A DNA stretch of 64,000 bases from Carallia brachiata (Eukaryota; Streptophyta; Magnoliopsida; Malpighiales; Rhizophoraceae): positions 9,123,879-9,187,878 of the forward strand of contig JADCRB010000016.1 of assembly GCA_021464245.1 (NCBI GenBank). The letters run 5' to 3'. Shown in pieces: positions 1-64,000 of the stretch. Below the pieces are notes generated by a model. The model was not told the origin of the DNA. It saw only the letters and a program-made list of their open reading frames with translations, and did no database searches. Both the position numbers and the translations under genes were made by a program. Within the stretch, counting starts at the first letter, position 1, and each line of letters starts with the position of its first letter.

Positions 1-3000
1 AACCGACCAAGGAACGGATTGTTGGCACCTCGGACCGGCTCTCGTAGAATGCGCGTGGACATGGGCTGGGCATGTCCACCAGCAAGGTGGTGGGAAAATC
101 GGCTAAGGCATTGGCCACCGAAGAAGGCTTGAAAACGGCCAATGAACGGATTGTTGGCAACTCGCACCAACTCGTCGAATGGGCGAGTGCTGGCCATGTC
201 AGCAAGCCAGGCGACGGGAAAATCGGCCGGGGCATGAAACCGACCAAGGAACGGATTGTTGGCACCTCGGACCGGCTCTCGTAGAATGCGCGTGGACATG
301 GGCTGGGCATGTCCACCAGCAAGGTGGTGGGAAAATCGGCTAAGGCATTGGCCACCGAAGAAGGCTTGAAAACGGCCAATGAACGGATTGTTGGCAACTC
401 GCACCAACTCGTCGAATGGGCGAGTGCTGGCCATGTCAGCAAGCCAGGCGACGGGAAAATCGGCCGGGGCATGAAACCGACCAAGGAACGGATTGTTGGC
501 ACCTCGGACCGGCTCTCGTAGAATGCGCGTGGACATGGGCTGGGCATGTCCACCAGCAAGGTGGTGGGAAAATCGGCTAAGGCATTGGCCACCGAAGAAG
601 GCTTGAAAACGGCCAATGAACGGATTGTTGGCAACTCGCACCAACTCGTCGAATGGGCGAGTGCTGGCCATGTCAGCAAGCCAGGCGACGGGAAAATCGG
701 CCGGGGCATGAAACCGACCAAGGAACGGATTGTTGGCACCTCGGACCGGCTCTCGTAGAATGCGCGTGGACATGGGCTGGGCATGTCCACCAGCAAGGTG
801 GTGGGAAAATCGGCTAAGGCATTGGCCACCGAAGAAGGCTTGAAAACGGCCAATGAACGGATTGTTGGCAACTCGCACCAACTCGTCGAATGGGCGAGTG
901 CTGGCCATGTCAGCAAGCCAGGCGACGGGAAAATCGGCCGGGGCATGAAACCGACCAAGGAACGGATTGTTGGCACCTCGGACCGGCTCTCGTAGAATGC
1001 GCGTGGACATGGGCTGGGCATGTCCACCAGCAAGGTGGTGGGAAAATCGGCTAAGGCATTGGCCACCGAAGAAGGCTTGAAAACGGCCAATGAACGGATT
1101 TTTGGCAACTCGCACCAACTCGTCGAATGGGCGAGTGCTGGCCATGTCAGCAAGCCAGGCGACGGGAAAATCGGCCGGGGCATGAAACCGACCAAGGAAC
1201 GGATTGTTGGCACCTCGGACCGGCTCTCGTAGAATGCGCGTGGACATGGGCTGGGCATGTCCACCAGCAAGGTGGTGGGAAAATCGGCTAAGGCATTGGC
1301 CACCGAAGAAGGCTTGAAAACGGCCAATGAACGGATTGTTGGCAACTCGCACCAACTCGTCGAATGGGCGAGTGCTGGCCATGTCAGCAAGCCAGGCGAC
1401 GGGAAAATCGGCCGGGGCATGAAACCGACCAAGGAACGGATTGTTGGCACCTCGGACCGGCTCTCGTAGAATGCGCGTGGACATGGGCTGGGCATGTCCA
1501 CCAGCAAGGTGGTGGGAAAATCGGCTAAGGCATTGGCCACCGAAGAAGGCTTGAAAACGGCCAATGAACGGATTGTTGGCAACTCGCACCAACTCGTCGA
1601 ATGGGCGAGTGCTGGCCATGTCAGCAACCAGGCGACGGGAAAATCGGCCGGGGCATGAAACCGACCAAGGAACGGATTGTTGGCACCTCGGACCGGCTCT
1701 CGTAGAATGCGCGTGGACATGGGCTGGGCATGTCCACCAGCAAGGTGGTGGGAAAATCGGCTAAGGCATTGGCCACCGAAGAAGGCTTGAAAACGGCCAA
1801 TGAACGGATTGTTGGCAACTCGCACCAACTCGTCGAATGGGCGAGTGCTGGCCATGTCAGCAAGCCGACGGGAAAATCGGCCGGGGCATGAAACCGACCA
1901 AGGAACGGATTGTTGGCACCTCGGACCGGCTCTCGTAGAATGCGCGTGGACATGGGCTGGGCATGTCCACCAGCAAGGTGGTGGGAAAATCGGCTAAGGC
2001 ATTGGCCACCGAAGAAGGCTTGAAAACGGCCAATGAACGGATTGTTGGCAACTCGCACCAACTCGTCGAATGGGCGAGTGCTGGCCATGTCAGCAAGCCA
2101 GGCGACGGGAAAATCGGCCGGGGCATGAAACCGACCAAGGAACGGATTGTTGGCACCTCGGACCGGCTCTCGTAGAATGCGCGTGGACATGGGCTGGGCA
2201 TGTCCACCAGCAAGGTGGTGGGAAAATCGGCTAAGGCATTGGCCACCGAAGAAGGCTTGAAAACGGCCAATGAACGGATTGTTGGCAACTCGCACCAACT
2301 CGTCGAATGGGCGAGTGCTGGCCATGTCAGCAAGCCAGGCGACGGGAAAATCGGCCGGGGCATGAAACCGACCAAGGAACGGATTGTTGGCACCTCGGAC
2401 CGGCTCTCGTAGAATGCGCGTGGACATGGGCTGGGCATGTCCACCAGCAAGGTGGTGGGAAAATCGGCTAAGGCATTGGCCACCGAAGAAGGCTTGAAAA
2501 CGGCCAATGAACGGATTGTTGGCAACTCGCACCAACTCGTCGAATGGGCGAGTGCTGGCCATGTCAGCAAGCCAGGCGACGGGAAAATCGGCCGGGGCAT
2601 GAAACCGACCAAGGAACGGATTGTTGGCACCTCGGACCGGCTCTCGTAGAATGCGCGTGGACATGGGCTGGGCATGTCCACCAGCAAGGTGGTGGGAAAA
2701 TCGGCTAAGGCATTGGCCACCGAAGAAGGCTTGAAAACGGCCAATGAACGGATTGTTGGCAACTCGCACCAACTCGTCGAATGGGCGAGTGCTGGCCATG
2801 TCAGCAAGCCAGGCGACGGGAAAATCGGCCGGGGCATGAAACCGACCAAGGAACGGATTGTTGGCACCTCGGACCGGCTCTCGTAGAATGCGCGTGGACA
2901 TGGGCTGGGCATGTCCACCAGCAAGGTGGTGGGAAAATCGGCTAAGGCATTGGCCACCGAAGAAGGCTTGAAAACGGCCAATGAACGGATTGTTGGCAAC

Positions 3001-6000
3001 TCGCACCAACTCGTCGAATGGGCGAGTGCTGGCCATGTCAGCAAGCCAGGCGACGGGAAAATCGGCCGGGGCATGAAACCGACCAAGGAACGGATTGTTG
3101 GCACCTCGGACCGGCTCTCGTAGAATGCGCGTGGACATGGGCTGGGCATGTCCACCAGCAAGGTGGTGGGAAAATCGGCTAAGGCATTGGCCACCGAAGA
3201 AGGCTTGAAAACGGCCAATGAACGGATTGTTGGCAACTCGCACCAACTCGTCGAATGGGCGAGTGCTGGCCATGTCAGCAAGCCAGGCGACGGAAAATCG
3301 GCCGGGGCATGAAACCGACCAAGGAACGGATTGTTGGCACCTCGGACCGGCTCTCGTAGAATGCGCGTGGACATGGGCTGGGCATGTCCACCAGCAAGGT
3401 GGTGGGAAAATCGGCTAAGGCATTGGCCACCGAAGAAGGCTTGAAAACGGCCAATGAACGGATTGTTGGCAACTCGCACCAACTCGTCGAATGGGCGAGT
3501 GCTGGCCATGTCAGCAAGCCAGGCGACGGGAAAATCGGCCGGGGCATGAAACCGACCAAGGAACGGATTGTTGGCACCTCGGACCGGCTCTCGTAGAATG
3601 CGCGTGGACATGGGCTGGGCATGTCCACCAGGTGGTGGGAAAATCGGCTAAGGCATTGGCCACCGAAGAAGGCTTGAAAACGGCCAATGAACGGATTGTT
3701 GGCAACTCGCACCAACTCGTCGAATGGGCGAGTGCTGGCCATGTCAGCAAGCCAGGCGACGGGAAAATCGGCCGGGGCATGAAACCGACCAAGGAACGGA
3801 TTGTTGGCACCTCGGACCGGCTCTCGTAGAATGCGCGTGGACATGGGCTGGGCATGTCCACCAGCAAGGTGGTGGGAAAATCGGCTAAGGCATTGGCCAC
3901 CGAAGAAGGCTTGAAAACGGCCAATGAACGGATTGTTGGCAACTCGCACCAACTCGTCGAATGGGCGAGTGCTGGCCATGTCAGCAAGCCAGGCGACGGG
4001 AAAATCGGCCGGGGCATGAAACCGACCAAGGAACGGATTGTTGGCACCTCGGACCGGCTCTCGTAGAATGCGCGTGGACATGGGCTGGGCATGTCCACCA
4101 GCAAGGTGGTGGGAAAATCGGCTAAGGCATTGGCCACCGAAGAAGGCTTGAAAACGGCCAATGAACGGATTGTTGGCAACTCGCACCAACTCGTCGAATG
4201 GGCGAGTGCTGGCCATGTCAGCAAGCCAGGCGACGGGAAAATCGGCCGGGGCATGAAACCGACCAAGGAACGGATTGTTGGCACCTCGGACCGGCTCTCG
4301 TAGAATGCGCGTGGACATGGGCTGGGCATGTCCACCAGCAAGGTGGTGGGAAAATCGGCTAAGGCATTGGCCACCGAAGAAGGCTTGAAAACGGCCAATG
4401 AACGGATTGTTGGCAACTCGCACCAACTCGTCGAATGGGCGAGTGCTGGCCATGTCAGCAAGCCAGGCGACGGGAAAATCGGCCGGGGCATGAAACCGAC
4501 CAAGGAACGGATTGTTGGCACCTCGGACCGGCTCTCGTAGAATGCGTGGACATGGGCTTGTCCAGCAAGGTGGTGGGAAAATCGGCTAAGGCATTGGCCA
4601 CCGAAGAAGGCTTGAAAACGGCCAATGAACGGATTGTTGGCAACTCGCACCAACTCGTCGAATGGGCGAGTGCTGGCCATGTCAGCAAGCCAGGCGACGG
4701 GAAAATCGGCCGGGGCATGAAACCGACCAAGGAACGGATTGTTGGCACCTCGGACCGGCTCTCGTAGAATGCGCGTGGACATGGGCTGGGCATGTCCACC
4801 AGCAAGGTGGTGGGAAAATCGGCTAAGGCATTGGCCACCGAAGAAGGCTTGAAAACGGCCAATGAACGGATTGTTGGCAACTCGCACCAACTCGTCGAAT
4901 GGGCGAGTGCTGGCCATGTCAGCAAGCCAGGCGACGGGAAAATCGGCCGGGCATGAAACCGACCAAGGAACGGATTGTTGGCACCTCGGACCGGCTCTCG
5001 TAGAATGCGCGTGGACATGGGCTGGGCATGTCCACCAGCAAGGTGGTGGGAAAATCGGCTAAGGCATTGGCCACCGAAGAAGGCTTGAAAACGGCCAATG
5101 AACGGATTGTTGGCAACTCGCACCAACTCGTCGAATGGGCGAGTGCTGGCCATGTCAGCAAGCCAGGCGACGGGAAAATCGGCCGGGGCATGAAACCGAC
5201 CAAGGAACGGATTGTTGGCACCTCGGACCGGCTCTCGTAGAATGCGCGTGGACATGGGCTGGGCATGTCCACCAGCAAGGTGGTGGGAAAATCGGCTAAG
5301 GCATTGGCCACCGAAGAAGGCTTGAAAACGGCCAATGAACGGATTGTTGGCAACTCGCACCAACTCGTCGAATGGGCGAGTGCTGGCCATGTCAGCAAGC
5401 CAGGCGACGGGAAAATCGGCCGGGGCATGAAACCGACCAAGGAACGGATTGTTGGCACCTCGGACCGGCTCTCGTAGAATGCGCGTGGACATGGGCTGGG
5501 CATGTCCACCAGCAAGGTGGTGGGAAAATCGGCTAAGGCATTGGCCACCGAAGAAGGCTTGAAAACGGCCAATGAACGGATTGTTGGCAACTCGCACCAA
5601 CTCGTCGAATGGGCGAGTGCTGGCCATGTCAGCAAGCCAGGCGACGGGAAAATCGGCCGGGGCATGAAACCGACCAAGGAACGGATTGTTGGCACCTCGG
5701 ACCGGCTCTCGTAGAATGCGCGTGGACATGGGCTGGGCATGTCCACCAGCAAGGTGGTGGGAAAATCGGCTAAGGCATTGGCCACCGAAGAAGGCTTGAA
5801 AACGGCCAATGAACGGATTGTTGGCAACTCGCACCAACTCGTCGAATGGGCGAGTGCTGGCCATGTCAGCAAGCCAGGCGACGGGAAAATCGGCCGGGGC
5901 ATGAAACCGACCAAGGAACGGATTGTTGGCACCTCGGACCGGCTCTCGTAGAATGCGCGTGGACATGGGCTGGGCATGTCCACCAGCAAGGTGGTGGGAA

Positions 6001-7050
6001 AATCGGCTAAGGCATTGGCCACCGAAGAAGGCTTGAAAACGGCCAATGAACGGATTGTTGGCAACTCGCACCAACTCGTCGAATGGGCGAGTGCTGGCCA
6101 TGTCAGCAAGCCAGGCGACGGGAAAATCGGCCGGGGCATGAAACCGACCAAGGAACGGATTGTTGGCACCTCGGACCGGCTCTCGTAGAATGCGCGTGGA
6201 CATGGGCTGGGCATGTCCACCAGCAAGGTGGTGGGAAAATCGGCTAAGGCATTGGCCACCGAAGAAGGCTTGAAAACGGCCAATGAACGGATTGTTGGCA
6301 ACTCGCACCAACTCGTCGAATGGGCGAGTGCTGGCCATGTCAGCAAGCCAGGCGACGGGAAAATCGGCCGGGCATGAAACCGACCAAGGAACGGATTGTT
6401 GGCACCTCGGACCGGCTCTCGTAGAGCGCGTGGGGACATGGGCTGGGCATGTCCACCAGCAAGGTGGTGGGAAAATCGGCTAAGGCATTGGCCACCGAAG
6501 AAGGCTTGAAAACGGCCAATGAACGGATTGTTGGCAACTCGCACCAACTCGTCGAATGGGCGAGTGCTGGCCATGTCAGCAAGCCAGGCGACGGGAAAAT
6601 CGGCCGGGGCATGAAACCGACCAAGGAACGGATTGTTGGCACCTCGGACCGGCTCTCGTAGAATGCGCGTGGACATGGGCTGGGCATGTCCACCAGCAAG
6701 GTGGTGGGAAAATCGGCTAAGGCATTGGCCACCGAAGAAGGCTTGAAAACGGCCAATGAACGGATTGTTGGCAACTCGCACCAACTCGTCGAATGGGCGA
6801 GTGCTGGCCATGTCAGCAAGCCAGGCGACGGGAAAATCGGCCGGGGCATGAAACCGACCAAGGAACGGATTGTTGGCACCTCGGACCGGCTCTCGTAGAA
6901 TGCGCGTGGACATGGGCTGGGCATGTCCACCAGCAAGGTGGTGGGAAAATCGGCGAAGGCATTGGCCACCGAAGAAGGCTTGAAAACGGCCAATGAACGG
7001 ATTGTTGGCAACTCGCACCAACTCGTCGAATGGGCGAGTGCTGGCCATGT
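1..7050. repeat. 237-bp satellite array, homogeneous part
   Basis: Tandem head-to-tail units of 237 bp, shown by the same start recurring at 72, 309, 546, 783, 1020 and 1257. Units are nearly identical; a single G-to-T change sits near 1101 and short private deletions occur near 1627, 1863, 3293 and 4540. Each unit is two related halves that both begin AACGGATTGTTGGCA: a 132-bp half (13-144 in the first unit) and a 105-bp half (145-249). The 132-bp half carries a hairpin with arms TGGACATG and CATGTCCA around a 7-nt loop, followed directly by a CCACC/GGTGG stem. High uniformity implies recent homogenisation by unequal exchange or gene conversion, or collapse during assembly. It is satellite DNA; no coding role is supported. 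Confidence 0.97.
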
Positions 7051-10000
7051 CAGCAAGCCAGGCGGAAAATCGGCCGGGGCATGAAACCGACCAAGGAACG
7101 GATTGTTGGCACCTCGGACCGGCTCTCGTAGAATGCGCGGGACAGGGCTGGGCGTCCACCAGCGGTGGGAAAATCGGCAAGGCATTGGCCACCGAAGAAG
7201 GCTTGAAAACGGCCAATGAACGGATTGTTGGCAACTCGCACCAACTCGTCGAATGGGCGAGTGCTGGCCATGTCAGCAAGCCAGGCGACGGGAAAATCGG
7301 CCGGGGCATGAAACCGACCAAGGAACGGATTGTTGGCACCTCGGACCGGCTCGTAGAATGCGCGTGGACATGGGCTGGGCATGTCCACCAGCAAGGTGGT
7401 GGGAAAATCGGCAAGGCATTGGCCACCGAAGAAGGCTTGAAAACGGCCAATGAACGGATTGTTGGCACTCGCACCAACTCGTCGAATGGGCGAGTGCTGG
7501 CCATGTCAGCAAGCCAGGCGACGGGAAAATCGGCCGGGGCATGAAACCGACCAAGGAACGGATTGTTGGCACCTCGGACCGGCTCTCGTAGAATGCGCGT
7601 GGACATGGGCTGGGCATGTCCACCAGCAAGGTGGTGGGAAAATCGGCAAGGCATTGGCCACCGAAGAAGGCTTGAAAACGGCCAATGAACGGATTGTTGG
7701 CAACTCGCACCAACTCGTCGAATGGGCGAGTGCTGGCCATGTCAGCAAGCCGAGCGACGGGAAAATCGGCCGGGGCATGAAACCGACCAAGGAACGGATT
7801 GTTGGCACCTCGGACCGGCTCTCGTAGAATGCGCGTGGACATGGGCTGGGCATGTCCACCAGCAAGGGGTGGGAAAATCGGCAAGGCATTGGCCACCGAA
7901 GAAGGCTTGAAAACGGCCAATGAACGGATTGTTGGCAACTCGCACCAAACTCGTCGAACGGACGTGTGCTGGCCATGTCAGCAANAAAATCGGCCGGGCA
8001 TGAAACCGACCAAGGAACGGATTGTTGGCACCTCGAACCGGCTCTCGTAGAATGCGCGTGGACATGGGCTGGGCATGTCCACCAGCAATGGTGTGGAAAA
8101 TCGGCTAAGGCATTGGCCACCGAAGAAGGCTTGAAAACGGCCAATGAACGGATTGTTGGCAACTCGCACCAACTCGTCAAATGGGCGAGTGCTGGCCATG
8201 TCAGCAGCCAGGCGACGGGAAAATCGGCCGGGGCATGAAACCGACCAAGGAACGGATTGTTGGCACCTCGACCGGCTCTCGTAGAATGCGCGTGGACATG
8301 GGCTGGGCATGTCCACCAGCAAGGTGGTGGGAAAATCGGCTAAGGCATTGGCCACCGAAGAAGGCTTGAAAACGGCCAATGAACGGATTGTTGGCAACTC
8401 GCACCAACTCGTCGATGGGCGAGTGCTGGCCATTCAGCAAGCCAGGCGACGGGAAAATCGGCCGGGGCATGAAACCGACCAAGGAACGGATTGTTGGCAC
8501 CTCGGACCGGCTCTCGTAGAATGCGCGTGGACATGGGCTGGGCATGTCCACCAGCAAGGTGGTGGGAAAATCGGCTAAGGCATTGGCCACCGAAGAAGGC
8601 TTGAAAACGGCCAATGAACGGATTGTTGGCAACTCGCACCAACTCGTCGAATGGGCGAGTGCTGGCCATGTCAGCAAGCCAGGCGACGGGAAAATCGGCC
8701 GGGGCATGAAACCGACCAAGGAACGGATTGTTGGCACCTCGGACGGCTCTCGTAGAATGCGCGTGGACATGGGCTGGGCATGTCCACCAGCAAGGTGGTG
8801 GGAAAATCGGCTAAGGCATTGGCCACCGAAGAAGGCTTGAAAACGGCCAATGAACGAATTGTTGGCAACTCGAACCAACTCGTCGAATGCGCGAGTGCTG
8901 GCCATGTCAGCAAGCCAGGCGACAAATCGGGGGCATGAAACCGACCAAGGAACGGATTGTTGGCACCTCGACCGGCTCTCGTAGAATGCTGCGTGGACAT
9001 GGGCTAGGCATGTCAGGCTTGAAAACGGCCAATGAACGGATTGTTGGAACTCGTACCAACTCGTCGAATGGGCGAGTGCTGGCCATGTCAGCAAGCCAGG
9101 CGACGGGAAAATCGGCCGGGGCATGAAACCGACCAAGGAACGGATTGTTGGCACCTCGGACCGGCTCTCGTAGAATGCGCGTGGACATGGGCTGGGCATG
9201 TCCACCAGCAAAGTGGTGGGAAAATCGGGTAAGGCATTGGCCACCGAAGAAGGCTTGAAAACGGCCAATGAACGGATTGTTGGCAACTCGCACCAACTCG
9301 TCAAATGGGCGAGTGCTGGCCATGTCAGCAAGCCAGGCGACGGGAAAATCGGCCGGGGCATGAAACCGACCAAGGAACGGATTGTTGGCACCTCGGACCG
9401 GCTCTCGTAGAATGCGCGTGGACATGGGCTGGGCATGTCCACCAGCAAGGTGGTGGGAAAATCGGCTAATTGGCCACCGAAGAAGGCTTGAAAACGGCCA
9501 ATGAACGGATTGTTGGCAACTCGCACCAACTCGTCAATGGGCGAGTGCTGGCCATGTCAGCAAGCCAGGCGACGGGAAAATCGGCCGGGGCATGAAACCG
9601 ACCAAGGAACGGATTGTTGGCATCTCGGACCGGCTCTCGTAGAATGCGCGTGGACATGGGCTGGGCATGTCCACCAGCAAGGTGGTGGGAAAATCGGCTA
9701 AGGCATTGGCCACCGAAGAAGGCTTGAAAACGGCCAATGAACGGATTGTTGGCAACTCGCACCAACTCGTCAAATGGGCGAGTGCTGGCCATGTCAGCAA
9801 GCCAGGCGACGGGAAAATCGGCCGGGCATGAAACCGACCAAGGAACGGATTGTTGGCACCTCGAACCGGCTCTCGTAGAATGCGCGTGGACATGGGCTGG
9901 GCATGTCCACCAGCAAGGTGGTGGGAAAATCGGCTAAGGCATTGGCCACCGAAGAAGGCTTGAAAATGGCCAATGAACGGATTGTTGGCAACACGCACCA

Positions 10001-10982
10001 ACTCGTCGACTGGGCGAGTGCTGGCCATGTCAGCAAGCCAGGCGACGGGAAAATCGGCCGGGGCATGAAACCGACCAAGGAACGGATTGTTGGCACCTCG
10101 GACCGGCTCTCGTAGAATGCGCGTGGACATGGGCTGGGCATGTCCACCAGCAAGGTGGTGGGAAAATCGGCTAAGGCATTGGCCACCGAAGAAGGCTTGA
10201 AAACGGCCAATGAACGAATTGTTGGCAACTCGAACCAACTCGTCGAATGCGCGAGTGCTGGCCATGTCAGCAAGCCAGGCGACGGAAAATCGGCCGGGGC
10301 ATGAAACCGACCAAGGAACGGATTGTTGGCACCTCGGACCGGCTCTCGTAGAATGCGCGTGGACATGGGCTGGGCATGTCAGGCTTGAAAACGGCCAATG
10401 AACGGATTGTTGGGAACTCGTACCAACTCGTCGAATGGGCGAGTGCTGGCCATGTCAGCAAGCCAGGCGACGGGAAAATCGGCCGGGGCATGAAACCGAC
10501 CAAGGAACGGATTGTTGGCACCTCAACCGGCTCTCGTAGAATGCGGTGACATGGGCTGGGCATGTCCACCAGCAAAATGGTGGGAAAATCGGGTAAGGCA
10601 TTGGCCACCGAAGAAGGCTTGAAAACGGCCAATGAACGGATTGTTGGCAACTCGCACCAACTCGTCAAATGGGCGAGTGCTGGCCATGTAGCAAGCCAGG
10701 CGACGGGAAAATCGGCCGGGGCATGAAACCGACCAAGGAACGGATTGTTGGCACCTCGGACCGGCTCTCGTAGAATGCGCGTGGACATGGGCTGGGCATG
10801 TCCACCAGCAAGGTGGTGGGAAAATCGGCTAAGGCATTGGCCACCGAAGAAGGCTTGAAAACGGCCAATGAACGGATTGTTGGCAACTCGCACCAACTCG
10901 TCAAATGGGCGAGTGCTGGCCATGTCAGCAAGCCAGGCGACGGGAAAATCGGCCGGGGCATGAAACCGACCAAGGAACGGAT
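7050..10982. repeat. 237-bp satellite array, indel-rich part
   Basis: Same 237-bp unit as to the left, but many units have private 1-8 bp deletions (for example 7136-7175, where several small losses cluster). Single Ns stand at 7985 and 10983. Two segments, 8850-9500 and 10210-10870, share the same rare variants: CGAATTGTTGG, GAATGCGCGAG, a ~48-bp deletion ending in CATGTCAGGCTT, and an AAATCGGGTAAGG variant. They are offset by about 1360 bp, so they form a genuine higher-order duplication. Private indels may be sequencing or consensus errors; the shared ones are real. Confidence 0.9.
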
Positions 10983-10983
10983 N

Positions 10984-13900
10984 AACGGATTGTTGGCACC
11001 TCAGACCGGCTCTCGTAGAATAGAATGCGCGTGGACATGGGCTGGGATGTCCACCAGCAATGGTGGTGGGAAAATCGACTAAGGCATTGGCCACCGAAGA
11101 AGGAATTGAAAACGGCCAATGAACGGATTGTTGGCAACTCGCACCAAATCGTCGTATGGGCGAGTGCTGGCCATGTCAGCAAGCCAGGCGACGGGAAAAT
11201 CTGCCGGGGCATAAAACCTACCATGGAACGGATTGTTGGCACCTCGGACTGGCTCTCATAGAATGCGCGTGGACATGGGCTGGGCATGTCCACCAGCAAG
11301 GTGGTGGGAAAATCGGCGAAGGCATTGGCCACCGAAGAAGGCTTAAAAACGGCCCATGAACGGATTGTTGGCGACTCGCACCAACTCATCGAATGTGCGA
11401 GTGCTGGCCATGTCAGCAAGCCAGGCGATGGGAAAATCAGCCAGGGTATAAAACCGACCAACGAACGGATTGTTGGCACCTTGGACCAGCTCTCGTAGAA
11501 TGCGCGTGGACATGGGCTGGGCATGTCCACTAGTAAGGTGGCGGGAAAATCGGCTAAGGCATTGGCCACCGAAGAAGGCTTGAAAACGGCCAATGAACGG
11601 ATTGTTGGCAACTCGCACCAACTCGTCGAATGGGCGAGTGCTGGCCATGTCAGCAAGCCATGCGACGGGAAAATCGGCCGGGGCATGAAACCGACCAAGG
11701 AACGGATTGCTGGAACTTCGGACCGGCTCTCGTAGAATGCGAGTTGACATGGGCTGGGCATGTCCACGAGCAAGGTGGTGGGAAAATCAGCTAAGGCATT
11801 GGCCACCGAAGAAGGCTTGAAAACAGGCAATGAACGGATTGTTGGCAACTCGCACCAACTCGTCGAATGGGCGAGTACTGGCCATGTCAGCAAGCCAGGC
11901 GACGGGAAAATCGGCCGGGGCATGAAACCGACCAAGGAACGGATTGTTGGCACCTCAGACCGGCTCTCGTAGAATGCGCGTGGACATGGGCTGGGCATGT
12001 CCACCAGCAAGGTGGTGGGAAAATCGACTAAGGCATTGGCCACCGAAGAAGGCTTGAAAACGGCCAATGAACGGATTGTTGGCAACTCGCACCAACTCAT
12101 CGTATGGGCGAGTGCTGGCCATGTCAGCAAGCCAGGCGACGGGAAAATCTGCCGGGGCATAAAACCTACCATGGAACGGATTGTTGGCACCTCGGACTGG
12201 CTCTCATAGAATGCGCGTGGACATGGGCTGGGCATGTCCACTAGTAAGGTGGCGGGAAAATCGGCTAAGGCATTGGCCACCGAAGAAGGCTTGAAAACGG
12301 CCAATGAACTGATTGTTGGCAACTCGCACTAACTCGTCGAATGGGCGAGTGCTGGACATGTCAGCAAGCCAGGCGACGGCAAAATCGGCGGGGGCATGAA
12401 ACCGTCCAAGGAACGGATTGTTGGCTCCTCGGACCGGCTCTCGTAGAATGCCTGTGGACATGGGCTGGGCATGTCCACCAGCAAGGTGGTGGGAAAATCC
12501 GCGAAGGCATTAGCCACCGAAGAAGGCTTGAAAACGGCCAAAGAACGGATTGTTGGCAACTCGCACGAACTTGTCGAATGGGCGAGTGCTAGCCATGTCA
12601 GCAAGCTAGGAGATGGGAAAATCGGCTAGGGCATGAAACCGACCAAGGAACGGATTGTTGGCACCTCGGACCGGCTCTCGTAGAATGCACGTGGACATGG
12701 ACTGGGCATGTCCACCAGCAAGGTGGTGGGAAAATCGGCGAACGCATTGGCCACCGAAGAAGGCTTGAAAACGGCCTATGAACGGATTGATGGCAGCTCG
12801 CACCAACTCGTCAAATGGGCGAGTGCTGGCCATGTCAGCAAGCCAGGCGATGGGTAAAATCGGACAAGGCATGAAACTGGCCAAGGAACGGATTGTTGGC
12901 ACCTCAGACTGGCTCTCGTAGAATGCACGTGGACATGGGCTGGGCATGTCCACCAGCAAGGTGGTGGGAAAATCGGTGAAGGCATTGGCCACCGAAGAAG
13001 GCTTGAAAACGGCCAATGAACGGATTGTTGGCGACTCGCACCAACTCGTCGAATGGGCGAGTGCTGGCCATATCAGCAAGCCAGGCGATGGCAAAATCGG
13101 CCAGGGCATGAAACCGACCAACGAACGGATTGTTGGCACCTCGGACCGGCTCTCGTAGAATGCGCGTGGACATGGGCTGGGCATGTCCACTAGTAAGGTG
13201 GTGGGAAAATCGGCTAAGGCATTGGCCACCGAAGAAGCCTTGAAAACGGCCAATGAACGGATTGTTGGTAACTCGCACTAACTCGCCGAATGGGCGAGTG
13301 CAAGACATGTCAGCAAGCCAGGCGACGGGAAAATCGGCCGGGGCATGAAACCGACCAAGGAACGGATTGTTGGCACCTCGGACCGGCTCTCGTAGAATGC
13401 CCGTGGACGTGGGCTGGGCATGTCCACCAGCAAGGTGGTGGGAAAATCGGCGAAGGCATTAGCCACCGAAGAAGGCTTGAAAACGGCCAAAGAACGGATT
13501 GTTGGCAACCCGCACGAACTCGTCGAATGGGCGAGTGCTAGCCATGTTAGCAAGCCAGGCGATGGGAAAATAGGCTAGGGCATGAAACCGACCAAGGAAC
13601 GAATTGTTGGCACCTCGGACCGGCTCTCGTAGAATGCGCGTGGACATGGGCTGGGCATGTCCACTAGTAAGGTGGTGGGAAAATCGGCTAAGGCATTGGC
13701 CACCGAAGAAGGCTTGAAAACGGCCAATGAACGGATTGTTGGCAACTCGCACCAACTCGTCGAATAGGCAAGTGCTGGCCATGTCAGCAAGCCAGGCGAG
13801 GGGAAAATCGGCCAGGGCATGAAACCGACCAACGAACAGATTGTTGGCACCTCGGACCGGCTCTCGTAGAATGCGTGTGGACATGGGCTGGGCATGTCCA

Positions 13901-14935
13901 CTAGTAAGGTGGTGGGAAAATCGGCTAAGGCATTGGCCACCGAAGAAGGCTTGAAAACGGCCAACGAATGGATTGTTGGCAACTCGCACTAACTCATCGA
14001 ATGGGCGAGTGCTGGACATGTCAGCAAGCCAGGCGACGGGAAAATCGGCCGGGGCATGAAACGGACCAAGGAACGGATTGTTGGCCCCTCAGACCGGCTC
14101 TCGTAGAATGCCCGTGGACATGGGCTGGGCATGTCCGCCAGCAAGGTGGTGGGAAATCCGCGAAGGCATTAGCCACCGAAGAAGGCTTGACAACGGCCAA
14201 AGAACGGATTTTTGGCAACTCGCACGAACTCGTCGAATGGGCGAGTGCTAGCCATGTCAGCAAGCCAGGAGATGGGAAAATCGGCTAGGGCATGAAACCG
14301 ACCAAGGGACGGATTGTTGGCACCTCGGACCGGCTCTCGTAGAATGCGCGTGGACATGGACTGGGCATGTCCACCAGCAAGGTGGTGGGAAAATCGGCGA
14401 AGACATTGGCCACCGAAGAAGGCTTGAAAACGGCCAATGAACGGATTGTTGGCAACTCGCACCAACTCGTCGAATGGGCGAGTGCTGGCCATGTCAGCAA
14501 GCCAGGCGATGGGAAAAACAGCCAGGGCATGAAACCGACGAAGGAACGGATTGTTGGCACCTCGGACTGGCTCTCGTAGAATGTGCATGGACATGGGCTG
14601 GGCATGTCCACCAGCAAGGTGGTGGGAAAATCGGCTAAGGCATTGGCCACCGACGAAGAAGGCTGAAAACGGCCAATGAACGGATTGTTGGCAACTCGCA
14701 CCAACTCGTCGAATGGGCGAGTGCTGGCCATGTCAGTAAGCCAGGCGACGGGAAAATCGGCCGGGGCATGAAATCGACCAAGGAACGGATTATTGGCAAC
14801 TCGCACCAACTCGTCGAATGGGAATGTTCTGGGCATTTCAGCAACCAAGGTGACGGGAAAATCGGCCACGGCATGAAAACGGCCAAGGGATGGATTACTG
14901 GCAACTTGCACCAAGTTGCCTACCCAGCAGCGGCA
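10984..14935. repeat. 237-bp satellite array, diverged edge with higher-order repeat
   Basis: Units differ by scattered substitutions with few indels, the usual pattern for the edge of a satellite array. Diagnostic variants recur at multiples of the unit: GGCTAGGG at 12624, 13573 and 14283 (spacing 949 and 710) and GCACTAACTC at 12326, 13274 and 13986 (948 and 712). This gives a four-unit higher-order repeat and a three-unit derivative. At the extreme right the dimer breaks down: 105-bp half-units follow one another at 14679, 14784 and 14889, the last cut off near 14935. Confidence 0.93.
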
Positions 14936-14974
14936 CACTGGGGGGACCAGTACTCCCAGCATGCTTGGCGTCGG

Positions 14975-15250
14975 CTGCCGCGGGCGTGAGCAGCGCTCCC
15001 AGCGCGCGCGCGCAGCCAGCCCATCGCGGCTGGAGTCCGGCTGCCGCGGCGTGAGCGCGCTCCTAGAGGGCGCGCCGCCGCAGCCAGCCCAGCGCGCCTG
15101 GAGTCGGTCTGCCGCGGGCAAGGAGCAGCGCTCCCCCGCGCGCGCTCGCGCAGCCAGCCCAGCGCGCTGCGCGTGGGGCTGCCGGGGAGCTGGCAGTGCT
15201 CCCGCGCGCGCTGCGCACACCCCAGCGGGCTGCTCCCACGCCCCGCTCTC
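14975..15250. repeat. GC-rich tandem repeat, about 68-bp period, four copies
   Basis: Copies begin with CTGCCG at 14975, 15041, 15109 and 15179 (spacing 66, 68, 70) and share a CAGCCAGCCCA core. The block is extremely GC- and CpG-rich, unlike both the satellite and the AT-rich DNA that follows. It lies between the end of the 237-bp array and an N at 15254. I see no open frame that looks like protein; the ORFs crossing it are low-complexity. Confidence 0.85.
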
Positions 15251-15253
15251 ATC

Positions 15254-15254
15254 N
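15254..15254. other. single N, probable contig join
   Basis: One ambiguous base marks an abrupt switch from very GC-rich repeats to AT-rich single-copy DNA. Similar lone Ns occur at 7985 and 10983 inside the satellite. A single N here may stand for a gap of unknown size, so adjacency of satellite and LARP1 gene is not proven by this sequence. Confidence 0.55.
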
Positions 15255-17140
15255 CACATGACTACACTCAGATTAACTACCAAGTTACTACCTTAAATGT
15301 TTATAATTGAACTAATGGAATTCATACAAGCTATAAAACCCACAATAATCTCAGAAATTTTTTTGTTGAAGGTACCCAAACAAGTAAGAGTCTCAAAATA
15401 TATCATAGAATTAGATTTGTAGGAAAAATGAGAATTACTCTAATTTTATATTTCATAATTCACAAAATATTTAATTCAAATAATAGGTTAATGTAATTCA
15501 ATTGATTACCTAATATTATACTTTCAAGTGAGAGAGAGATATATATATATAGAGGTTATAACCCTCTTCAAAGATTAAAAAAAATCTAGTTCAAATAATT
15601 TAACAAAGCAATAATAATTATTGTTGCTGATGAATAAAAAAATTAGTATTTGATTAAATTAATATTATTTATTATGTTTAAAATAACGAAAATAATTACT
15701 TTGAGTATTTCCTATTCTATTATAATAAATAATTTTTTATTGACTATTTAATAAAATCATGTTTTGTCTATTGTATAAACTTATTTGTAAAAAATAGATA
15801 ATACAAGAAAATAAATCAACAATAAAATTGAAAAAAAAATGACAATGTAAGTAATTGAGAAAGGAAAAAATTTAGCGGCAATATAGTAGGAAAGCAAAAA
15901 AAAAAAAAAAAAGTATATTAGTGGGTCTCACTCACAAAAAATATGTGTATTTTATTAGTGATATTTTAGTCTATAAAAATTTAATTCATTATTTTTTGAT
16001 ACAAAGATTAGCTTACAATTATTTTTTTTATAAATTATTTCTTTTTTCTTAAGATGGGAAGCTAGCGTAGCACCAAACAATCCTAATAAAAGGAATTTGC
16101 TATGCCGTAGATTGAGCCTCTATTTCATATTCTATTTCATATTTGTAGATGAGTATACTTTACAATGTGCAGTAAATGTAACTAACCTCTTGCATATGGG
16201 TAGCCTCCATATATTTATAAACTACTTTTAAATATTTTTTCAATAAAAAAAATACAGATTTGATACATCATTTTATAATTCTAAAATAAAAATACAAAAA
16301 TCAAATAATAAAAATAAAAAGATTAGACAATATTACCGTGACCTATAGTTACATGACCAAAATTATTTGTGAAGAAAATAAATTCAAGAGAAATCTTTCA
16401 ATAATTTATTTGATGGATTTTACAATCTCATCAGTGATTCTGTTCACCCAAATAATTTCTTTACGAGGAAAGAAGCTAAGCATAAAGATGATTTTGACTG
16501 TTGGATGTTACAATATTCTTTTTATTTAAAACAAAGATATCAGAATATCTCGTATATAGATTTTGCAAGGTTAAAAAAGGAAATTGACATCATTCTCATT
16601 ATTACTTGTACGTTTTTATTTTTATTTTTCTTTTTTTCAAACTACTTGTATGTTTAATCACGTAAAACCAAATAAAATAATACTGGTAAAAAATCAATGA
16701 ACTTTAGTTTACAAGTATTGAAATTGTGTCTAGAATGAAAATCTCATATTAGTCAAAAAAAAAAAAAAAAAAAAGTAATTAACCTGGAAAAAATAAAATA
16801 AAAGAGGAAAAAAATGTTTCGTTGAAACCAAATTGAAGTAAAGTAACAAGAAGAAGAGTTTTGGATGGAATTGAAATAGATTGCAGGGTGGAGAGAGAAA
16901 ACCTAATCGTCTGCAGATAAATAGGGAAAAAAAAACGATTTTTTTGGTAATTTTTATAATAAATAAATGCGACAAATATTTTTTCTTAGGTATCTTTTTC
17001 TCCATTTTAGTTAACTCCACATTTATATGTTAATAATAACTCTTTCTTTGGAAAGCCGTTTGATATTATTCTTCTCCTATACAAGATTTGTGTTATTATT
17101 TGGGTGAATAAATTGTTGCAGGGTATATTGTTTAGGTATT
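15255..17140. other. AT-rich intergenic region, no gene seen
   Basis: Sequence is strongly AT-rich with homopolymer runs (A-runs near 15897 and 16756) and an AT dinucleotide stretch near 15539-15552. Short ORFs in it are low-complexity. I recognise no RNA gene, transposon terminus or conserved protein here. The right end should contain the promoter of the LARP1 gene. Confidence 0.6.
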
Positions 17141-17173
17141 TTATTTACATTCAACAGTTATAGTTATAGAGTG

Positions 17174-17207
<34 letters not shown>

Positions 17208-17247
17208 GTAGACAGAGAAGGAGAGGGAGAGAGCTGTGGTGTAAGGG

Positions 17248-17286
<39 letters not shown>
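17174..17286. repeat. two microsatellites in the LARP1 upstream/leader region
   Basis: A (CAT)n tract of about 34 bp at 17174-17207 and an (AG)n tract at 17251-17286. GA/CT tracts are common around transcription starts of plant housekeeping genes. Whether they are promoter or 5'UTR here cannot be told without transcript data. Confidence 0.8.
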
Positions 17287-17296
<10 letters not shown>

Positions 17297-17538
17297 GATT
17301 GGGGTTGGGGTTGAGGGGTCTGCATTTCGGCTGAGTTCCCTAAAATTGCACGTTTTTGATCGGATATTCATTCCTACATACAATTCAATTCTCTTCAATC
17401 CCGTCTTTCTTATTTGTTCAATTTTCGAGTTTGTTTTTCTTTTATTTATTTATTTATTTGGATATTGGTTAGTTTTGTTTGGTTTGTTTTTAATTGACGC
17501 TGCTACTGGTGATCGCCTTGTGTGAATCGGATTGCAAA

Positions 17539-17547
17539 AAACCCTAA
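17539..17547 (+). promoter_or_regulatory. telo-box AAACCCTAA just upstream of the LARP1 start codon
   Basis: The nonamer AAACCCTAA lies 11 bp before the start codon at 17558. Telo-boxes are known to be enriched near the starts of plant genes for the translation apparatus. LARP1 acts in translation control, so the site fits, but one 9-mer can occur by chance. Confidence 0.4.
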
Positions 17548-17557
17548 CTAGCTGGCC

Positions 17558-20500
17558 ATGACCATGACCGCCAACACTTCACAAAACCACCAAACTCCGC
17601 ACGGGTCTGGAGGAGTCTCAGGCGACGCTGTTAACAGTCCCCAGAAGCGGAAGAACTTGCCCTCTCCTTGGGCTCAAGTTGTTCGAGGTGAGCTCGAATC
17701 CATCCCCACCATCAATCACTCCCCTTCATCTTCGCCGCCGCCGCCTCCTTCCTCGCCCTCTCCTCCATCTGTCGCGCCGGAGCAACCTTCTCTAACTGAT
17801 TGCTGCCCCCCTCAGACCCCCGCCGCCATTAATTCTGTGGGGACTGACAGCCGTGATGGTAATAATGCCAATGCGGGTGGGCCAAAGAAGGCGGCTTGGA
17901 ACAAGCCATCAAATGGTATAGCTGAGCTTAGTCCCGTCATGGGAGCGGTTTCATGGCCTGCTTTGTCAGAATCCACTAAACCTGCCCCTAAATCCTCATC
18001 TGCCGCTGATTCTTCTTCTTCCAAGATTGTTTCTGATGGATCAGCGCCCAATTCTCAGGTTTTTTTTTTTAACCATTATCCTTGCATTGGTTTTGTTAGA
18101 CTTCTGATTGCTTGGAAAGTAATTGCGGAAAACAAAAAAAAAAAAAGAAGGAATTTTGAACTTTGGTGATTTGTGGTATTTTAGTTAACAGTAGCGAAGA
18201 GCGTGCCTAGTTAAGCCCGGTAGTGTTGGGTCTTAATTATTTACTCTGGCCGTGAAATTGAATAGGGACTATTGCCTTGTTTCCTTTTCTTCTGTTTCTT
18301 CTCGCTGACTAATAACTATAGAGATTAGTTATGAGAAAAAGGAGAAATTAACTGAAAATTTATCTGCTTGTACCCTAATAGGGGCCTGAAATTCCACAAT
18401 CGCCCCAGAAGCAAGTTACTAATAATGCAAAGTCCAATTCCGCACAAAACCACACATTGTTAGGTCGACAGAAGTCCATCAGGCGTGGCGGTGGTGGCAG
18501 TGGCAGCGGCACTGTTAGTAGTGGAAATAACCTTGGAGGTGGACAATTGCAAAGTGGCTTTACTCACCCTGCTCCACCGCCTCCACCACCACCATTTCCT
18601 GTATTTGCAATGCCTCCTACTGGCTATAATAATCTGGTCCAGCCAATGCCAGATCATTCTCCTAGAGAGCCTCCATACAGGAGCAACAACTGGGAACCTA
18701 GACCAGTTGTGGGGTTTGTGCCTTCACCACCTTTGGTAAATGATCACAGAAATTCTTCGAGGAGGGGCAGCTTTGGACCACGTGGAGAAGGTTCCTACCA
18801 TAACAATCTGAGTGGCAGCCGTGATCAGGATCGTGGACGTCATGGGAATGTCAGAGATGCTCAGGTGCAGCCACAGAGAGCTTCCCCTCGGGGCTTTGTT
18901 AGGCCTCCGCCGAATGCAGCAACATTTGTTCCTCCCATGGCAACCTATGGAAATCCCTTGCCTTTTACTGGTAAAGTATTTTTGACAGATGAACCCTTAT
19001 ATTCTTTTTATTTATTTATTTATTTATTTTGGGAATTAATGGTTATCTTTTTTTTTTTTTCCTCAGATTTTGTATACATTCCTACAATGCCCCTGGAGTC
19101 CTTTAGGGGCATGCCATTCATCCCTCAACCCCCAGTACCTCCCACGATGATCCCTGTCTCGGAATTTCCTTTGTCAGCTATGCTAGTCCATCAGATAGAA
19201 TACTATTTCAGGTACATTGCCTTTTTGATCATGTTTGATGTTGATCTGGGAACTAATCACATTTCTCGTTTTCTATAGTCTATTGAATAATTAATTGGCC
19301 ATGGCATCTCAATATGCTTACTGCAGTGATGCTAATTTAGTTAAAGATGAATTTTTGAAGTCAAACATGGATGAACAGGGCTGGGTTCCAATTACTTTGA
19401 TAGCTGGCTTTAATCGGGTAAGTGAAATTCACTATAAACTTGAGGATTTTGATCTTTTTTCTTGAAAATCTAATAGCCAAACTGTAATAATTGGACTCAT
19501 GCATCTTTTAGCAAGTTGTTTGTTTAGCTTAGTTTAGTCCTCAGTTTCAAAATCCCATTGAAGTTAACATGAACTGTGGAAATATGTTGTTTATTTAGCT
19601 ATAATTGACAAGCTTAGTCACCTTACAGAATTAAAACTGCAGTTATTTTATGTTTTAAAAGACTGTAGATTGTAAAAATTAAGAGGTCCGATATTGGAGT
19701 AAGTGTGCAAATGTTAATGATCCCTGTTCCGAAGTGAATAGAAACATATGAGATATGGTACGAATCTTAGCACATAGTTCTTAAAGATTTCTGCTTGATG
19801 TATTGGGATCCACTTTCTGTATATTTGCTGGTATACAGCCTCTTTTGCTTTAACATCCATTAAGTTGTTGTATACTCTATTGTTTAAGATTTAGGTGGTT
19901 TCTCCAGTAACATTGTTTTAGAACAAGGTTACGCGGTCCTACGCCATTGGATTGGGTTATCAAATATGTTGCTTTTTACAATTTAAATTCATGTGCCATG
20001 TGGCATCATCTAACAAGACAAAGTAACTTACTGTACCTAGTGATAAAGTCACAATGGAAAACAAATATGTACTTAGTCAAATGCTTCCTTTGACCTTGAA
20101 GTCTGAGTTTGAGATAGCAATTATGCAAATCTTAGACCTTGTTAATTTTCTTTGTTGTTCCTTAATACTGACTTACAAGCCCATTTACGAAATTGTATTG
20201 ATTGATAAATTTGTTTCCTTGGCTGTCTTTCTCTGTTCATTTTTTTTGTCTCCCCTCTTTTTTGACTCATGCAGCTCTTACGAAGTTGTCAAGGTATTCG
20301 GAATTGTCTCTTATTGAATTGTCACAAAATATAAGCTGTTGTAGCTATCTCAATCAGTTGTCAGTCTCTAGTGATGAGAAATAAAGTTTACTGGATAATT
20401 TCATTGCTAGTTTATTCCCTGGCCATCTTAGTTTGAAGAGGATTAGTTTCTTGTTTTGTAACAGAGTTTATGGGAGGAAGGATATGTGAATCTGCGGTTT

Positions 20501-23120
20501 GTGGAACGTAATTTCTTGTGGCAGCTAAAAAATTTAGATCCAGATATGGTCAGTAAGTGTGAACTTGTAGAAACAGGTTTGTATGGTTTTGACCTGCCAT
20601 AGTTATTAGTTAGTGTATTACATTGTTATGTGAGCTGCACGATTTGAGGTTGTTAAATATGAGAGCTCCACAATATTATTTTAAGCGAAAGTAGGCTGCG
20701 TTGCAGATATTAGGAAGATGAAGGGAGGTGCTTAGATTGCACACGAAGGTGGACAAAGAACAGAGTTGATCCTACTTAGGACCCTAACTTTATTATGATT
20801 TTTTTGTGCATAAGTAATGCTGATCTTCAAATTGATTATGTGAGTAAATCTTTTTAGCTGTAGGACCTATTTAATCAGGGCTTTTTGATGCAACACGTGT
20901 TGTTTTTGTGCATAATTGCCTTTCATGCCGCTTAAAGTCCCCCACTTTGTTGGTCATTGTTGTTTGTTTATTGTGCTTTTAATTCAGGTACATTGTCAGA
21001 ATAGTGTGGAATCGTATCTGGCTACTAGTTTAATTAATCTAGTGTGTTTCCCGGTTAAGAATATTTGAAAGTTATCATATAGGCTTGTTTTATATGAGCA
21101 TGTAGGTGGTATCAGTTATTACATCTTCCTGCAATTTCCTTATATTTGTTTGTATGGTCCTCCTCCTTGATATATGGGATGGTTTTTCTTATGTTGTCTT
21201 CAATATTTTTTTCTTCGATTTTCTGGCTCTTTCTCTTATTGATCCCTTTTCTTCTTTTGGGGGATGTCAGAGATTTATTATGGGTATAATGTTTGATGAA
21301 GTGTTTCTCGTCAATGATGAAGTTTCTGTCTTATTATTTACTGGATGTTTTTTTTTTTTGGGTGGGGGGAGGTGGCGTTGGGGGTTGTCGTTCCTCTGAT
21401 TCCTTGCATGATCTTGAAGCTATTTGTTATTGGAGCTGCTTTAACTGAAGTAGTCTACACCTTTGTCAAAAATTATTGTAAATTTTAGCATTACTATTGA
21501 ACTCACTTGATTCTGATAGATTCTGTTTTCAGCAATCTGCGGGTTCATCAATGTCTTTGGTTACATATGGGGAACTGAGTTGGCAATTCTGATGGGAAAT
21601 TGAAGTGTTTGCTGTCAATTTGGTGGCATCTATAATAAAATATTTTTATACTGTACTTGAAAGTGGTTTCTGCATATTGTTTTGTTTTTTTGTTGGCCGG
21701 TTCAATATGTGTCCATGGTATCAATGTGTACAATAACGGGTTACTGTACACTTTGTTTGGACTTAGTTCTTGGGTTTCATTTTTGATGCAGGAGCATTCC
21801 TCTTTAATTAGTTATTTTATATTTTATTAGTTATTAGTTTTAGTTAGGAGTCATGTGATTAGCATGCGACAATTTAATTAGATAGATGGCTAGGATTAGT
21901 TAGCGTTTGATTTAATCAAGGGTTGAGATTCTCTCTAATAATAACTCTAGTATAAATAGTGTAGTTGCTGGCCAGCTTTATCAGTTTTGATTCTTCAGAA
22001 GCAACGTTTCTTGGAGTTTTGTGGTTTTCTCTAAACCCTAACACTAATTATCTTGTTCCGCTTCAATTTTCTACCCAAAACTTAGCTTTAATTCAGTTTC
22101 TCTACACATTCTGCTTCCCAGTCAACAAGTGGATGCGTGGTGAATATGATTGTGTTTGTTAATTTGCTTACAAATAAATTTTGCTTTTTGGATCTTTTGT
22201 AGGTTAAGAATATGACAGGTGATATTCAGTTAATATTGGATTCACTGAGGGCTTCAACTGATCTAGAAGTGCAGGTACCTGTCCTTTTGCTTTCTTTAGC
22301 ATGTACCATAAAATCACAAATTACTGCCGAATGTAACTGAATTTGATTAGTCCCCTGATTTTGGAATTTTATAATTGGAGTTTATATGTGTGGTTTGTGG
22401 CAAGTAACCACACTTCTCTGACTATCAATTAATGTGAAAGAGCTAGTTGTAACTTTGTACAAATATTTCTTTTTTGGATCATTTGGAGGCCCATTGGATC
22501 TAGGTTATGCCAGGTTTTTGGCATCTCACAAATTTCTGCACCGAACTCTTTTGGCATTCTAACCTAAGACCTCTGAGTGGGAATGCCAGATTGTTAGCTA
22601 TCGGGATGTCTCCCAATGTTATCTTACTATCAATGATGTGCTTGAGCTACCTGTATCGTATCACCATATCAAAAATTTCTTTTGGGGTTACCAGGAGGAC
22701 CAGTTGATTTGGCCCATGCAATGGGTAGTCTTTCCTATCTTTTAAATTTTCACACCCCCTGAGGGTTTAATCAGTGACATCTAAGTTGGAATCTTGAGTT
22801 TTTAGGTGGTGAGATGTCTCGCTGGGGACTACAATCAGCATATCAAAATTTATAGAATTTGCCCTTTTGAGTCATCTAGTAGACTGACACGTTGAAATTT
22901 AATGCAGGATGACAAAGTGAGGAGGCGTCATGACTGGATGAAATGGATGAGTAGTTCAAGTCAGCATTTCAGCAATCCAGGGGTGCAATCGGCTGGTGAA
23001 TCAAGTTACAATATGCTGGCTACTTCGTTTAAAAAGATTGCTGTGGATGAATTGAGTGGTAGCCAAGACAGCATGACAGCTAAATCTTCCCTTCATTCGG
23101 AGAATGTTCCCTTGAGTTGA
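17558..23120 (+). CDS. LARP1: La-related protein 1 (plant LARP1b/c type), six exons, 536 aa
   Basis: Cytoplasmic RNA-binding protein of the LARP1 family; known members act in mRNA translation and decay. Exons inferred by splice sites and frame: 17558-18058, 18382-18970, 19067-19211, 19327-19417, 22203-22274, 22908-23120; all introns GT-AG, and phases join without a break (1611 nt with stop). Residues 36-44 read SPWAQVVRG, a motif I associate with plant LARP1. The middle (about 180-360) is Pro/Gly/Arg-rich and disordered, with a run of seven prolines and RG/RGS stretches. The La motif spans about 399-480: HQIEYYFSDANLVKDEFLK, GWVPITLIAGF, then VKNMTGDIQLILDSL and VRRRHDWMKW. There is no DM15 repeat region, so it matches the short plant LARP1b/c form, not LARP1a. 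Intron 4 is long (2785 bp). The start is the first ATG of an upstream-open exon; a second ATG lies two codons later. Confidence 0.93.
20465..20552 (+). other. candidate cassette (poison) exon in LARP1 intron 4
   Basis: An 88-nt stretch is preceded by a polypyrimidine tract ending TTGTTTTGTAACAG and followed by the consensus donor GTAAGT. Entering in the phase of exon 4 it is fully open (29 codons, starting SLWEEGYVNLRF). Because 88 is not a multiple of three, joining it to exon 5 yields AGT then TAA, stopping translation inside the La motif. Inclusion would therefore give a truncated, decay-prone transcript. This is predicted from sequence only. Confidence 0.35.
21793..22165 (+). mobile_element. 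possible LTR-like insertion in LARP1 intron 4
   Basis: A block in the long intron resembles a short LTR: TTAGTTATTAGT-rich start, a TATAAATAG box near 21952, then an RNA-leader-like region with ACCCTAACAC. I could not find clear TG..CA termini or a target duplication, so the boundaries are rough and the call is weak. Confidence 0.25.
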
Positions 23121-24690
23121 TTGCCCTGTCACTAATCTCTCAACTGGGGTTTTCTGAAGATACAAGGTCAGAAAACTGACCAATCTCTGCTCCATTAAGT
23201 TAAAGAACATCTTTCAGAATGATACATTTGTTCCTGGAGGAAAGGGTTATGAATGATGACGCGAGGTGGGGAGCATCTCCATTTACATTTGTCCATTGTC
23301 GTGCCTATTTTAAGAGGATTGATGGGCGCGTGGAGGAAAACAAAATAACATAGACATTTATTTGGGGAGAAAAAAAAACCGAAAAAAAAAAAAAAAAAGT
23401 AAAAAAGAAAAAAGAAAATAACTCTGGCCGTGTGCACCACAGAATTATAAGATTTTTTTGGTTTTTGTATAGCATGGTTTGACTTGGATGATTATTTCTT
23501 GTTTTTCTTTTTATGTTCATGTTTCTCTATAACATTTTTGTTTCTTTAAAAAAAAAAAAATTCCTTCTCTTTTACCCTTGTGGTGGTATATTCAGGATGG
23601 AAGAATTCGAGCTATCCTCGTTGGAAAGCTGTTGTTGAAAACGGTAGCCATTAGAAGCTCTTATGTTAAGCGGAGTTGCGTGGGCTTCTTGATGAGTTTC
23701 TTATTTTAAGATCCTAGCCTTTTTTTAATCTATTTATGTAAAAACATAAGTAAGTCTATTAAAAATACAATTGTAGGGCGACATTTTTATATATAATTCA
23801 AATGGCTAATAAAAATCAGCATATATTAAAGAAGAAAATGATAATTTAAATCATGAAAATCCAATATTAGGTCTTTTTCTTTTTAACACAAAAAAAATTT
23901 ATTATGAGTATGTCTATTATTGAATGTATGAGTTAAAGTTGGAGTAATTATGTATTAGTGCTTTATTCAACCCTGTAAAATAAGAACTTCTTATCTAAGT
24001 ACTGTTAGATTCAACGAGTCTCTCTCAAGTTGATTATTACGATTATCAAATCTGGAATTATTTATACAGCCCATTAATTGAGGATTAAAAGAGACTTTTT
24101 TGGTGTGTAGTTGCTAAGATTTTAATTTAGATTATGAATGAGAGAGATACGTCGAATTGTTATCATGTTATCATCTCGATTAATAAAATTTAATAATAAG
24201 TCTTAATATGTGAAACTCGGGATAAGTCTATAATTAAGATTGTAGTAATTGGAAAATCTGAATTTGGTTCAGTGATTAAAAAAAGGGTTGGAATAAAGTC
24301 GCTACTAAGTGAGTTGGTAACTGATACAACAAGATTTACCAACATTATTTTCTGCTCTCGTGAAAATTTGGAGTGCGGTGGGAAGCACTCCCACCCCAAA
24401 CACACCATTAAAAGACTTCGTAGCATTTAACACATAATTTCTTTCTGAGTTAATTCTTTAAAAATATACTAATTTTTTAATTTTATAATAAATTTTTTAT
24501 TTTTCTAAATATATCAATAACAATTCAATTGGTATTAGATCTAACACCGTCGTGATATGATAACTGCATAAACATGCCACATATAAAAAAATTATTTTTA
24601 AAATCATGTTAAAAAAAAAAAAAAAAAAGAAAATCTCAAGGCAAAAACAAAAAAAAAACAATCTTTTTTTTTTTTTTCTTTTTTCCCCAA
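23121..24690. other. LARP1 3' flank and intergenic DNA
   Basis: The first ~600 bp probably include the LARP1 3'UTR and have A-rich runs (23364-23420, 23548-23560). Further on the DNA is AT-rich. A local inverted repeat GGAGTGCGGTGGGAAGCACTCC sits near 24370. No protein-like ORF or RNA gene recognised. Confidence 0.5.
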
Positions 24691-26228
24691 GGCCACTCTG
24701 TCTCTAGACTAGTTCTTTCTCTCGCTCTCAGTCTCCTCTCTCACTCCCAATCTGCTCTCTTGCTCTCAGTATCTTCTCTCACTCTCAATATCAACGGTGT
24801 GCAAAAGTAATATTAGTATTTCTTCTATTTCCAACTTCTTGAATAAATCAAATTTTGATTTTGGCTTTTTCGTACTTTAATTTTTCCTCATTTCATGTTA
24901 ATTTCTACCCTAATCCAAAGTTTTCTCTGACCATTGGGTTTCAATTTCAGGTAACTCCTGATCTTTCTTGTTGCCCCCTTCTTTTATTCACCTTTTCTTC
25001 TCTCTCTCTCCCTAGGTTTCAGGTTATTTTCTACCCTAATATTTTTGTCTCATTGAAGAATTCCTTATTAGGAAAAACAAAGACTTTTTTTTTTTGGTCT
25101 AATTTCTTCAAGCTTTGTTGAGGCATTTTTCTTTTCTTTTCTTTTGGGTTGCTGTCTGTGCAGTTTATGTATGTAAAATAGATTTCCTTACTCTTTTTCT
25201 TTTTTCTTTTTGAGAGGGGGGTGTAAAATTGCATTATTGAAATTCTATATGGATTTGTTGGTTTACGAGATATTGTTTTGGGTTGGTGGGATGAGCTTTG
25301 TAATTGTTGAATTGGCCTTAAATATCACCATGTATGATGTTATTGAATCAAGAAAAAAGATCAGACTATAAGATTGGCAATGTGGGTTTAATAAGGAAAA
25401 ACAAAATTTTGGTTCTTGTGTGGTTAAATTTCTTGATGTAAAGAACAAAGGTCTACTAATTTCTTCTTGTTTGTTAGTACAGATGTAATCTTTTTTTTTT
25501 TTGATCTGTACCGTTATGTGTGTTTATTCTGAAAATATTGCCATTGCAACGAAAGTATTATGGTTTAATAATTTGAAGAAAGGCCCAATGTGCTCTGTTT
25601 AATAATTTACTATATTCCGGTTATTGCTTGTAAGGAATGGATATGTTATGTAAAATAATATGCTACTTCTCATTCTTGTGTTTTCTTCTTGCAATCATTA
25701 TGAATGAATCCATTACCTTCACTAACTCAATTTATTCCTAAATTTGTAGGATGTTGATTAATTTGGAAATACACTATGGTGGTCGATGGCAAATAAATTT
25801 GGAAGTAAAGTATACTGGCGGGTTTGCTAAACACTGGCGGGTTTACTAAAACACATGAGGCAGAGAGAGGCAAGAGAAGAGAAAGGTCTGTGTTCACTAG
25901 CCTTTTGCTGAACTAGGTTCCTTATGCTATATTGTTAGGTTGATAGTTGATAACATGTATCATGTATCCTAAACCTGTTGGGCTTGGAAATAAGCATTTC
26001 GCAAGCTTTTCTTTTTTTTAATTTCTGTATCTTTGTTTTGTTTGGTTAGGCCAATGAAAGGTATGGCTGTCTCATTGCTACTGAGATTGGAAATATGTAT
26101 CTTGGACTAAGTTACACCTTAAATTTATGATGCTTTATATTTTGTTCAGTTGTAAATTGATGAGTTTGTTTTTATGTTGGAAAGGTATTGGGAATACTAA
26201 CTTTGTTGTCTTATTGAACATAAAATAG

Positions 26229-26372
26229 ATGCCGGGTGAAAAATTTCATCGATGTATCCATTCAGCTGAGCAGATACGTGTTACCGCTGCTGCTTCATCT
26301 TCTTCTTTAAGGCAACAAGGCAAAAAAAGGAAATATAGTACCAAGATCGACTGGGGATCAAGGAATTGTTAA
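26229..26372 (+). CDS. possible small gene, 47-aa ORF, unknown function
   Basis: An ORF begins MPGEKFHRCIHSAEQ and ends KIDWGSRNC, with a serine run and a basic GKKRK stretch in between. The ATG directly follows a possible acceptor (ATAAAATAG after a T-rich stretch). Upstream, 24690-24800 is a CT-rich, transcription-start-like leader, and CAGGTAACTCC near 24950 could be a donor, suggesting a gene with 5'UTR introns spanning about 24.7-26.6 kb. I do not recognise the peptide. It may be a real small protein, the last exon of a longer one, or part of a non-coding RNA. Confidence 0.28.
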   Translation: MPGEKFHRCIHSAEQIRVTAAASSSSLRQQGKKRKYSTKIDWGSRNC

Positions 26373-27451
26373 AACATGAATGTAGGAGCTACTACACCAG
26401 CAAGGAGTGATGATCAGTGTTGGAAAAATTTTGTTTTTGTGATAGATGTAGTCATGAAATGCTGAATTCATGATTCAACTATATTTTCTGCTGCAAATAC
26501 GAGCTTGATATTGTACTGCTTTAGTGATATTAGATAACCAACATTCATTCTCAACTTTACCTTTTCATTGCCATGTTTGCCTCGGAATCTGGTGTTTTTG
26601 TATTGTAAATTTTCTATTAAGTGAATTTGACTGAAAAGGAGCTTGTTTCGGTTTAAAGGAATTTTTTTTTTTTCCGACCAAGTTTGAAGGATTTCACTGA
26701 CACTGATTCTGTCTTTTTCATTTTACCAAATGTATCGGCTTTACTTTATTAAGCTTCACTGTAAATATGACTCTTTTTCAAACAATTTAAAACTATGAAC
26801 GTCTCCGATGTTGCGGCCAACTCAGGTCGTGCCCTTGAGTTTTGATTGCTTGTTCTATTTTTCGGAAAAAAGGTTACATTAGGTTGCTAGTAGATATCTT
26901 TGCGATTAAAGACAATGAGTTATCAAATTCTTTGTGGAGGGATCGTTGAACCGAATGGTCTACTGACGATATCGGGAGTTCTGATCCTGACAGTGAAGAA
27001 GACAACCAAGATTCATTTTATGTTCATTGCAACATAGCAAGTGAATATGGTTGAGGGAAAGCCCAAGTGAACATAACTGTTACCTTCTCGGTGTAATGTT
27101 CTCAAATCAAAAGATTTGACATACTGGATGCCGCTTGGAATTTAGTCAAATGCATATCATCCACACGCCAGCTATACCATGCCCAACAGACGTCCAGAGT
27201 TGTTCCATAGAATGGCAAGGGGAGCTGTCCACCAATGAACTAGCTATGCAATAGCCGACATAGCGTGAATACGTACGAGCTGGGAAAGGGGAAAGGATGA
27301 TAACAAATAAGGAGCACTATTTTGAATCATTGGGGTTGGGCGACATAGGTGTACTTAAAGTGTATAGTTTGTGAGCCAATGTTGTCCTTTAGTCAGATTT
27401 GACTTATATACTATAGGAGGTTTTATCTCCGTTTTCTCTTAGTTTGTAACA
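26373..27451. other. unassigned intergenic sequence
   Basis: Moderately AT-rich. Neither strand shows a convincing open frame, transposon end or RNA gene. The piece at 26800-27350 is less AT-rich than its surroundings and may be an old gene or transposon relic, but nothing in it is recognisable. Confidence 0.45.
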
Positions 27452-27459
27452 TTTAACAC

Positions 27460-28099
27460 TATAGGTGTTAAAATGGGTTATCGGGTCGGATTTGAGTTGG
27501 GTCACTTCGAGTTCGGGTCACTTCGGGTTGGGTTATTTATAAGTCAAGTTATCTTCGGGTCATTTTGGGTTGGGTCACTTCGACTTCGGGTCGGGTTTGT
27601 GTCAACTCACAGGTTAACCACGTCATAATAAATGATGACGTGATATTTTTTATTAAAAATTTTTAAAATTTAAAAATTTCAAAAATTTTATTAAAAATTC
27701 TTAAAAATCAAAGAAAATCATATGATTGAAAAATAATTAAAGAAATTTCTTTTAAAACATTCTAAAAAATTAAAATAAAATTTAAAAATGTATAAAAAAT
27801 CTCAAAATATTCTAAAAAAATTTATAATTAAGATTTATATTGAAAATAGTATAATCTATACGTTTTATAATATAAAATATGCTCAATTTTTTCATTTTAT
27901 TTTTTTGTTCCCTTAAGAAAAAAAAAAGTTTGGGTCAAAAGGGTCGAGTTAGGGTTGGGTTGGGTTTGAACCAAAGATTTTCGGGTTATTCGGGTTCGGG
28001 TCATTTCGCTTAGGTCATCCTTCGGGTCGGGTTCATGTCGTATTTTTTCGGGCGGGTTCGGGTCAACTCATCGGGTCGGGTCAGATTTTGACACCTCTA
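27460..28099. mobile_element. hAT-type MITE, 640 bp
   Basis: Perfect 8-bp target duplication TTTAACAC at 27452-27459 and 28100-28107. Ends are 15-bp inverted repeats TATAGGTGTTAAAAT and (reverse of right end) TAGAGGTGTCAAAAT with two mismatches. The interior starts and ends with GGGTCGGGT-type runs and has an AT-rich centre. An 8-bp duplication with short TIRs of this type indicates the hAT superfamily. No transposase, so non-autonomous. A 5' piece of the same family lies at 41793-42027. Confidence 0.88.
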
Positions 28100-28378
28100 T
28101 TTAACACAATAATGTTTAACAAAATAATAGTGCCTTCTTTTCATTTATATCTCTTAAGGTTTGACTAAAATCAAGTTAAATGATTTAAAACTATATTTTT
28201 TTAAAAAATAAAATATACACGTGTGTTGCACAATTTGGGCATCTATAGTAATTTTCTTTTTTATTTACTGATAAATAAACCTCCTTGATTAAAGAAAACT
28301 GACTGTAAGATTAGCGATATCTTTTAATATCTCTTGATTAAGGTTGTGGAAGTCGAAGGTTATAGGATTATAGGGGAT

Positions 28379-29433
28379 TGTAAATATGAAAATAAAAAAA
28401 ATCAAATTCAAAGTCAGTACAGACTTTGAAAAGAAAAGGAAAAAAAATAAAAAACATTCAGTGGGTTGGCCAACTACCCAAAGAAGAAGAAAAAAAAATG
28501 GATGAAATAATAGTTGGGGATGACCCATAAATAGGTCATTCCTTTGCTATTCTTACACAACAACTTGAGAGAGGAATTATAAACAGCATTGGCAAAGAAT
28601 TTTTAAAACTTTTTCCTTACATTTTCGTATTTTGAGCGTATGTTTTTTAGACGTTGTTGTGTTAGATCTTCCATATCAAAAGCCCAAAATATTTAATATA
28701 CTTATTTCTAAACGTATTTTGAGTGTATACTTTCTGGTCGCTACTGCTTGGGATGTTAAGAGGCAAAATTCAAAATATTAAAATATTAAATATTCGTCTG
28801 AGATTAATCTCCATACGGCCCTCAGCGAAGCCAATTTACCTGAGACTAAAAGCTCCTTACGGCCTTCAGCCAAGGTACACTAGTCTGAGTGAGATGAAGT
28901 CTCGGCTCTCAGTGGAGTCAAACTAGTCTATTTAAGATCAAACTCATACGACCCTTATTGAAATCAAGCCAATCGGATTGAGATCAAGTCTCTACGACCC
29001 TCATCGGAGTTACGGTATCCATCTGAGATCAAACCTCTATAGCCCTCAGTGGAATCCACCGATATCAAGCCCAAATGACCCTTAGTAGAGTTAAACCGGT
29101 CCATTTGACATTAAGTCAACACGGCCTTTAGTGAAGTCAATTTATTCCAAATGAGATCAAGTTTTTACGACCCTCACCGGAGTTACGGCATTCACCGGAG
29201 ATTAGCCTTGACCCTTAGTAGAATTTATTCCCTCAGTTTAAGCGCAAATTTGGAAATTCAATCTCTTTTGTTCAAGATTAAACCTACGTGCCTTCGACGA
29301 AACAACAAAGGAGTATGAATCAGAGGATCTACACAGAGATCGACCCCACATAAATTCAAAATTCTCATATGTAATTTATATATGTATTTTCGAAATCTAA
29401 CTATTTCAAGTTTGAAACTTACAGCCCCTCACA
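28379..29433 (+). repeat. LTR (5'), subfamily 1
   Basis: Begins TGTAAATATGAAAA and ends CAGCCCCTCACA. It contains CCTATAAATAGG-like promoter sequence near its start (28529-28541) and a degenerate repeated phrase of the type GAGATCAAGCC..CGGCCCTCAGTGGAGTCAA in its second half. That phrase identifies all LTR copies in the window. Confidence 0.85.
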
Positions 29434-29438
29434 ATTTT

Positions 29439-29455
29439 TAGCACGTTCGGTGGGA
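29439..29455 (+). other. primer-binding-like site
   Basis: TAGCACGTTCGGTGGGA, a mutated form of the TGGCACGCTCAGTGGGAC that follows other LTR copies (34626, 42483 region, 59612). It sits 5 nt after the LTR, the usual position for a tRNA primer site. The match to tRNA-Arg known for Ogre/Tat elements is my guess and needs an alignment. Confidence 0.55.
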
Positions 29456-30046
29456 TTTCTTTGCATCCCATCTCTTGCTCCTTAAAAAAAAAATTAAAAA
29501 GAGGTTGGTGGCACAGTGGCCATTTCATGGCCTATTTATAGGTTATGAAATGACCAACATCAACACAACCCTAGGGGCAAAAAGAAAAAAAAAAAAAAGA
29601 GCAAGAATCTAACACATTACTAGTACTAAGAAAGAGTAAGATCGCCTTCGATAGCAAAAAGATAATTGCTCTATCGCCTGCATGAATTATCCTACCTAGG
29701 TACGTAGGTCACAAACTTGTGCACAAACACGGTTTCTCGTCGCCAAAACAAAAAAAAAATAGAGAAATTGCAGCTCACACAGCAACAAAAATTTTCACCT
29801 GACTCTTTTGCTGAATGGAGAAGTCGACCATCCACCTCAACCGAAATTGGGGTTAAGGTGTCAAATGAATGCCCAAATCCTCAACTCGGGGATAAATTCG
29901 AACTCAAAGCCCAAATCCAAATTCCAGCTTAAAGTCCAAATCCGGACCCAAGCCCAAAGCCCAAATCCAAATTCTAACTCAAAATGCAAATCCAGATTCG
30001 AGGGTAAAGCTCAAACCCTGACTCAACTCAGCAATTCAACAGTTCA

Positions 30047-31200
30047 GCAAATTAGACTCTTGCCTCGCACGAGTATAAGAGACAAAAAATTCAAAACCAG
30101 ACTTATGCCTCGCACGAGTATAAAAGGAGAAAAGTTTAGAACTAGACTTCTGCTTCACACGAGTATAAAAGTTTAAATTCAAACTCAAAGCTCAAATCCA
30201 AATTCCAACTCAAAGTCCAAATCCGGACCCAAGCCCAAAGCCCAAATCCAAATTCCAACTCAAAGTGCAAATCCAGATTCGGGGGTAAAGCTCAAACCCT
30301 GACTCAACTCAGCAACTCAATAGTTCAGCAAATTAGACTCCTGCCTCGCACGAGTATAAGAGGCAAAAAATTCAAAACCAGACTTCTGCCTTGCACGAGT
30401 ATAAAAGGAGAAAAGTTTAGAACCAGACTCCTGCTTCAGATGAGTATAAAAGCGACAACTCAGCAGCTAAAACAAACTCCTGCCTTGCATTAGTGTAAAA
30501 GGAAAACAGCTAATACAGACTCTTACCCCACACGAGTATAAAAGGTAAACAACAGAAGCAGACTCCTTCCTTGCACGAGTATAAAAGCCAATAACTCAAC
30601 AACAGACTTTTGCCTCGCATGAGTATAAAAAGCGAACAGTTAAAGCAAACTTTTGCCTCTCATGAGTATAAAAGGCGACAACACAATTCAACACTCCTGC
30701 CTTGCATGAGTATAAAAGGTGAAAAGCTCAGAAAACAAAAGCACACTTATGTCTCGCATGTGTATAAAAGGCAAATAGCTCAGCAGTATATGCACACTCC
30801 TTCCTCGCACCAGTATAAAAGGCGACGACACAGTTTAACACTCCTGTCTTGCACGAGCATAAAAGGTGAACAATTCAATACAGCAATATAGACTCCTACT
30901 TCGCACGAGTATAAAAGGCGACAGCTTAGCAAAATTCAAACTCTTACATTGCACGAGTATAAAAGGCAACAACTCAGCAAAACAAAAGTAGACTCTTAGT
31001 ATGTAGGAGTATAAAATGCGAGATGACAACAACAAAACAACACCCTTGACCTGCTAAAGTATAAACTGTAAACGACACTAGAAAATCATGACCTAGTCCA
31101 AAACTCCTGACCCGTATAAACTGTGAACGACCCAAAAAATAAAAAATCAAGACCAAGTACAAAACTCCTGACCCACATAATTATAAACTGTGAACGGCCA
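30047..31200 (+). repeat. TATAAAAG-box minisatellite, block 1
   Basis: About 20 degenerate units of 40-60 bp with the core CTCGCACGAGTATAAAAGG, each unit ending in a variable AACAGCTCAGCAA-type spacer. The TATAAAAG core is much better kept than the spacer. The last units change to GTATAAACTGTGAACG just before the WUS-like segment. Confidence 0.9.
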
Positions 31201-31229
31201 AAAAGATAAAAAATAGTTGAAGGTTTGAG

Positions 31230-31990
31230 TCTAAGTCATTATTCCAATCTCAACCTTTTACTCGTTTTTACCATGCCTCAAGCTTTTGCATCATTTCAGC
31301 AAAAAAAATGGAACCATTGGTAGAACTTCAAGACAAGGAAGAGGATAGGTCACCATGCACTAGATGGCAACCAAGTCCAATGCAATTGCGAATCTTGGAA
31401 GAGTACTTCTGTGGCAATGAAGGCACTTGTCCTAGTTTATCACATATCTCCCAACTTGTTTCGTGACTGCGGCTGTACGGAGTAGTCGAAACAAAAAATG
31501 TGTACTTATGGTTTCAAAATTAGAGAAATATGGAAAGAGCAACACAGAGAGCTGCTATTTCTACCACACAGTCTATTTCTACCATCGTAGTTGTTCCTAT
31601 GGTAGATTTTATCAGTATGGCTTCGTCCTCAAATGAAGTGAGTTGGAGCTCCACCACTACCATTGTCCCTCAAGGCTATTTCGACCAAATTATAGCCTGC
31701 TACAATACGCATACTAGTTCTGGAGTTTCTACTCTTAATCATACGAAACCTCAAGCTCCAACCAGGGATTCACCCTTTATGGGTACTTCCCACTAGGAGG
31801 AAGCCGCTCCGCCGAAACTCTACCTCTCTTTCCAGTATACCTTGACGACCTCAATCAGCCAGAAAATTCTAGTAACGTCAACATCACCAGCCCATCGAAT
31901 GAGAACTCGGTAGACTTGGAGCTACGCCTCAGGCCCCACGAGGTCGGCCAACAAGGGAAAGGTGCAGCAACTTTTACGGTACTGCATTGA
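31230..31990 (+). pseudogene. captured WUSCHEL-clade homeobox gene remnant, copy 1
   Basis: One frame from ATG 31308 runs through a WOX homeodomain at 31359-31550: TRWQPSPMQLRILEEYF, then LRLYGVVETKNVYLWFQN, then MERATQR. It is broken only by TGA at 31464 (Arg codon CGA in other copies) and TAG at 31521, and stays open to 31796. After a frame change the WUS-box TLPLFP is at 31817-31834 and an EAR-type LELRL at 31916-31930, both in one frame that stops at 31988. Homeodomain, WUS-box and EAR in this order are the signature of WUS-clade WOX repressors of stem-cell fate. Helix-to-helix spacing equals that of WUS. The homeodomain is uninterrupted by an intron; sequence just before the ATG (TTTCAG) resembles a splice acceptor. 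Non-functional as it stands. Confidence 0.85.
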
Positions 31991-32236
31991 CTTTTCCAAC
32001 ACTTGTCAGCCATTGCCTCGTTTGTATCTTAAAGTAGAAAAAGACGTGAATGAGGACCCCACATGATCCAGCATGTACTCTTTTTGACTTTTGCAAAAAA
32101 AAAAAAAAAACGGTAGCTTTTGTTGTTTATATATTTCCTACATTTTCAAGTTATGGAACTCATACCTTAGCCCTTCATTCTCTTCGAAGAGAGAAAATGG
32201 CTGGTTCGTGTACTCTTCTTTTCAGGAAGTTCTCTA

Positions 32237-32730
32237 ATGAAGAAACCAGAGACACACAAGTTAGAAAGAGAAAGACTCGTTCTCTTTGAGGGACCTTTAA
32301 AAGCCCTCGAATCTCAACCTCTAATGCCATCATCGTTGATGAAGTTTCAACCACTCTCCTTATTTTGCATTTATCACAATGCGCAGAAAAGTTGTGATCA
32401 CCTCATGGGATCGCAGATATGGCGACACATAGAGAAGTCCCAACTACTCTCTTTACATCACGACATACAAAGGAATCATAACTACAACCCATCTTTCTGT
32501 GAGTAGGCTTTGTTGTACTATGGTACTGAACCTTTTTCATGAGCAGGTTCAAGTTTTTGTCTACTGGATCATCATTATCTAAATCATGAAACTTCAAGTT
32601 CTATAAAGTATCCTTTGCGAGCTATGGAAGCTCAAGAGCAGTAGGGCTAGTCAGAGATAAAGACTTTAAGATTCAATATCTGTCAAGACATCTCAAATCT
32701 CAAGCTGGACTTCAAGACTTGATTTGAATT
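32237..32730 (+). pseudogene. second conserved retroelement frame, unknown family, copy A
   Basis: The frame starting MKKPETHKLERER is open to 32506; further on, pieces such as FYKVSFASYGSSRAVG continue the same product after indels. Equivalent frames occur at 48337-48570, 51348-51617 (minus strand), 57030-57287 and, degenerate, 39166-39760 and 63050-63450. Shared phrases include EKSQLLSLHHDIQRNHNY and SLCELALWFYG. I do not recognise the family. Conservation of one frame across copies hints at former coding, but may be shared descent only. Confidence 0.45.
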
Positions 32731-32756
32731 GCGTTCCAAAGTTCAGCCAAACCAAA

Positions 32757-32774
32757 CCTTGAAGTGGGGGCATT
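32757..32774 (+). other. polypurine tract before 3' LTR
   Basis: TTGAAGTGGGGGCATT abuts the TGTAAATATG start of the LTR at 32775. The same tract precedes the LTRs at 41176, 57425 and 63550 and, in reverse, 39148. This is where plus-strand priming would occur and it fixes element polarity. Confidence 0.75.
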
Positions 32775-33831
32775 TGTAAATATGAAAACAAAGAGGAAGC
32801 AAATTCAAAGTTGATACTGACTTTGAAAAGAAAAGAAAAAAAAAAGAAAACTTCAAAGGGTCGGCCAACTACCTAAAGAAGAAAAAAAAAAAAAGGCTGA
32901 AATAATAGCAAGGGAAGGCCTATAAATAGGTCATCCCCTCTGCCATTCTTGCACAACAACCTGAGAGAAGAATTGCAAAAACCATTTGCAAAGAACTCTC
33001 AAAACTTTCTCCTTACATTTTCATATTTTAGGTGTATGCTTTTTGGACGTCATTGAGTTAGATCTTCTAGCTCGAAAGCCCAAAATATTTAACATACTCA
33101 TTTCTAAACATATTTTAGGTGTATTTTCTATAGTCGCCACTGATTGGGATCTGCAAGAGTAAAAATTTAAAATATTAAAATATTAAACATCCATTTGAGA
33201 TTAAGCCCCAACGACCCACAGCGGAGCCAATCCACCTAAGACTAAATCCCTTGTGGCCCTGAGCGAAGCTACACCAGTCCGAGTGGGATCAAGCGTCGGC
33301 CCTCAATGGAGGCAAACCAATCTATCTGAGATCAAACTCATATGACCCTCATCAGAATCAAGCCATTCTGATTGAGATCAAGTCTCTGCGACCCTCACCG
33401 GAGTTACAAAATCCATCTGAGATCAATCTTCTATGGCCCTCAGTGGAATCCACTTAAGATCAAGCCCCAACGGCCCTCAATGGAGTTAAACCGATCCATC
33501 TGAGATCAAGCTCATACGGCCCTAAGTAGAGTCAAGCCATTCTGAACGAGATCAAGTCTCTATGACCCTCACTAGAGTTATGACATTCACCTTAGATCAA
33601 GCCTTGGCCCTCAATAGAATTTATTCCCTCAGTTCAAGAGCAAGCTGTGAAAATTCAATCTCTTTTGTTCAAGATCAAGTATATGTGGCCTTTGACAAAA
33701 TCACTAGGGATCACTAATCAGAGAATATACACAGAGATCGACCTTACATAAATTCAAAATTTTCATATGTAAATTGTATTTGTACTTTTAAAATCTAACT
33801 ATTTCAGACTCGAAACTTACAATCCTTTACA
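32775..33831 (+). repeat. LTR (3'), subfamily 1
   Basis: Same ends and internal phrases as the LTR at 28379; ends ATCCTTTACA. Only 8 bp separate it from the next LTR at 33840. Confidence 0.85.
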
Positions 33832-33839
33832 TTTTTATT

Positions 33840-34620
33840 TGTAAACATATAAAAAAAATTTTGAAAGCCTAAAGTCGGTGCCAACCCAAAAGAAGAAGAA
33901 GAAGAAAAAAAAAAAAAAAAGGTTCCATGGTCGGCCAAAGTTGGTTGCCAAACTTTGGCATTTTTCCCTTTCTAAGGCCTATAAATAGGCTGATCAATGA
34001 GCTTTGGGAGCCATCCCCGGAGGAAAATAATATAATTTCCTTTGAAAACATTTCCTCCTCGACTTATTTTAGTATTTTGAGCGTATGCTCTTTGAACACC
34101 ACTAAAGTGGATCTTCCAGATCAAAAGTTCAAAATATTAAATATACTCATTTCCAAACATATTTTAAGTATATGCTTTCTAGTCACCACTGATTGGGATT
34201 TAATAGAGCAAAAATCCAAAATATTCAAATATTAAATATCTGTATGAGATCAAGCCCCTACGGCCCTTAGCGGAATCAAACCAGTCCACCTGAGATTAAG
34301 CTCATATGGGCCTCGGTGGAGTCAAGCCATTTCGAGCGCGATCAAGTCTCTACGACCCTTGTTGGAGTTACAACATCCACCTGAGATCAAGTCTCGACCC
34401 TCAGTAGAATTTATTGTTACAATTCAAGAGCAAGCTGTGAAAATTCATCCACTTTTTGTCAAAACCAAGCTCAAACAGCTCTTGACAAAATCACAAAGGG
34501 GCATTAATTGGAGTATCACATAGAGATTAACCCCACATAAATTTTAAATTTTTATTTGTGATTTGTATCTGTATTTTTGAAATCTAACAGTTTCAGATTT
34601 GAAAATTTCAGTAGCTTACA
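33840..34620 (+). repeat. LTR (5'), subfamily 2
   Basis: Begins TGTAAACATAT, ends TAGCTTACA, 781 bp. It differs from subfamily 1 in the first 200 bp, carrying GGTCGGCCAAAGTTGG and CCTATAAATAGGCTGATC, but shares the later GATCAAGCC..CCCTCAG phrases. A primer-binding-like TGGCACGCTAGTAGGAC follows at 34626-34642. It heads the second element (33840 to about 37594). Confidence 0.8.
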
Positions 34621-34642
34621 ATTTTTGGCACGCTAGTAGGAC

Positions 34643-35224
34643 CTCTCTACTTCCCACCCTTTGCTGCTTAGAAAAAAATAATAAACAGAGGTTGGTGGCA
34701 TAGTGGCCATTTCATGGCCTATAAATAGGCCATAAAATGGCCAACACAAACACAACCTTAGGGTCAAAAAGAAAAAAAAAATTGGGGGGAGGAATCTGGC
34801 ACATCACCAATACTAAGGAAGAGTAAAACTACCTTTGCCAGCAAAAACTGACTGCTCCATCGCTTACATCAACTGCTTTACCTGGGTACGCAGGTTCACA
34901 AACTCACCAACGGGCATGGTTCCTCACCACTAAAAAAATATTAAAATAGAGAAACTGCAGCTCACACAACAACAAAATCTCTCACCTAACTTTCTTATTG
35001 AATGGAGAAATCGACTATCCACCCTCACTGAAATTGGGGGCAAGGCGTCAAATCAAAGCCCAAATCCTCAACTCGGGGCTCAAATTCGGATTCAAAGCCC
35101 AAGTCCATATTCCAGCTCAAAGTCCAAATTTGGACCCAAGCCCAAATCCCAAATCCAAATTCCAGCTCAAAGTCCAAATCTAGATTCGGGGTCAAAGCTC
35201 AAAAAACTCAGCAACTCAACAGTT
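34643..35224 (+). other. retroelement leader and CCCAAATCC-type repeats
   Basis: Non-coding leader with GGTTGGTGGCATAGTGGCC, a palindromic CATGGCCTATAAATAGGCC, and ATGGAGAAATCGAC. It runs into degenerate short repeats of the form AGCCCAAATCC/AAGTCCAAATC (35055-35180). The same block precedes the minisatellite in the other copies. Confidence 0.65.
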
Positions 35225-36240
35225 AAGCAAGTTAGACTCCTACCTCGCTGTAGTATAGCATGCGAAAAGTTAAAGTATAAATCCAGATTTGGGGGCAAAA
35301 CTCAAACCTTGGCTCAACTCAGCAACTCAAGAGTTCAGCAAACTAGACTCCTGCCTCACATGAGTATAAAAGGCAAATAGTTTAGAGTCAGACTCCTACC
35401 TCACACGAGTATAAAACGTGAAAAGTTCAGAACCAAATTGATTCCTCGCATGAGTATAAAAAACAAATAGCTAAAACAGACTCTTGTCCCGTACGAGTAT
35501 AAAAGGTAAAGAATAAAAGCAGAGTCTTGCCTCACACGAGTATAAAAAGTGACAATCTAACAATAGAATCTTATGTCACATAAGTATAAAAGACGAACAG
35601 TTAAAGCAAACTCCTGTTTCACACGAATATAGAGAAGGGGACAACACAGTTCAACACTTCTGCTTGGCACGAGCATAAAAGATGAATAGTTCAATACAAC
35701 AATAAATTCAGACTCTTGCCTCACACAAGTATAAAAGGCAAAAAGCTCCAAAAACAAAAGAACACTCATGCCTTGCACGGGTATAAAAGGAAAAAAGCTC
35801 AGAAAACTAAAGCATACTCTTACCTCGTACGAGTATAAAAGGCGACAACTCAACAACAAATTATACTCCTACCTTGCACGAGTATAAAAGGAGACAACTC
35901 AACAACAAACCATACTCCTTACCCACACGAGTATAAAAAGCGAGACGGCGACAACAACAAACCATTCTCCTTGCTCGTACTAGTGTAAAAGGCGAGACGA
36001 CAGCAACAATAAAAACATACTCCTTATTAACACGAATATAAAAGGCAATACGACAACAACAAAATAAGACTCTTGGCCCTTATGAGTATAAATTGTGAAT
36101 GACCCAAAAACAACAAAAATTAGGACTTAGTCAAAAACTCCTGACCCCCACGAGTATAAACTGTGAACGACCTGAAAACAAAAAATTTGGACTTATTCCA
36201 AAACTCCTAACCTGCATGAGTATAAACTGTGAATGGCCAA
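35225..36240 (+). repeat. TATAAAAG-box minisatellite, block 2
   Basis: About 20 units of the CTCGCACGAGTATAAAAGG type, 40-60 bp each, ending in the GTATAAACTGTGAACG variant next to WUS-like copy 2. Confidence 0.88.
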
Positions 36241-36279
36241 AAAGGTAAAAAACATTTGAGAGTTTGAGTCTGAATCATT

Positions 36280-37594
36280 ATTTCAATCTCAACTTACCGC
36301 ACCTTAAGCTTTTATGTCCTTTCAGCAAGAAAGATGGAACAAGTTGCAGAACCTTAGGACAAGGGAGAGGATAGGTCATTACACACTAGATGGCGACCGA
36401 GTTCAATGCAATTGTAAATCTTGGAAATGTATTTCCACAACAATGAAGGTACTTGTCTTAGTTTTGTTAGGAAATATAAGTAAAATTAACAGAAAATTGA
36501 TGCAAATAAAATAAATAAAGGATATGAAATGATGTTTGAGGCGTGCAAGACACTGTCCTTAAGTATAGTTTCTGCCCCTGTTCTCAAATCGAGATAGTGT
36601 AGCAGGTTGCAATGGCTACCCTCCAAGGATACAATAGACCTTCCCACTAATGTGCACTTCAAATAGTGAGATAACAGAAACAACTCTAATCTTGATTAAC
36701 CTAGCAAAATGCAGCAAATAAGAATGTGCAGGAAGAAAAGTATCTGAAAGTTTGTACTTTCTAGAGAAGGAGGAGATACTTATATACTGGTTTAGCCTTT
36801 AAAGTTCATAAAAGTAAATAATGACCATAAAGGTGAATAATGGATAAAATAATGGTGGTTAAATAGCTGTAACTGCTGAAACGGCTAGTTTTCCGACAAT
36901 AAAAAACAGTTAGTCAAAAACGGCTAGTTTGACTGAAGAGTCTGAATGATCTAAAAAATATTGGGCTCAGGGATGGACCGGCCAAGGCCGGTACAGTCCA
37001 CTACGTAAGGTCGTATGGGCCTGCTCCTATCGGGCCCGAGACTGGGTTTCACAACACCTCTTATGGATCTTTTGTTTTGTGAAAATGTAAGAAAAATATT
37101 GATTTATAAACAAGTGGTACATAACCTTTTTATTCCATGTGGGATTCTATTATCCATATATATACTCTTTTACTAAGTAGTACTTGACTTTTCTTTCCCA
37201 TGTGGGATTCAAGTCTCCTTATATACTCTTTTATTAAGTACTATTTGGCTTCTCCTTCCCATGTGGGATTCAAGCCTTTTAAAATATCCTTTATTCTTCC
37301 AACAAGTTTATCACAGCTCTCCCAACTTGCTTCACGACTGCGGCTATATGGAGTAGTCAAGTCAAAAAATGTGTATTTCTTGTTTTATAATCGGGGAAAT
37401 ATGGAGAGAGTAACATAGAGAGCTGTTGTTTCTACAGCATAATTTGTTTCAACCACCGCAACTGTTCCCATTGTAGATCTCACTAACATTACTACACCCT
37501 CAAATAAAGTTGCGGGTTCAAGCTCCACCACCGCAATGGCCCCTCAAGGTTATTCTGGTCAAAACTATAGCTTGCTGTAGTACACATACGAGAA
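36280..37594 (+). pseudogene. WUS-like remnant copy 2, split by a solo LTR
   Basis: The homeodomain is present in two pieces. The first (36336-36464) holds the start and helix 1. The second (37310-37430) reads LASRLRLYG and KNVYFLFYNRGNMERVT. A solo LTR lies between them. The Arg codon at the helix 2 end is still CGA, but W and Q of the WFQN core are changed to L and Y and frameshifts are present. The segment is cut at about 37594, where DNA of opposite polarity begins; WUS-box and EAR are missing. Confidence 0.78.
36465..37304 (+). mobile_element. solo LTR, 840 bp, inside WUS-like copy 2
   Basis: Target duplication AGTTT at 36460-36464 and 37305-37309; termini TGTTAGGAA and TTCCAACA form an inverted repeat. 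The interior has three copies of a ~65-bp repeat containing CCCATGTGGGATTCAAG (37133-37280). Size and ends suggest a Ty1/copia-type LTR left by LTR-LTR recombination, though the superfamily cannot be proved without internal sequence. Confidence 0.88.
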
Positions 37595-38395
37595 ATATAT
37601 ACGCAACAAAAGCTGCCTTTTTTTTTATTTCTTTTTTACAAAAGTCCAAAAAGAGGATATGTTGGATCAAGTGGAGTGCTCCTTCACGTCCATTTTTATC
37701 ATAAGGGACAAACAAGGCAATGGCCGCTGCGTATTACATAAGTCAAGGCAATAATGTGTGCCGTAAAAGTCGTTGCACTTTATCGTTGTTAGCCGACTTT
37801 ATGGAGCCCGAGGCGTAGTTCTAAGTCAATTGCATCCTCGTTTGGCAGGCCGGTGACGTCGACACTATTGAAACTTTCCTATTGATTGATGTCGCCAGGG
37901 TGTATTAGAAAGAGATGTAGAGTTTCGCAGGAGTGGCTTCCTCTTGACGCGAAGTTTCCTCCTAGATTGAAGTGCCCATGAGAGATGAATCCCTAACTGG
38001 AGCTTGAGGCTTCGTATGATAGGAAGTAGAAGTTCTAGAACCAGTATGCGTAGTACAGCAAGCTACAATTTTGGTCGAAATCGCCTTGAGGGACCATGAC
38101 AACGGTGGAGCTCGGACTCACTTCATTTGAAGATGAGGTCATACTGGTGACATCTATTATGGGAATAGTTACAATGCTAGAAACAACTGTGCTGTAAAAA
38201 TAGCAGCTCTCTGTATTGCTCTCTCCCCATTTCTCTGGTTTTGAAACTAGGGATACACATTTTTTGTTTCAACTGCTCCGTATAGCCGCAGTCACGAAGT
38301 AATTTGGGAGAGTTGTGATAAACTAGGACATGTACCTTTATTGTTATGGAAGTACTCCTCCAATATTTGTAGTTGCATTGGAATTGGTCATGTTT
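37595..38395 (-). pseudogene. WUS-like remnant copy 3 with 3' flank
   Basis: Minus-strand copy. The EAR-type motif LELRL is encoded at 37810-37824 in an EDAIDLELRLGLHKVG context ending with a stop; the WUS-box is altered to TLHLFL near 37915; the homeodomain lies about 38200-38370 with a TGA at the helix 2 end and a premature TAG before FQN. Its 5' end is joined directly to a truncated LTR at 38396. Together with copy 2 it makes an inverted WUS-like pair. Confidence 0.78.
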
Positions 38396-39148
38396 TATCG
38401 TCTGATTAATATTCCTTTATGATTTCATCAAGGGTTGCGAGAGCTTGATCTTGAACTGTATAAATAAATTCTACTGAGGGCCGAGACTTGACCTTAGGTA
38501 GATGCCGTAACTCTGGTGAGGGTCGTAGAGACTTGATCCCATTCGTAATGGCTTGATTTCATTGAGGGCTGTATAAACTTGATCTTAGGTGGACTGATTT
38601 GACTCCATTAAGGGCTGTAGGGATTTGATCTTAGACGGATCGACTTGACTCCGACGAGGGTTGTAGGGGGCTTGACCTCAAACGGACTTGTTTAACTCTG
38701 GTGAGGGCCATGGGAGGCTTGTTCTCATATGGATTTTTAATATTTTGAGTTTTTGCTCTAGTAGATCTAACTCAGAAGCAATCAGAGAGCATACACCCAA
38801 AATATGTTTGGAGATGAGTATATTTAATATTTTGGCTTTTGATTTGAAAGATTCACCTCAGTGGCGTCCAGAGAGTATATACACAAAATACGAAAACGTA
38901 GGTGAAAGATTTTCAAAGCTTTTGCAAATGCTTTGCAATTTTGCTTCATTACTAACTGTGTTTGTTGCAAAGATTTGATAGCCTTTTGTAGGCCACGAAA
39001 GGCCACTGTACCACTAGATTTCTCATTTTTTTTTTCTTTTCTTCTTCTTTTTGGTTGGCACTGCCCCCTTTGGAATTTTTTTTTTCCTTTTTTTTTGGGT
39101 GGTTGGCCAGCTATTGACATTTTTTTTAAATTTTTTTTGTTGTTTACA
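38396..39148 (-). repeat. LTR, minus strand, truncated
   Basis: Its 5' end reads TGTAAACAAC on the minus strand, ending at 39148, and is preceded (39149-39165) by the reverse of GAAGTGGAGGCA, the purine tract. The last ~150 bp are missing where it joins WUS-like copy 3. Confidence 0.75.
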
Positions 39149-39960
39149 AATGCCTCCACTTCAAGGCATGGTGAGGCAGAACCTTGGAACGCGATTTGAA
39201 CAAAATATTGAAATCCAATTTGAAGCTTGAGGCATTTTTAATATTGAAGTCTTTGGCTATGATTAGGTCGACTACTATTGGACTTCTATAGAACTCGATA
39301 TGACCTTATAGATATCACTCCTATAGGCAATATCAGAATTGAAGCTCTATGATGGTTCACGTGAGGATGATCCAGTAAGCAAAGAATTTGAACTTTCCCA
39401 CAGAGAAGGTTCAGTACCACGGAACTTTAGGGCCAGCACATAGAGAGACGGGCTATAGTGATGACTCTCCTATCTGTTTTGACGTAAGGGGGGCAATTGG
39501 AACTTCCCTGTTCATCTTCGTGTCTATGATTCCATGAGGAAAATCACAACTTCTCTGCACGCTGTGATAGATACGAACTAAGGAGAGTGGTAGGAACTTC
39601 TTTGACCATGATGACGTTAGAGATTGAGATTCAAGGATCCCTCGACTCTTTCTCTATCTAACTTTTATTTCTGAAACTTCTTGACTAAAAAGTTTTTTGA
39701 AAAACAGAGTACATGGACTAGCCATCTTCTCTCTTTAGAGAGAAAAAGGAGCTGCGGAGTGAATTCTGTGAGTTGAGAATGCATGAAATATATATACAAC
39801 AAAAGCTGGTTTTTTTTTTCTTTCCAAAAGTCAAAAAGAGGATATATTGAATCAGGTGGGCTCCTCTTTCATGTCCCTTTCTGTCATAAGGGACAAACGA
39901 GGCTACGGCCGATGTGTATTTGACAAGTCAATGCAATAATGCATGCCGTAAAGGTTGTTG
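39149..39960 (-). mobile_element. retroelement 3' internal region, inverted
   Basis: Reverse complement of the 31990-32774 type sequence, including the decayed second frame. At about 39960 polarity flips and the same kind of sequence resumes on the plus strand, so two 3' halves meet head to head. Confidence 0.65.
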
Positions 39961-40118
39961 CGTCACGACATACGGAGGAATCATAACCACAGTCCATCTC
40001 TCTGTGAGTTGGCTCGAAAGTACCGTGGTAATAGACCTTCTCTATAGGGAGGTTCGAGTTCTTTGTTTACTGGATCATCATCACCAAACTATGAAACTTC
40101 AATTTCTATATTAGCCGG

Positions 40119-40986
40119 TGATGTGAGCCTGGCTAGCACCCTCACTATATGATTTGGTGTGATTTTATGGCTCGGTGGACTTTCCATGGAGAGCAAGAAA
40201 CTTGCTTTACTTGTAGAGCAAGCAAGGAAGATTGGAGGTCCTACAAGTCTACATCAATGTGATCCAAGTGCAAGAAGAGGAGTGTTAACCAAATTGAGGA
40301 TGTTTGGGCCAACAAGAATTATTTGGGCCTAGTGCATATAAGACAATATGTGGACTGATTTGGATTGTTTAGTTTAGAGTTTTAATTGTTGTTTTAGGCT
40401 AAACAATGTTTTATTTAAGCCTAATCCGTTTTCAAGTAGGAATTAGTTTTAATTTTCAAGTTTCTAGTTGAATTAGGTTTTCCTTATTTGTGTAGGAACT
40501 TGGTTTTTTAGTTTTAGTAGGGTTTCTAGTCTTAGTAGGTTTAAAACTCTAACTATTTGGGTTTGCCTATAAAAGGCTTGTAAGACTCTTTTATTTAGAG
40601 AATTGAATAGATTTGCTGAATTATGATTTGAGAACAATCGTTCTTTGGAGTTTCAGAACTCTTTTGCCGAACTTATCAAGGACACCTCCTTGTGGCGTTC
40701 AACTCAAGTCTTATCACCCTCCTTCTTCTTTTTCTAGGGTGTGGTGACTATATCCTTCTTTTATACCTTTGGTTCGCGTCTCTTTATAGACGTTGGGTCA
40801 AGGTTCCTTCAAACCTGACTTAGCTTTCCTTGGGTTGTGCTTTCAATCTTGTTCGTGGGTCTTTCAGTGTATCCGTGGGGTTTGCGTCTCTTTATAGGCG
40901 TTGGTTTCTTGCTCTCCAAGGAAAGTCCACCGAGCCATAAAATCACACCAAATCATGTAGTGAGGGTGCTAGCCAGGCTCACATCA
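40119..40986. mobile_element. 868-bp element with 79-bp terminal inverted repeats
   Basis: Left 40119-40197 and right 40908-40986 are inverted repeats differing at about two positions, beginning TGATGTGAGCCTGGCTAG. The interior has a TATAAAAGG box (40570 region) and an internal direct repeat GCGTCTCTTTATAG (40776 and 40884). It interrupts the 3' internal region of a retroelement. No clear target duplication is visible. It could be a Mutator-like MITE or a foldback element; LTR origin is less likely given 79-bp inverted ends. Confidence 0.7.
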
Positions 40987-41175
40987 GTCGAAGGGCTGAC
41001 ATCTACAAGGTCATATCAAATTCTATGGAAGCCCAACAATAGCCAGACTAGTTAGAGTTAAGGATTTCAAGGCGTACTGTTCGCCAAGACATCGCAAGCT
41101 TTAAGATGTACTTTAAGACTCAGTTCAAATCATGTCTTAAGGTTTTGCCTCACCAAGTCTTGAAGTGGGGGTATT

Positions 41176-42476
41176 TGTAAATATGAAAAAAAAAAGAAGC
41201 AAATTCAAAGTCGGTACTGACCTTGAAAAAAAAGGAAAAAGATGAAAAAATTCAAAGGGTTGGCCAACTACCAAAAAAAAGGGTGAAATATTCGCAGGGG
41301 ATGACCTATAAATAGGTCATTCCATTGCCATTCTTGCACAATAACCTGAGAAAAGAATTGTAAAAAGCTTTTGGAAAGAACTCTCAAACCTCCTCTCTAT
41401 GTTTTCATATTTTGGGCATATGTTCTCTGGACGCTACTGAGGTGGATTTTATAGATCAAAAGCCCAAAAAATTAAATATACTTATTTTCAAACATATTTT
41501 GTGTATATACTCTCTAGTTGCTCTAGAGTGGGATCTGCTAGCGCAAAAATCGAAAATAATAAAATATTAAAAATCTGTCTAAAATTAAGCTCTCACAGCC
41601 TTCAAACAGAGTCAAACCAGTCCATCTAAAATTAAGCCTGTACGACCCTCAGTGGAGTCAAACTAGTCCACTTGAAATCAAGCTCATACGGCCATCAGTG
41701 GAATCAAGCCATTCTGAAATGAACAACATCAACACAACCGCGGGGGGCAAAAAGGAAAAAAAGGGGGCAGGAATTTATCGTATCATTGGCACTAGAGGTG
41801 TCAAAAAGTCGAGTCGGGTCGGGTCGGGTTTGGGTTGGGTCGTTTTTAGTTCAGGTCATTTTCGGTTGGGTTACTTTCAGGTCACGTTATATTCGGTCGG
41901 GTTCAGGTTGAGTCGTTTAATATTCGGGTTAGATTCAGATCGAATTCGGGTTGAAATTCGCACTTAAACATTATTTTTTTAAATTATTTTTCACTAAAAT
42001 AAAATTCTTCAGTTAAATCTAATACTCAGTAACTACGGCCCTCATTGGAGTTACGACATCCATTTAAGATCAAGCCTCTATGGCCCTCAGTGGAATTCAC
42101 CTGAGATCAAGCCCCAACGGTGCTTAGTGAAGTTAAACCGGTCCATCTGAGATCAAGCCCATACGGCTCTCAGTGGAGTTAAGCCGTTTCAAACGAGATC
42201 AAGTCTTACGATCCTTAGTAGAATTACGACATTCACTTGAGATCAAGCCTTGGCCCTTAGTAGAATTTATTCCCCCAGTTCAAAAGTAGGTTGTGGAAAT
42301 TCAATCTCTTTCGTTCAAAATCAAGCTTACATGGCCCTTGATGAAACCACAAAGGAGTATGAATCGGAAATTCTGCATAGAGATCGACCCCACATAAATT
42401 CAAAATTCTCAATTGTAATTTGTATCTTTATTTTTGAAACCTAATTGTTTCAAGCTCGAAACTTACAGCCCCTTAT
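41176..42476 (+). repeat. LTR subfamily 1 with an inserted hAT fragment
   Basis: Starts TGTAAATATGAAA after a GAAGTGGGGGTATT purine tract and ends near CCCCTTATAA, followed by TTTTTGGTATGCTTAGTGGG. It is longer than other copies because about 300 bp (41720-42027) of foreign sequence sit inside: a piece of element leader, then the 5' end of the hAT MITE family (TAGAGGTGTCAAAA at 41793). Confidence 0.75.
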
Positions 42477-42489
42477 AATTTTTGGTATG

Positions 42490-43190
42490 CTTAGTGGGAC
42501 CTCTCTGCCTTCCATCTTCTGCTCCTTTAAGAAAAAAAAAAGAGGTTGGTGGCACAGTGGATATTTCATGGCCTAATTATAGGCCATGAAATGGCCAACA
42601 CTAACACAACCCCGGGGGCAAAAAAATGGAGGCAGGAATTCGACATATCACTGGCACCAAGGAAGAGTAAGACTTCCACTGCCAGCAAAATAATGACTGC
42701 TTTTTTGTCTGTATCAACTATCCTAACTGGTTACACAAGTCTACAAACTCGCGCATGAATATGATTCCTCGCTGCTAAAAAAAAATTAAAATATAGAAAC
42801 TGTAGCTCACACAGTAGCAAAATCTCTTACCTGAATCTCTTGCCGAAAGAGAAGTCGACCGTCTGCATGGACCGAAGCTGGGGGCAAGGCGTGAAATCAA
42901 AGTCCAAATCCTCAACTTGGGCTCAAACCTAGGCCCAAACGTCAAACTCAAATTCTAGCTCTGAGTCCAAATCCTTAAAGCTCAGATCCAAACTTGGGTT
43001 CAAAATTGGGCTCAAAGCCCAAATCTAAATTCTAGCTTCAAGCCCAAATCCCCAAAGCCAAACTCCAAACTCAGGCTCAAAACCCCAAATTTGAATACTG
43101 GCCCAAAGTCCAAATCCAAATTCGTGGGTCAATCCCAAACCTTAACTCAAAGCCTAAGTCAGCAACTCAGTAGCTCAACAGCTCAACAAA
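42490..43190 (+). other. retroelement leader and CCCAAATCC-type repeats
   Basis: The leader matches that at 34643: GGTTGGTGGCACAGTGG, a CATGGCC..GGCCATG palindrome and GAAGTCGACC. It is followed by degenerate AGCCCAAATC repeats (42895-43150). Confidence 0.6.
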
Positions 43191-44350
43191 CCACACTCCT
43201 GCCTCGCACAAGTATAAAATGTGAACAGTTCCGCAAATTAAATTCTTATCTTGTATGAGTACAAAAGGCGACGACCCATCAACACACTCTTACCTCACAC
43301 GAGTATAAAAGACGAGATGGTAGCAAGAAACCAGACTCCTTGCCTACACGAGTATACAAAGCGAGATGGCAACAAGACCACCTATGCTAGCAAAAAGACG
43401 ACTACTCCATTGCCTGCATCAACTACCTGACTAAAGTACACAGGTCCACAAACTCGTGCTTAGACATGATTTTTTGCTGCCCAAAAAAAAAAAAAATAAA
43501 ATAAAGAAACTGCAGCTCACACAACACAAAATCTCTTATCTAACTTCCTTGCCAAATGGAGAAGTCGACCATTTACTTCGACTGAAGTTGGGGGTAAAGG
43601 CAAACCCTGAATCTAAATCCAAATTTCAACTCAAAGCCCAAATCCAAACTCGGGCACAAAGCCCAAATCCAAATTTCGACCCCCAGGTCCAAATCCAAAT
43701 TCAGGGGTAAAGCCTAAACCCTGAGTCAAAATCCAAGTTAACAACGACAACAGCAAATCAAACTCTTTGCCTGCATGAGCATAAAGGCGACACGGCTACA
43801 ACAACAAACTGGACTCCTTCATCGCCATGAGTATAAAAGGCGAAACGTTCAATACCAAAAGTAGACTCCTACCTCGCGCGAGTAGAAAAGGCGAATAACA
43901 AATCAGACTCCTATATTTCACAAGTGTAAAAGGCGAACAACAAAATCAGACTCCTGTCTTTGACGAGTATAAAAGGTGAACAAGTCAAAAAATCAAACTA
44001 TTGTTTCACATGAGTATAAAAGGCGAACAGTTTAGCAAAGTAGGCCCATGCATCGCACGAGTATAAAAGGCGAACAATTAAGTAGCAAATCAGGCTCCTA
44101 CCATGCACGAGTATAAAAGGCGGTCAACTGAAGTAGACTCTTGCCTAGCGTGAGTATAAAAAGAGAATAGCTAAAACAGACTCCTAGCTCACACAAGTAT
44201 AAAAGGCTAATAGTTCAGTAAATCAGAATACTGCCTCGCACGAGTGTAAAAAGCGAACAGACCAACAAAAAAATTCAGACTCTTGCCTTGCATGAGAATA
44301 AAAGGCGACAACTCAGCAGCAAATCTAGACTCCTGCCTCATATGAGAATC
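43190..44350 (+). repeat. TATAAAAG-box minisatellite, block 3, with a duplicated leader inside
   Basis: Minisatellite units occupy 43190-43385 and 43740-44350. Between them a second leader piece (43386-43740) is inserted, with its own CCCAAATCC repeats. This shows duplication or recombination within the element. At about 44350 polarity flips. Confidence 0.8.
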
Positions 44351-44479
44351 AGACAACAATTGTTCACCTTTTACACTCGTGTGAGGTAGGACTTTGATTT
44401 GCTATTCGCCTGCACTGTTGGTGTTGAACATTTAACAGTTTGTACTTGTGTGGTGTTTGCTTTTTATCCTTATTGGCCA

Positions 44480-45110
44480 ATATTGTGGAGCGCGACGGGT
44501 AGCTCCAAGTCAATTTCATCCTCGTTTGGCGGGCTAGTGACGTCGACACTACTGGACCCTTCCTGTTGATTGACATTGCTAGAGTGTACTGGAAAGAGCG
44601 GCCTCCTCCTAGTGCGAAGTACCCATAAGGGGTGAATCCCTACTTGGAACTAGATGCTCCATATGATATAAAGTAGAAACTCGAAAGCCAGTATATGTAC
44701 AGACTATAATTTTGATCGAAATTTCCTTGAGGGACCATGACAGTGGTGGAGTTTGGACCTGCTTCATTTGAGGACGAAGTCATACTGGTGAGATCTACCA
44801 TGATAACAACTGCGATGGTGGAAACAGATTGTGTTGTAGAAACAATAGCTCTCTGTGTTACTCTCTCCCTATTTCTCCAGTTCTGAAACCAGAAATACAT
44901 ATTTTTTGTTTCAACTACTCCGTACAGCCATAGTCGCAAAGCAAGTTGGGAGAGTTGTGATAAACTAGGACAAGTACCTTCTTTGCTGCGAAAGTACTCC
45001 AAGATTTATAGTTGCATTGGACTTGGTCACTATCAAGTGCGTGATGGCTTATCCTCTTCCTTGTTTTGAGATTCTACTATTGGTTCCATCTTTCATGTTG
45101 AAAAGATGCA
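44480..45110 (-). pseudogene. WUS-like remnant copy 4, longest intact homeodomain frame
   Basis: A 120-codon frame (44640-45002) reads LYGVVETKNMYFWFQN followed by RNRERVTQR, with the Arg codon CGA intact, so helices 2-3 of the homeodomain have no stop. Helix 1 is shortened by a small deletion and the N-terminal arm has stops. Downstream it keeps SSSNEAG and MVPQGNFDQNYSL, seen in the other copies, then PLFPVH at about 44587-44601 after a deletion, and DLEL near 44490. It is the best source for the recognition helix of the captured gene. Confidence 0.85.
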
Positions 45111-45179
45111 AAAGCTTGAGGTGTGGTAAAAATGAGTAAAATATTGAGACTAGAATAGTGATCCAGACTCAAATCCTCA

Positions 45180-46000
45180 ATCATTTTTTTTACCTTTTTT
45201 GGTTGTTCACAGTTTATACTCATGTGGGACAGGAGTTTTGGACTAGGTCCTAATTTTTGGTTTTTGGGCTGTTCACGATTTATACTCATGTGGGCCAAGA
45301 GTTTTGGACTGGGCCTTATGTAGTTGTTGTCGTCTTGCCTTTTATACTCATGCGGCCTACGAGTCTGGATTTGTTGTTGTTGTCGTCTTGCCTTTTATAC
45401 TCGTGCGGGCAAAGAGTTTAGTTTGCTGTTGTAGTTGTTGCCTTTTATACTCATGTGAGGTAAGAGTGTTCAATTGTGTTGTCACCTTTTATACTCATGC
45501 GAGATAGGAGTGTGCTTTTGTTGTTGTTGCCATCTCACTTTTTATGCTCGTGCAGGCAAGGAGTCAATGTTGCTGTCTTGTCACCTTTTATACTCGTTCG
45601 GGCAAGCAGTTTACTTTTATTGTTGTTGAGTTCTCACCTTTTATACTCTTGCCGGGCAGGAGTCTGATTTGCTGAATTGTTCGCCTTTTATACTCGTGCA
45701 AAGTAGGAGTCTACTTTTGGTGTTGAACATTTTACCTTTTATATTCATGCGTGGCAGCAATCTAAATTGTCGTTGAATTTTTCGTCTTTTATACTTATGT
45801 AAGGCAGGAGTCTAGATTTACAGCTAAGTTGTTGCCTTTTATACTCGTGCGAAGCAGGAGTATACTTTGGTTGTTGTTCAGTTGTCGCAAACTTGTGCGA
45901 GGCAGGAGTTTGAATTTTACTGTTGAGCTATTTGCATTTTATATTCGTGCAAGGTAGAAGTCTAATTTGCTGAATTGTTTGCCATTTATTCAGGGGCTTG
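45180..46000 (-). repeat. TATAAAAG-box minisatellite, block 4 (inverted)
   Basis: On the minus strand the units have the CTCGCACGAGTATAAAAGG form (seen here as CCTTTTATACTCGTGCG). About 17 units. Confidence 0.88.
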
Positions 46001-46195
46001 AAGGTTGATTTTGACAAAAAGAGGATGATTTTCTAGAACTTATTGAATAGTAGGAATAAATTCCATTGAGGGAGCATAAAAGGAAGGAGAGTTCACCACG
46101 CACCAGATGGCGTCCAACTCCAATGGGCGTGGTGACCTAAATTCGATTTGGTCCAGATTTTTGGCACACCCAGTGGGACCTCTCTATTGTGCTAA
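46001..46195 (+). other. chimeric fragment with a primer-binding-like site
   Basis: A short piece contains LTR-like text (GGAATAAATTCCATTGAGGG), a bit of homeodomain-coding DNA (CACCAGATGGCG), and a plus-strand TTTTTGGCACACCCAGTGGGAC near 46160. It separates two minisatellite blocks and looks like a recombination scar. Confidence 0.45.
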
Positions 46196-46680
46196 ACCAT
46201 TCGCTTTTTATACTCGGCCAAGTCAGGAGTCTAATTTGTTGAATTGTTGACCTTTTATACTCGTGCGAGTATGGAGTCTATTTTAGTTATTCACTTTTTA
46301 TACTCGTGCGAGATAAGAGTCTACTTCAGCTGATCGCCGTTTACACTTGTGCAAGACTGGAGTTTAATTTGCTGTTTATTTCTTCGCCTTTTATACTTAT
46401 GCTAGATAGGAGTTTGATTTGCTGAATTATTCGCCATTTATACTCGTGCGAGATAGGAGTTTGATGTGCTAAACTGGTTGTCTTTTATACTCGTGCGAAG
46501 TAGGAGTCTGATTTTACTGTTCGTTTTGTCTACTTCAGCTGTTTGCCTTTTACGCTCGTGCAAGGTAGGACTTTGATTGGCTGTTTACTTTTTATACTCG
46601 TGCGAGATAGGAGTCTACTTTTGGTGTTGAATGTTTCTCTTTTTATACTCGTGTGGTGTTCACCTTTTATCCTTGTTGGC
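46196..46680 (-). repeat. TATAAAAG-box minisatellite, block 5 (inverted)
   Basis: About ten units, same core as block 4, immediately next to WUS-like copy 5. Confidence 0.85.
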
Positions 46681-47180
46681 CAACCTCCATGGAGCGCGAG
46701 GCATAGCTCCAAGTCAATTGCGTCCTCGTTTGGCAGTTGATGTCTCCAGAGTGTACAGGAAAGAGAGGCAGGGTTTCGCCGAAGCGGTTTCTTCCTAGTG
46801 CGAAGTACCCATAAGGGGTGAATCCCTAGTTAGAGTTGGAGGACGAAGCCATACTAGTGAGATCTACTATGGGAATTGCTGCGATGGTAAAAACATATTG
46901 TACTGTAGAAGCAACAACTCTCTTTGTTGCTCTCTCATTATTTCTCTGGTTTTGAAATTAGAAATACACATTTTTTTGTTTTGACTGCTTCGTATAGCCA
47001 CAGTCGCAAACCAAGTTGGGAGAGCTGTGATAAACTAGGACAAGTGCCTTCTTTGCTGTGAAAGTACTCCTCCAAGATTTCCAGTTGCATTGGACTTGGT
47101 GGTCATCTAGTGCGCGATGGCTTATCCTCTCCATTGTCTTGAGGTTCTACCACTAGTTTCATCTTTCTTATTGAAAGGAT
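46681..47180 (-). pseudogene. WUS-like remnant copy 5, perfect WUS-box
   Basis: Minus strand. The WUS-box reads TLPLFPVHSGDIN at 46736-46774 (TLPLFP itself 46757-46774), the cleanest of all copies. The EAR-type motif LELCL is at 46698-46712, nearer than usual because of a deletion. The homeodomain (about 46915-47105) keeps the Arg codon CGA. A deletion removes the region between the homeodomain tail and the glycine-rich stretch. Confidence 0.82.
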
Positions 47181-47454
47181 GCAAAAGCTTGAAATGTGGT
47201 AAAAACGAGTAAAAGATTGAGACTGGAATAATGATGTAGACTCAAATCCTTAATTTGGATATGGATTGGGCCTGTGCATGAGCTCTAACAATTTTCTTTC
47301 GATTTTTGTTCTTTTTTAATTTTTTTGAATTTTTTATTTTTCGAATTTTATTCTTTTTTCTTTTGAAATTTTTTTTTATTTTTTTTACTTTTTTCATTTT
47401 TTTTTATGAATGTTTTTTTTTATTTATGTAGAGTAATACTTTAGAAATTTACTA

Positions 47455-47660
47455 CTTGATCGGGCCAAGTCAGGTGCCTTTTTGGTATGACAGCATGTGA
47501 GCATTGTTGGTGTAGACTTTTTGAACTAGGTATGGCCCGTCCCATTTGGAAGTGAGCTTGTCGCTAGGTTGGTGCTTTGGTCAAGTTAAATGGGAATTGT
47601 GCCCCTAACTTAAAGCACTGGAGTGGAGGGACTTGGTAGGGATTTGACTTGCTGCCCCCA
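47455..47660 (-). pseudogene. Ty3/gypsy integrase C-terminal (GPY) remnant
   Basis: The minus strand encodes DKLTSKWDGPYLVQKVYTNN in one frame, ending at a stop after QKGT. This matches the GPY/F motif found at the C-terminus of Ty3/gypsy integrases, shortly before the pol stop. It is joined directly to element leader sequence (47660-48060), so gag, protease, RT and most of integrase have been lost. It ties the family to gypsy. Confidence 0.7.
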
Positions 47661-48060
47661 ACTTTTATCAAGGTCGATGGTCGACTTCTCCATTCAGCGA
47701 GAGAGTCAGTTGAGAGATCCTATTGCTGTGTGAGCTGCAGTTTCACTATTTTAACTTCTTTTAGGTGACGAGAAATCATGTCCGTGCCTGCGTTCGTGGG
47801 CCTGCATACCCAAGTAGGATAGTTGATGCAAGCAATGGAGTAGTCACTTTTTTGCTGGCAAAGGTGGTCTTGCCCTTCCTTATTACCATTAATACACTAG
47901 ATTCCTGCCACCCCCCCTACCCAATTTTTTGCCCCTTGGGTTGTGTTGGTGTTAGCCATCTCATAGCTTATTTGTAGGCCACGAAATGGCCACTATCCCA
48001 CCAATCTCTTTTTTTTTTTTAATAAAAAAGCAAAAGATGAGAGGTAGAGAGGTCTCACTA
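47660..48060 (-). other. retroelement leader, inverted
   Basis: Reverse of the 29456-29830 type leader: GTCGACTTCTCCATTCAGC, the TGTGTGAGCTGCAGTTTC stretch, and the palindromic GGCCACGAAATGGCC. It ends at about 48060, where plus-strand 3' internal sequence starts. Confidence 0.6.
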
Positions 48061-48645
48061 AGTATATATATTTCCTGCATTTTCAAGTTGCGAAACTCAG
48101 TTCTCAACTCTTCTTTCTCTATGAAGAGTGAAGATGGCTAGCCTTTACACTTTCTTTTTCAGGAAGTTCTCTAATCAAGAAGCTGGAGACACACAAGATA
48201 AAAAGAGAAAGAGTCGTTCACTTCAAGGGATATTTAGAGGCCCTTGAATCTCAACCTCTGACAACATTGATATCATTATCGATGAAGTTCCAACCACTTT
48301 CCTTAGTTCACATCTATCACAACGTGCAGAAAAGTTGTGATCGTCCTCATGGGTTCACAGATGTGGCGATGGAAAGAGAAGTCTCAACTACTCTCATTAC
48401 GTCATGACATGAAAAGGAATCATAATTACGACTCATCTCTCTGTGAGTTGGCCTTGTGGTTCTATGGTAATGGAACATCTCCATGGGGAGGTTCAAGTTC
48501 TTTGTTTACTGGTATATCCTCACTTAAGCCATGGAACCTCAATTTTCATAAAAAATCCTTTGCGAGCTAGTCAGAGTTAAAGACTTCAAGATTCAATGAT
48601 TGCCACTATATCTCAAGTTTCAAGCTGGACTTCAAGACTTGGTTC
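48061..48645 (+). mobile_element. retroelement 3' internal region with second conserved frame
   Basis: Plus-strand 3' internal block. A 77-codon frame (48337-48570) contains EKSQLLSLRHDMKRNHNY and LCELALWFYGNG, matching the frames at 57030 and 32237. Confidence 0.55.
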
Positions 48646-49477
48646 GAAAAGTCTAAAGTCGGTGCCAACCTAGAAGAAAAAGAAGAAAAAAAAAATGGTC
48701 AATGGTCGGCCAAAGTTGGTGGCCAAACTTTGACATTTTTCCCTCTCCAAAGCCTATAAATAGTCTGATCAATGAGCTTTGGGAACATCCCGAGAGAAGC
48801 AAAAACTAAAAACATTTGCAATCCCATTTCCTCAAACCTTCCCTCTTTTCTGCGGTTTTGTATTTTGAGTGCATTCTCTTTGGACGCCACTGAAGTGGAT
48901 CTTACAGATCAAAAACCCAAAATATTAAATATACTCATTTTCAAACATATTTTGGGTGATACTCTTTGATCGCTCCTAAGTTGGATTTGCTCGAGCAAAA
49001 ACCCAAAACATTAAAATATTAAAAATATGTCTGATAACAAGTCTCTTACGGCCCTCACCGAAGTCAAACAAGTTCGTTTAAGATCAAGCCCCCTCTGGTC
49101 CTCATCAGAGTCAAGTCAATCTGTATAAGATCAAGCCCCTATGGCCCTCAGCGAAAACACATTAGTCCACCTAAGATCAAGCCCATAAGACCCTTAGTGG
49201 AGTCAAGTCATTCTGAACAAGAATTTCGGCATCCAACTGAGATCAAGCCTCAGCCCTTAGTAGAATTTATTTTTAAAATTCAAGATTGAGTTGTGGAAAT
49301 TCATTCTCTTTCTGTCAAGATCAAGCTCTTACAGCCTTTGACGAAATTATAAAAGAGTATTAATCGAAGGATCTACACAGAGATTGACCCCACATAAATT
49401 TTAAATTCATGTTTGTAATTTGTAACTGTATTTTCGAAGCCTAACTGTTTCAGGCTTGAAACCTACAGTCCCTGACA
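48646..49477 (+). repeat. LTR subfamily 2, 5' end lost
   Basis: Matches the LTR at 33840 from GTCTAAAGTCGGTGCCAACC onward and ends CCCTGACA. The TGTAAA start is missing; it is fused to the preceding 3' internal sequence. Confidence 0.75.
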
Positions 49478-49500
49478 ATTTTCCAAAAAAGGTAAAGGGC

Positions 49501-51259
49501 TGTAAGTTTCGAGACTAAAATTGTTAGACTTCGAAAATACAGATACAAATCACAAATATGAAAATTTAAAATTTATGTGGGGTCAATCTCTGCATGATCT
49601 TCCAATTAATGCTCATTTGTGGTTTCTTCAAGGGCTGCTTGAACTTGATCTTGATAGAAAGATAATAACTTTCCTCACCTTACTCTTGAATTGTATGAAT
49701 AAATTCTACTAAGGGCTAGAGTTTGATCTCAGATTGATGTCGTAACTCCAGTGAGGGTCGTAAAGATTTGATCTCGCTTAGATTGTCTTGACTCCACTGA
49801 GGGCTATATGAGTTTGATCTAAGGTGAACTAATTTAACTCCATTAAGGGCCGTAGGAGTTTGATCTCAGGTGGATTCCACTAAAAGTCATGGGGATTTGA
49901 TCTCAGATGGCCTGGTTTGACTCCGTTTAGGGCTTGTTCTCAAACAAATTTTTAAAATTTTAAAATTTTAGTTTTTTGCACTTGTAGATCTCAATCAGTG
50001 GCGACTAGAGAGTATACACCCAAAATATGCTTGAAACTGAGTATATTAAATATTTGGCTTAAAATAACTTTTACCCTCTGCGTTTAACGGTTTAAGTTAT
50101 TTTGCCCTCGTCGTTTTTTTTTGTTAGATTATGCCCTCAATCTTTTTTTTGTTAACTATTTATGTCATATGCTGTTAGTTAAGCATTAGTCAATCGCCAT
50201 ATCAGCATCTTTTGACAGGTCAGCATGCCACGTAAGAAAAATTTGCCACGTTAGCATGCCATGTCAGAAAAATTTACTGACATGGCATATCTCAAAATAG
50301 ATTTTTTGTTTTTTTTATTTTATTAATTTATAGTTTTAATATGATAAAAAGAAATGAAAAAAACAATTTTCTTTTTTTTTTTAAATCCTAATTTTAATTT
50401 TTTATAAAACACAAAAAAAAGTAAAATTAGTTTCTTTTTTTTCAATATCTTTTTCCAAGAAAAAAGATACTAAAAAGAAAAAGAAAACTAATTTTTGGAA
50501 ACGTAGTTTTTTCATTTTCTTTTTTTAAAAAATCATATTTTTACTTTTAAAAAAACAAAAAAAAAGTAAAATTTGTTTTCTCTTTTACTAATTTTATTTT
50601 TTACTTTGAAAAAAAAGGAAAACTAATTTTAATTTTTTTGGTGTTTTCTAAAAATTAAAATTATTATTTTTCGATAAAAAGAAAATTTTATTTTCCTTTT
50701 CTTTTTATCACACCAAAATTATAAATAAACAAAATGAAAAAAAATAAAAAAAATCTGATTTTTGAAATATGCACTTTCGTAAATTTTTTTGACGTGGCAT
50801 GCTAATATGTCAAAAGATGCTGATGTGATAGTTGACTAACAAAAAATGACATAAATAGTTAACGGAAAAACGTTGGAGGGCATAATCTAATAAAAAAAAT
50901 GACGAGGGCAAAACGGCAAAAATCGTTAATGTGGAGGGAGGGCAAAATCTTATTTTAAGCCTAAATATTTTGGGCTTTTTATCTAGAAGATCCAATCCAA
51001 CGGCATCTGTAGAGCATACGCCCAAAACATGTGGAGGGCAAAGCGTGGGATGTGCTTTCTCTTTTCTTTTGTTTTTTTTTTCCCTCTTTTGACTCATACA
51101 GGATCCGTGTTTGGATTGTTTAGCTTTTGGCCTTTTTTAGACCTTTAAATCAACTGCCCCCCTTTTTTTTTTCCCTCTTTCAAAAGTTGGTAACTGACCT
51201 TTGAAAATTTATTTCAAAGGTTGGTACCGTTTTTAAATTCTTTTTTTTTAATGTTTAAA
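49501..51259 (-). repeat. LTR, minus strand, interrupted by a MITE
   Basis: It starts TGTAAGTTTCGAG (reverse of the LTR end) only 23 bp after the plus-strand LTR and reaches GTTTAAAAATGC near 51259, giving two LTRs tail to tail. A 906-bp Mutator-like MITE (50056-50961) splits it. The part after the MITE is more diverged. Confidence 0.7.
50056..50961. mobile_element. Mutator-like MITE, 906 bp, inside an LTR
   Basis: 9-bp target duplication TAAATATTT at 50047-50055 and 50962-50970. Ends are long inverted repeats starting GGCTTAAAATAA and running, with mismatches, for more than 100 bp (both contain AGATTATGCCCTC and CAGCATCTTTTGACA). The centre is A/T homopolymer-rich. Long TIRs plus a 9-bp duplication point to the Mutator superfamily; no transposase is present. 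Confidence 0.88.
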
Positions 51260-51990
51260 AATGCTCTCACTTCAAGGCTTAGTGAGGCAAAACGTTGGGA
51301 CGCAAGTCGAACCAAGTCTTGAAGTCCAGCTTGAAGCTTGAGACATCTTAATGAACATTAAACTTGAAGTCTTTAGTTCTGACTAACACGACTGATGTTG
51401 AGCTTCCATAGTTCGCAAAGCATATTTTATCAAACTTGAAGTTCCATGACTTATGTGAGGATGATCCAGTGAACAAAGAAATTGAACCTCCCCTTGGAGA
51501 AGGTCTAGTGTCATAGAACTTCAAGACCAACGCACAGAGAGACAGACTGTAATGATGATTCCTCTGTATGTCGTGATGTAAGGAGCATAGTTGGGAATTC
51601 TTTGTCCATCGCTGCATCTATAAGCCCATGAGGATGATCACAACTTCTCAACATGTTATGATAGATGTGAACTAAGGAGAGTGGTTGGAGCTTCATCGGG
51701 CAAGATAATGTCAAAGGCCAAGACTCGACGATCCCTCGACTCTTTCTTTGTTTAGCTTTTGTGTCTACAACTTCTTGATTAAAAAATTTCTTGAAAAAGA
51801 GAACACAGACTCCTTGGCACATAATATAATCCTAAAGTACTCCAAAAACTCAAATTTAGTAAATAAAGAAGGTGACTAGCCATCTTCTCTCTTTAGAGAG
51901 AAATGAGAGCTAAAGGGTGAGTTCTGTGACTTGAGAATGCAGGACATATATATGCAGCAAAAGCTACCCTCTTTCTCGTAAAAGTCAAAA
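51260..51990 (-). mobile_element. retroelement 3' internal region, inverted, with second conserved frame
   Basis: Minus-strand frames 51348-51617 and 51511-51822 carry NSQLCSLHHDIQRNHHY and FKKFFNQEVVDTKAKQRKS, related to the plus-strand frames elsewhere. The two frames overlap, so a frameshift separates parts of the former product. Confidence 0.5.
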
Positions 51991-52079
51991 AAAAGATATG
52001 TTGGATCATGTGGTGTTCTCCTTCACATCTCTTTCTGCTATAAGAGAAAAACGAGACAACGGCTGACGCGTGTTAGAAA

Positions 52080-52830
52080 AGTCAAGACAGTATCGTAAAA
52101 GTTGCTGTACCTTATTCTTTAGTCAATCTCGTGGGGCCCGAGGCACAGCTCCAAGTCACCGAGTCCTTATTCGGCGGGCTGGTGATGTTAACGTTACTAG
52201 AACTTTTTGGTCAATTGATGTCACCAGGGTGTACTGAAAAGACATGTAGAGTTTTGTCAGAGTGGCTCTCTCTTAGGGCAAGGTTTTTTCACGGGGTGAA
52301 GTACCCGTAAGGAATAAATCCATAACTGAAGCTGGAGCCGTATGATAGGAAGTAAAACCTCTCGAACTAGTATGCATACTGCAGCAAGCTGTAGTTTTGG
52401 TCGAAGTAGCTTTGAGGGACTATTGTAGCGGTGGAGCTCGGACACACTTCATTTGAGTACGAAGCCATAATGGTGAGATATACCATGGGAACAGTTGTGA
52501 TGGTAAAAACAGACCGTGCTGTAGAAACAATAGCTCTCTGTGTTGCTCTTTCTCTATTTCTCCGATTTTAGAACTAGAAATACACATTTTTTTTGTTTCG
52601 ACAGCTCTGTACGGTCCCAATCATGAAACAAGTTAGGAGAGGTGTGATAAAATAGGATAAGTGCTTTTATTATGGCAGAAGTACTCCTCTAAGATTTGTA
52701 GTTGCATTGGGCTTGGTCGCCATCTAGGGCGTGGTGACCTATTCTTTCCCTTATCCTGAGGTTCTACAACTAGTTCTAGCTTTCTTGCTAAAAGGATGTA
52801 AAAGCTTGAGGTATAGTAAAGACGGGTAAA
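52080..52830 (-). pseudogene. WUS-like remnant copy 6
   Basis: Minus strand. The homeodomain start is well kept: PRWRPSPMQLQILEEYF in a frame at 52633-52848. Helices 2-3 are in another frame with stops. The WUS-box has become TLHVFS near 52235-52252, and an LELCL-type EAR lies near 52155 after a one-base loss. It forms the left arm of a large inverted repeat with copy 7. Confidence 0.8.
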
Positions 52831-52889
52831 AGGTTGAGATTGGAGCAATGATTCAAACTCAAACTCTTAACTGTTTTGTACCTTTTTGG

Positions 52890-53690
52890 CCATTCACAGG
52901 TTATATTCATGCAAGTCAGGAGTTTTAGACTGAGTACTGATTTTTAGTTTGTGGGTCTTTCACAATTTATACTCATATAGGCCAGGAGTTTTGGACTGAG
53001 TCTTTATTATTATTTTTTTTTTGGGCCGTTCACAGTTTTTATTCATGTGCGTCAGGAGTCTTGTTTTACTGTTTTCGTATCGCCTTTTATACTCATGCGA
53101 GCTAGGAGTTTTGGACTGCTGCTGTTGTCTCGCCTTTTATACTCGGGCAGACAAGGAGTATGCTTTTGTTGTTGTTGTCGTCTGGCTTTTTATACTAGTG
53201 TGGGCAAGGAGTATGGTTTGTTGTTTTCATTGTCTCGCATTTTATACTCATGCGGACAAGGAGTAAGGTTTGTTGTTGTCGTCATCTAGCCATTTATACT
53301 CGAGCGGGCAAGAAGTATGATTTGCTATGGAGTCATTGCCTTTTATACTTGTACGAGATAGGAATATGGTTTGTTGTTGAGTTGTTGCTTTTTATACTTG
53401 GGCGAGGCAGGAGTATGGTTTTGTTGTTGTGCTCTTTTCTTTTTATATTGGTGTGAGGAAGGAGTCTTAATTTGTTTATGTACTTTTTACCATTTATACT
53501 CGTGCAAGGCAAGAGTCTGAATTTCTTAAACTGTTTGCCTTTCATACTCGAGCGGGGCAGGAGTCTAATTTTGTTGCTGAACAGTCGCCTTTTATACTTC
53601 TGCGAGGTAGGAGTTTGATTTACTGAGCTGTCGCTTGTCGCCTTTTATACTCGTACTTGGTAGGATTATGATTTTGTTGAACTTTTGTTG
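52890..53690 (-). repeat. TATAAAAG-box minisatellite, block 6 (inverted)
   Basis: About 15 units on the minus strand (CCTTTTATACTCGTGCG on the given strand), between WUS-like copy 6 and the CCCAAATCC repeats. Confidence 0.87.
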
Positions 53691-54115
53691 AGTTGCTGAC
53701 TTGGGCTTTGAATCAAGGTTTGGAGTTTGCTCCAGAATCTAGATTTGGATTTTGGGATAAGATTTTAATTTGGGCTTTGAGTTTGAGTTTGAGTTCGAAT
53801 TTGGATTTGAGGTTTGGATTTTGGTCCAAATTTGGACTTGAAATTTGAATTTGGATTTGGGGTTTGAGCTTGGGTTTGGATTTAGGTTTTGAGAATTTGG
53901 ACTTTGAGTTAGAATTTGAATTTTGGTTCTAACCCCGGCTTTGGATTTGGGTTTTGAAAATTTGCATACAGATCCAAATCCAAAGTCCAAACCTAAATTC
54001 GGGGCTCAAACTCGAACTTAAAGTCCAAATCCAAACTCGGGGGCAAAGTTCAAACCATAACTTAAAGTCCAAGTCAGCAACTCCACAATTCAGCAACTTA
54101 GTAATTCAATAGCTA
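53691..54115. repeat. CCCAAATCC-type repeats at a palindrome centre
   Basis: Up to about 53960 the repeats are on the minus strand (TTTGGATTTGGG); from there they continue on the plus strand (CCAAATCCAAAG). The centre of the large inverted repeat is therefore near 53960. Confidence 0.75.
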
Positions 54116-54119
54116 CAAC

Positions 54120-56250
54120 TCTGGCTCCTGCCTCGTACGAGTATAAAAGGCGAACAGCTAAAGCAGAGTCCTATCTCGCATGAGTACAAAAGGCGAAATC
54201 ATAGAAAAAATTTCAAACTCCTGTCTCGTACGAGTATAAAAAGCGAACAGTTCAACAAACCAGACTCCTGCCTTGCATGAGTATAAAAGACGATCAAGTA
54301 AAGTAGATTCATGCCTCGTATGAGTATAAAAGATGAACAATACAATAGCAAATCACACTCCTGCCTCGCAGAGTATAAAAGGCAACAACACAATTTGACA
54401 CTTCTGACTCGCACGAGTATAAAAGGCAAGGCAGCAACAACGAGTACAAACCTCCTTGTCATTTAGGTAAACATTTTAGCAAAAGAGACTCCTTACCTGC
54501 AAGAGTATAAAAGGCAATACGACAACAATAACAAAAACAAACTCCTGAACTGAATGAGTATAAAAAGCAAGACATTCAACACCAAATTCATACTCCTTCC
54601 TTGCATGAGTATAAATGCAAACAACTCAGCAACAAATTTAGACTCCTGTTTCGCACGAGTATAAAAGGCGACAACTCAGCAACAAAACTAGACTCCTGCA
54701 TCATATGTGTATAAAAGGCGAACAGTTCAACACTCCTGCCTCGAACGAGTATAAAAAGTCAAACGTTCAACAACAAACCGTACTTCTTGCCTGCACGAAG
54801 ATAAAAGGTGAGATGGCAACAACAAACCATACTTCTTGCTCGCATGAGTGTAAAAGGCGAGACAATAACAACAACAAAAGTATACTCTTTACTCGCACGT
54901 GTATAAAAAGCGAGACAATAACAACAAACCATACCCCTACCTTGCACAAGTACAAAAGGCAAATAGTTTAACACTTCTAGCTCGCATAACTATAAAAAGC
55001 AAATAGCTCAACAACAAATCTAGACTCCTGCCTCGCACGAGTATAAACGGCGAACAGCTCAACAACAAAACTACACTCCTGCGCCAAACAAGTATAAAAG
55101 GCAGTAACCCAACAACAGACTCCTGCCTCACGCGAGTATAAAAGGCGACAACTCAAACTCCTAGCCCGCACAAGTATAAGGCAAAACGTACAGCAAACTA
55201 GACTCATGCCTTGCACTAGTATAAAAGGCGACAACCCAATAATAGACTCTTACCTCGCACGAGTATAAAAGACAGAAATTTAAAGCAAACTCCTCCCTTG
55301 CACGGGTATTGAAGGCAAACAGCTCAGTAGCAAATGCATAATTTTTCCTCGCACGATTATAAAAAGCGACAACACAATTCAACACTCCTGTATTGCACGA
55401 GTATAAAAGGTGACAACACAATTCAACACTCTTGCCTTGAACAAGTATAAAAGGAAAACAATTTAATATAGCAGCACGAACTCCCTCTTTGAACGAGTAT
55501 AAAACACGACAACTCAGCAAAATTTAGAGTCCTGCCTCGGACGAGTATAAAAGACGACAGCACAACAAAATCAAACTCCTTCTTTGCACGAGTATAAAAG
55601 GTGATAGATCAGCACAATAAAACCAAACTCTTACCTTGCAAGAGTATAAAAGGTGACAATATAGTTCAACACTCCTGTCATGCACGAGTATAAAAGGCGA
55701 ACAGTTCAATACAACAACAAATTTAGACTCTTGCCTTGCACGAATATAAAAGGCAAAAAGATTAAAAAAAAAGGCACGCTCCTGCCTTGTGCGAGTGTAA
55801 AAGGCGAAATGCTTAGAAAACAAATAGACACTTTTGCCTCGCATGAGTATAAAAGGCAAATAGCTCAGCAACAAATGCACACTCCTGCCTCGCACAAGTT
55901 TAAAAGGTGACAACACAATTCAACACTCTAGCCACGCACTAGTATAAAAGGCGACAACTCAGCAAAATAAAAGCAGACTCTTAACCTGCACAAATAGAAA
56001 AGGTGAGATAGCAACAACAAATCATACTCCTTACTTGTACAAATGTAAAAGGCGAAACGGCAACAGCAAAACAACACTCCTAGCCCGCACATGTATAAAT
56101 TGTGAACGACACCAAAAAATCAGGATTTAGTCTAAAACTCCTCGCCTACATGAGTATAAACTATGAACAACCCAAAAAACAAAAAATCAGGACCCAGTCC
56201 AAAGCTCCTAGCCCACATGAGTATAAACTATAAATGGCCAAAAAAGTAAA
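54120..56250 (+). repeat. TATAAAAG-box minisatellite, block 7 (longest)
   Basis: Roughly 40 units over 2.1 kb, the longest block in the window, again ending in the GTATAAACTATGAAC variant before a WUS-like copy. Unit order and spacer types partly repeat, suggesting internal duplication. Confidence 0.9.
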
Positions 56251-56329
56251 AAACGGTTAAAGGTTTGAGTCTGAGTCATTATTCTAGTTTCAACCTTTTA
56301 CTCGTCTTTATCACACCTCAAGCTTTTGT

Positions 56330-56625
56330 ATCCTTTCAGCAAGAAAAATGGAACCAGTGGTAGAACCTCAAGACAAGGGAAATGATAGGTCACTACGCAC
56401 TAGATGACGACCAAGTCCAATGCAACTGCAAATGTTGGAGAAGTACTTCTGCAACAATGAAGGTGTTTATCCTAGTTTATCACAAATCTACCAACTTGCT
56501 TTGTGACAACGGCTATACGAAGCAGTCAAAACAAAAAAATATGTACTTCTAATTTTAGAATCGGAGGAATATGGAGAGAGCAACTCAGAGAGCTATTGTT
56601 TATACAATATAGCCTATTTCTACCA
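56330..56625 (+). pseudogene. WUS-like remnant copy 7, truncated
   Basis: Begins with ATG and VVEPQDKGNDRS, a homeodomain with TGA in the N-terminal Trp codon and at the helix 2 end, and NMYF followed by two TAA/TAG stops in the WFQN core, then NRRNMERATQR. It is cut near 56625 within the serine/threonine tail. WUS-box and EAR are missing. Confidence 0.75.
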
Positions 56626-57424
56626 TTTCTACCTTGACTTTTCCAACACGCGTTGGCCACTACCTTGTTTTTCTTTTATAGCAGAAAGAAACACGAAGGA
56701 GGACCCACCTGATCTAGCATATCCTCTTTTTGACTTTTGCCAAAAAAAAAAAAAAAAACAACAAGTAGCTTTTGTTGGGTATATATTTTCCACATTCTCA
56801 AGTTACGGAACTCACAGCTTAGCCCTTCTTTCTCTCTAAAGAGAGAAAATGGCTTGTTCTGTACTCTATTTTTCAAGAAGTTCTATGATGAAGAAACTGG
56901 AGACACGCAAGCTAGAAAGAGAAAGATTCCTTCTATTCAAGGGATCTTTAAAAGCCCTCAAATCTTAGCCTCTGATACCATAATGGTCGATAAAATTCCA
57001 ACTACTCTTCTTAGTTCGCATCTATCACAATGTGCAGAAAGGTTGTGATCATCCTCTTGGGATTGCAAACATGGCGATGGACAGAGAAGTCCCAACTACT
57101 CTCCTTACATCACAACATACAGAGGAATCATAACTATGGGCCATCTTTCTGTAAGTGGGCCTTGTCATTCCATGGTATTGAACCTTCTCCATGCGGAGGT
57201 TCAAGTTCTTTGTCTACTGGATTATCCTCACCTAAAACATGGAACTTGAAGTTTTATAGAGTATCCTTTGCGAGCTATGGAAGATAAATAGCAGTCGGGC
57301 TAGTCGCAGATAAAGACTTCAAGATTCAATAGTTGTCAAGACGTCAAACTTCAAGCTGGACTTCAAGACTTGGTTTTAATTGCATCCCAAAGTTCTGCCT
57401 CACCAAGCCTTGAAGGGGGGCATT
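56626..57424 (+). mobile_element. retroelement 3' internal region with second conserved frame and purine tract
   Basis: Same block as 31990-32774. The frame at 57030-57287 (85 codons) contains EKSQLLSLHHNIQRNHNY and GGSSSLSTGLSSPKTWNLKF. The block ends with GAAGGGGGGCATT next to the LTR. Confidence 0.55.
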
Positions 57425-58264
57425 TGTAAATATGAAAAAAAGGAAACAAATTCAAAGTCGGTACCAACTTTGAAAAGAAAAGAAAAAAAATGAAAAAATT
57501 CAAAGGGTCGCCAATTACCCAAAGAAGAAAAAAAAGGTGAAATAGTAGCAGGGGATGGCCTATAAATAGGTCATTCCTCTGCCATTCTTACATAGCAAAT
57601 TGAGAGAAGAATTGCAAAAAGCATTTACAAAAAACTCTCAAATCCTTCTCACTACGTTTTCGTATTTTGGGCATAACTATTTAGACGCCACTGAGGTGGA
57701 TCTTCTATATCAAAAGCCCAAAATATTAAATATACTCGTTTCTAAGAATAATTTTGCTGCATACTCTCTAGTCCCCACTGATTGGGATTTGTAAGAGAAA
57801 AAATCTAAAATATTAAAATATTAAAAATTCGTTAAGAACGAGCCCCCTGTAGCCCTCAACGGAATTAAACCAATTCATCTGAGATCAAGCCCTTACGACT
57901 CTTAGTGGAATCCACCTGAGATCAAACTCATACGGCCCTCAGCGAAGTCAAATCAACCTTAGTGAAATCAAGCCATTCCAAACGACAGCAAGTCTTTACG
58001 ACCCTCACAAGAGTTGCGGCATCTACGTGAGATCAAGTCTCAGCTTTTAGTAGAATTTATTCCTACAGTCCAAGAGCAAGCTGTGAAAATTCATCCTCTT
58101 TCTGTCAAGATCAAGCTCACGCAGCCCTTAATGGAATTACAAAGGAGTATTAATGGAGGATAAAACAGAGATCGACCCCACATAAATTTTAAATTTTATT
58201 TGTAATTTAAATCTATATTTTCGAAACCTAACAGTTTTAGACTCAAAAATTACGATCGCTTACA
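57425..58264 (+). repeat. LTR subfamily 1, shortened
   Basis: Begins TGTAAATATGAAAA and ends GATCGCTTACA. Contains CCTATAAATAGGTC and the GATCAAGCC..CCCTCAG phrases. It is followed by T-rich sequence, not a normal leader. Confidence 0.8.
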
Positions 58265-58459
58265 ATTTTTTGGGTTTTGACTTTACATCAAACTGTATAT
58301 GTGTTTCAAAATTTTTTCCTATTTTTCGTTTTTTTTCGTTTTTTTTCTTTTTGGTTTTTGTATTTTTTTTTGCTTTTTTTTTTCTTTGTTTCAACTTTTT
58401 TTTTAAAATATTTTTTTATGTCTACACATAACAACGTTTTAGAAATTTACTACTGATTG

Positions 58460-58620
58460 GGCCTAGTCAAATGCCTTTTTGGTATGTCAGCATGTAAGTG
58501 AACCAGGTATGGCCCATCCATTTTGGAAGTGAGCCTGTAGCTAGGTTGGCACTTTGGTCGAGTTGGATGGGAACCATGCCCCCAACTTGGAAGATTGGAA
58601 TGGAGATGCTTGGGGTAGTG
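58460..58620 (-). pseudogene. Ty3/gypsy integrase GPY remnant, second copy
   Basis: The minus strand encodes MDGPYLV in the same context as 47455-47660, with the following text shifted by small deletions. It abuts a 5'-truncated plus-strand LTR. Confidence 0.55.
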
Positions 58621-59606
58621 CCAACTAAGAAGAAGAATAGAAAAAAAAAAAAAAAAAAAAAAAGGAAATTGGGTGGCACAGTAGCCTTTCGTGACCTATA
58701 AAAGCCAGCAAATCTTTGTAGCAAACATAAAGAGCGGGGAAGCAAAGTTGCAAATTATTTGCAAAAGCTTTCAAAATCTTTCTCATACGTTTTCATATTT
58801 TGGATGTATACTCTTTAGATGCCACTGAGGTTGATCTTCCATAACAAAAGCACAAATATTAAATATATTCATTTCCAAACATGTTTTAAAGTGCATGCTC
58901 TCCGATCACTCCTGAGTTGGATCTGCTACAACAAAAATTTAAAATATTAAAATATTAAATATCTGTCTGAGATTAAACCTTCTACGACCCTCAACGGAGC
59001 CAATCCACTTGAGACCAAGACCCTTATGACCCTCAACGAAGCTACACTAGTCCAAATGGGATCAAGCTTCAGCCCTCAATGAAGTCAAACTAGTCCATCT
59101 GAGATCAAACCCATACGACCCTCACTGGAATCAAGCCAATCAGATTGAGATCAAGTCTCTATGACCCTCACAAAAGTTACGACATCTACCTGAGATCAAG
59201 CATAGGCCCTCAATGGAATCCACCTGAGATCAAACACCTATGGCCCTCAGTGAAGTCAAATTAGTCCACCTTAGATCAAGCCCATACGGCTCTTAATGGA
59301 ATCAATCCATTCTGAATGAGATCAAGTCTCTGCGACCTTCACTGGAGTTACGACATCCATCTGAGATTAAGCCTCGGCCCTCAATGGAATTTATTCCTAC
59401 AATTCAAGAATAAGCTATAAATTTATTCTCTTTCTGTCATGATCAAGTTTTTACAGCCCTTAATGAAATCACAAAGGAGCATTAATCGGAGGATCTACAT
59501 AGAGATCGACCATACATAAATTTTAAATTCATATTTGTAATTTGTATTTGTATTTGTATTTTCAGGACTTAACTGTTTGAGGTTCGAAACTTACAATCGC
59601 TTTACA
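58621..59606 (+). repeat. LTR, 5' end lost
   Basis: Shares CGTTTTCATATTTTGG..GCCACTGAGG and the GATCAAGCC phrases, ends GCTTTACA. A good primer-binding-like TTGGCATGCTCAGTGGGAC follows at 59611-59629. One phrase segment near 59100-59300 is duplicated relative to other copies. Confidence 0.72.
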
Positions 59607-59785
59607 AATTTTGGCATGCTCAGTGGGACATCTCTGCCTCCCATTGTTTGTTCCTTAAAAAAAAAAAAAAGAGATTAGTGGCACAGTGGTCATTTCATGG
59701 CCTATAAAATAGAGAAATTGTACCTCACATAGCAACATGATCTCTCACCTGACTCTCTCGTTGAATAGAGAAGTCGATCATCCAC

Positions 59786-59935
59786 CCCTACCAAGCCCCT
59801 CCACTCCAGTCTTCCAAGTTGGGGGCACAGTTCCCATCCAACTAGACCAAAGCACCAAATCAGCGATAGACTGACTTCCAAATGGGATGGGTCATACCTA
59901 GTTCAAGAAGTTTACACCAACAAAGACAAAAAAAA
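59786..59935 (+). pseudogene. Ty3/gypsy integrase GPY remnant, third copy
   Basis: The plus strand encodes KWDGSYLVQEVYTN, directly downstream of LTR, primer site and leader, so nearly all of gag-pol is deleted. This copy preserves the polarity LTR, leader, integrase end. Confidence 0.65.
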
Positions 59936-59984
59936 AAAAAAAAACAAACAAAACAGAAAGCCGAGAGATAAGAAGTAATTTCCA

Positions 59985-61128
59985 AATCCAAGGGCCAAAA
60001 CATTACAAAACTTTCTCTCTCTTACGTTTTCATATTTTTGGCATATGCTCTCTAAACACCACTAAGGTGGATCTTTCAGATCAAAAGTCCAAAATATTAA
60101 ATATACACATTTCCAAACATATTTTGGGTGCATGCTCTCTGATCGCTCTTGAATGGGATCTGCTGCAGCAAAAGTCCAAAATATTAAGATATTGAAAATT
60201 CGTCTGAGAACAAGTCCCTTGTGGCTCTTACGGAGTCAATCCAGTCCATGTGAGATCAAACTCATATGACGTTCAATGAAATCCACCTGAGAGCAAGCCC
60301 TACGGCCCTCAGCGGAGTCAAATCACTGCACTTGAGATCAAGCCCATATGACCCTCATCGGTGAACTGGATTTGTAGTTGTATTGGACTTGATCTCATTC
60401 GGAATGGCTTGACTCACTGAGGGCAGGCGATGAAGCAGTTTTCTTTTTACTGGCAGAGGTAGTCTTTCTCTTCCTTGGCGCAATAGATGCATTGGATTCA
60501 TCTTTTTTTTTTTTTTTCCCTCGGGATGACCTATATAGGCCATAAAATAGCCATTGTGCCACCAACCTCTATGTTTTTTCTTTTTTTTTTAAGGAGTAAA
60601 AGATGAGAAGTAGAGAGGTCCCATCTGGTGTACCAAAAATTGTGAGGGGCTGTAAGTATCGAGCCTCGACAGTTAGGTTTCAAAAATACAGATACAAATT
60701 ACAAATAAAAATTTAAAATTTGTGTAAGGTCGATCTTTGTATAGATCCTCCGATTAATACTCTTTTGTGCCTTTGTCAAGGGCCACATAGGCTTGATCTT
60801 GAACGAAAGATTTTGAATTTCCGTAGCTTGCTTTGAACTAAAGGAATAAATTTAACTGAGGGTCGAGACTTAATCTAAGGTGGATGTTGTAACTCTGATC
60901 TAAGGTGGATGTTGTAACTTTGATGAGGGTCGCACAGGCATGATCTTGTTCGGAATGGCTTGTTTCCACTGAGGACCGTATGGGCTTGATCTCATATGGA
61001 GTGGTTCAAGTCCATTGAGGGCCATTGGGGTTTAATCTCAGGTGGATTCCACTGAGGGCTATAGCAGCTTGATCTGAGATGGACTGATTTAACTCTGTTG
61101 AGGGCTATGAGAGCTTAATCTCGACGGA
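59985..61128. repeat. LTR fragments in opposite orientation around an inverted leader
   Basis: A plus-strand LTR piece (59985-60360), an inverted leader piece (60361-60640), then a minus-strand LTR piece starting TGTAAGTATCGAG at 60652 and running to about 61128. All are truncated. Confidence 0.62.
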
Positions 61129-62015
61129 TTTGCTCGCATGAGTATAAAAGGCAAATAGTTCAGCAAATCAGACTCCTGCCTTGCACGAGTATTAAAGGCG
61201 AACTATTTAAAAGCAAATTTAGACTTCTGCATCATACGAGTATAAAAGGCAAACAACTCAGCAACAAATCAAACTCCTGCCTTGCGCGAGCATAAAAAGA
61301 AAAAAATTCAACAGTTCAGCAAATCAAACCTCTGTCTCATGTGAGTATAAAAAGTAAAAATCAAATAACAAAGCAGACTCCTAACTTATTCGAGTATAAA
61401 AGGCGAAAAATCAACAACAAATTCATACTTGTGCCTCGCACGAGTATAAAAGACGAAAAATACAGCAGCAAAAGTGAAAGCTCAGAAATAGAACATACTC
61501 CTTATCTACACGAGTATAAAAGGCGAGACGGTAACAACAAACCATACTCTTTACCCGTAGAAGTATAAAAGTGAGACAGCAATAATAACCAAAGCATACT
61601 CCTAACCTGCATAAGTATAAAAGGCGAACAGTTCAGTAAATCAGAGTCCTGCCTTGCACAAGTATAAAAGGCAAACAACTAAAGTAAACTCTGGCCTCGC
61701 ATGAGTATAAAAAGTGACGACTACAACAACAAACTAGACTCTTTGCCCGCACAAGTGTAAAAGACGAGATGGCAACAACAACAAATCTAGACTCCTAGCC
61801 CGCACGAGTATAAAAGACGAGACAACAACAACTACGAAAGACCTAGGCTAAAAGACCTGGCCCGCATGAGTATAAACTGTGAACGATAATAGAAAATCAA
61901 GAACCAGTCTAGAACTCCTAGCTTGCACCAGTATAAACTGTGAACGGCACAAAAATTAAAAATTAAGACTTAGTCCAAAACTTTTGGCCAGCATGAGTGT
62001 AAACTGTAAATGGCC
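61128..62015 (+). repeat. TATAAAAG-box minisatellite, block 8
   Basis: About 18 units with the usual core, ending in the GTATAAACTGTGAACG variant before WUS-like copy 8. Confidence 0.87.
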
Positions 62016-62019
62016 AAAA

Positions 62020-62800
62020 TGGTAAAAAATGGTCGAGGGTTTGAGTCTAAATCATAATTTCAGTCTCAACCTTTTACTCGTTTTTACCATGCCTCAGGCT
62101 TTTACGTCCTTTCAGCAAGAAAGATGGAACTAGTCGTAGACCTTCAAGATAAGGGAGAGGATAGGTCACCATGCACTAGATGGCGACCAAGCCCAATGCT
62201 ACTGCAAATCTTGGAGGAGTAGTTCAGCAACAAAGATGGTACTTATTCTAATTTATCATAGCTCTCGTAACTCGCTTCGTGACTGCGGCCATACGGAGCA
62301 GTCGAAACAAAAAATGTGTATTTTTGATTCCAAAACTGGAAAATAGGGAGAGAGCAACACAGAGAGCTGTTGTTCGTATAGCACAGCCTATTTCTACCAT
62401 CGCAGCTGTTCCTATGATAGATCTCGCCATTATGGCTTCATCCTCAAATAAAGCGGGTCTGGGCTTCACCATTGCAATGGTCCCTTAAGGCTACTTCAAC
62501 CAAAACTATCACCTGCTGTAGTACGCATACTAGTTCTTGAGGTTTTACTCTCTATTATATGGAGTCTCAATCTTCAATTAGGGATTCATCCCTTATTGGC
62601 ACTTCAATCTGGGACGAAACATCGCACTCGCAGGAAGCCACTCCGGTGAAACTTTAACTCTCTTTCTAGTGCACGTCAATGACGTCAATTAGTAGGAAAG
62701 TTCTAATAGCACTAACGTCACTAACCTACCAAATGAGAACTTGATTGACTTAGAGCTGCACCTCGAACCCTGCGAGGTCGGCCAACAAGGATAAGGTGCA
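62020..62800 (+). pseudogene. WUS-like remnant copy 8, full span
   Basis: Covers the whole captured gene. N-terminal region and homeodomain (CTRWRPSPMLLQILEE then a TAG stop; helix 3 frame-shifted, ending NRERATQRA), then AVPMIDLAIMASSSNKAG. WUS-box changed to TLTLFL at 62651-62668 and EAR-type LELHL at 62750-62764, again exactly 33 codons apart and in one frame, interrupted by a TAG. Confidence 0.82.
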
Positions 62801-63549
62801 ACAACTTTTACGGTACTACCTTAACTTTTCCAATGCCCATCGGTTGTCGCCTCATTTGTCTCTTATAGTAGAAAGAGACAAGAAGGAGGGCTCCACCTAT
62901 TTCAGAATATCCTCTTTTTGATTTTTGTGAAAAAAATCAAAAAAATAAGGCAAATTTTGTTGTGTATATATTTCCTGAATTATCAAGTCACGAAACGCAC
63001 CCCTCAGCTTTCTTTTTCAAAATATTCTCTAATTAAGAAGCTAGAGACACACAAGCTAAAAAGAGAAAAAGTCGAGAGATCCTCGAATTTCAACCTCTGA
63101 CGGCATCATAGTCGATGAAGTTTCAACTACCCTCCTTAGTTTACATCTATCACAACGTACAAAAAGTTGTGATCATCCTCATGGGTTCGTAGATGCGGCA
63201 ACAGATGGAGAAGTCCCAACTACTCTCCTTACGTCATAACATATAGAGTACATATAACTACAGCCTATCTCTGTGAGTTGGCCTTGTCTTTCCATGGTAT
63301 TGAACATTCTCCAAGGGGAGGTTCAAGTTCTTTATCTATTGGATCATCCTCACCTAAACCATGAAACTTCAAGTTTTATAAAGTATCCTTTGCGAGCTAT
63401 GGAAGCTCAACAGCAGTCGGGCTAGTCGGATGTAAAAACTTCAAGATTTAATATCCGTCAAGATGTCCAAAGCTTCAACCTAGACTTCAAGACTTGGTTT
63501 GAATTGCGTCCCAAAGTTCCACCTCACCAAGCCATGAAGTGGGAGCATT
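62801..63549 (+). mobile_element. retroelement 3' internal region
   Basis: Same block as 31990-32774 with a decayed second frame (KKLETHKLKRE near 63034) and the purine tract GAAGTGGGAGCATT just before the LTR at 63550. Confidence 0.6.
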
Positions 63550-63680
63550 TGTAAATAAGAAAAAAAAGGGAAACAAATTCAAAGTCGGTATCGACTTTGA
63601 AAAGAAAAAAAATACAAAAATTCAAAGGGTCGACCAACTACCCAAAAAAGAAGAAAAAAAATGGTGAAATAGTGGCAGGG
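63550..63680 (+). repeat. LTR start, truncated
   Basis: TGTAAATAAGAAAA and the following GACTTTGAAAAG stretch match the first 130 bp of the LTRs; it is cut at about 63680 by inverted WUS-like DNA. Confidence 0.7.
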
Positions 63681-64000
63681 GAATAGTTGCGATGGTAGTA
63701 ACAGACTTTGCTGTAGAAACAGTAGCTCTCTGTGTTGCTTTCTCCCTATTTTTCCGATTCTGAAACAGAAGTACACATTTTTTGTTTCGATTACTCCGTA
63801 CAGCTGCAATCGCGAAGCAAATTGGGAGAGCTGTTATAAACTAGGACAAGTATCTTCGTTATTGCAGAAATACTTCTCTAAGATTTGTAGTTGCATTGGA
63901 CTTGGTCACCATTAGTGCGTAGTGACCTATTCTCTCCCTTGTCTTAAGGTTCTGCCACTAGTTCCATCTTTCTTGTTGAAAGAATGCGAAAGCTTGAGGT
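63680..64000 (-). pseudogene. WUS-like remnant copy 9, runs off the window
   Basis: The minus strand encodes LYGVIETKNVYF and, one frame over, WFQN-like text followed by NRKNREKATQR; a single-base loss in the Trp codon breaks the frame. The helix 2 Arg codon is intact CGA. The N-terminal part continues toward 64000. Confidence 0.78.

What the first reader, a model, noticed from the sequence alone, without database searches (positions are those of the whole stretch)
31230..31990. A WUSCHEL-clade homeobox gene captured and multiplied by an LTR retroelement
Nine segments (31230, 36280, 37595-, 44480-, 46681-, 52080-, 56330, 62020, 63680-) encode the same protein remnant. Seen directly: a WOX-spaced homeodomain (for example LYGVVETKNMYFWFQN in copy 4), a WUS-box TLPLFP (copies 1 and 5), and a C-terminal EAR-type LELRL (copies 1 and 3). 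WUS-box and EAR are 33 codons apart in both copy 1 and copy 8. Known: this three-part order defines WUS-clade stem-cell regulators. Inferred: near full-length capture, because all copies sit at the same place between a minisatellite and the 3' internal region of the element. I know of no described plant element carrying a WUS gene.
Basis: partly seen in the sequence, partly recalled or inferred. Interest (0 to 1): 0.93.

Follow-up and report, generated by a model that had tools for sequence, protein, structure and literature searches.

The report
Jumping element carrying a stem-cell gene
In an unnamed plant, a virus-like jumping element has picked up a copy of what looks like WUSCHEL, the master gene of shoot stem cells, and spread it through the genome, many copies still readable, which raises the question whether the element uses it to reach the cells that become seeds.

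Summary
Nine segments encode decayed copies of one protein with a WOX homeodomain, WUS-box and EAR motif, in old, internally deleted LTR elements (LTRs of window element 1: K2P 0.22). The window's genome (337.5 Mb, plant, probably Malpighiales) shows more: 150 scored copies (the cap; 2308 first-look candidates) match an intact frame at 86-100% identity, 112 without internal stops. Young copies hold a WUS-like frame of about 207 codons downstream of integrase in a Ty3/gypsy element with two RNase H domains (Tat type). One insertion, itself lacking RT, has both LTRs, a CTCTA target-site duplication and LTR K2P 0.022. Homeodomain length (66), TLPLFP and C-terminal LELxL together point to WUS; trees alone do not decide. 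The frame lacks the host WUS gene's two introns, so cDNA capture is likely. Transmitted young lineages purge stops and frameshifts, but amino-acid constraint is weak (omega about 0.7-1) and the old subfamily shows no purge. I infer a frame kept, and perhaps used, by the element as a meristem regulator; a passive passenger is a serious rival. Precedent: a 2023 meeting report of LTR-flanked WOX copies in two Vigna species. Expression is untested.

The parts
28379..29433 (+). 5' LTR of window element 1 (TG...CA)
   Evidence: 80.5% identical to the 3' LTR, K2P 0.22; ends read by eye
29439..29455 (+). primer-binding-site-like stretch after the 5' LTR
   Evidence: resembles in place and sequence the stretch after the 5' LTR of L012
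29732..29851 (+). remnant of a frame that in L012 lies upstream of the gag-like frame (no Pfam match of its own)
   Evidence: tblastn 55%, E 2e-7; L012:7064-7516 without Pfam match
29893..31062 (+). minisatellite upstream of the WUS-like frame; many units contain TATAAAAG
   Evidence: TRF rows to 30823, further GTATAAA units to 31057; TATAAAAG 80 times in 15201-64000 against a shuffle mean of 4.1
31230..31990 (+). WUS-like copy 1 (ATG at 31308)
31356..31553 (+). 66-codon homeodomain of copy 1, with two stops (one before LRLYG, one after WFQN)
31817..31834 (+). WUS-box TLPLFP of copy 1 (another frame than the homeodomain)
31916..31930 (+). EAR motif LELRL of copy 1
31991..32774 (+). 3' internal region of element 1, ending in the purine-rich tract GAAGTGGGGGCATT
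32775..33831 (+). 3' LTR of window element 1
   Evidence: end read by eye
36269..37592 (+). WUS-like copy 2, in two pieces (36269-36464 and 37305-37592) around an insertion
37758..38388 (-). WUS-like copy 3, 5' part missing
44468..45161 (-). WUS-like copy 4; stop-free 121-codon stretch 44643-45005 with part of the homeodomain
46661..47240 (-). WUS-like copy 5, middle deleted
52082..52851 (-). WUS-like copy 6
56270..56626 (+). WUS-like copy 7, 3' half missing, followed by the 3' internal region and an LTR at 57425
62046..62817 (+). WUS-like copy 8
63690..63999 (-). WUS-like copy 9, runs off the window
47458..47577 (-). remnant of the frame that in L009 follows the integrase core
   Evidence: tblastn 72.5%, E 1.8e-15

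Best explanation
A Ty3/gypsy LTR retrotransposon of the Tat type acquired a spliced copy of a plant WUSCHEL gene and carries it as an extra sense-strand frame between integrase and the 3' LTR. Shown: the frame, its WUS-like motifs, its place in an LTR element, transposition of a frame-bearing copy (LTRs plus target-site duplication) and the high copy number. The window holds an old, internally deleted, decayed subfamily (W); the genome also holds a young subfamily (A) with intact frames. Inferred, and less sure: the frame is expressed, perhaps from TATA-type sites just upstream of its ATG. The protein would work as a small WUS-like DNA-binding repressor in shoot apical cells, where LTR elements can be transcribed and from which germ cells descend, so that a new insertion is more likely to be inherited. 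My separate odds: captured WOX frame in a Tat-type element 0.96, of WUS type 0.88 (lowered); frame kept by selection for at least part of its history 0.6; the meristem/germline advantage 0.33.
For: Open frames in same-strand elements with RT, RNase H, a second RNase H and integrase in L009 and L010. L012: two LTRs, CTCTA duplication, 17 mismatches in 768. 150 scored copies, 112 without internal stops by hand count, 2308 first-look candidates. WUS characters: W39-to-WFQN spacing 48 in the element, in 120 of 120 WUS-set proteins and 4 of 119 others; TLPLFP in 117 of 120 WUS-set proteins; C-terminal L[ED]LxL in 114 of 120 against 2 of 119. Among the 12 host WOX loci scanned ETLPLFP is in the two WUS genes only. 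Host WUSa has introns of 159 and 540 bp; the element frame has none. Homeodomain residues invariant in 10 WUS-clade homeodomains are kept 22 of 31 against 11 of 34 variable ones, p 0.003. Stops on internal A branches: 1 of 184 changes (stem 1 of 102) where 6.2% is expected; terminal A branches 18 of 450. Indels shared by 3 or more copies in frame 5 of 7, those in one or two copies 8 of 60, p 0.002. R38, Q89, N90 and R94, which read bases in WUS, stand in L010. LTR elements are up-regulated in vegetative Arabidopsis shoot stem cells (PMC7560203, passages).
Against: Amino-acid constraint is weak: omega about 0.76 on internal A branches (0.57 in the first 82 codons, 0.67 middle, 1.17 C-terminal part) and 0.99 on the A stem; net A-W difference per codon position 0.163/0.192/0.205, ratio 1.15 (bootstrap 0.78-1.7), in the homeodomain 1.0 (0.61-1.6). 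Internal W branches carry 12 stops in 104 changes, so the window subfamily shows no purge. The WUS-box varies: of 26 young loci whose frame stays open to LELxL, 15 read TLPLFP and 11 a variant such as TLSLFP, TLPLFL or ILPLFQ. Helix 3 of L010 lacks several residues invariant in the compared WOX (H91R, K92R, A93S, R96K, Q97P, K98A); R94 is K in L035 and M in window copy 1. Outside the homeodomain no alignment to host WUSa beats shuffles (430 of 1000 as good). WUS-site counts are not raised in 6 of 7 LTRs. Only 17 of 55 fetched copies had no stop and no frame-breaking gap against the L010 frame, and 2 of these lack the ATG. A homeodomain tree does not separate WUS from WOX3 as nearest kin. No expression data.
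Confidence: 0.55

Rival explanations
1. Passive passenger: the WUS-like cDNA was captured once and rode along without function; young copies look intact because they are young.
For: omega 0.7-1; no purifying signal between subfamilies A and W; stops on internal W branches; all nine window copies are broken; 38 of 150 scored copies have stops; WUS-box varies among open young frames.
Against: Stops and frame-breaking indels are rare on internal A branches compared with terminal ones or single copies; two subfamilies with a 33% DNA difference both show HD, WUS-box and EAR in order; WOX-invariant residues are kept preferentially.
Confidence: 0.37
2. The captured gene is another WOX (for example WOX3, WOX1 or WOX5 type), not WUS.
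For: Hits that bear a WOX number are mostly WOX3; HD identity to host WOX3 55% (with gaps) against 50% to WUSa; a clade of element and WOX3-like rows is not rejected (p-AU 0.44), nor is one with WUS (p-AU 0.42). An earlier rejection of the WOX3 clade (p-AU 0.004) was an artefact: one row of that group belonged with WUS.
Against: 66-residue homeodomain, TLPLFP and C-terminal LELxL occur together in WUS and rarely or never in the 119 listed others or the other host WOX loci scanned.
Confidence: 0.1
3. The copies act through RNA: small RNAs from the many element copies tune or silence the host WUS genes.
For: High copy number; in helix 3 the closest 21-mer of L010 and the host WUSa locus differs by only 2 bases.
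Against: Longest exact match of any of 64 element rows with either host WUS locus is 14 bases; this would not explain maintenance of the reading frame.
Confidence: 0.07
4. A local cluster of host WOX pseudogenes, not an element.
For: Nine copies in 33 kb.
Against: LTR pair, PPT and PBS-like site, a target-site duplication, copies on many contigs, no introns.
Confidence: 0.01

Closest known systems
LTR-amplified WOX genes of Vigna marina and V. riukiuensis (meeting report PMC10714607, Mob DNA 2023; passages seen)
   Same: WOX genes in many copies (over 1000 in V. riukiuensis), mostly flanked by identical LTRs with target-site duplications
   Different: Another plant order (legumes, if the host here is a malpighialean); the passages give neither the WOX type nor the element lineage; relation by sequence untested; no Vigna relative of the element frame among the 120 listed of 231 hits. 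Here two diverged subfamilies and the coding part of the carrier are seen.
Extra ORFs (eORF-3'F) of plant Ty3/gypsy and SIRE elements (Neumann et al. 2019, PMC6317226; passages)
   Same: Sense frame downstream of integrase in a Tat-type element; the authors suggest acquisition from multiple sources
   Different: The passages name plant mobile domain, Transposase_28 and Athila ORF-1 as common contents; no homeobox or WUSCHEL in the main text (supplements not seen). Their survey asked for at least 250 codons, so a 207-codon frame would be missed.
Orchid Ty3/gypsy (Tat) elements with an m6A RNA demethylase domain (PMC9289625; start of abstract and passages)
   Same: A Tat-family element that acquired a functional domain
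   Different: An RNA-modifying enzyme rather than a developmental transcription factor
WUSCHEL (structure paper PMC7203112, passages)
   Same: 66-residue homeodomain, WUS-box TLPLFP, EAR; R38, Q89, N90, R94 in L010
   Different: No introns, shorter (207 against 308 codons in host WUSa), about 50% homeodomain identity, part of a mobile element

Membership tests
WUSCHEL (WUS) | Homeodomain | tested here: met
   Pfam Homeodomain 2.3e-12, over the cut-off, for L010; 2.9e-7 for copy 1 read through with X
WUSCHEL (WUS) | 66-residue homeodomain with the inserted residue 54 | tested here: met
   Ungapped to WUS; spacing 48 as in 120 of 120 WUS-set proteins, 47 in 115 of 119 others. The residue is H or C, not Y.
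WUSCHEL (WUS) | WUS-box TLPLFP | tested here: met
   Window copies 1 and 5; 15 of 26 young loci with a frame open to LELxL, 11 with a variant, among them L010 (TLSLFP) and L009
WUSCHEL (WUS) | C-terminal EAR LELxL | tested here: met
   26 of 55 young loci in the homeodomain frame; window copies 1 and 3 LELRL
WUSCHEL (WUS) | Groups with WUS in a homeodomain tree | tested here: inconclusive
   Apart from WOX9 and WOX13 at 98/91; among the rest unresolved: a clade with WUS p-AU 0.42, with WOX3-like rows p-AU 0.44
WUSCHEL (WUS) | Stem-cell function | not testable with these tools
   No expression or plant data
Ty3/gypsy Tat lineage | RT, native RNase H, additional RNase H between RH and INT, integrase | tested here: met
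   RVT_1, RT_RNaseH, RVT_3/RNase_H, Integrase_H2C2, rve in this order in L009; RT, RH, aRH and a sub-threshold rve in L010
Ty3/gypsy Tat lineage | gag | tested here: inconclusive
   Retrotrans_gag in L012 at 2.9e-4, 21.4 bits, under the cut-off of 24.1
Ty3/gypsy Tat lineage | TG...CA LTRs, target-site duplication, PPT | tested here: met
   L012 with L076; which tRNA primes it was not tested
Ty3/gypsy Tat lineage | Groups with Tat in an RT tree | not tested
   No reference RT set used
LTR-amplified WOX of Vigna | WOX frame between LTRs with TSD, in many copies | tested here: met
   One copy with LTRs and TSD; copy number
LTR-amplified WOX of Vigna | Sequence homology with the Vigna copies | not testable with these tools
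   Vigna element sequences not at hand; no Vigna row among the 120 listed hits

The most novel reading that the evidence does not exclude
A retrotransposon lineage has made a WUSCHEL-derived transcription factor one of its own genes and has kept it for millions of years, as a tool to act on shoot stem cells and so gain entry to the plant germline.
Probability: 0.28. Interest if true: 0.93.

Novelty: new variant of a known kind. Interest (0 to 1): 0.77.

Why it matters
Plants set aside no early germline: gametes come from shoot meristem cells (recalled; also the abstract of PMC7560203). An element that carries the master regulator of that niche would be a direct case of a mobile element using host developmental control for inheritance. 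With the Vigna report it would also suggest that WOX capture by LTR elements recurs. Well over a hundred WUS-like frames matter too for anyone annotating or editing WUS in this plant. Intact frames make the question testable.

Tried and rejected
Local host gene cluster: rejected by LTRs, TSD, copy number and absence of introns.

Capture of WOX3 or another WOX: not favoured on the motif and length evidence, but the homeodomain tree does not exclude it. My first test seemed to reject a WOX3 clade (p-AU 0.004); on checking, that group contained P0055, which falls among WUS; without it the test gives p-AU 0.44.

Autoregulation through WUS sites in the LTRs: motif counts not raised in 6 of 7 LTRs; L009 alone has four TGAATTCA. 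Not pursued.

RNA silencing of host WUS: no exact match over 14 bases.

Purifying selection between subfamilies: looked for and not found over the whole frame or the homeodomain; only the first 17 codons show a third-position excess (net 0.010/0.058/0.192). The low terminal omega in the first 82 codons (0.46) was set aside because the copies were chosen by homeodomain score.

Naming the host: the closest WUS proteins are from Erythroxylum novogranatense, 64-66%, so Malpighiales is inferred; species unknown. A guess of Salicaceae in my notes is withdrawn.

A first protein search with a hand-made blend found nothing, which I wrongly took to mean that the database lacks plants; one search showed that it holds them.

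Copy number of the window-type subfamily elsewhere: not completed (below). No structure was predicted: the fold tool's list of allowed sources does not name loci from the fetch from genomes.

Literature: ten answered searches and one not accepted. Nine papers opened, each by passages only: PMC6317226, PMC10508981, PMC10714607, PMC6982007, PMC7203112, PMC9289625, PMC5501002, PMC6482515, PMC7560203. Of these only PMC10714607 describes WOX genes inside LTR elements. bioRxiv is not held, so the 2022 Vigna preprint it cites was not read.

Full report
1. What is in the window. blastn of the reported segment against the window finds all nine copies, 75-83% identical to copy 1. Their translations give one protein in pieces: a homeodomain of WOX spacing, TLPLFP, and LELRL 33 codons later in copy 1. 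Every copy is broken by stops or frameshifts. Copy 1 with X at its stops matches Pfam Homeodomain at 2.9e-7; its only PDB hits below E 0.01 are STENOFOLIA (5.8e-13, one gap) and WUSCHEL (6.6e-12, no gap).

2. The carrier in the window. Element 1 runs from 28379 to 33831. It has two LTRs of about 1.06 kb that are 80.5% identical (K2P 0.22), a PBS-like site after the 5' LTR, and a purine-rich tract GAAGTGGGGGCATT before the 3' LTR. I saw no target-site duplication. Between the LTRs lie a remnant of a frame that in L012 precedes the gag-like frame, a minisatellite, the WUS-like segment and a 3' region. tblastn with RT, RNase H, integrase and gag-like frames of L009 and L012 finds in the window only that frame and the frame after the integrase core, no RT, RNase H or gag domain. 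The window's elements are therefore old and internally deleted. TATAAAAG occurs 80 times in 15201-64000 against a shuffle mean of 4.1. The arrays lie on the strand of the next WUS copy except those at 43-44 kb, which have no plus-strand copy after them.

3. The rest of the genome. The window lies in G000:C58 of a 337.5 Mb assembly of 164 contigs. A homeodomain search scored 150 of 1347 candidates (its cap), many of them near-identical, stop-free and in 229-codon open frames. That list favours full-length, in-frame copies. Of 55 element loci that I fetched, chosen from the homeodomain list, 17 showed neither stop nor frame-breaking gap against the L010 frame, 15 of them with the ATG.

4. The young element. 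L009 carries, on the strand of the WUS frame and upstream of it, RT, native RNase H, a second RNase H (RVT_3) and integrase; L010 the same with a weak integrase-core match; L012 a gag-like frame below Pfam's cut-off. Several of these frames are interrupted. The order RT-RH-aRH-INT is that given for Ogre and Retand elements of angiosperms within Tat (PMC6317226, passages). L012 with its adjoining stretch has a TG...CA 5' LTR, a 768-bp 3' LTR, CTCTA on both sides, and 17 mismatches in 768 aligned bases (K2P 0.0225; 0.9 My at 1.3e-8, 1.6 My at 7e-9, 4.5 My at 2.5e-9 per site and year, rates recalled). L012 itself lacks RT. Its WUS frame lies inside those LTRs, so the frame moved with the element. 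L011, L013, L015 and L061 have the same aligned frame sequence, L061 with an extra 1-base insertion; the first three have different 3' flanks. In the four loci scanned, the ATG context is AAAGATGG, and TATA-like sites stand 94 and 118 bases upstream (95 and 119 in L014).

5. Why WUS. Among the host WOX loci that I fetched are two WUS genes (L022, L023) and WOX1, 2, 3, 4, 5, 9 and 13 types (names recalled); the host may have more. Of the 12 loci scanned, ETLPLFP is in the two WUS genes only; the others with a WUS-box read TLQLFP, TLELFP or ALPLFP. In 239 public proteins (the best 120 listed for the element frame and for host WUSa, one shared), homeodomain spacing 48, TLPLFP and a C-terminal L[ED]LxL mark the WUS set (120, 117 and 114 of 120) and not the others (4 of 119 with spacing 48, 2 of 119 with L[ED]LxL). 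The structure paper calls the inserted residue 54 WUS-specific (PMC7203112, passages). The element has all three characters, though its residue 54 is H or C and its WUS-box varies between copies. An earlier rejection of the second came from one misplaced row. Homeodomain identity leans to host WOX3 (55% against 50%), and the database hits with a WOX number are mostly WOX3.

6. How it was taken. Host WUSa has introns of 159 and 540 bp between homeodomain and WUS-box. In the element the same interval is one open frame of about 80 codons. Capture of a spliced RNA is the simplest account. Outside the homeodomain no similarity to host WUSa beats shuffles, so the frame has changed much since capture.

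7. Is it used? For use: on internal branches of subfamily A 1 of 184 changes makes a stop and on its stem 1 of 102 (6.2% expected), against 18 of 450 on terminal branches. After codon 82, where sampling is not biased by the homeodomain score, internal branches have 1 of 141 and terminal ones 13 of 305. Indels shared by three or more copies are mostly in frame (5 of 7), those in one or two copies mostly not (8 of 60), p 0.002; two of the shared ones may be alignment variants of one event. Residues invariant in ten WUS-clade homeodomains are kept 22 of 31 against 11 of 34. R38, Q89, N90 and R94 stand in L010. Against use: omega is 0.76 on internal A branches and 0.99 on the stem; internal W branches have 12 stops in 104 changes; the A-W split shows no excess at third positions over the whole frame; several helix-3 residues differ from the compared WOX; the WUS-box is altered in 11 of 26 open frames. 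I read this as a frame kept open in the young lineage with loose or changing amino-acid demands.

8. Mechanism proposed. LTR elements are among the transposons raised in vegetative shoot stem cells of Arabidopsis, whose descendants form gametes (PMC7560203, start of abstract and passages). A WUS-like factor made by the element in or near that niche could keep expressing cells stem-like or relieve silencing and so favour heritable insertions. Each of these steps is inference. Without expression data a passenger remains a serious rival.

9. Novelty. Extra frames in plant LTR elements are known, and orchid Tat elements took an m6A demethylase domain (PMC9289625). For WOX I found one precedent in ten literature searches: a meeting report on Vigna marina and V. 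riukiuensis (PMC10714607, passages). The element frame has no close relative in the protein database searched: best E 5.5e-15, and the 120 listed of 231 hits cover at most 56% of it; that search needs shared 5-residue words, and repeats are often left out of gene sets. New here are the WUS-type motifs, the Tat-type carrier, two diverged subfamilies and the tests of frame maintenance.

Noticed in passing
1-14914: Long G+C-rich satellite array with a 237-bp unit (about 60 copies), close to the element cluster.
   Followed up: no
17552-23200: Exons of a host gene that look like a La-related protein (LARP1 type, name recalled; no Pfam match in the two frames tested).
   Followed up: no
arrays at 30, 35, 43-46, 53-55 and 61 kb: Minisatellite units with TATAAAAG, mostly oriented with the WUS copies: a possible array of TATA sites upstream of the frame; in the four young copies scanned, two TATA-like sites only.
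   Followed up: partly
L009-L015, start of the 3' LTR: The first 250 bases of the LTR differ strongly between copies with similar WUS frames (different inverted and tandem repeats; LTR length 657-958 bp), as if the U3 part were exchanged or remade.
   Followed up: no
L012 (C97:4760500-4768500): A TSD-flanked copy in which a gag-like frame runs into the late pol region, RT missing, yet with an open WUS frame: a non-autonomous derivative.
   Followed up: partly
L022, L023: Two host WUS genes of three exons each, plus paired WOX1, WOX4 and WOX13 types, suggesting an old genome duplication.
   Followed up: no
window copies, first 17 codons of the frame: The only part of the frame with a clear third-position excess between subfamilies A and W (net 0.010/0.058/0.192), unexplained.
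   Followed up: no
L014, about 1-3370: A run of N of about 3.3 kb upstream of an open frame (withheld or a gap).
   Followed up: no
L013, 6285-6773 and 7402-7905, minus strand: Near this insertion: a frame with an HMG-box-like stretch and a copia-type gag-like frame (read by eye).
   Followed up: no
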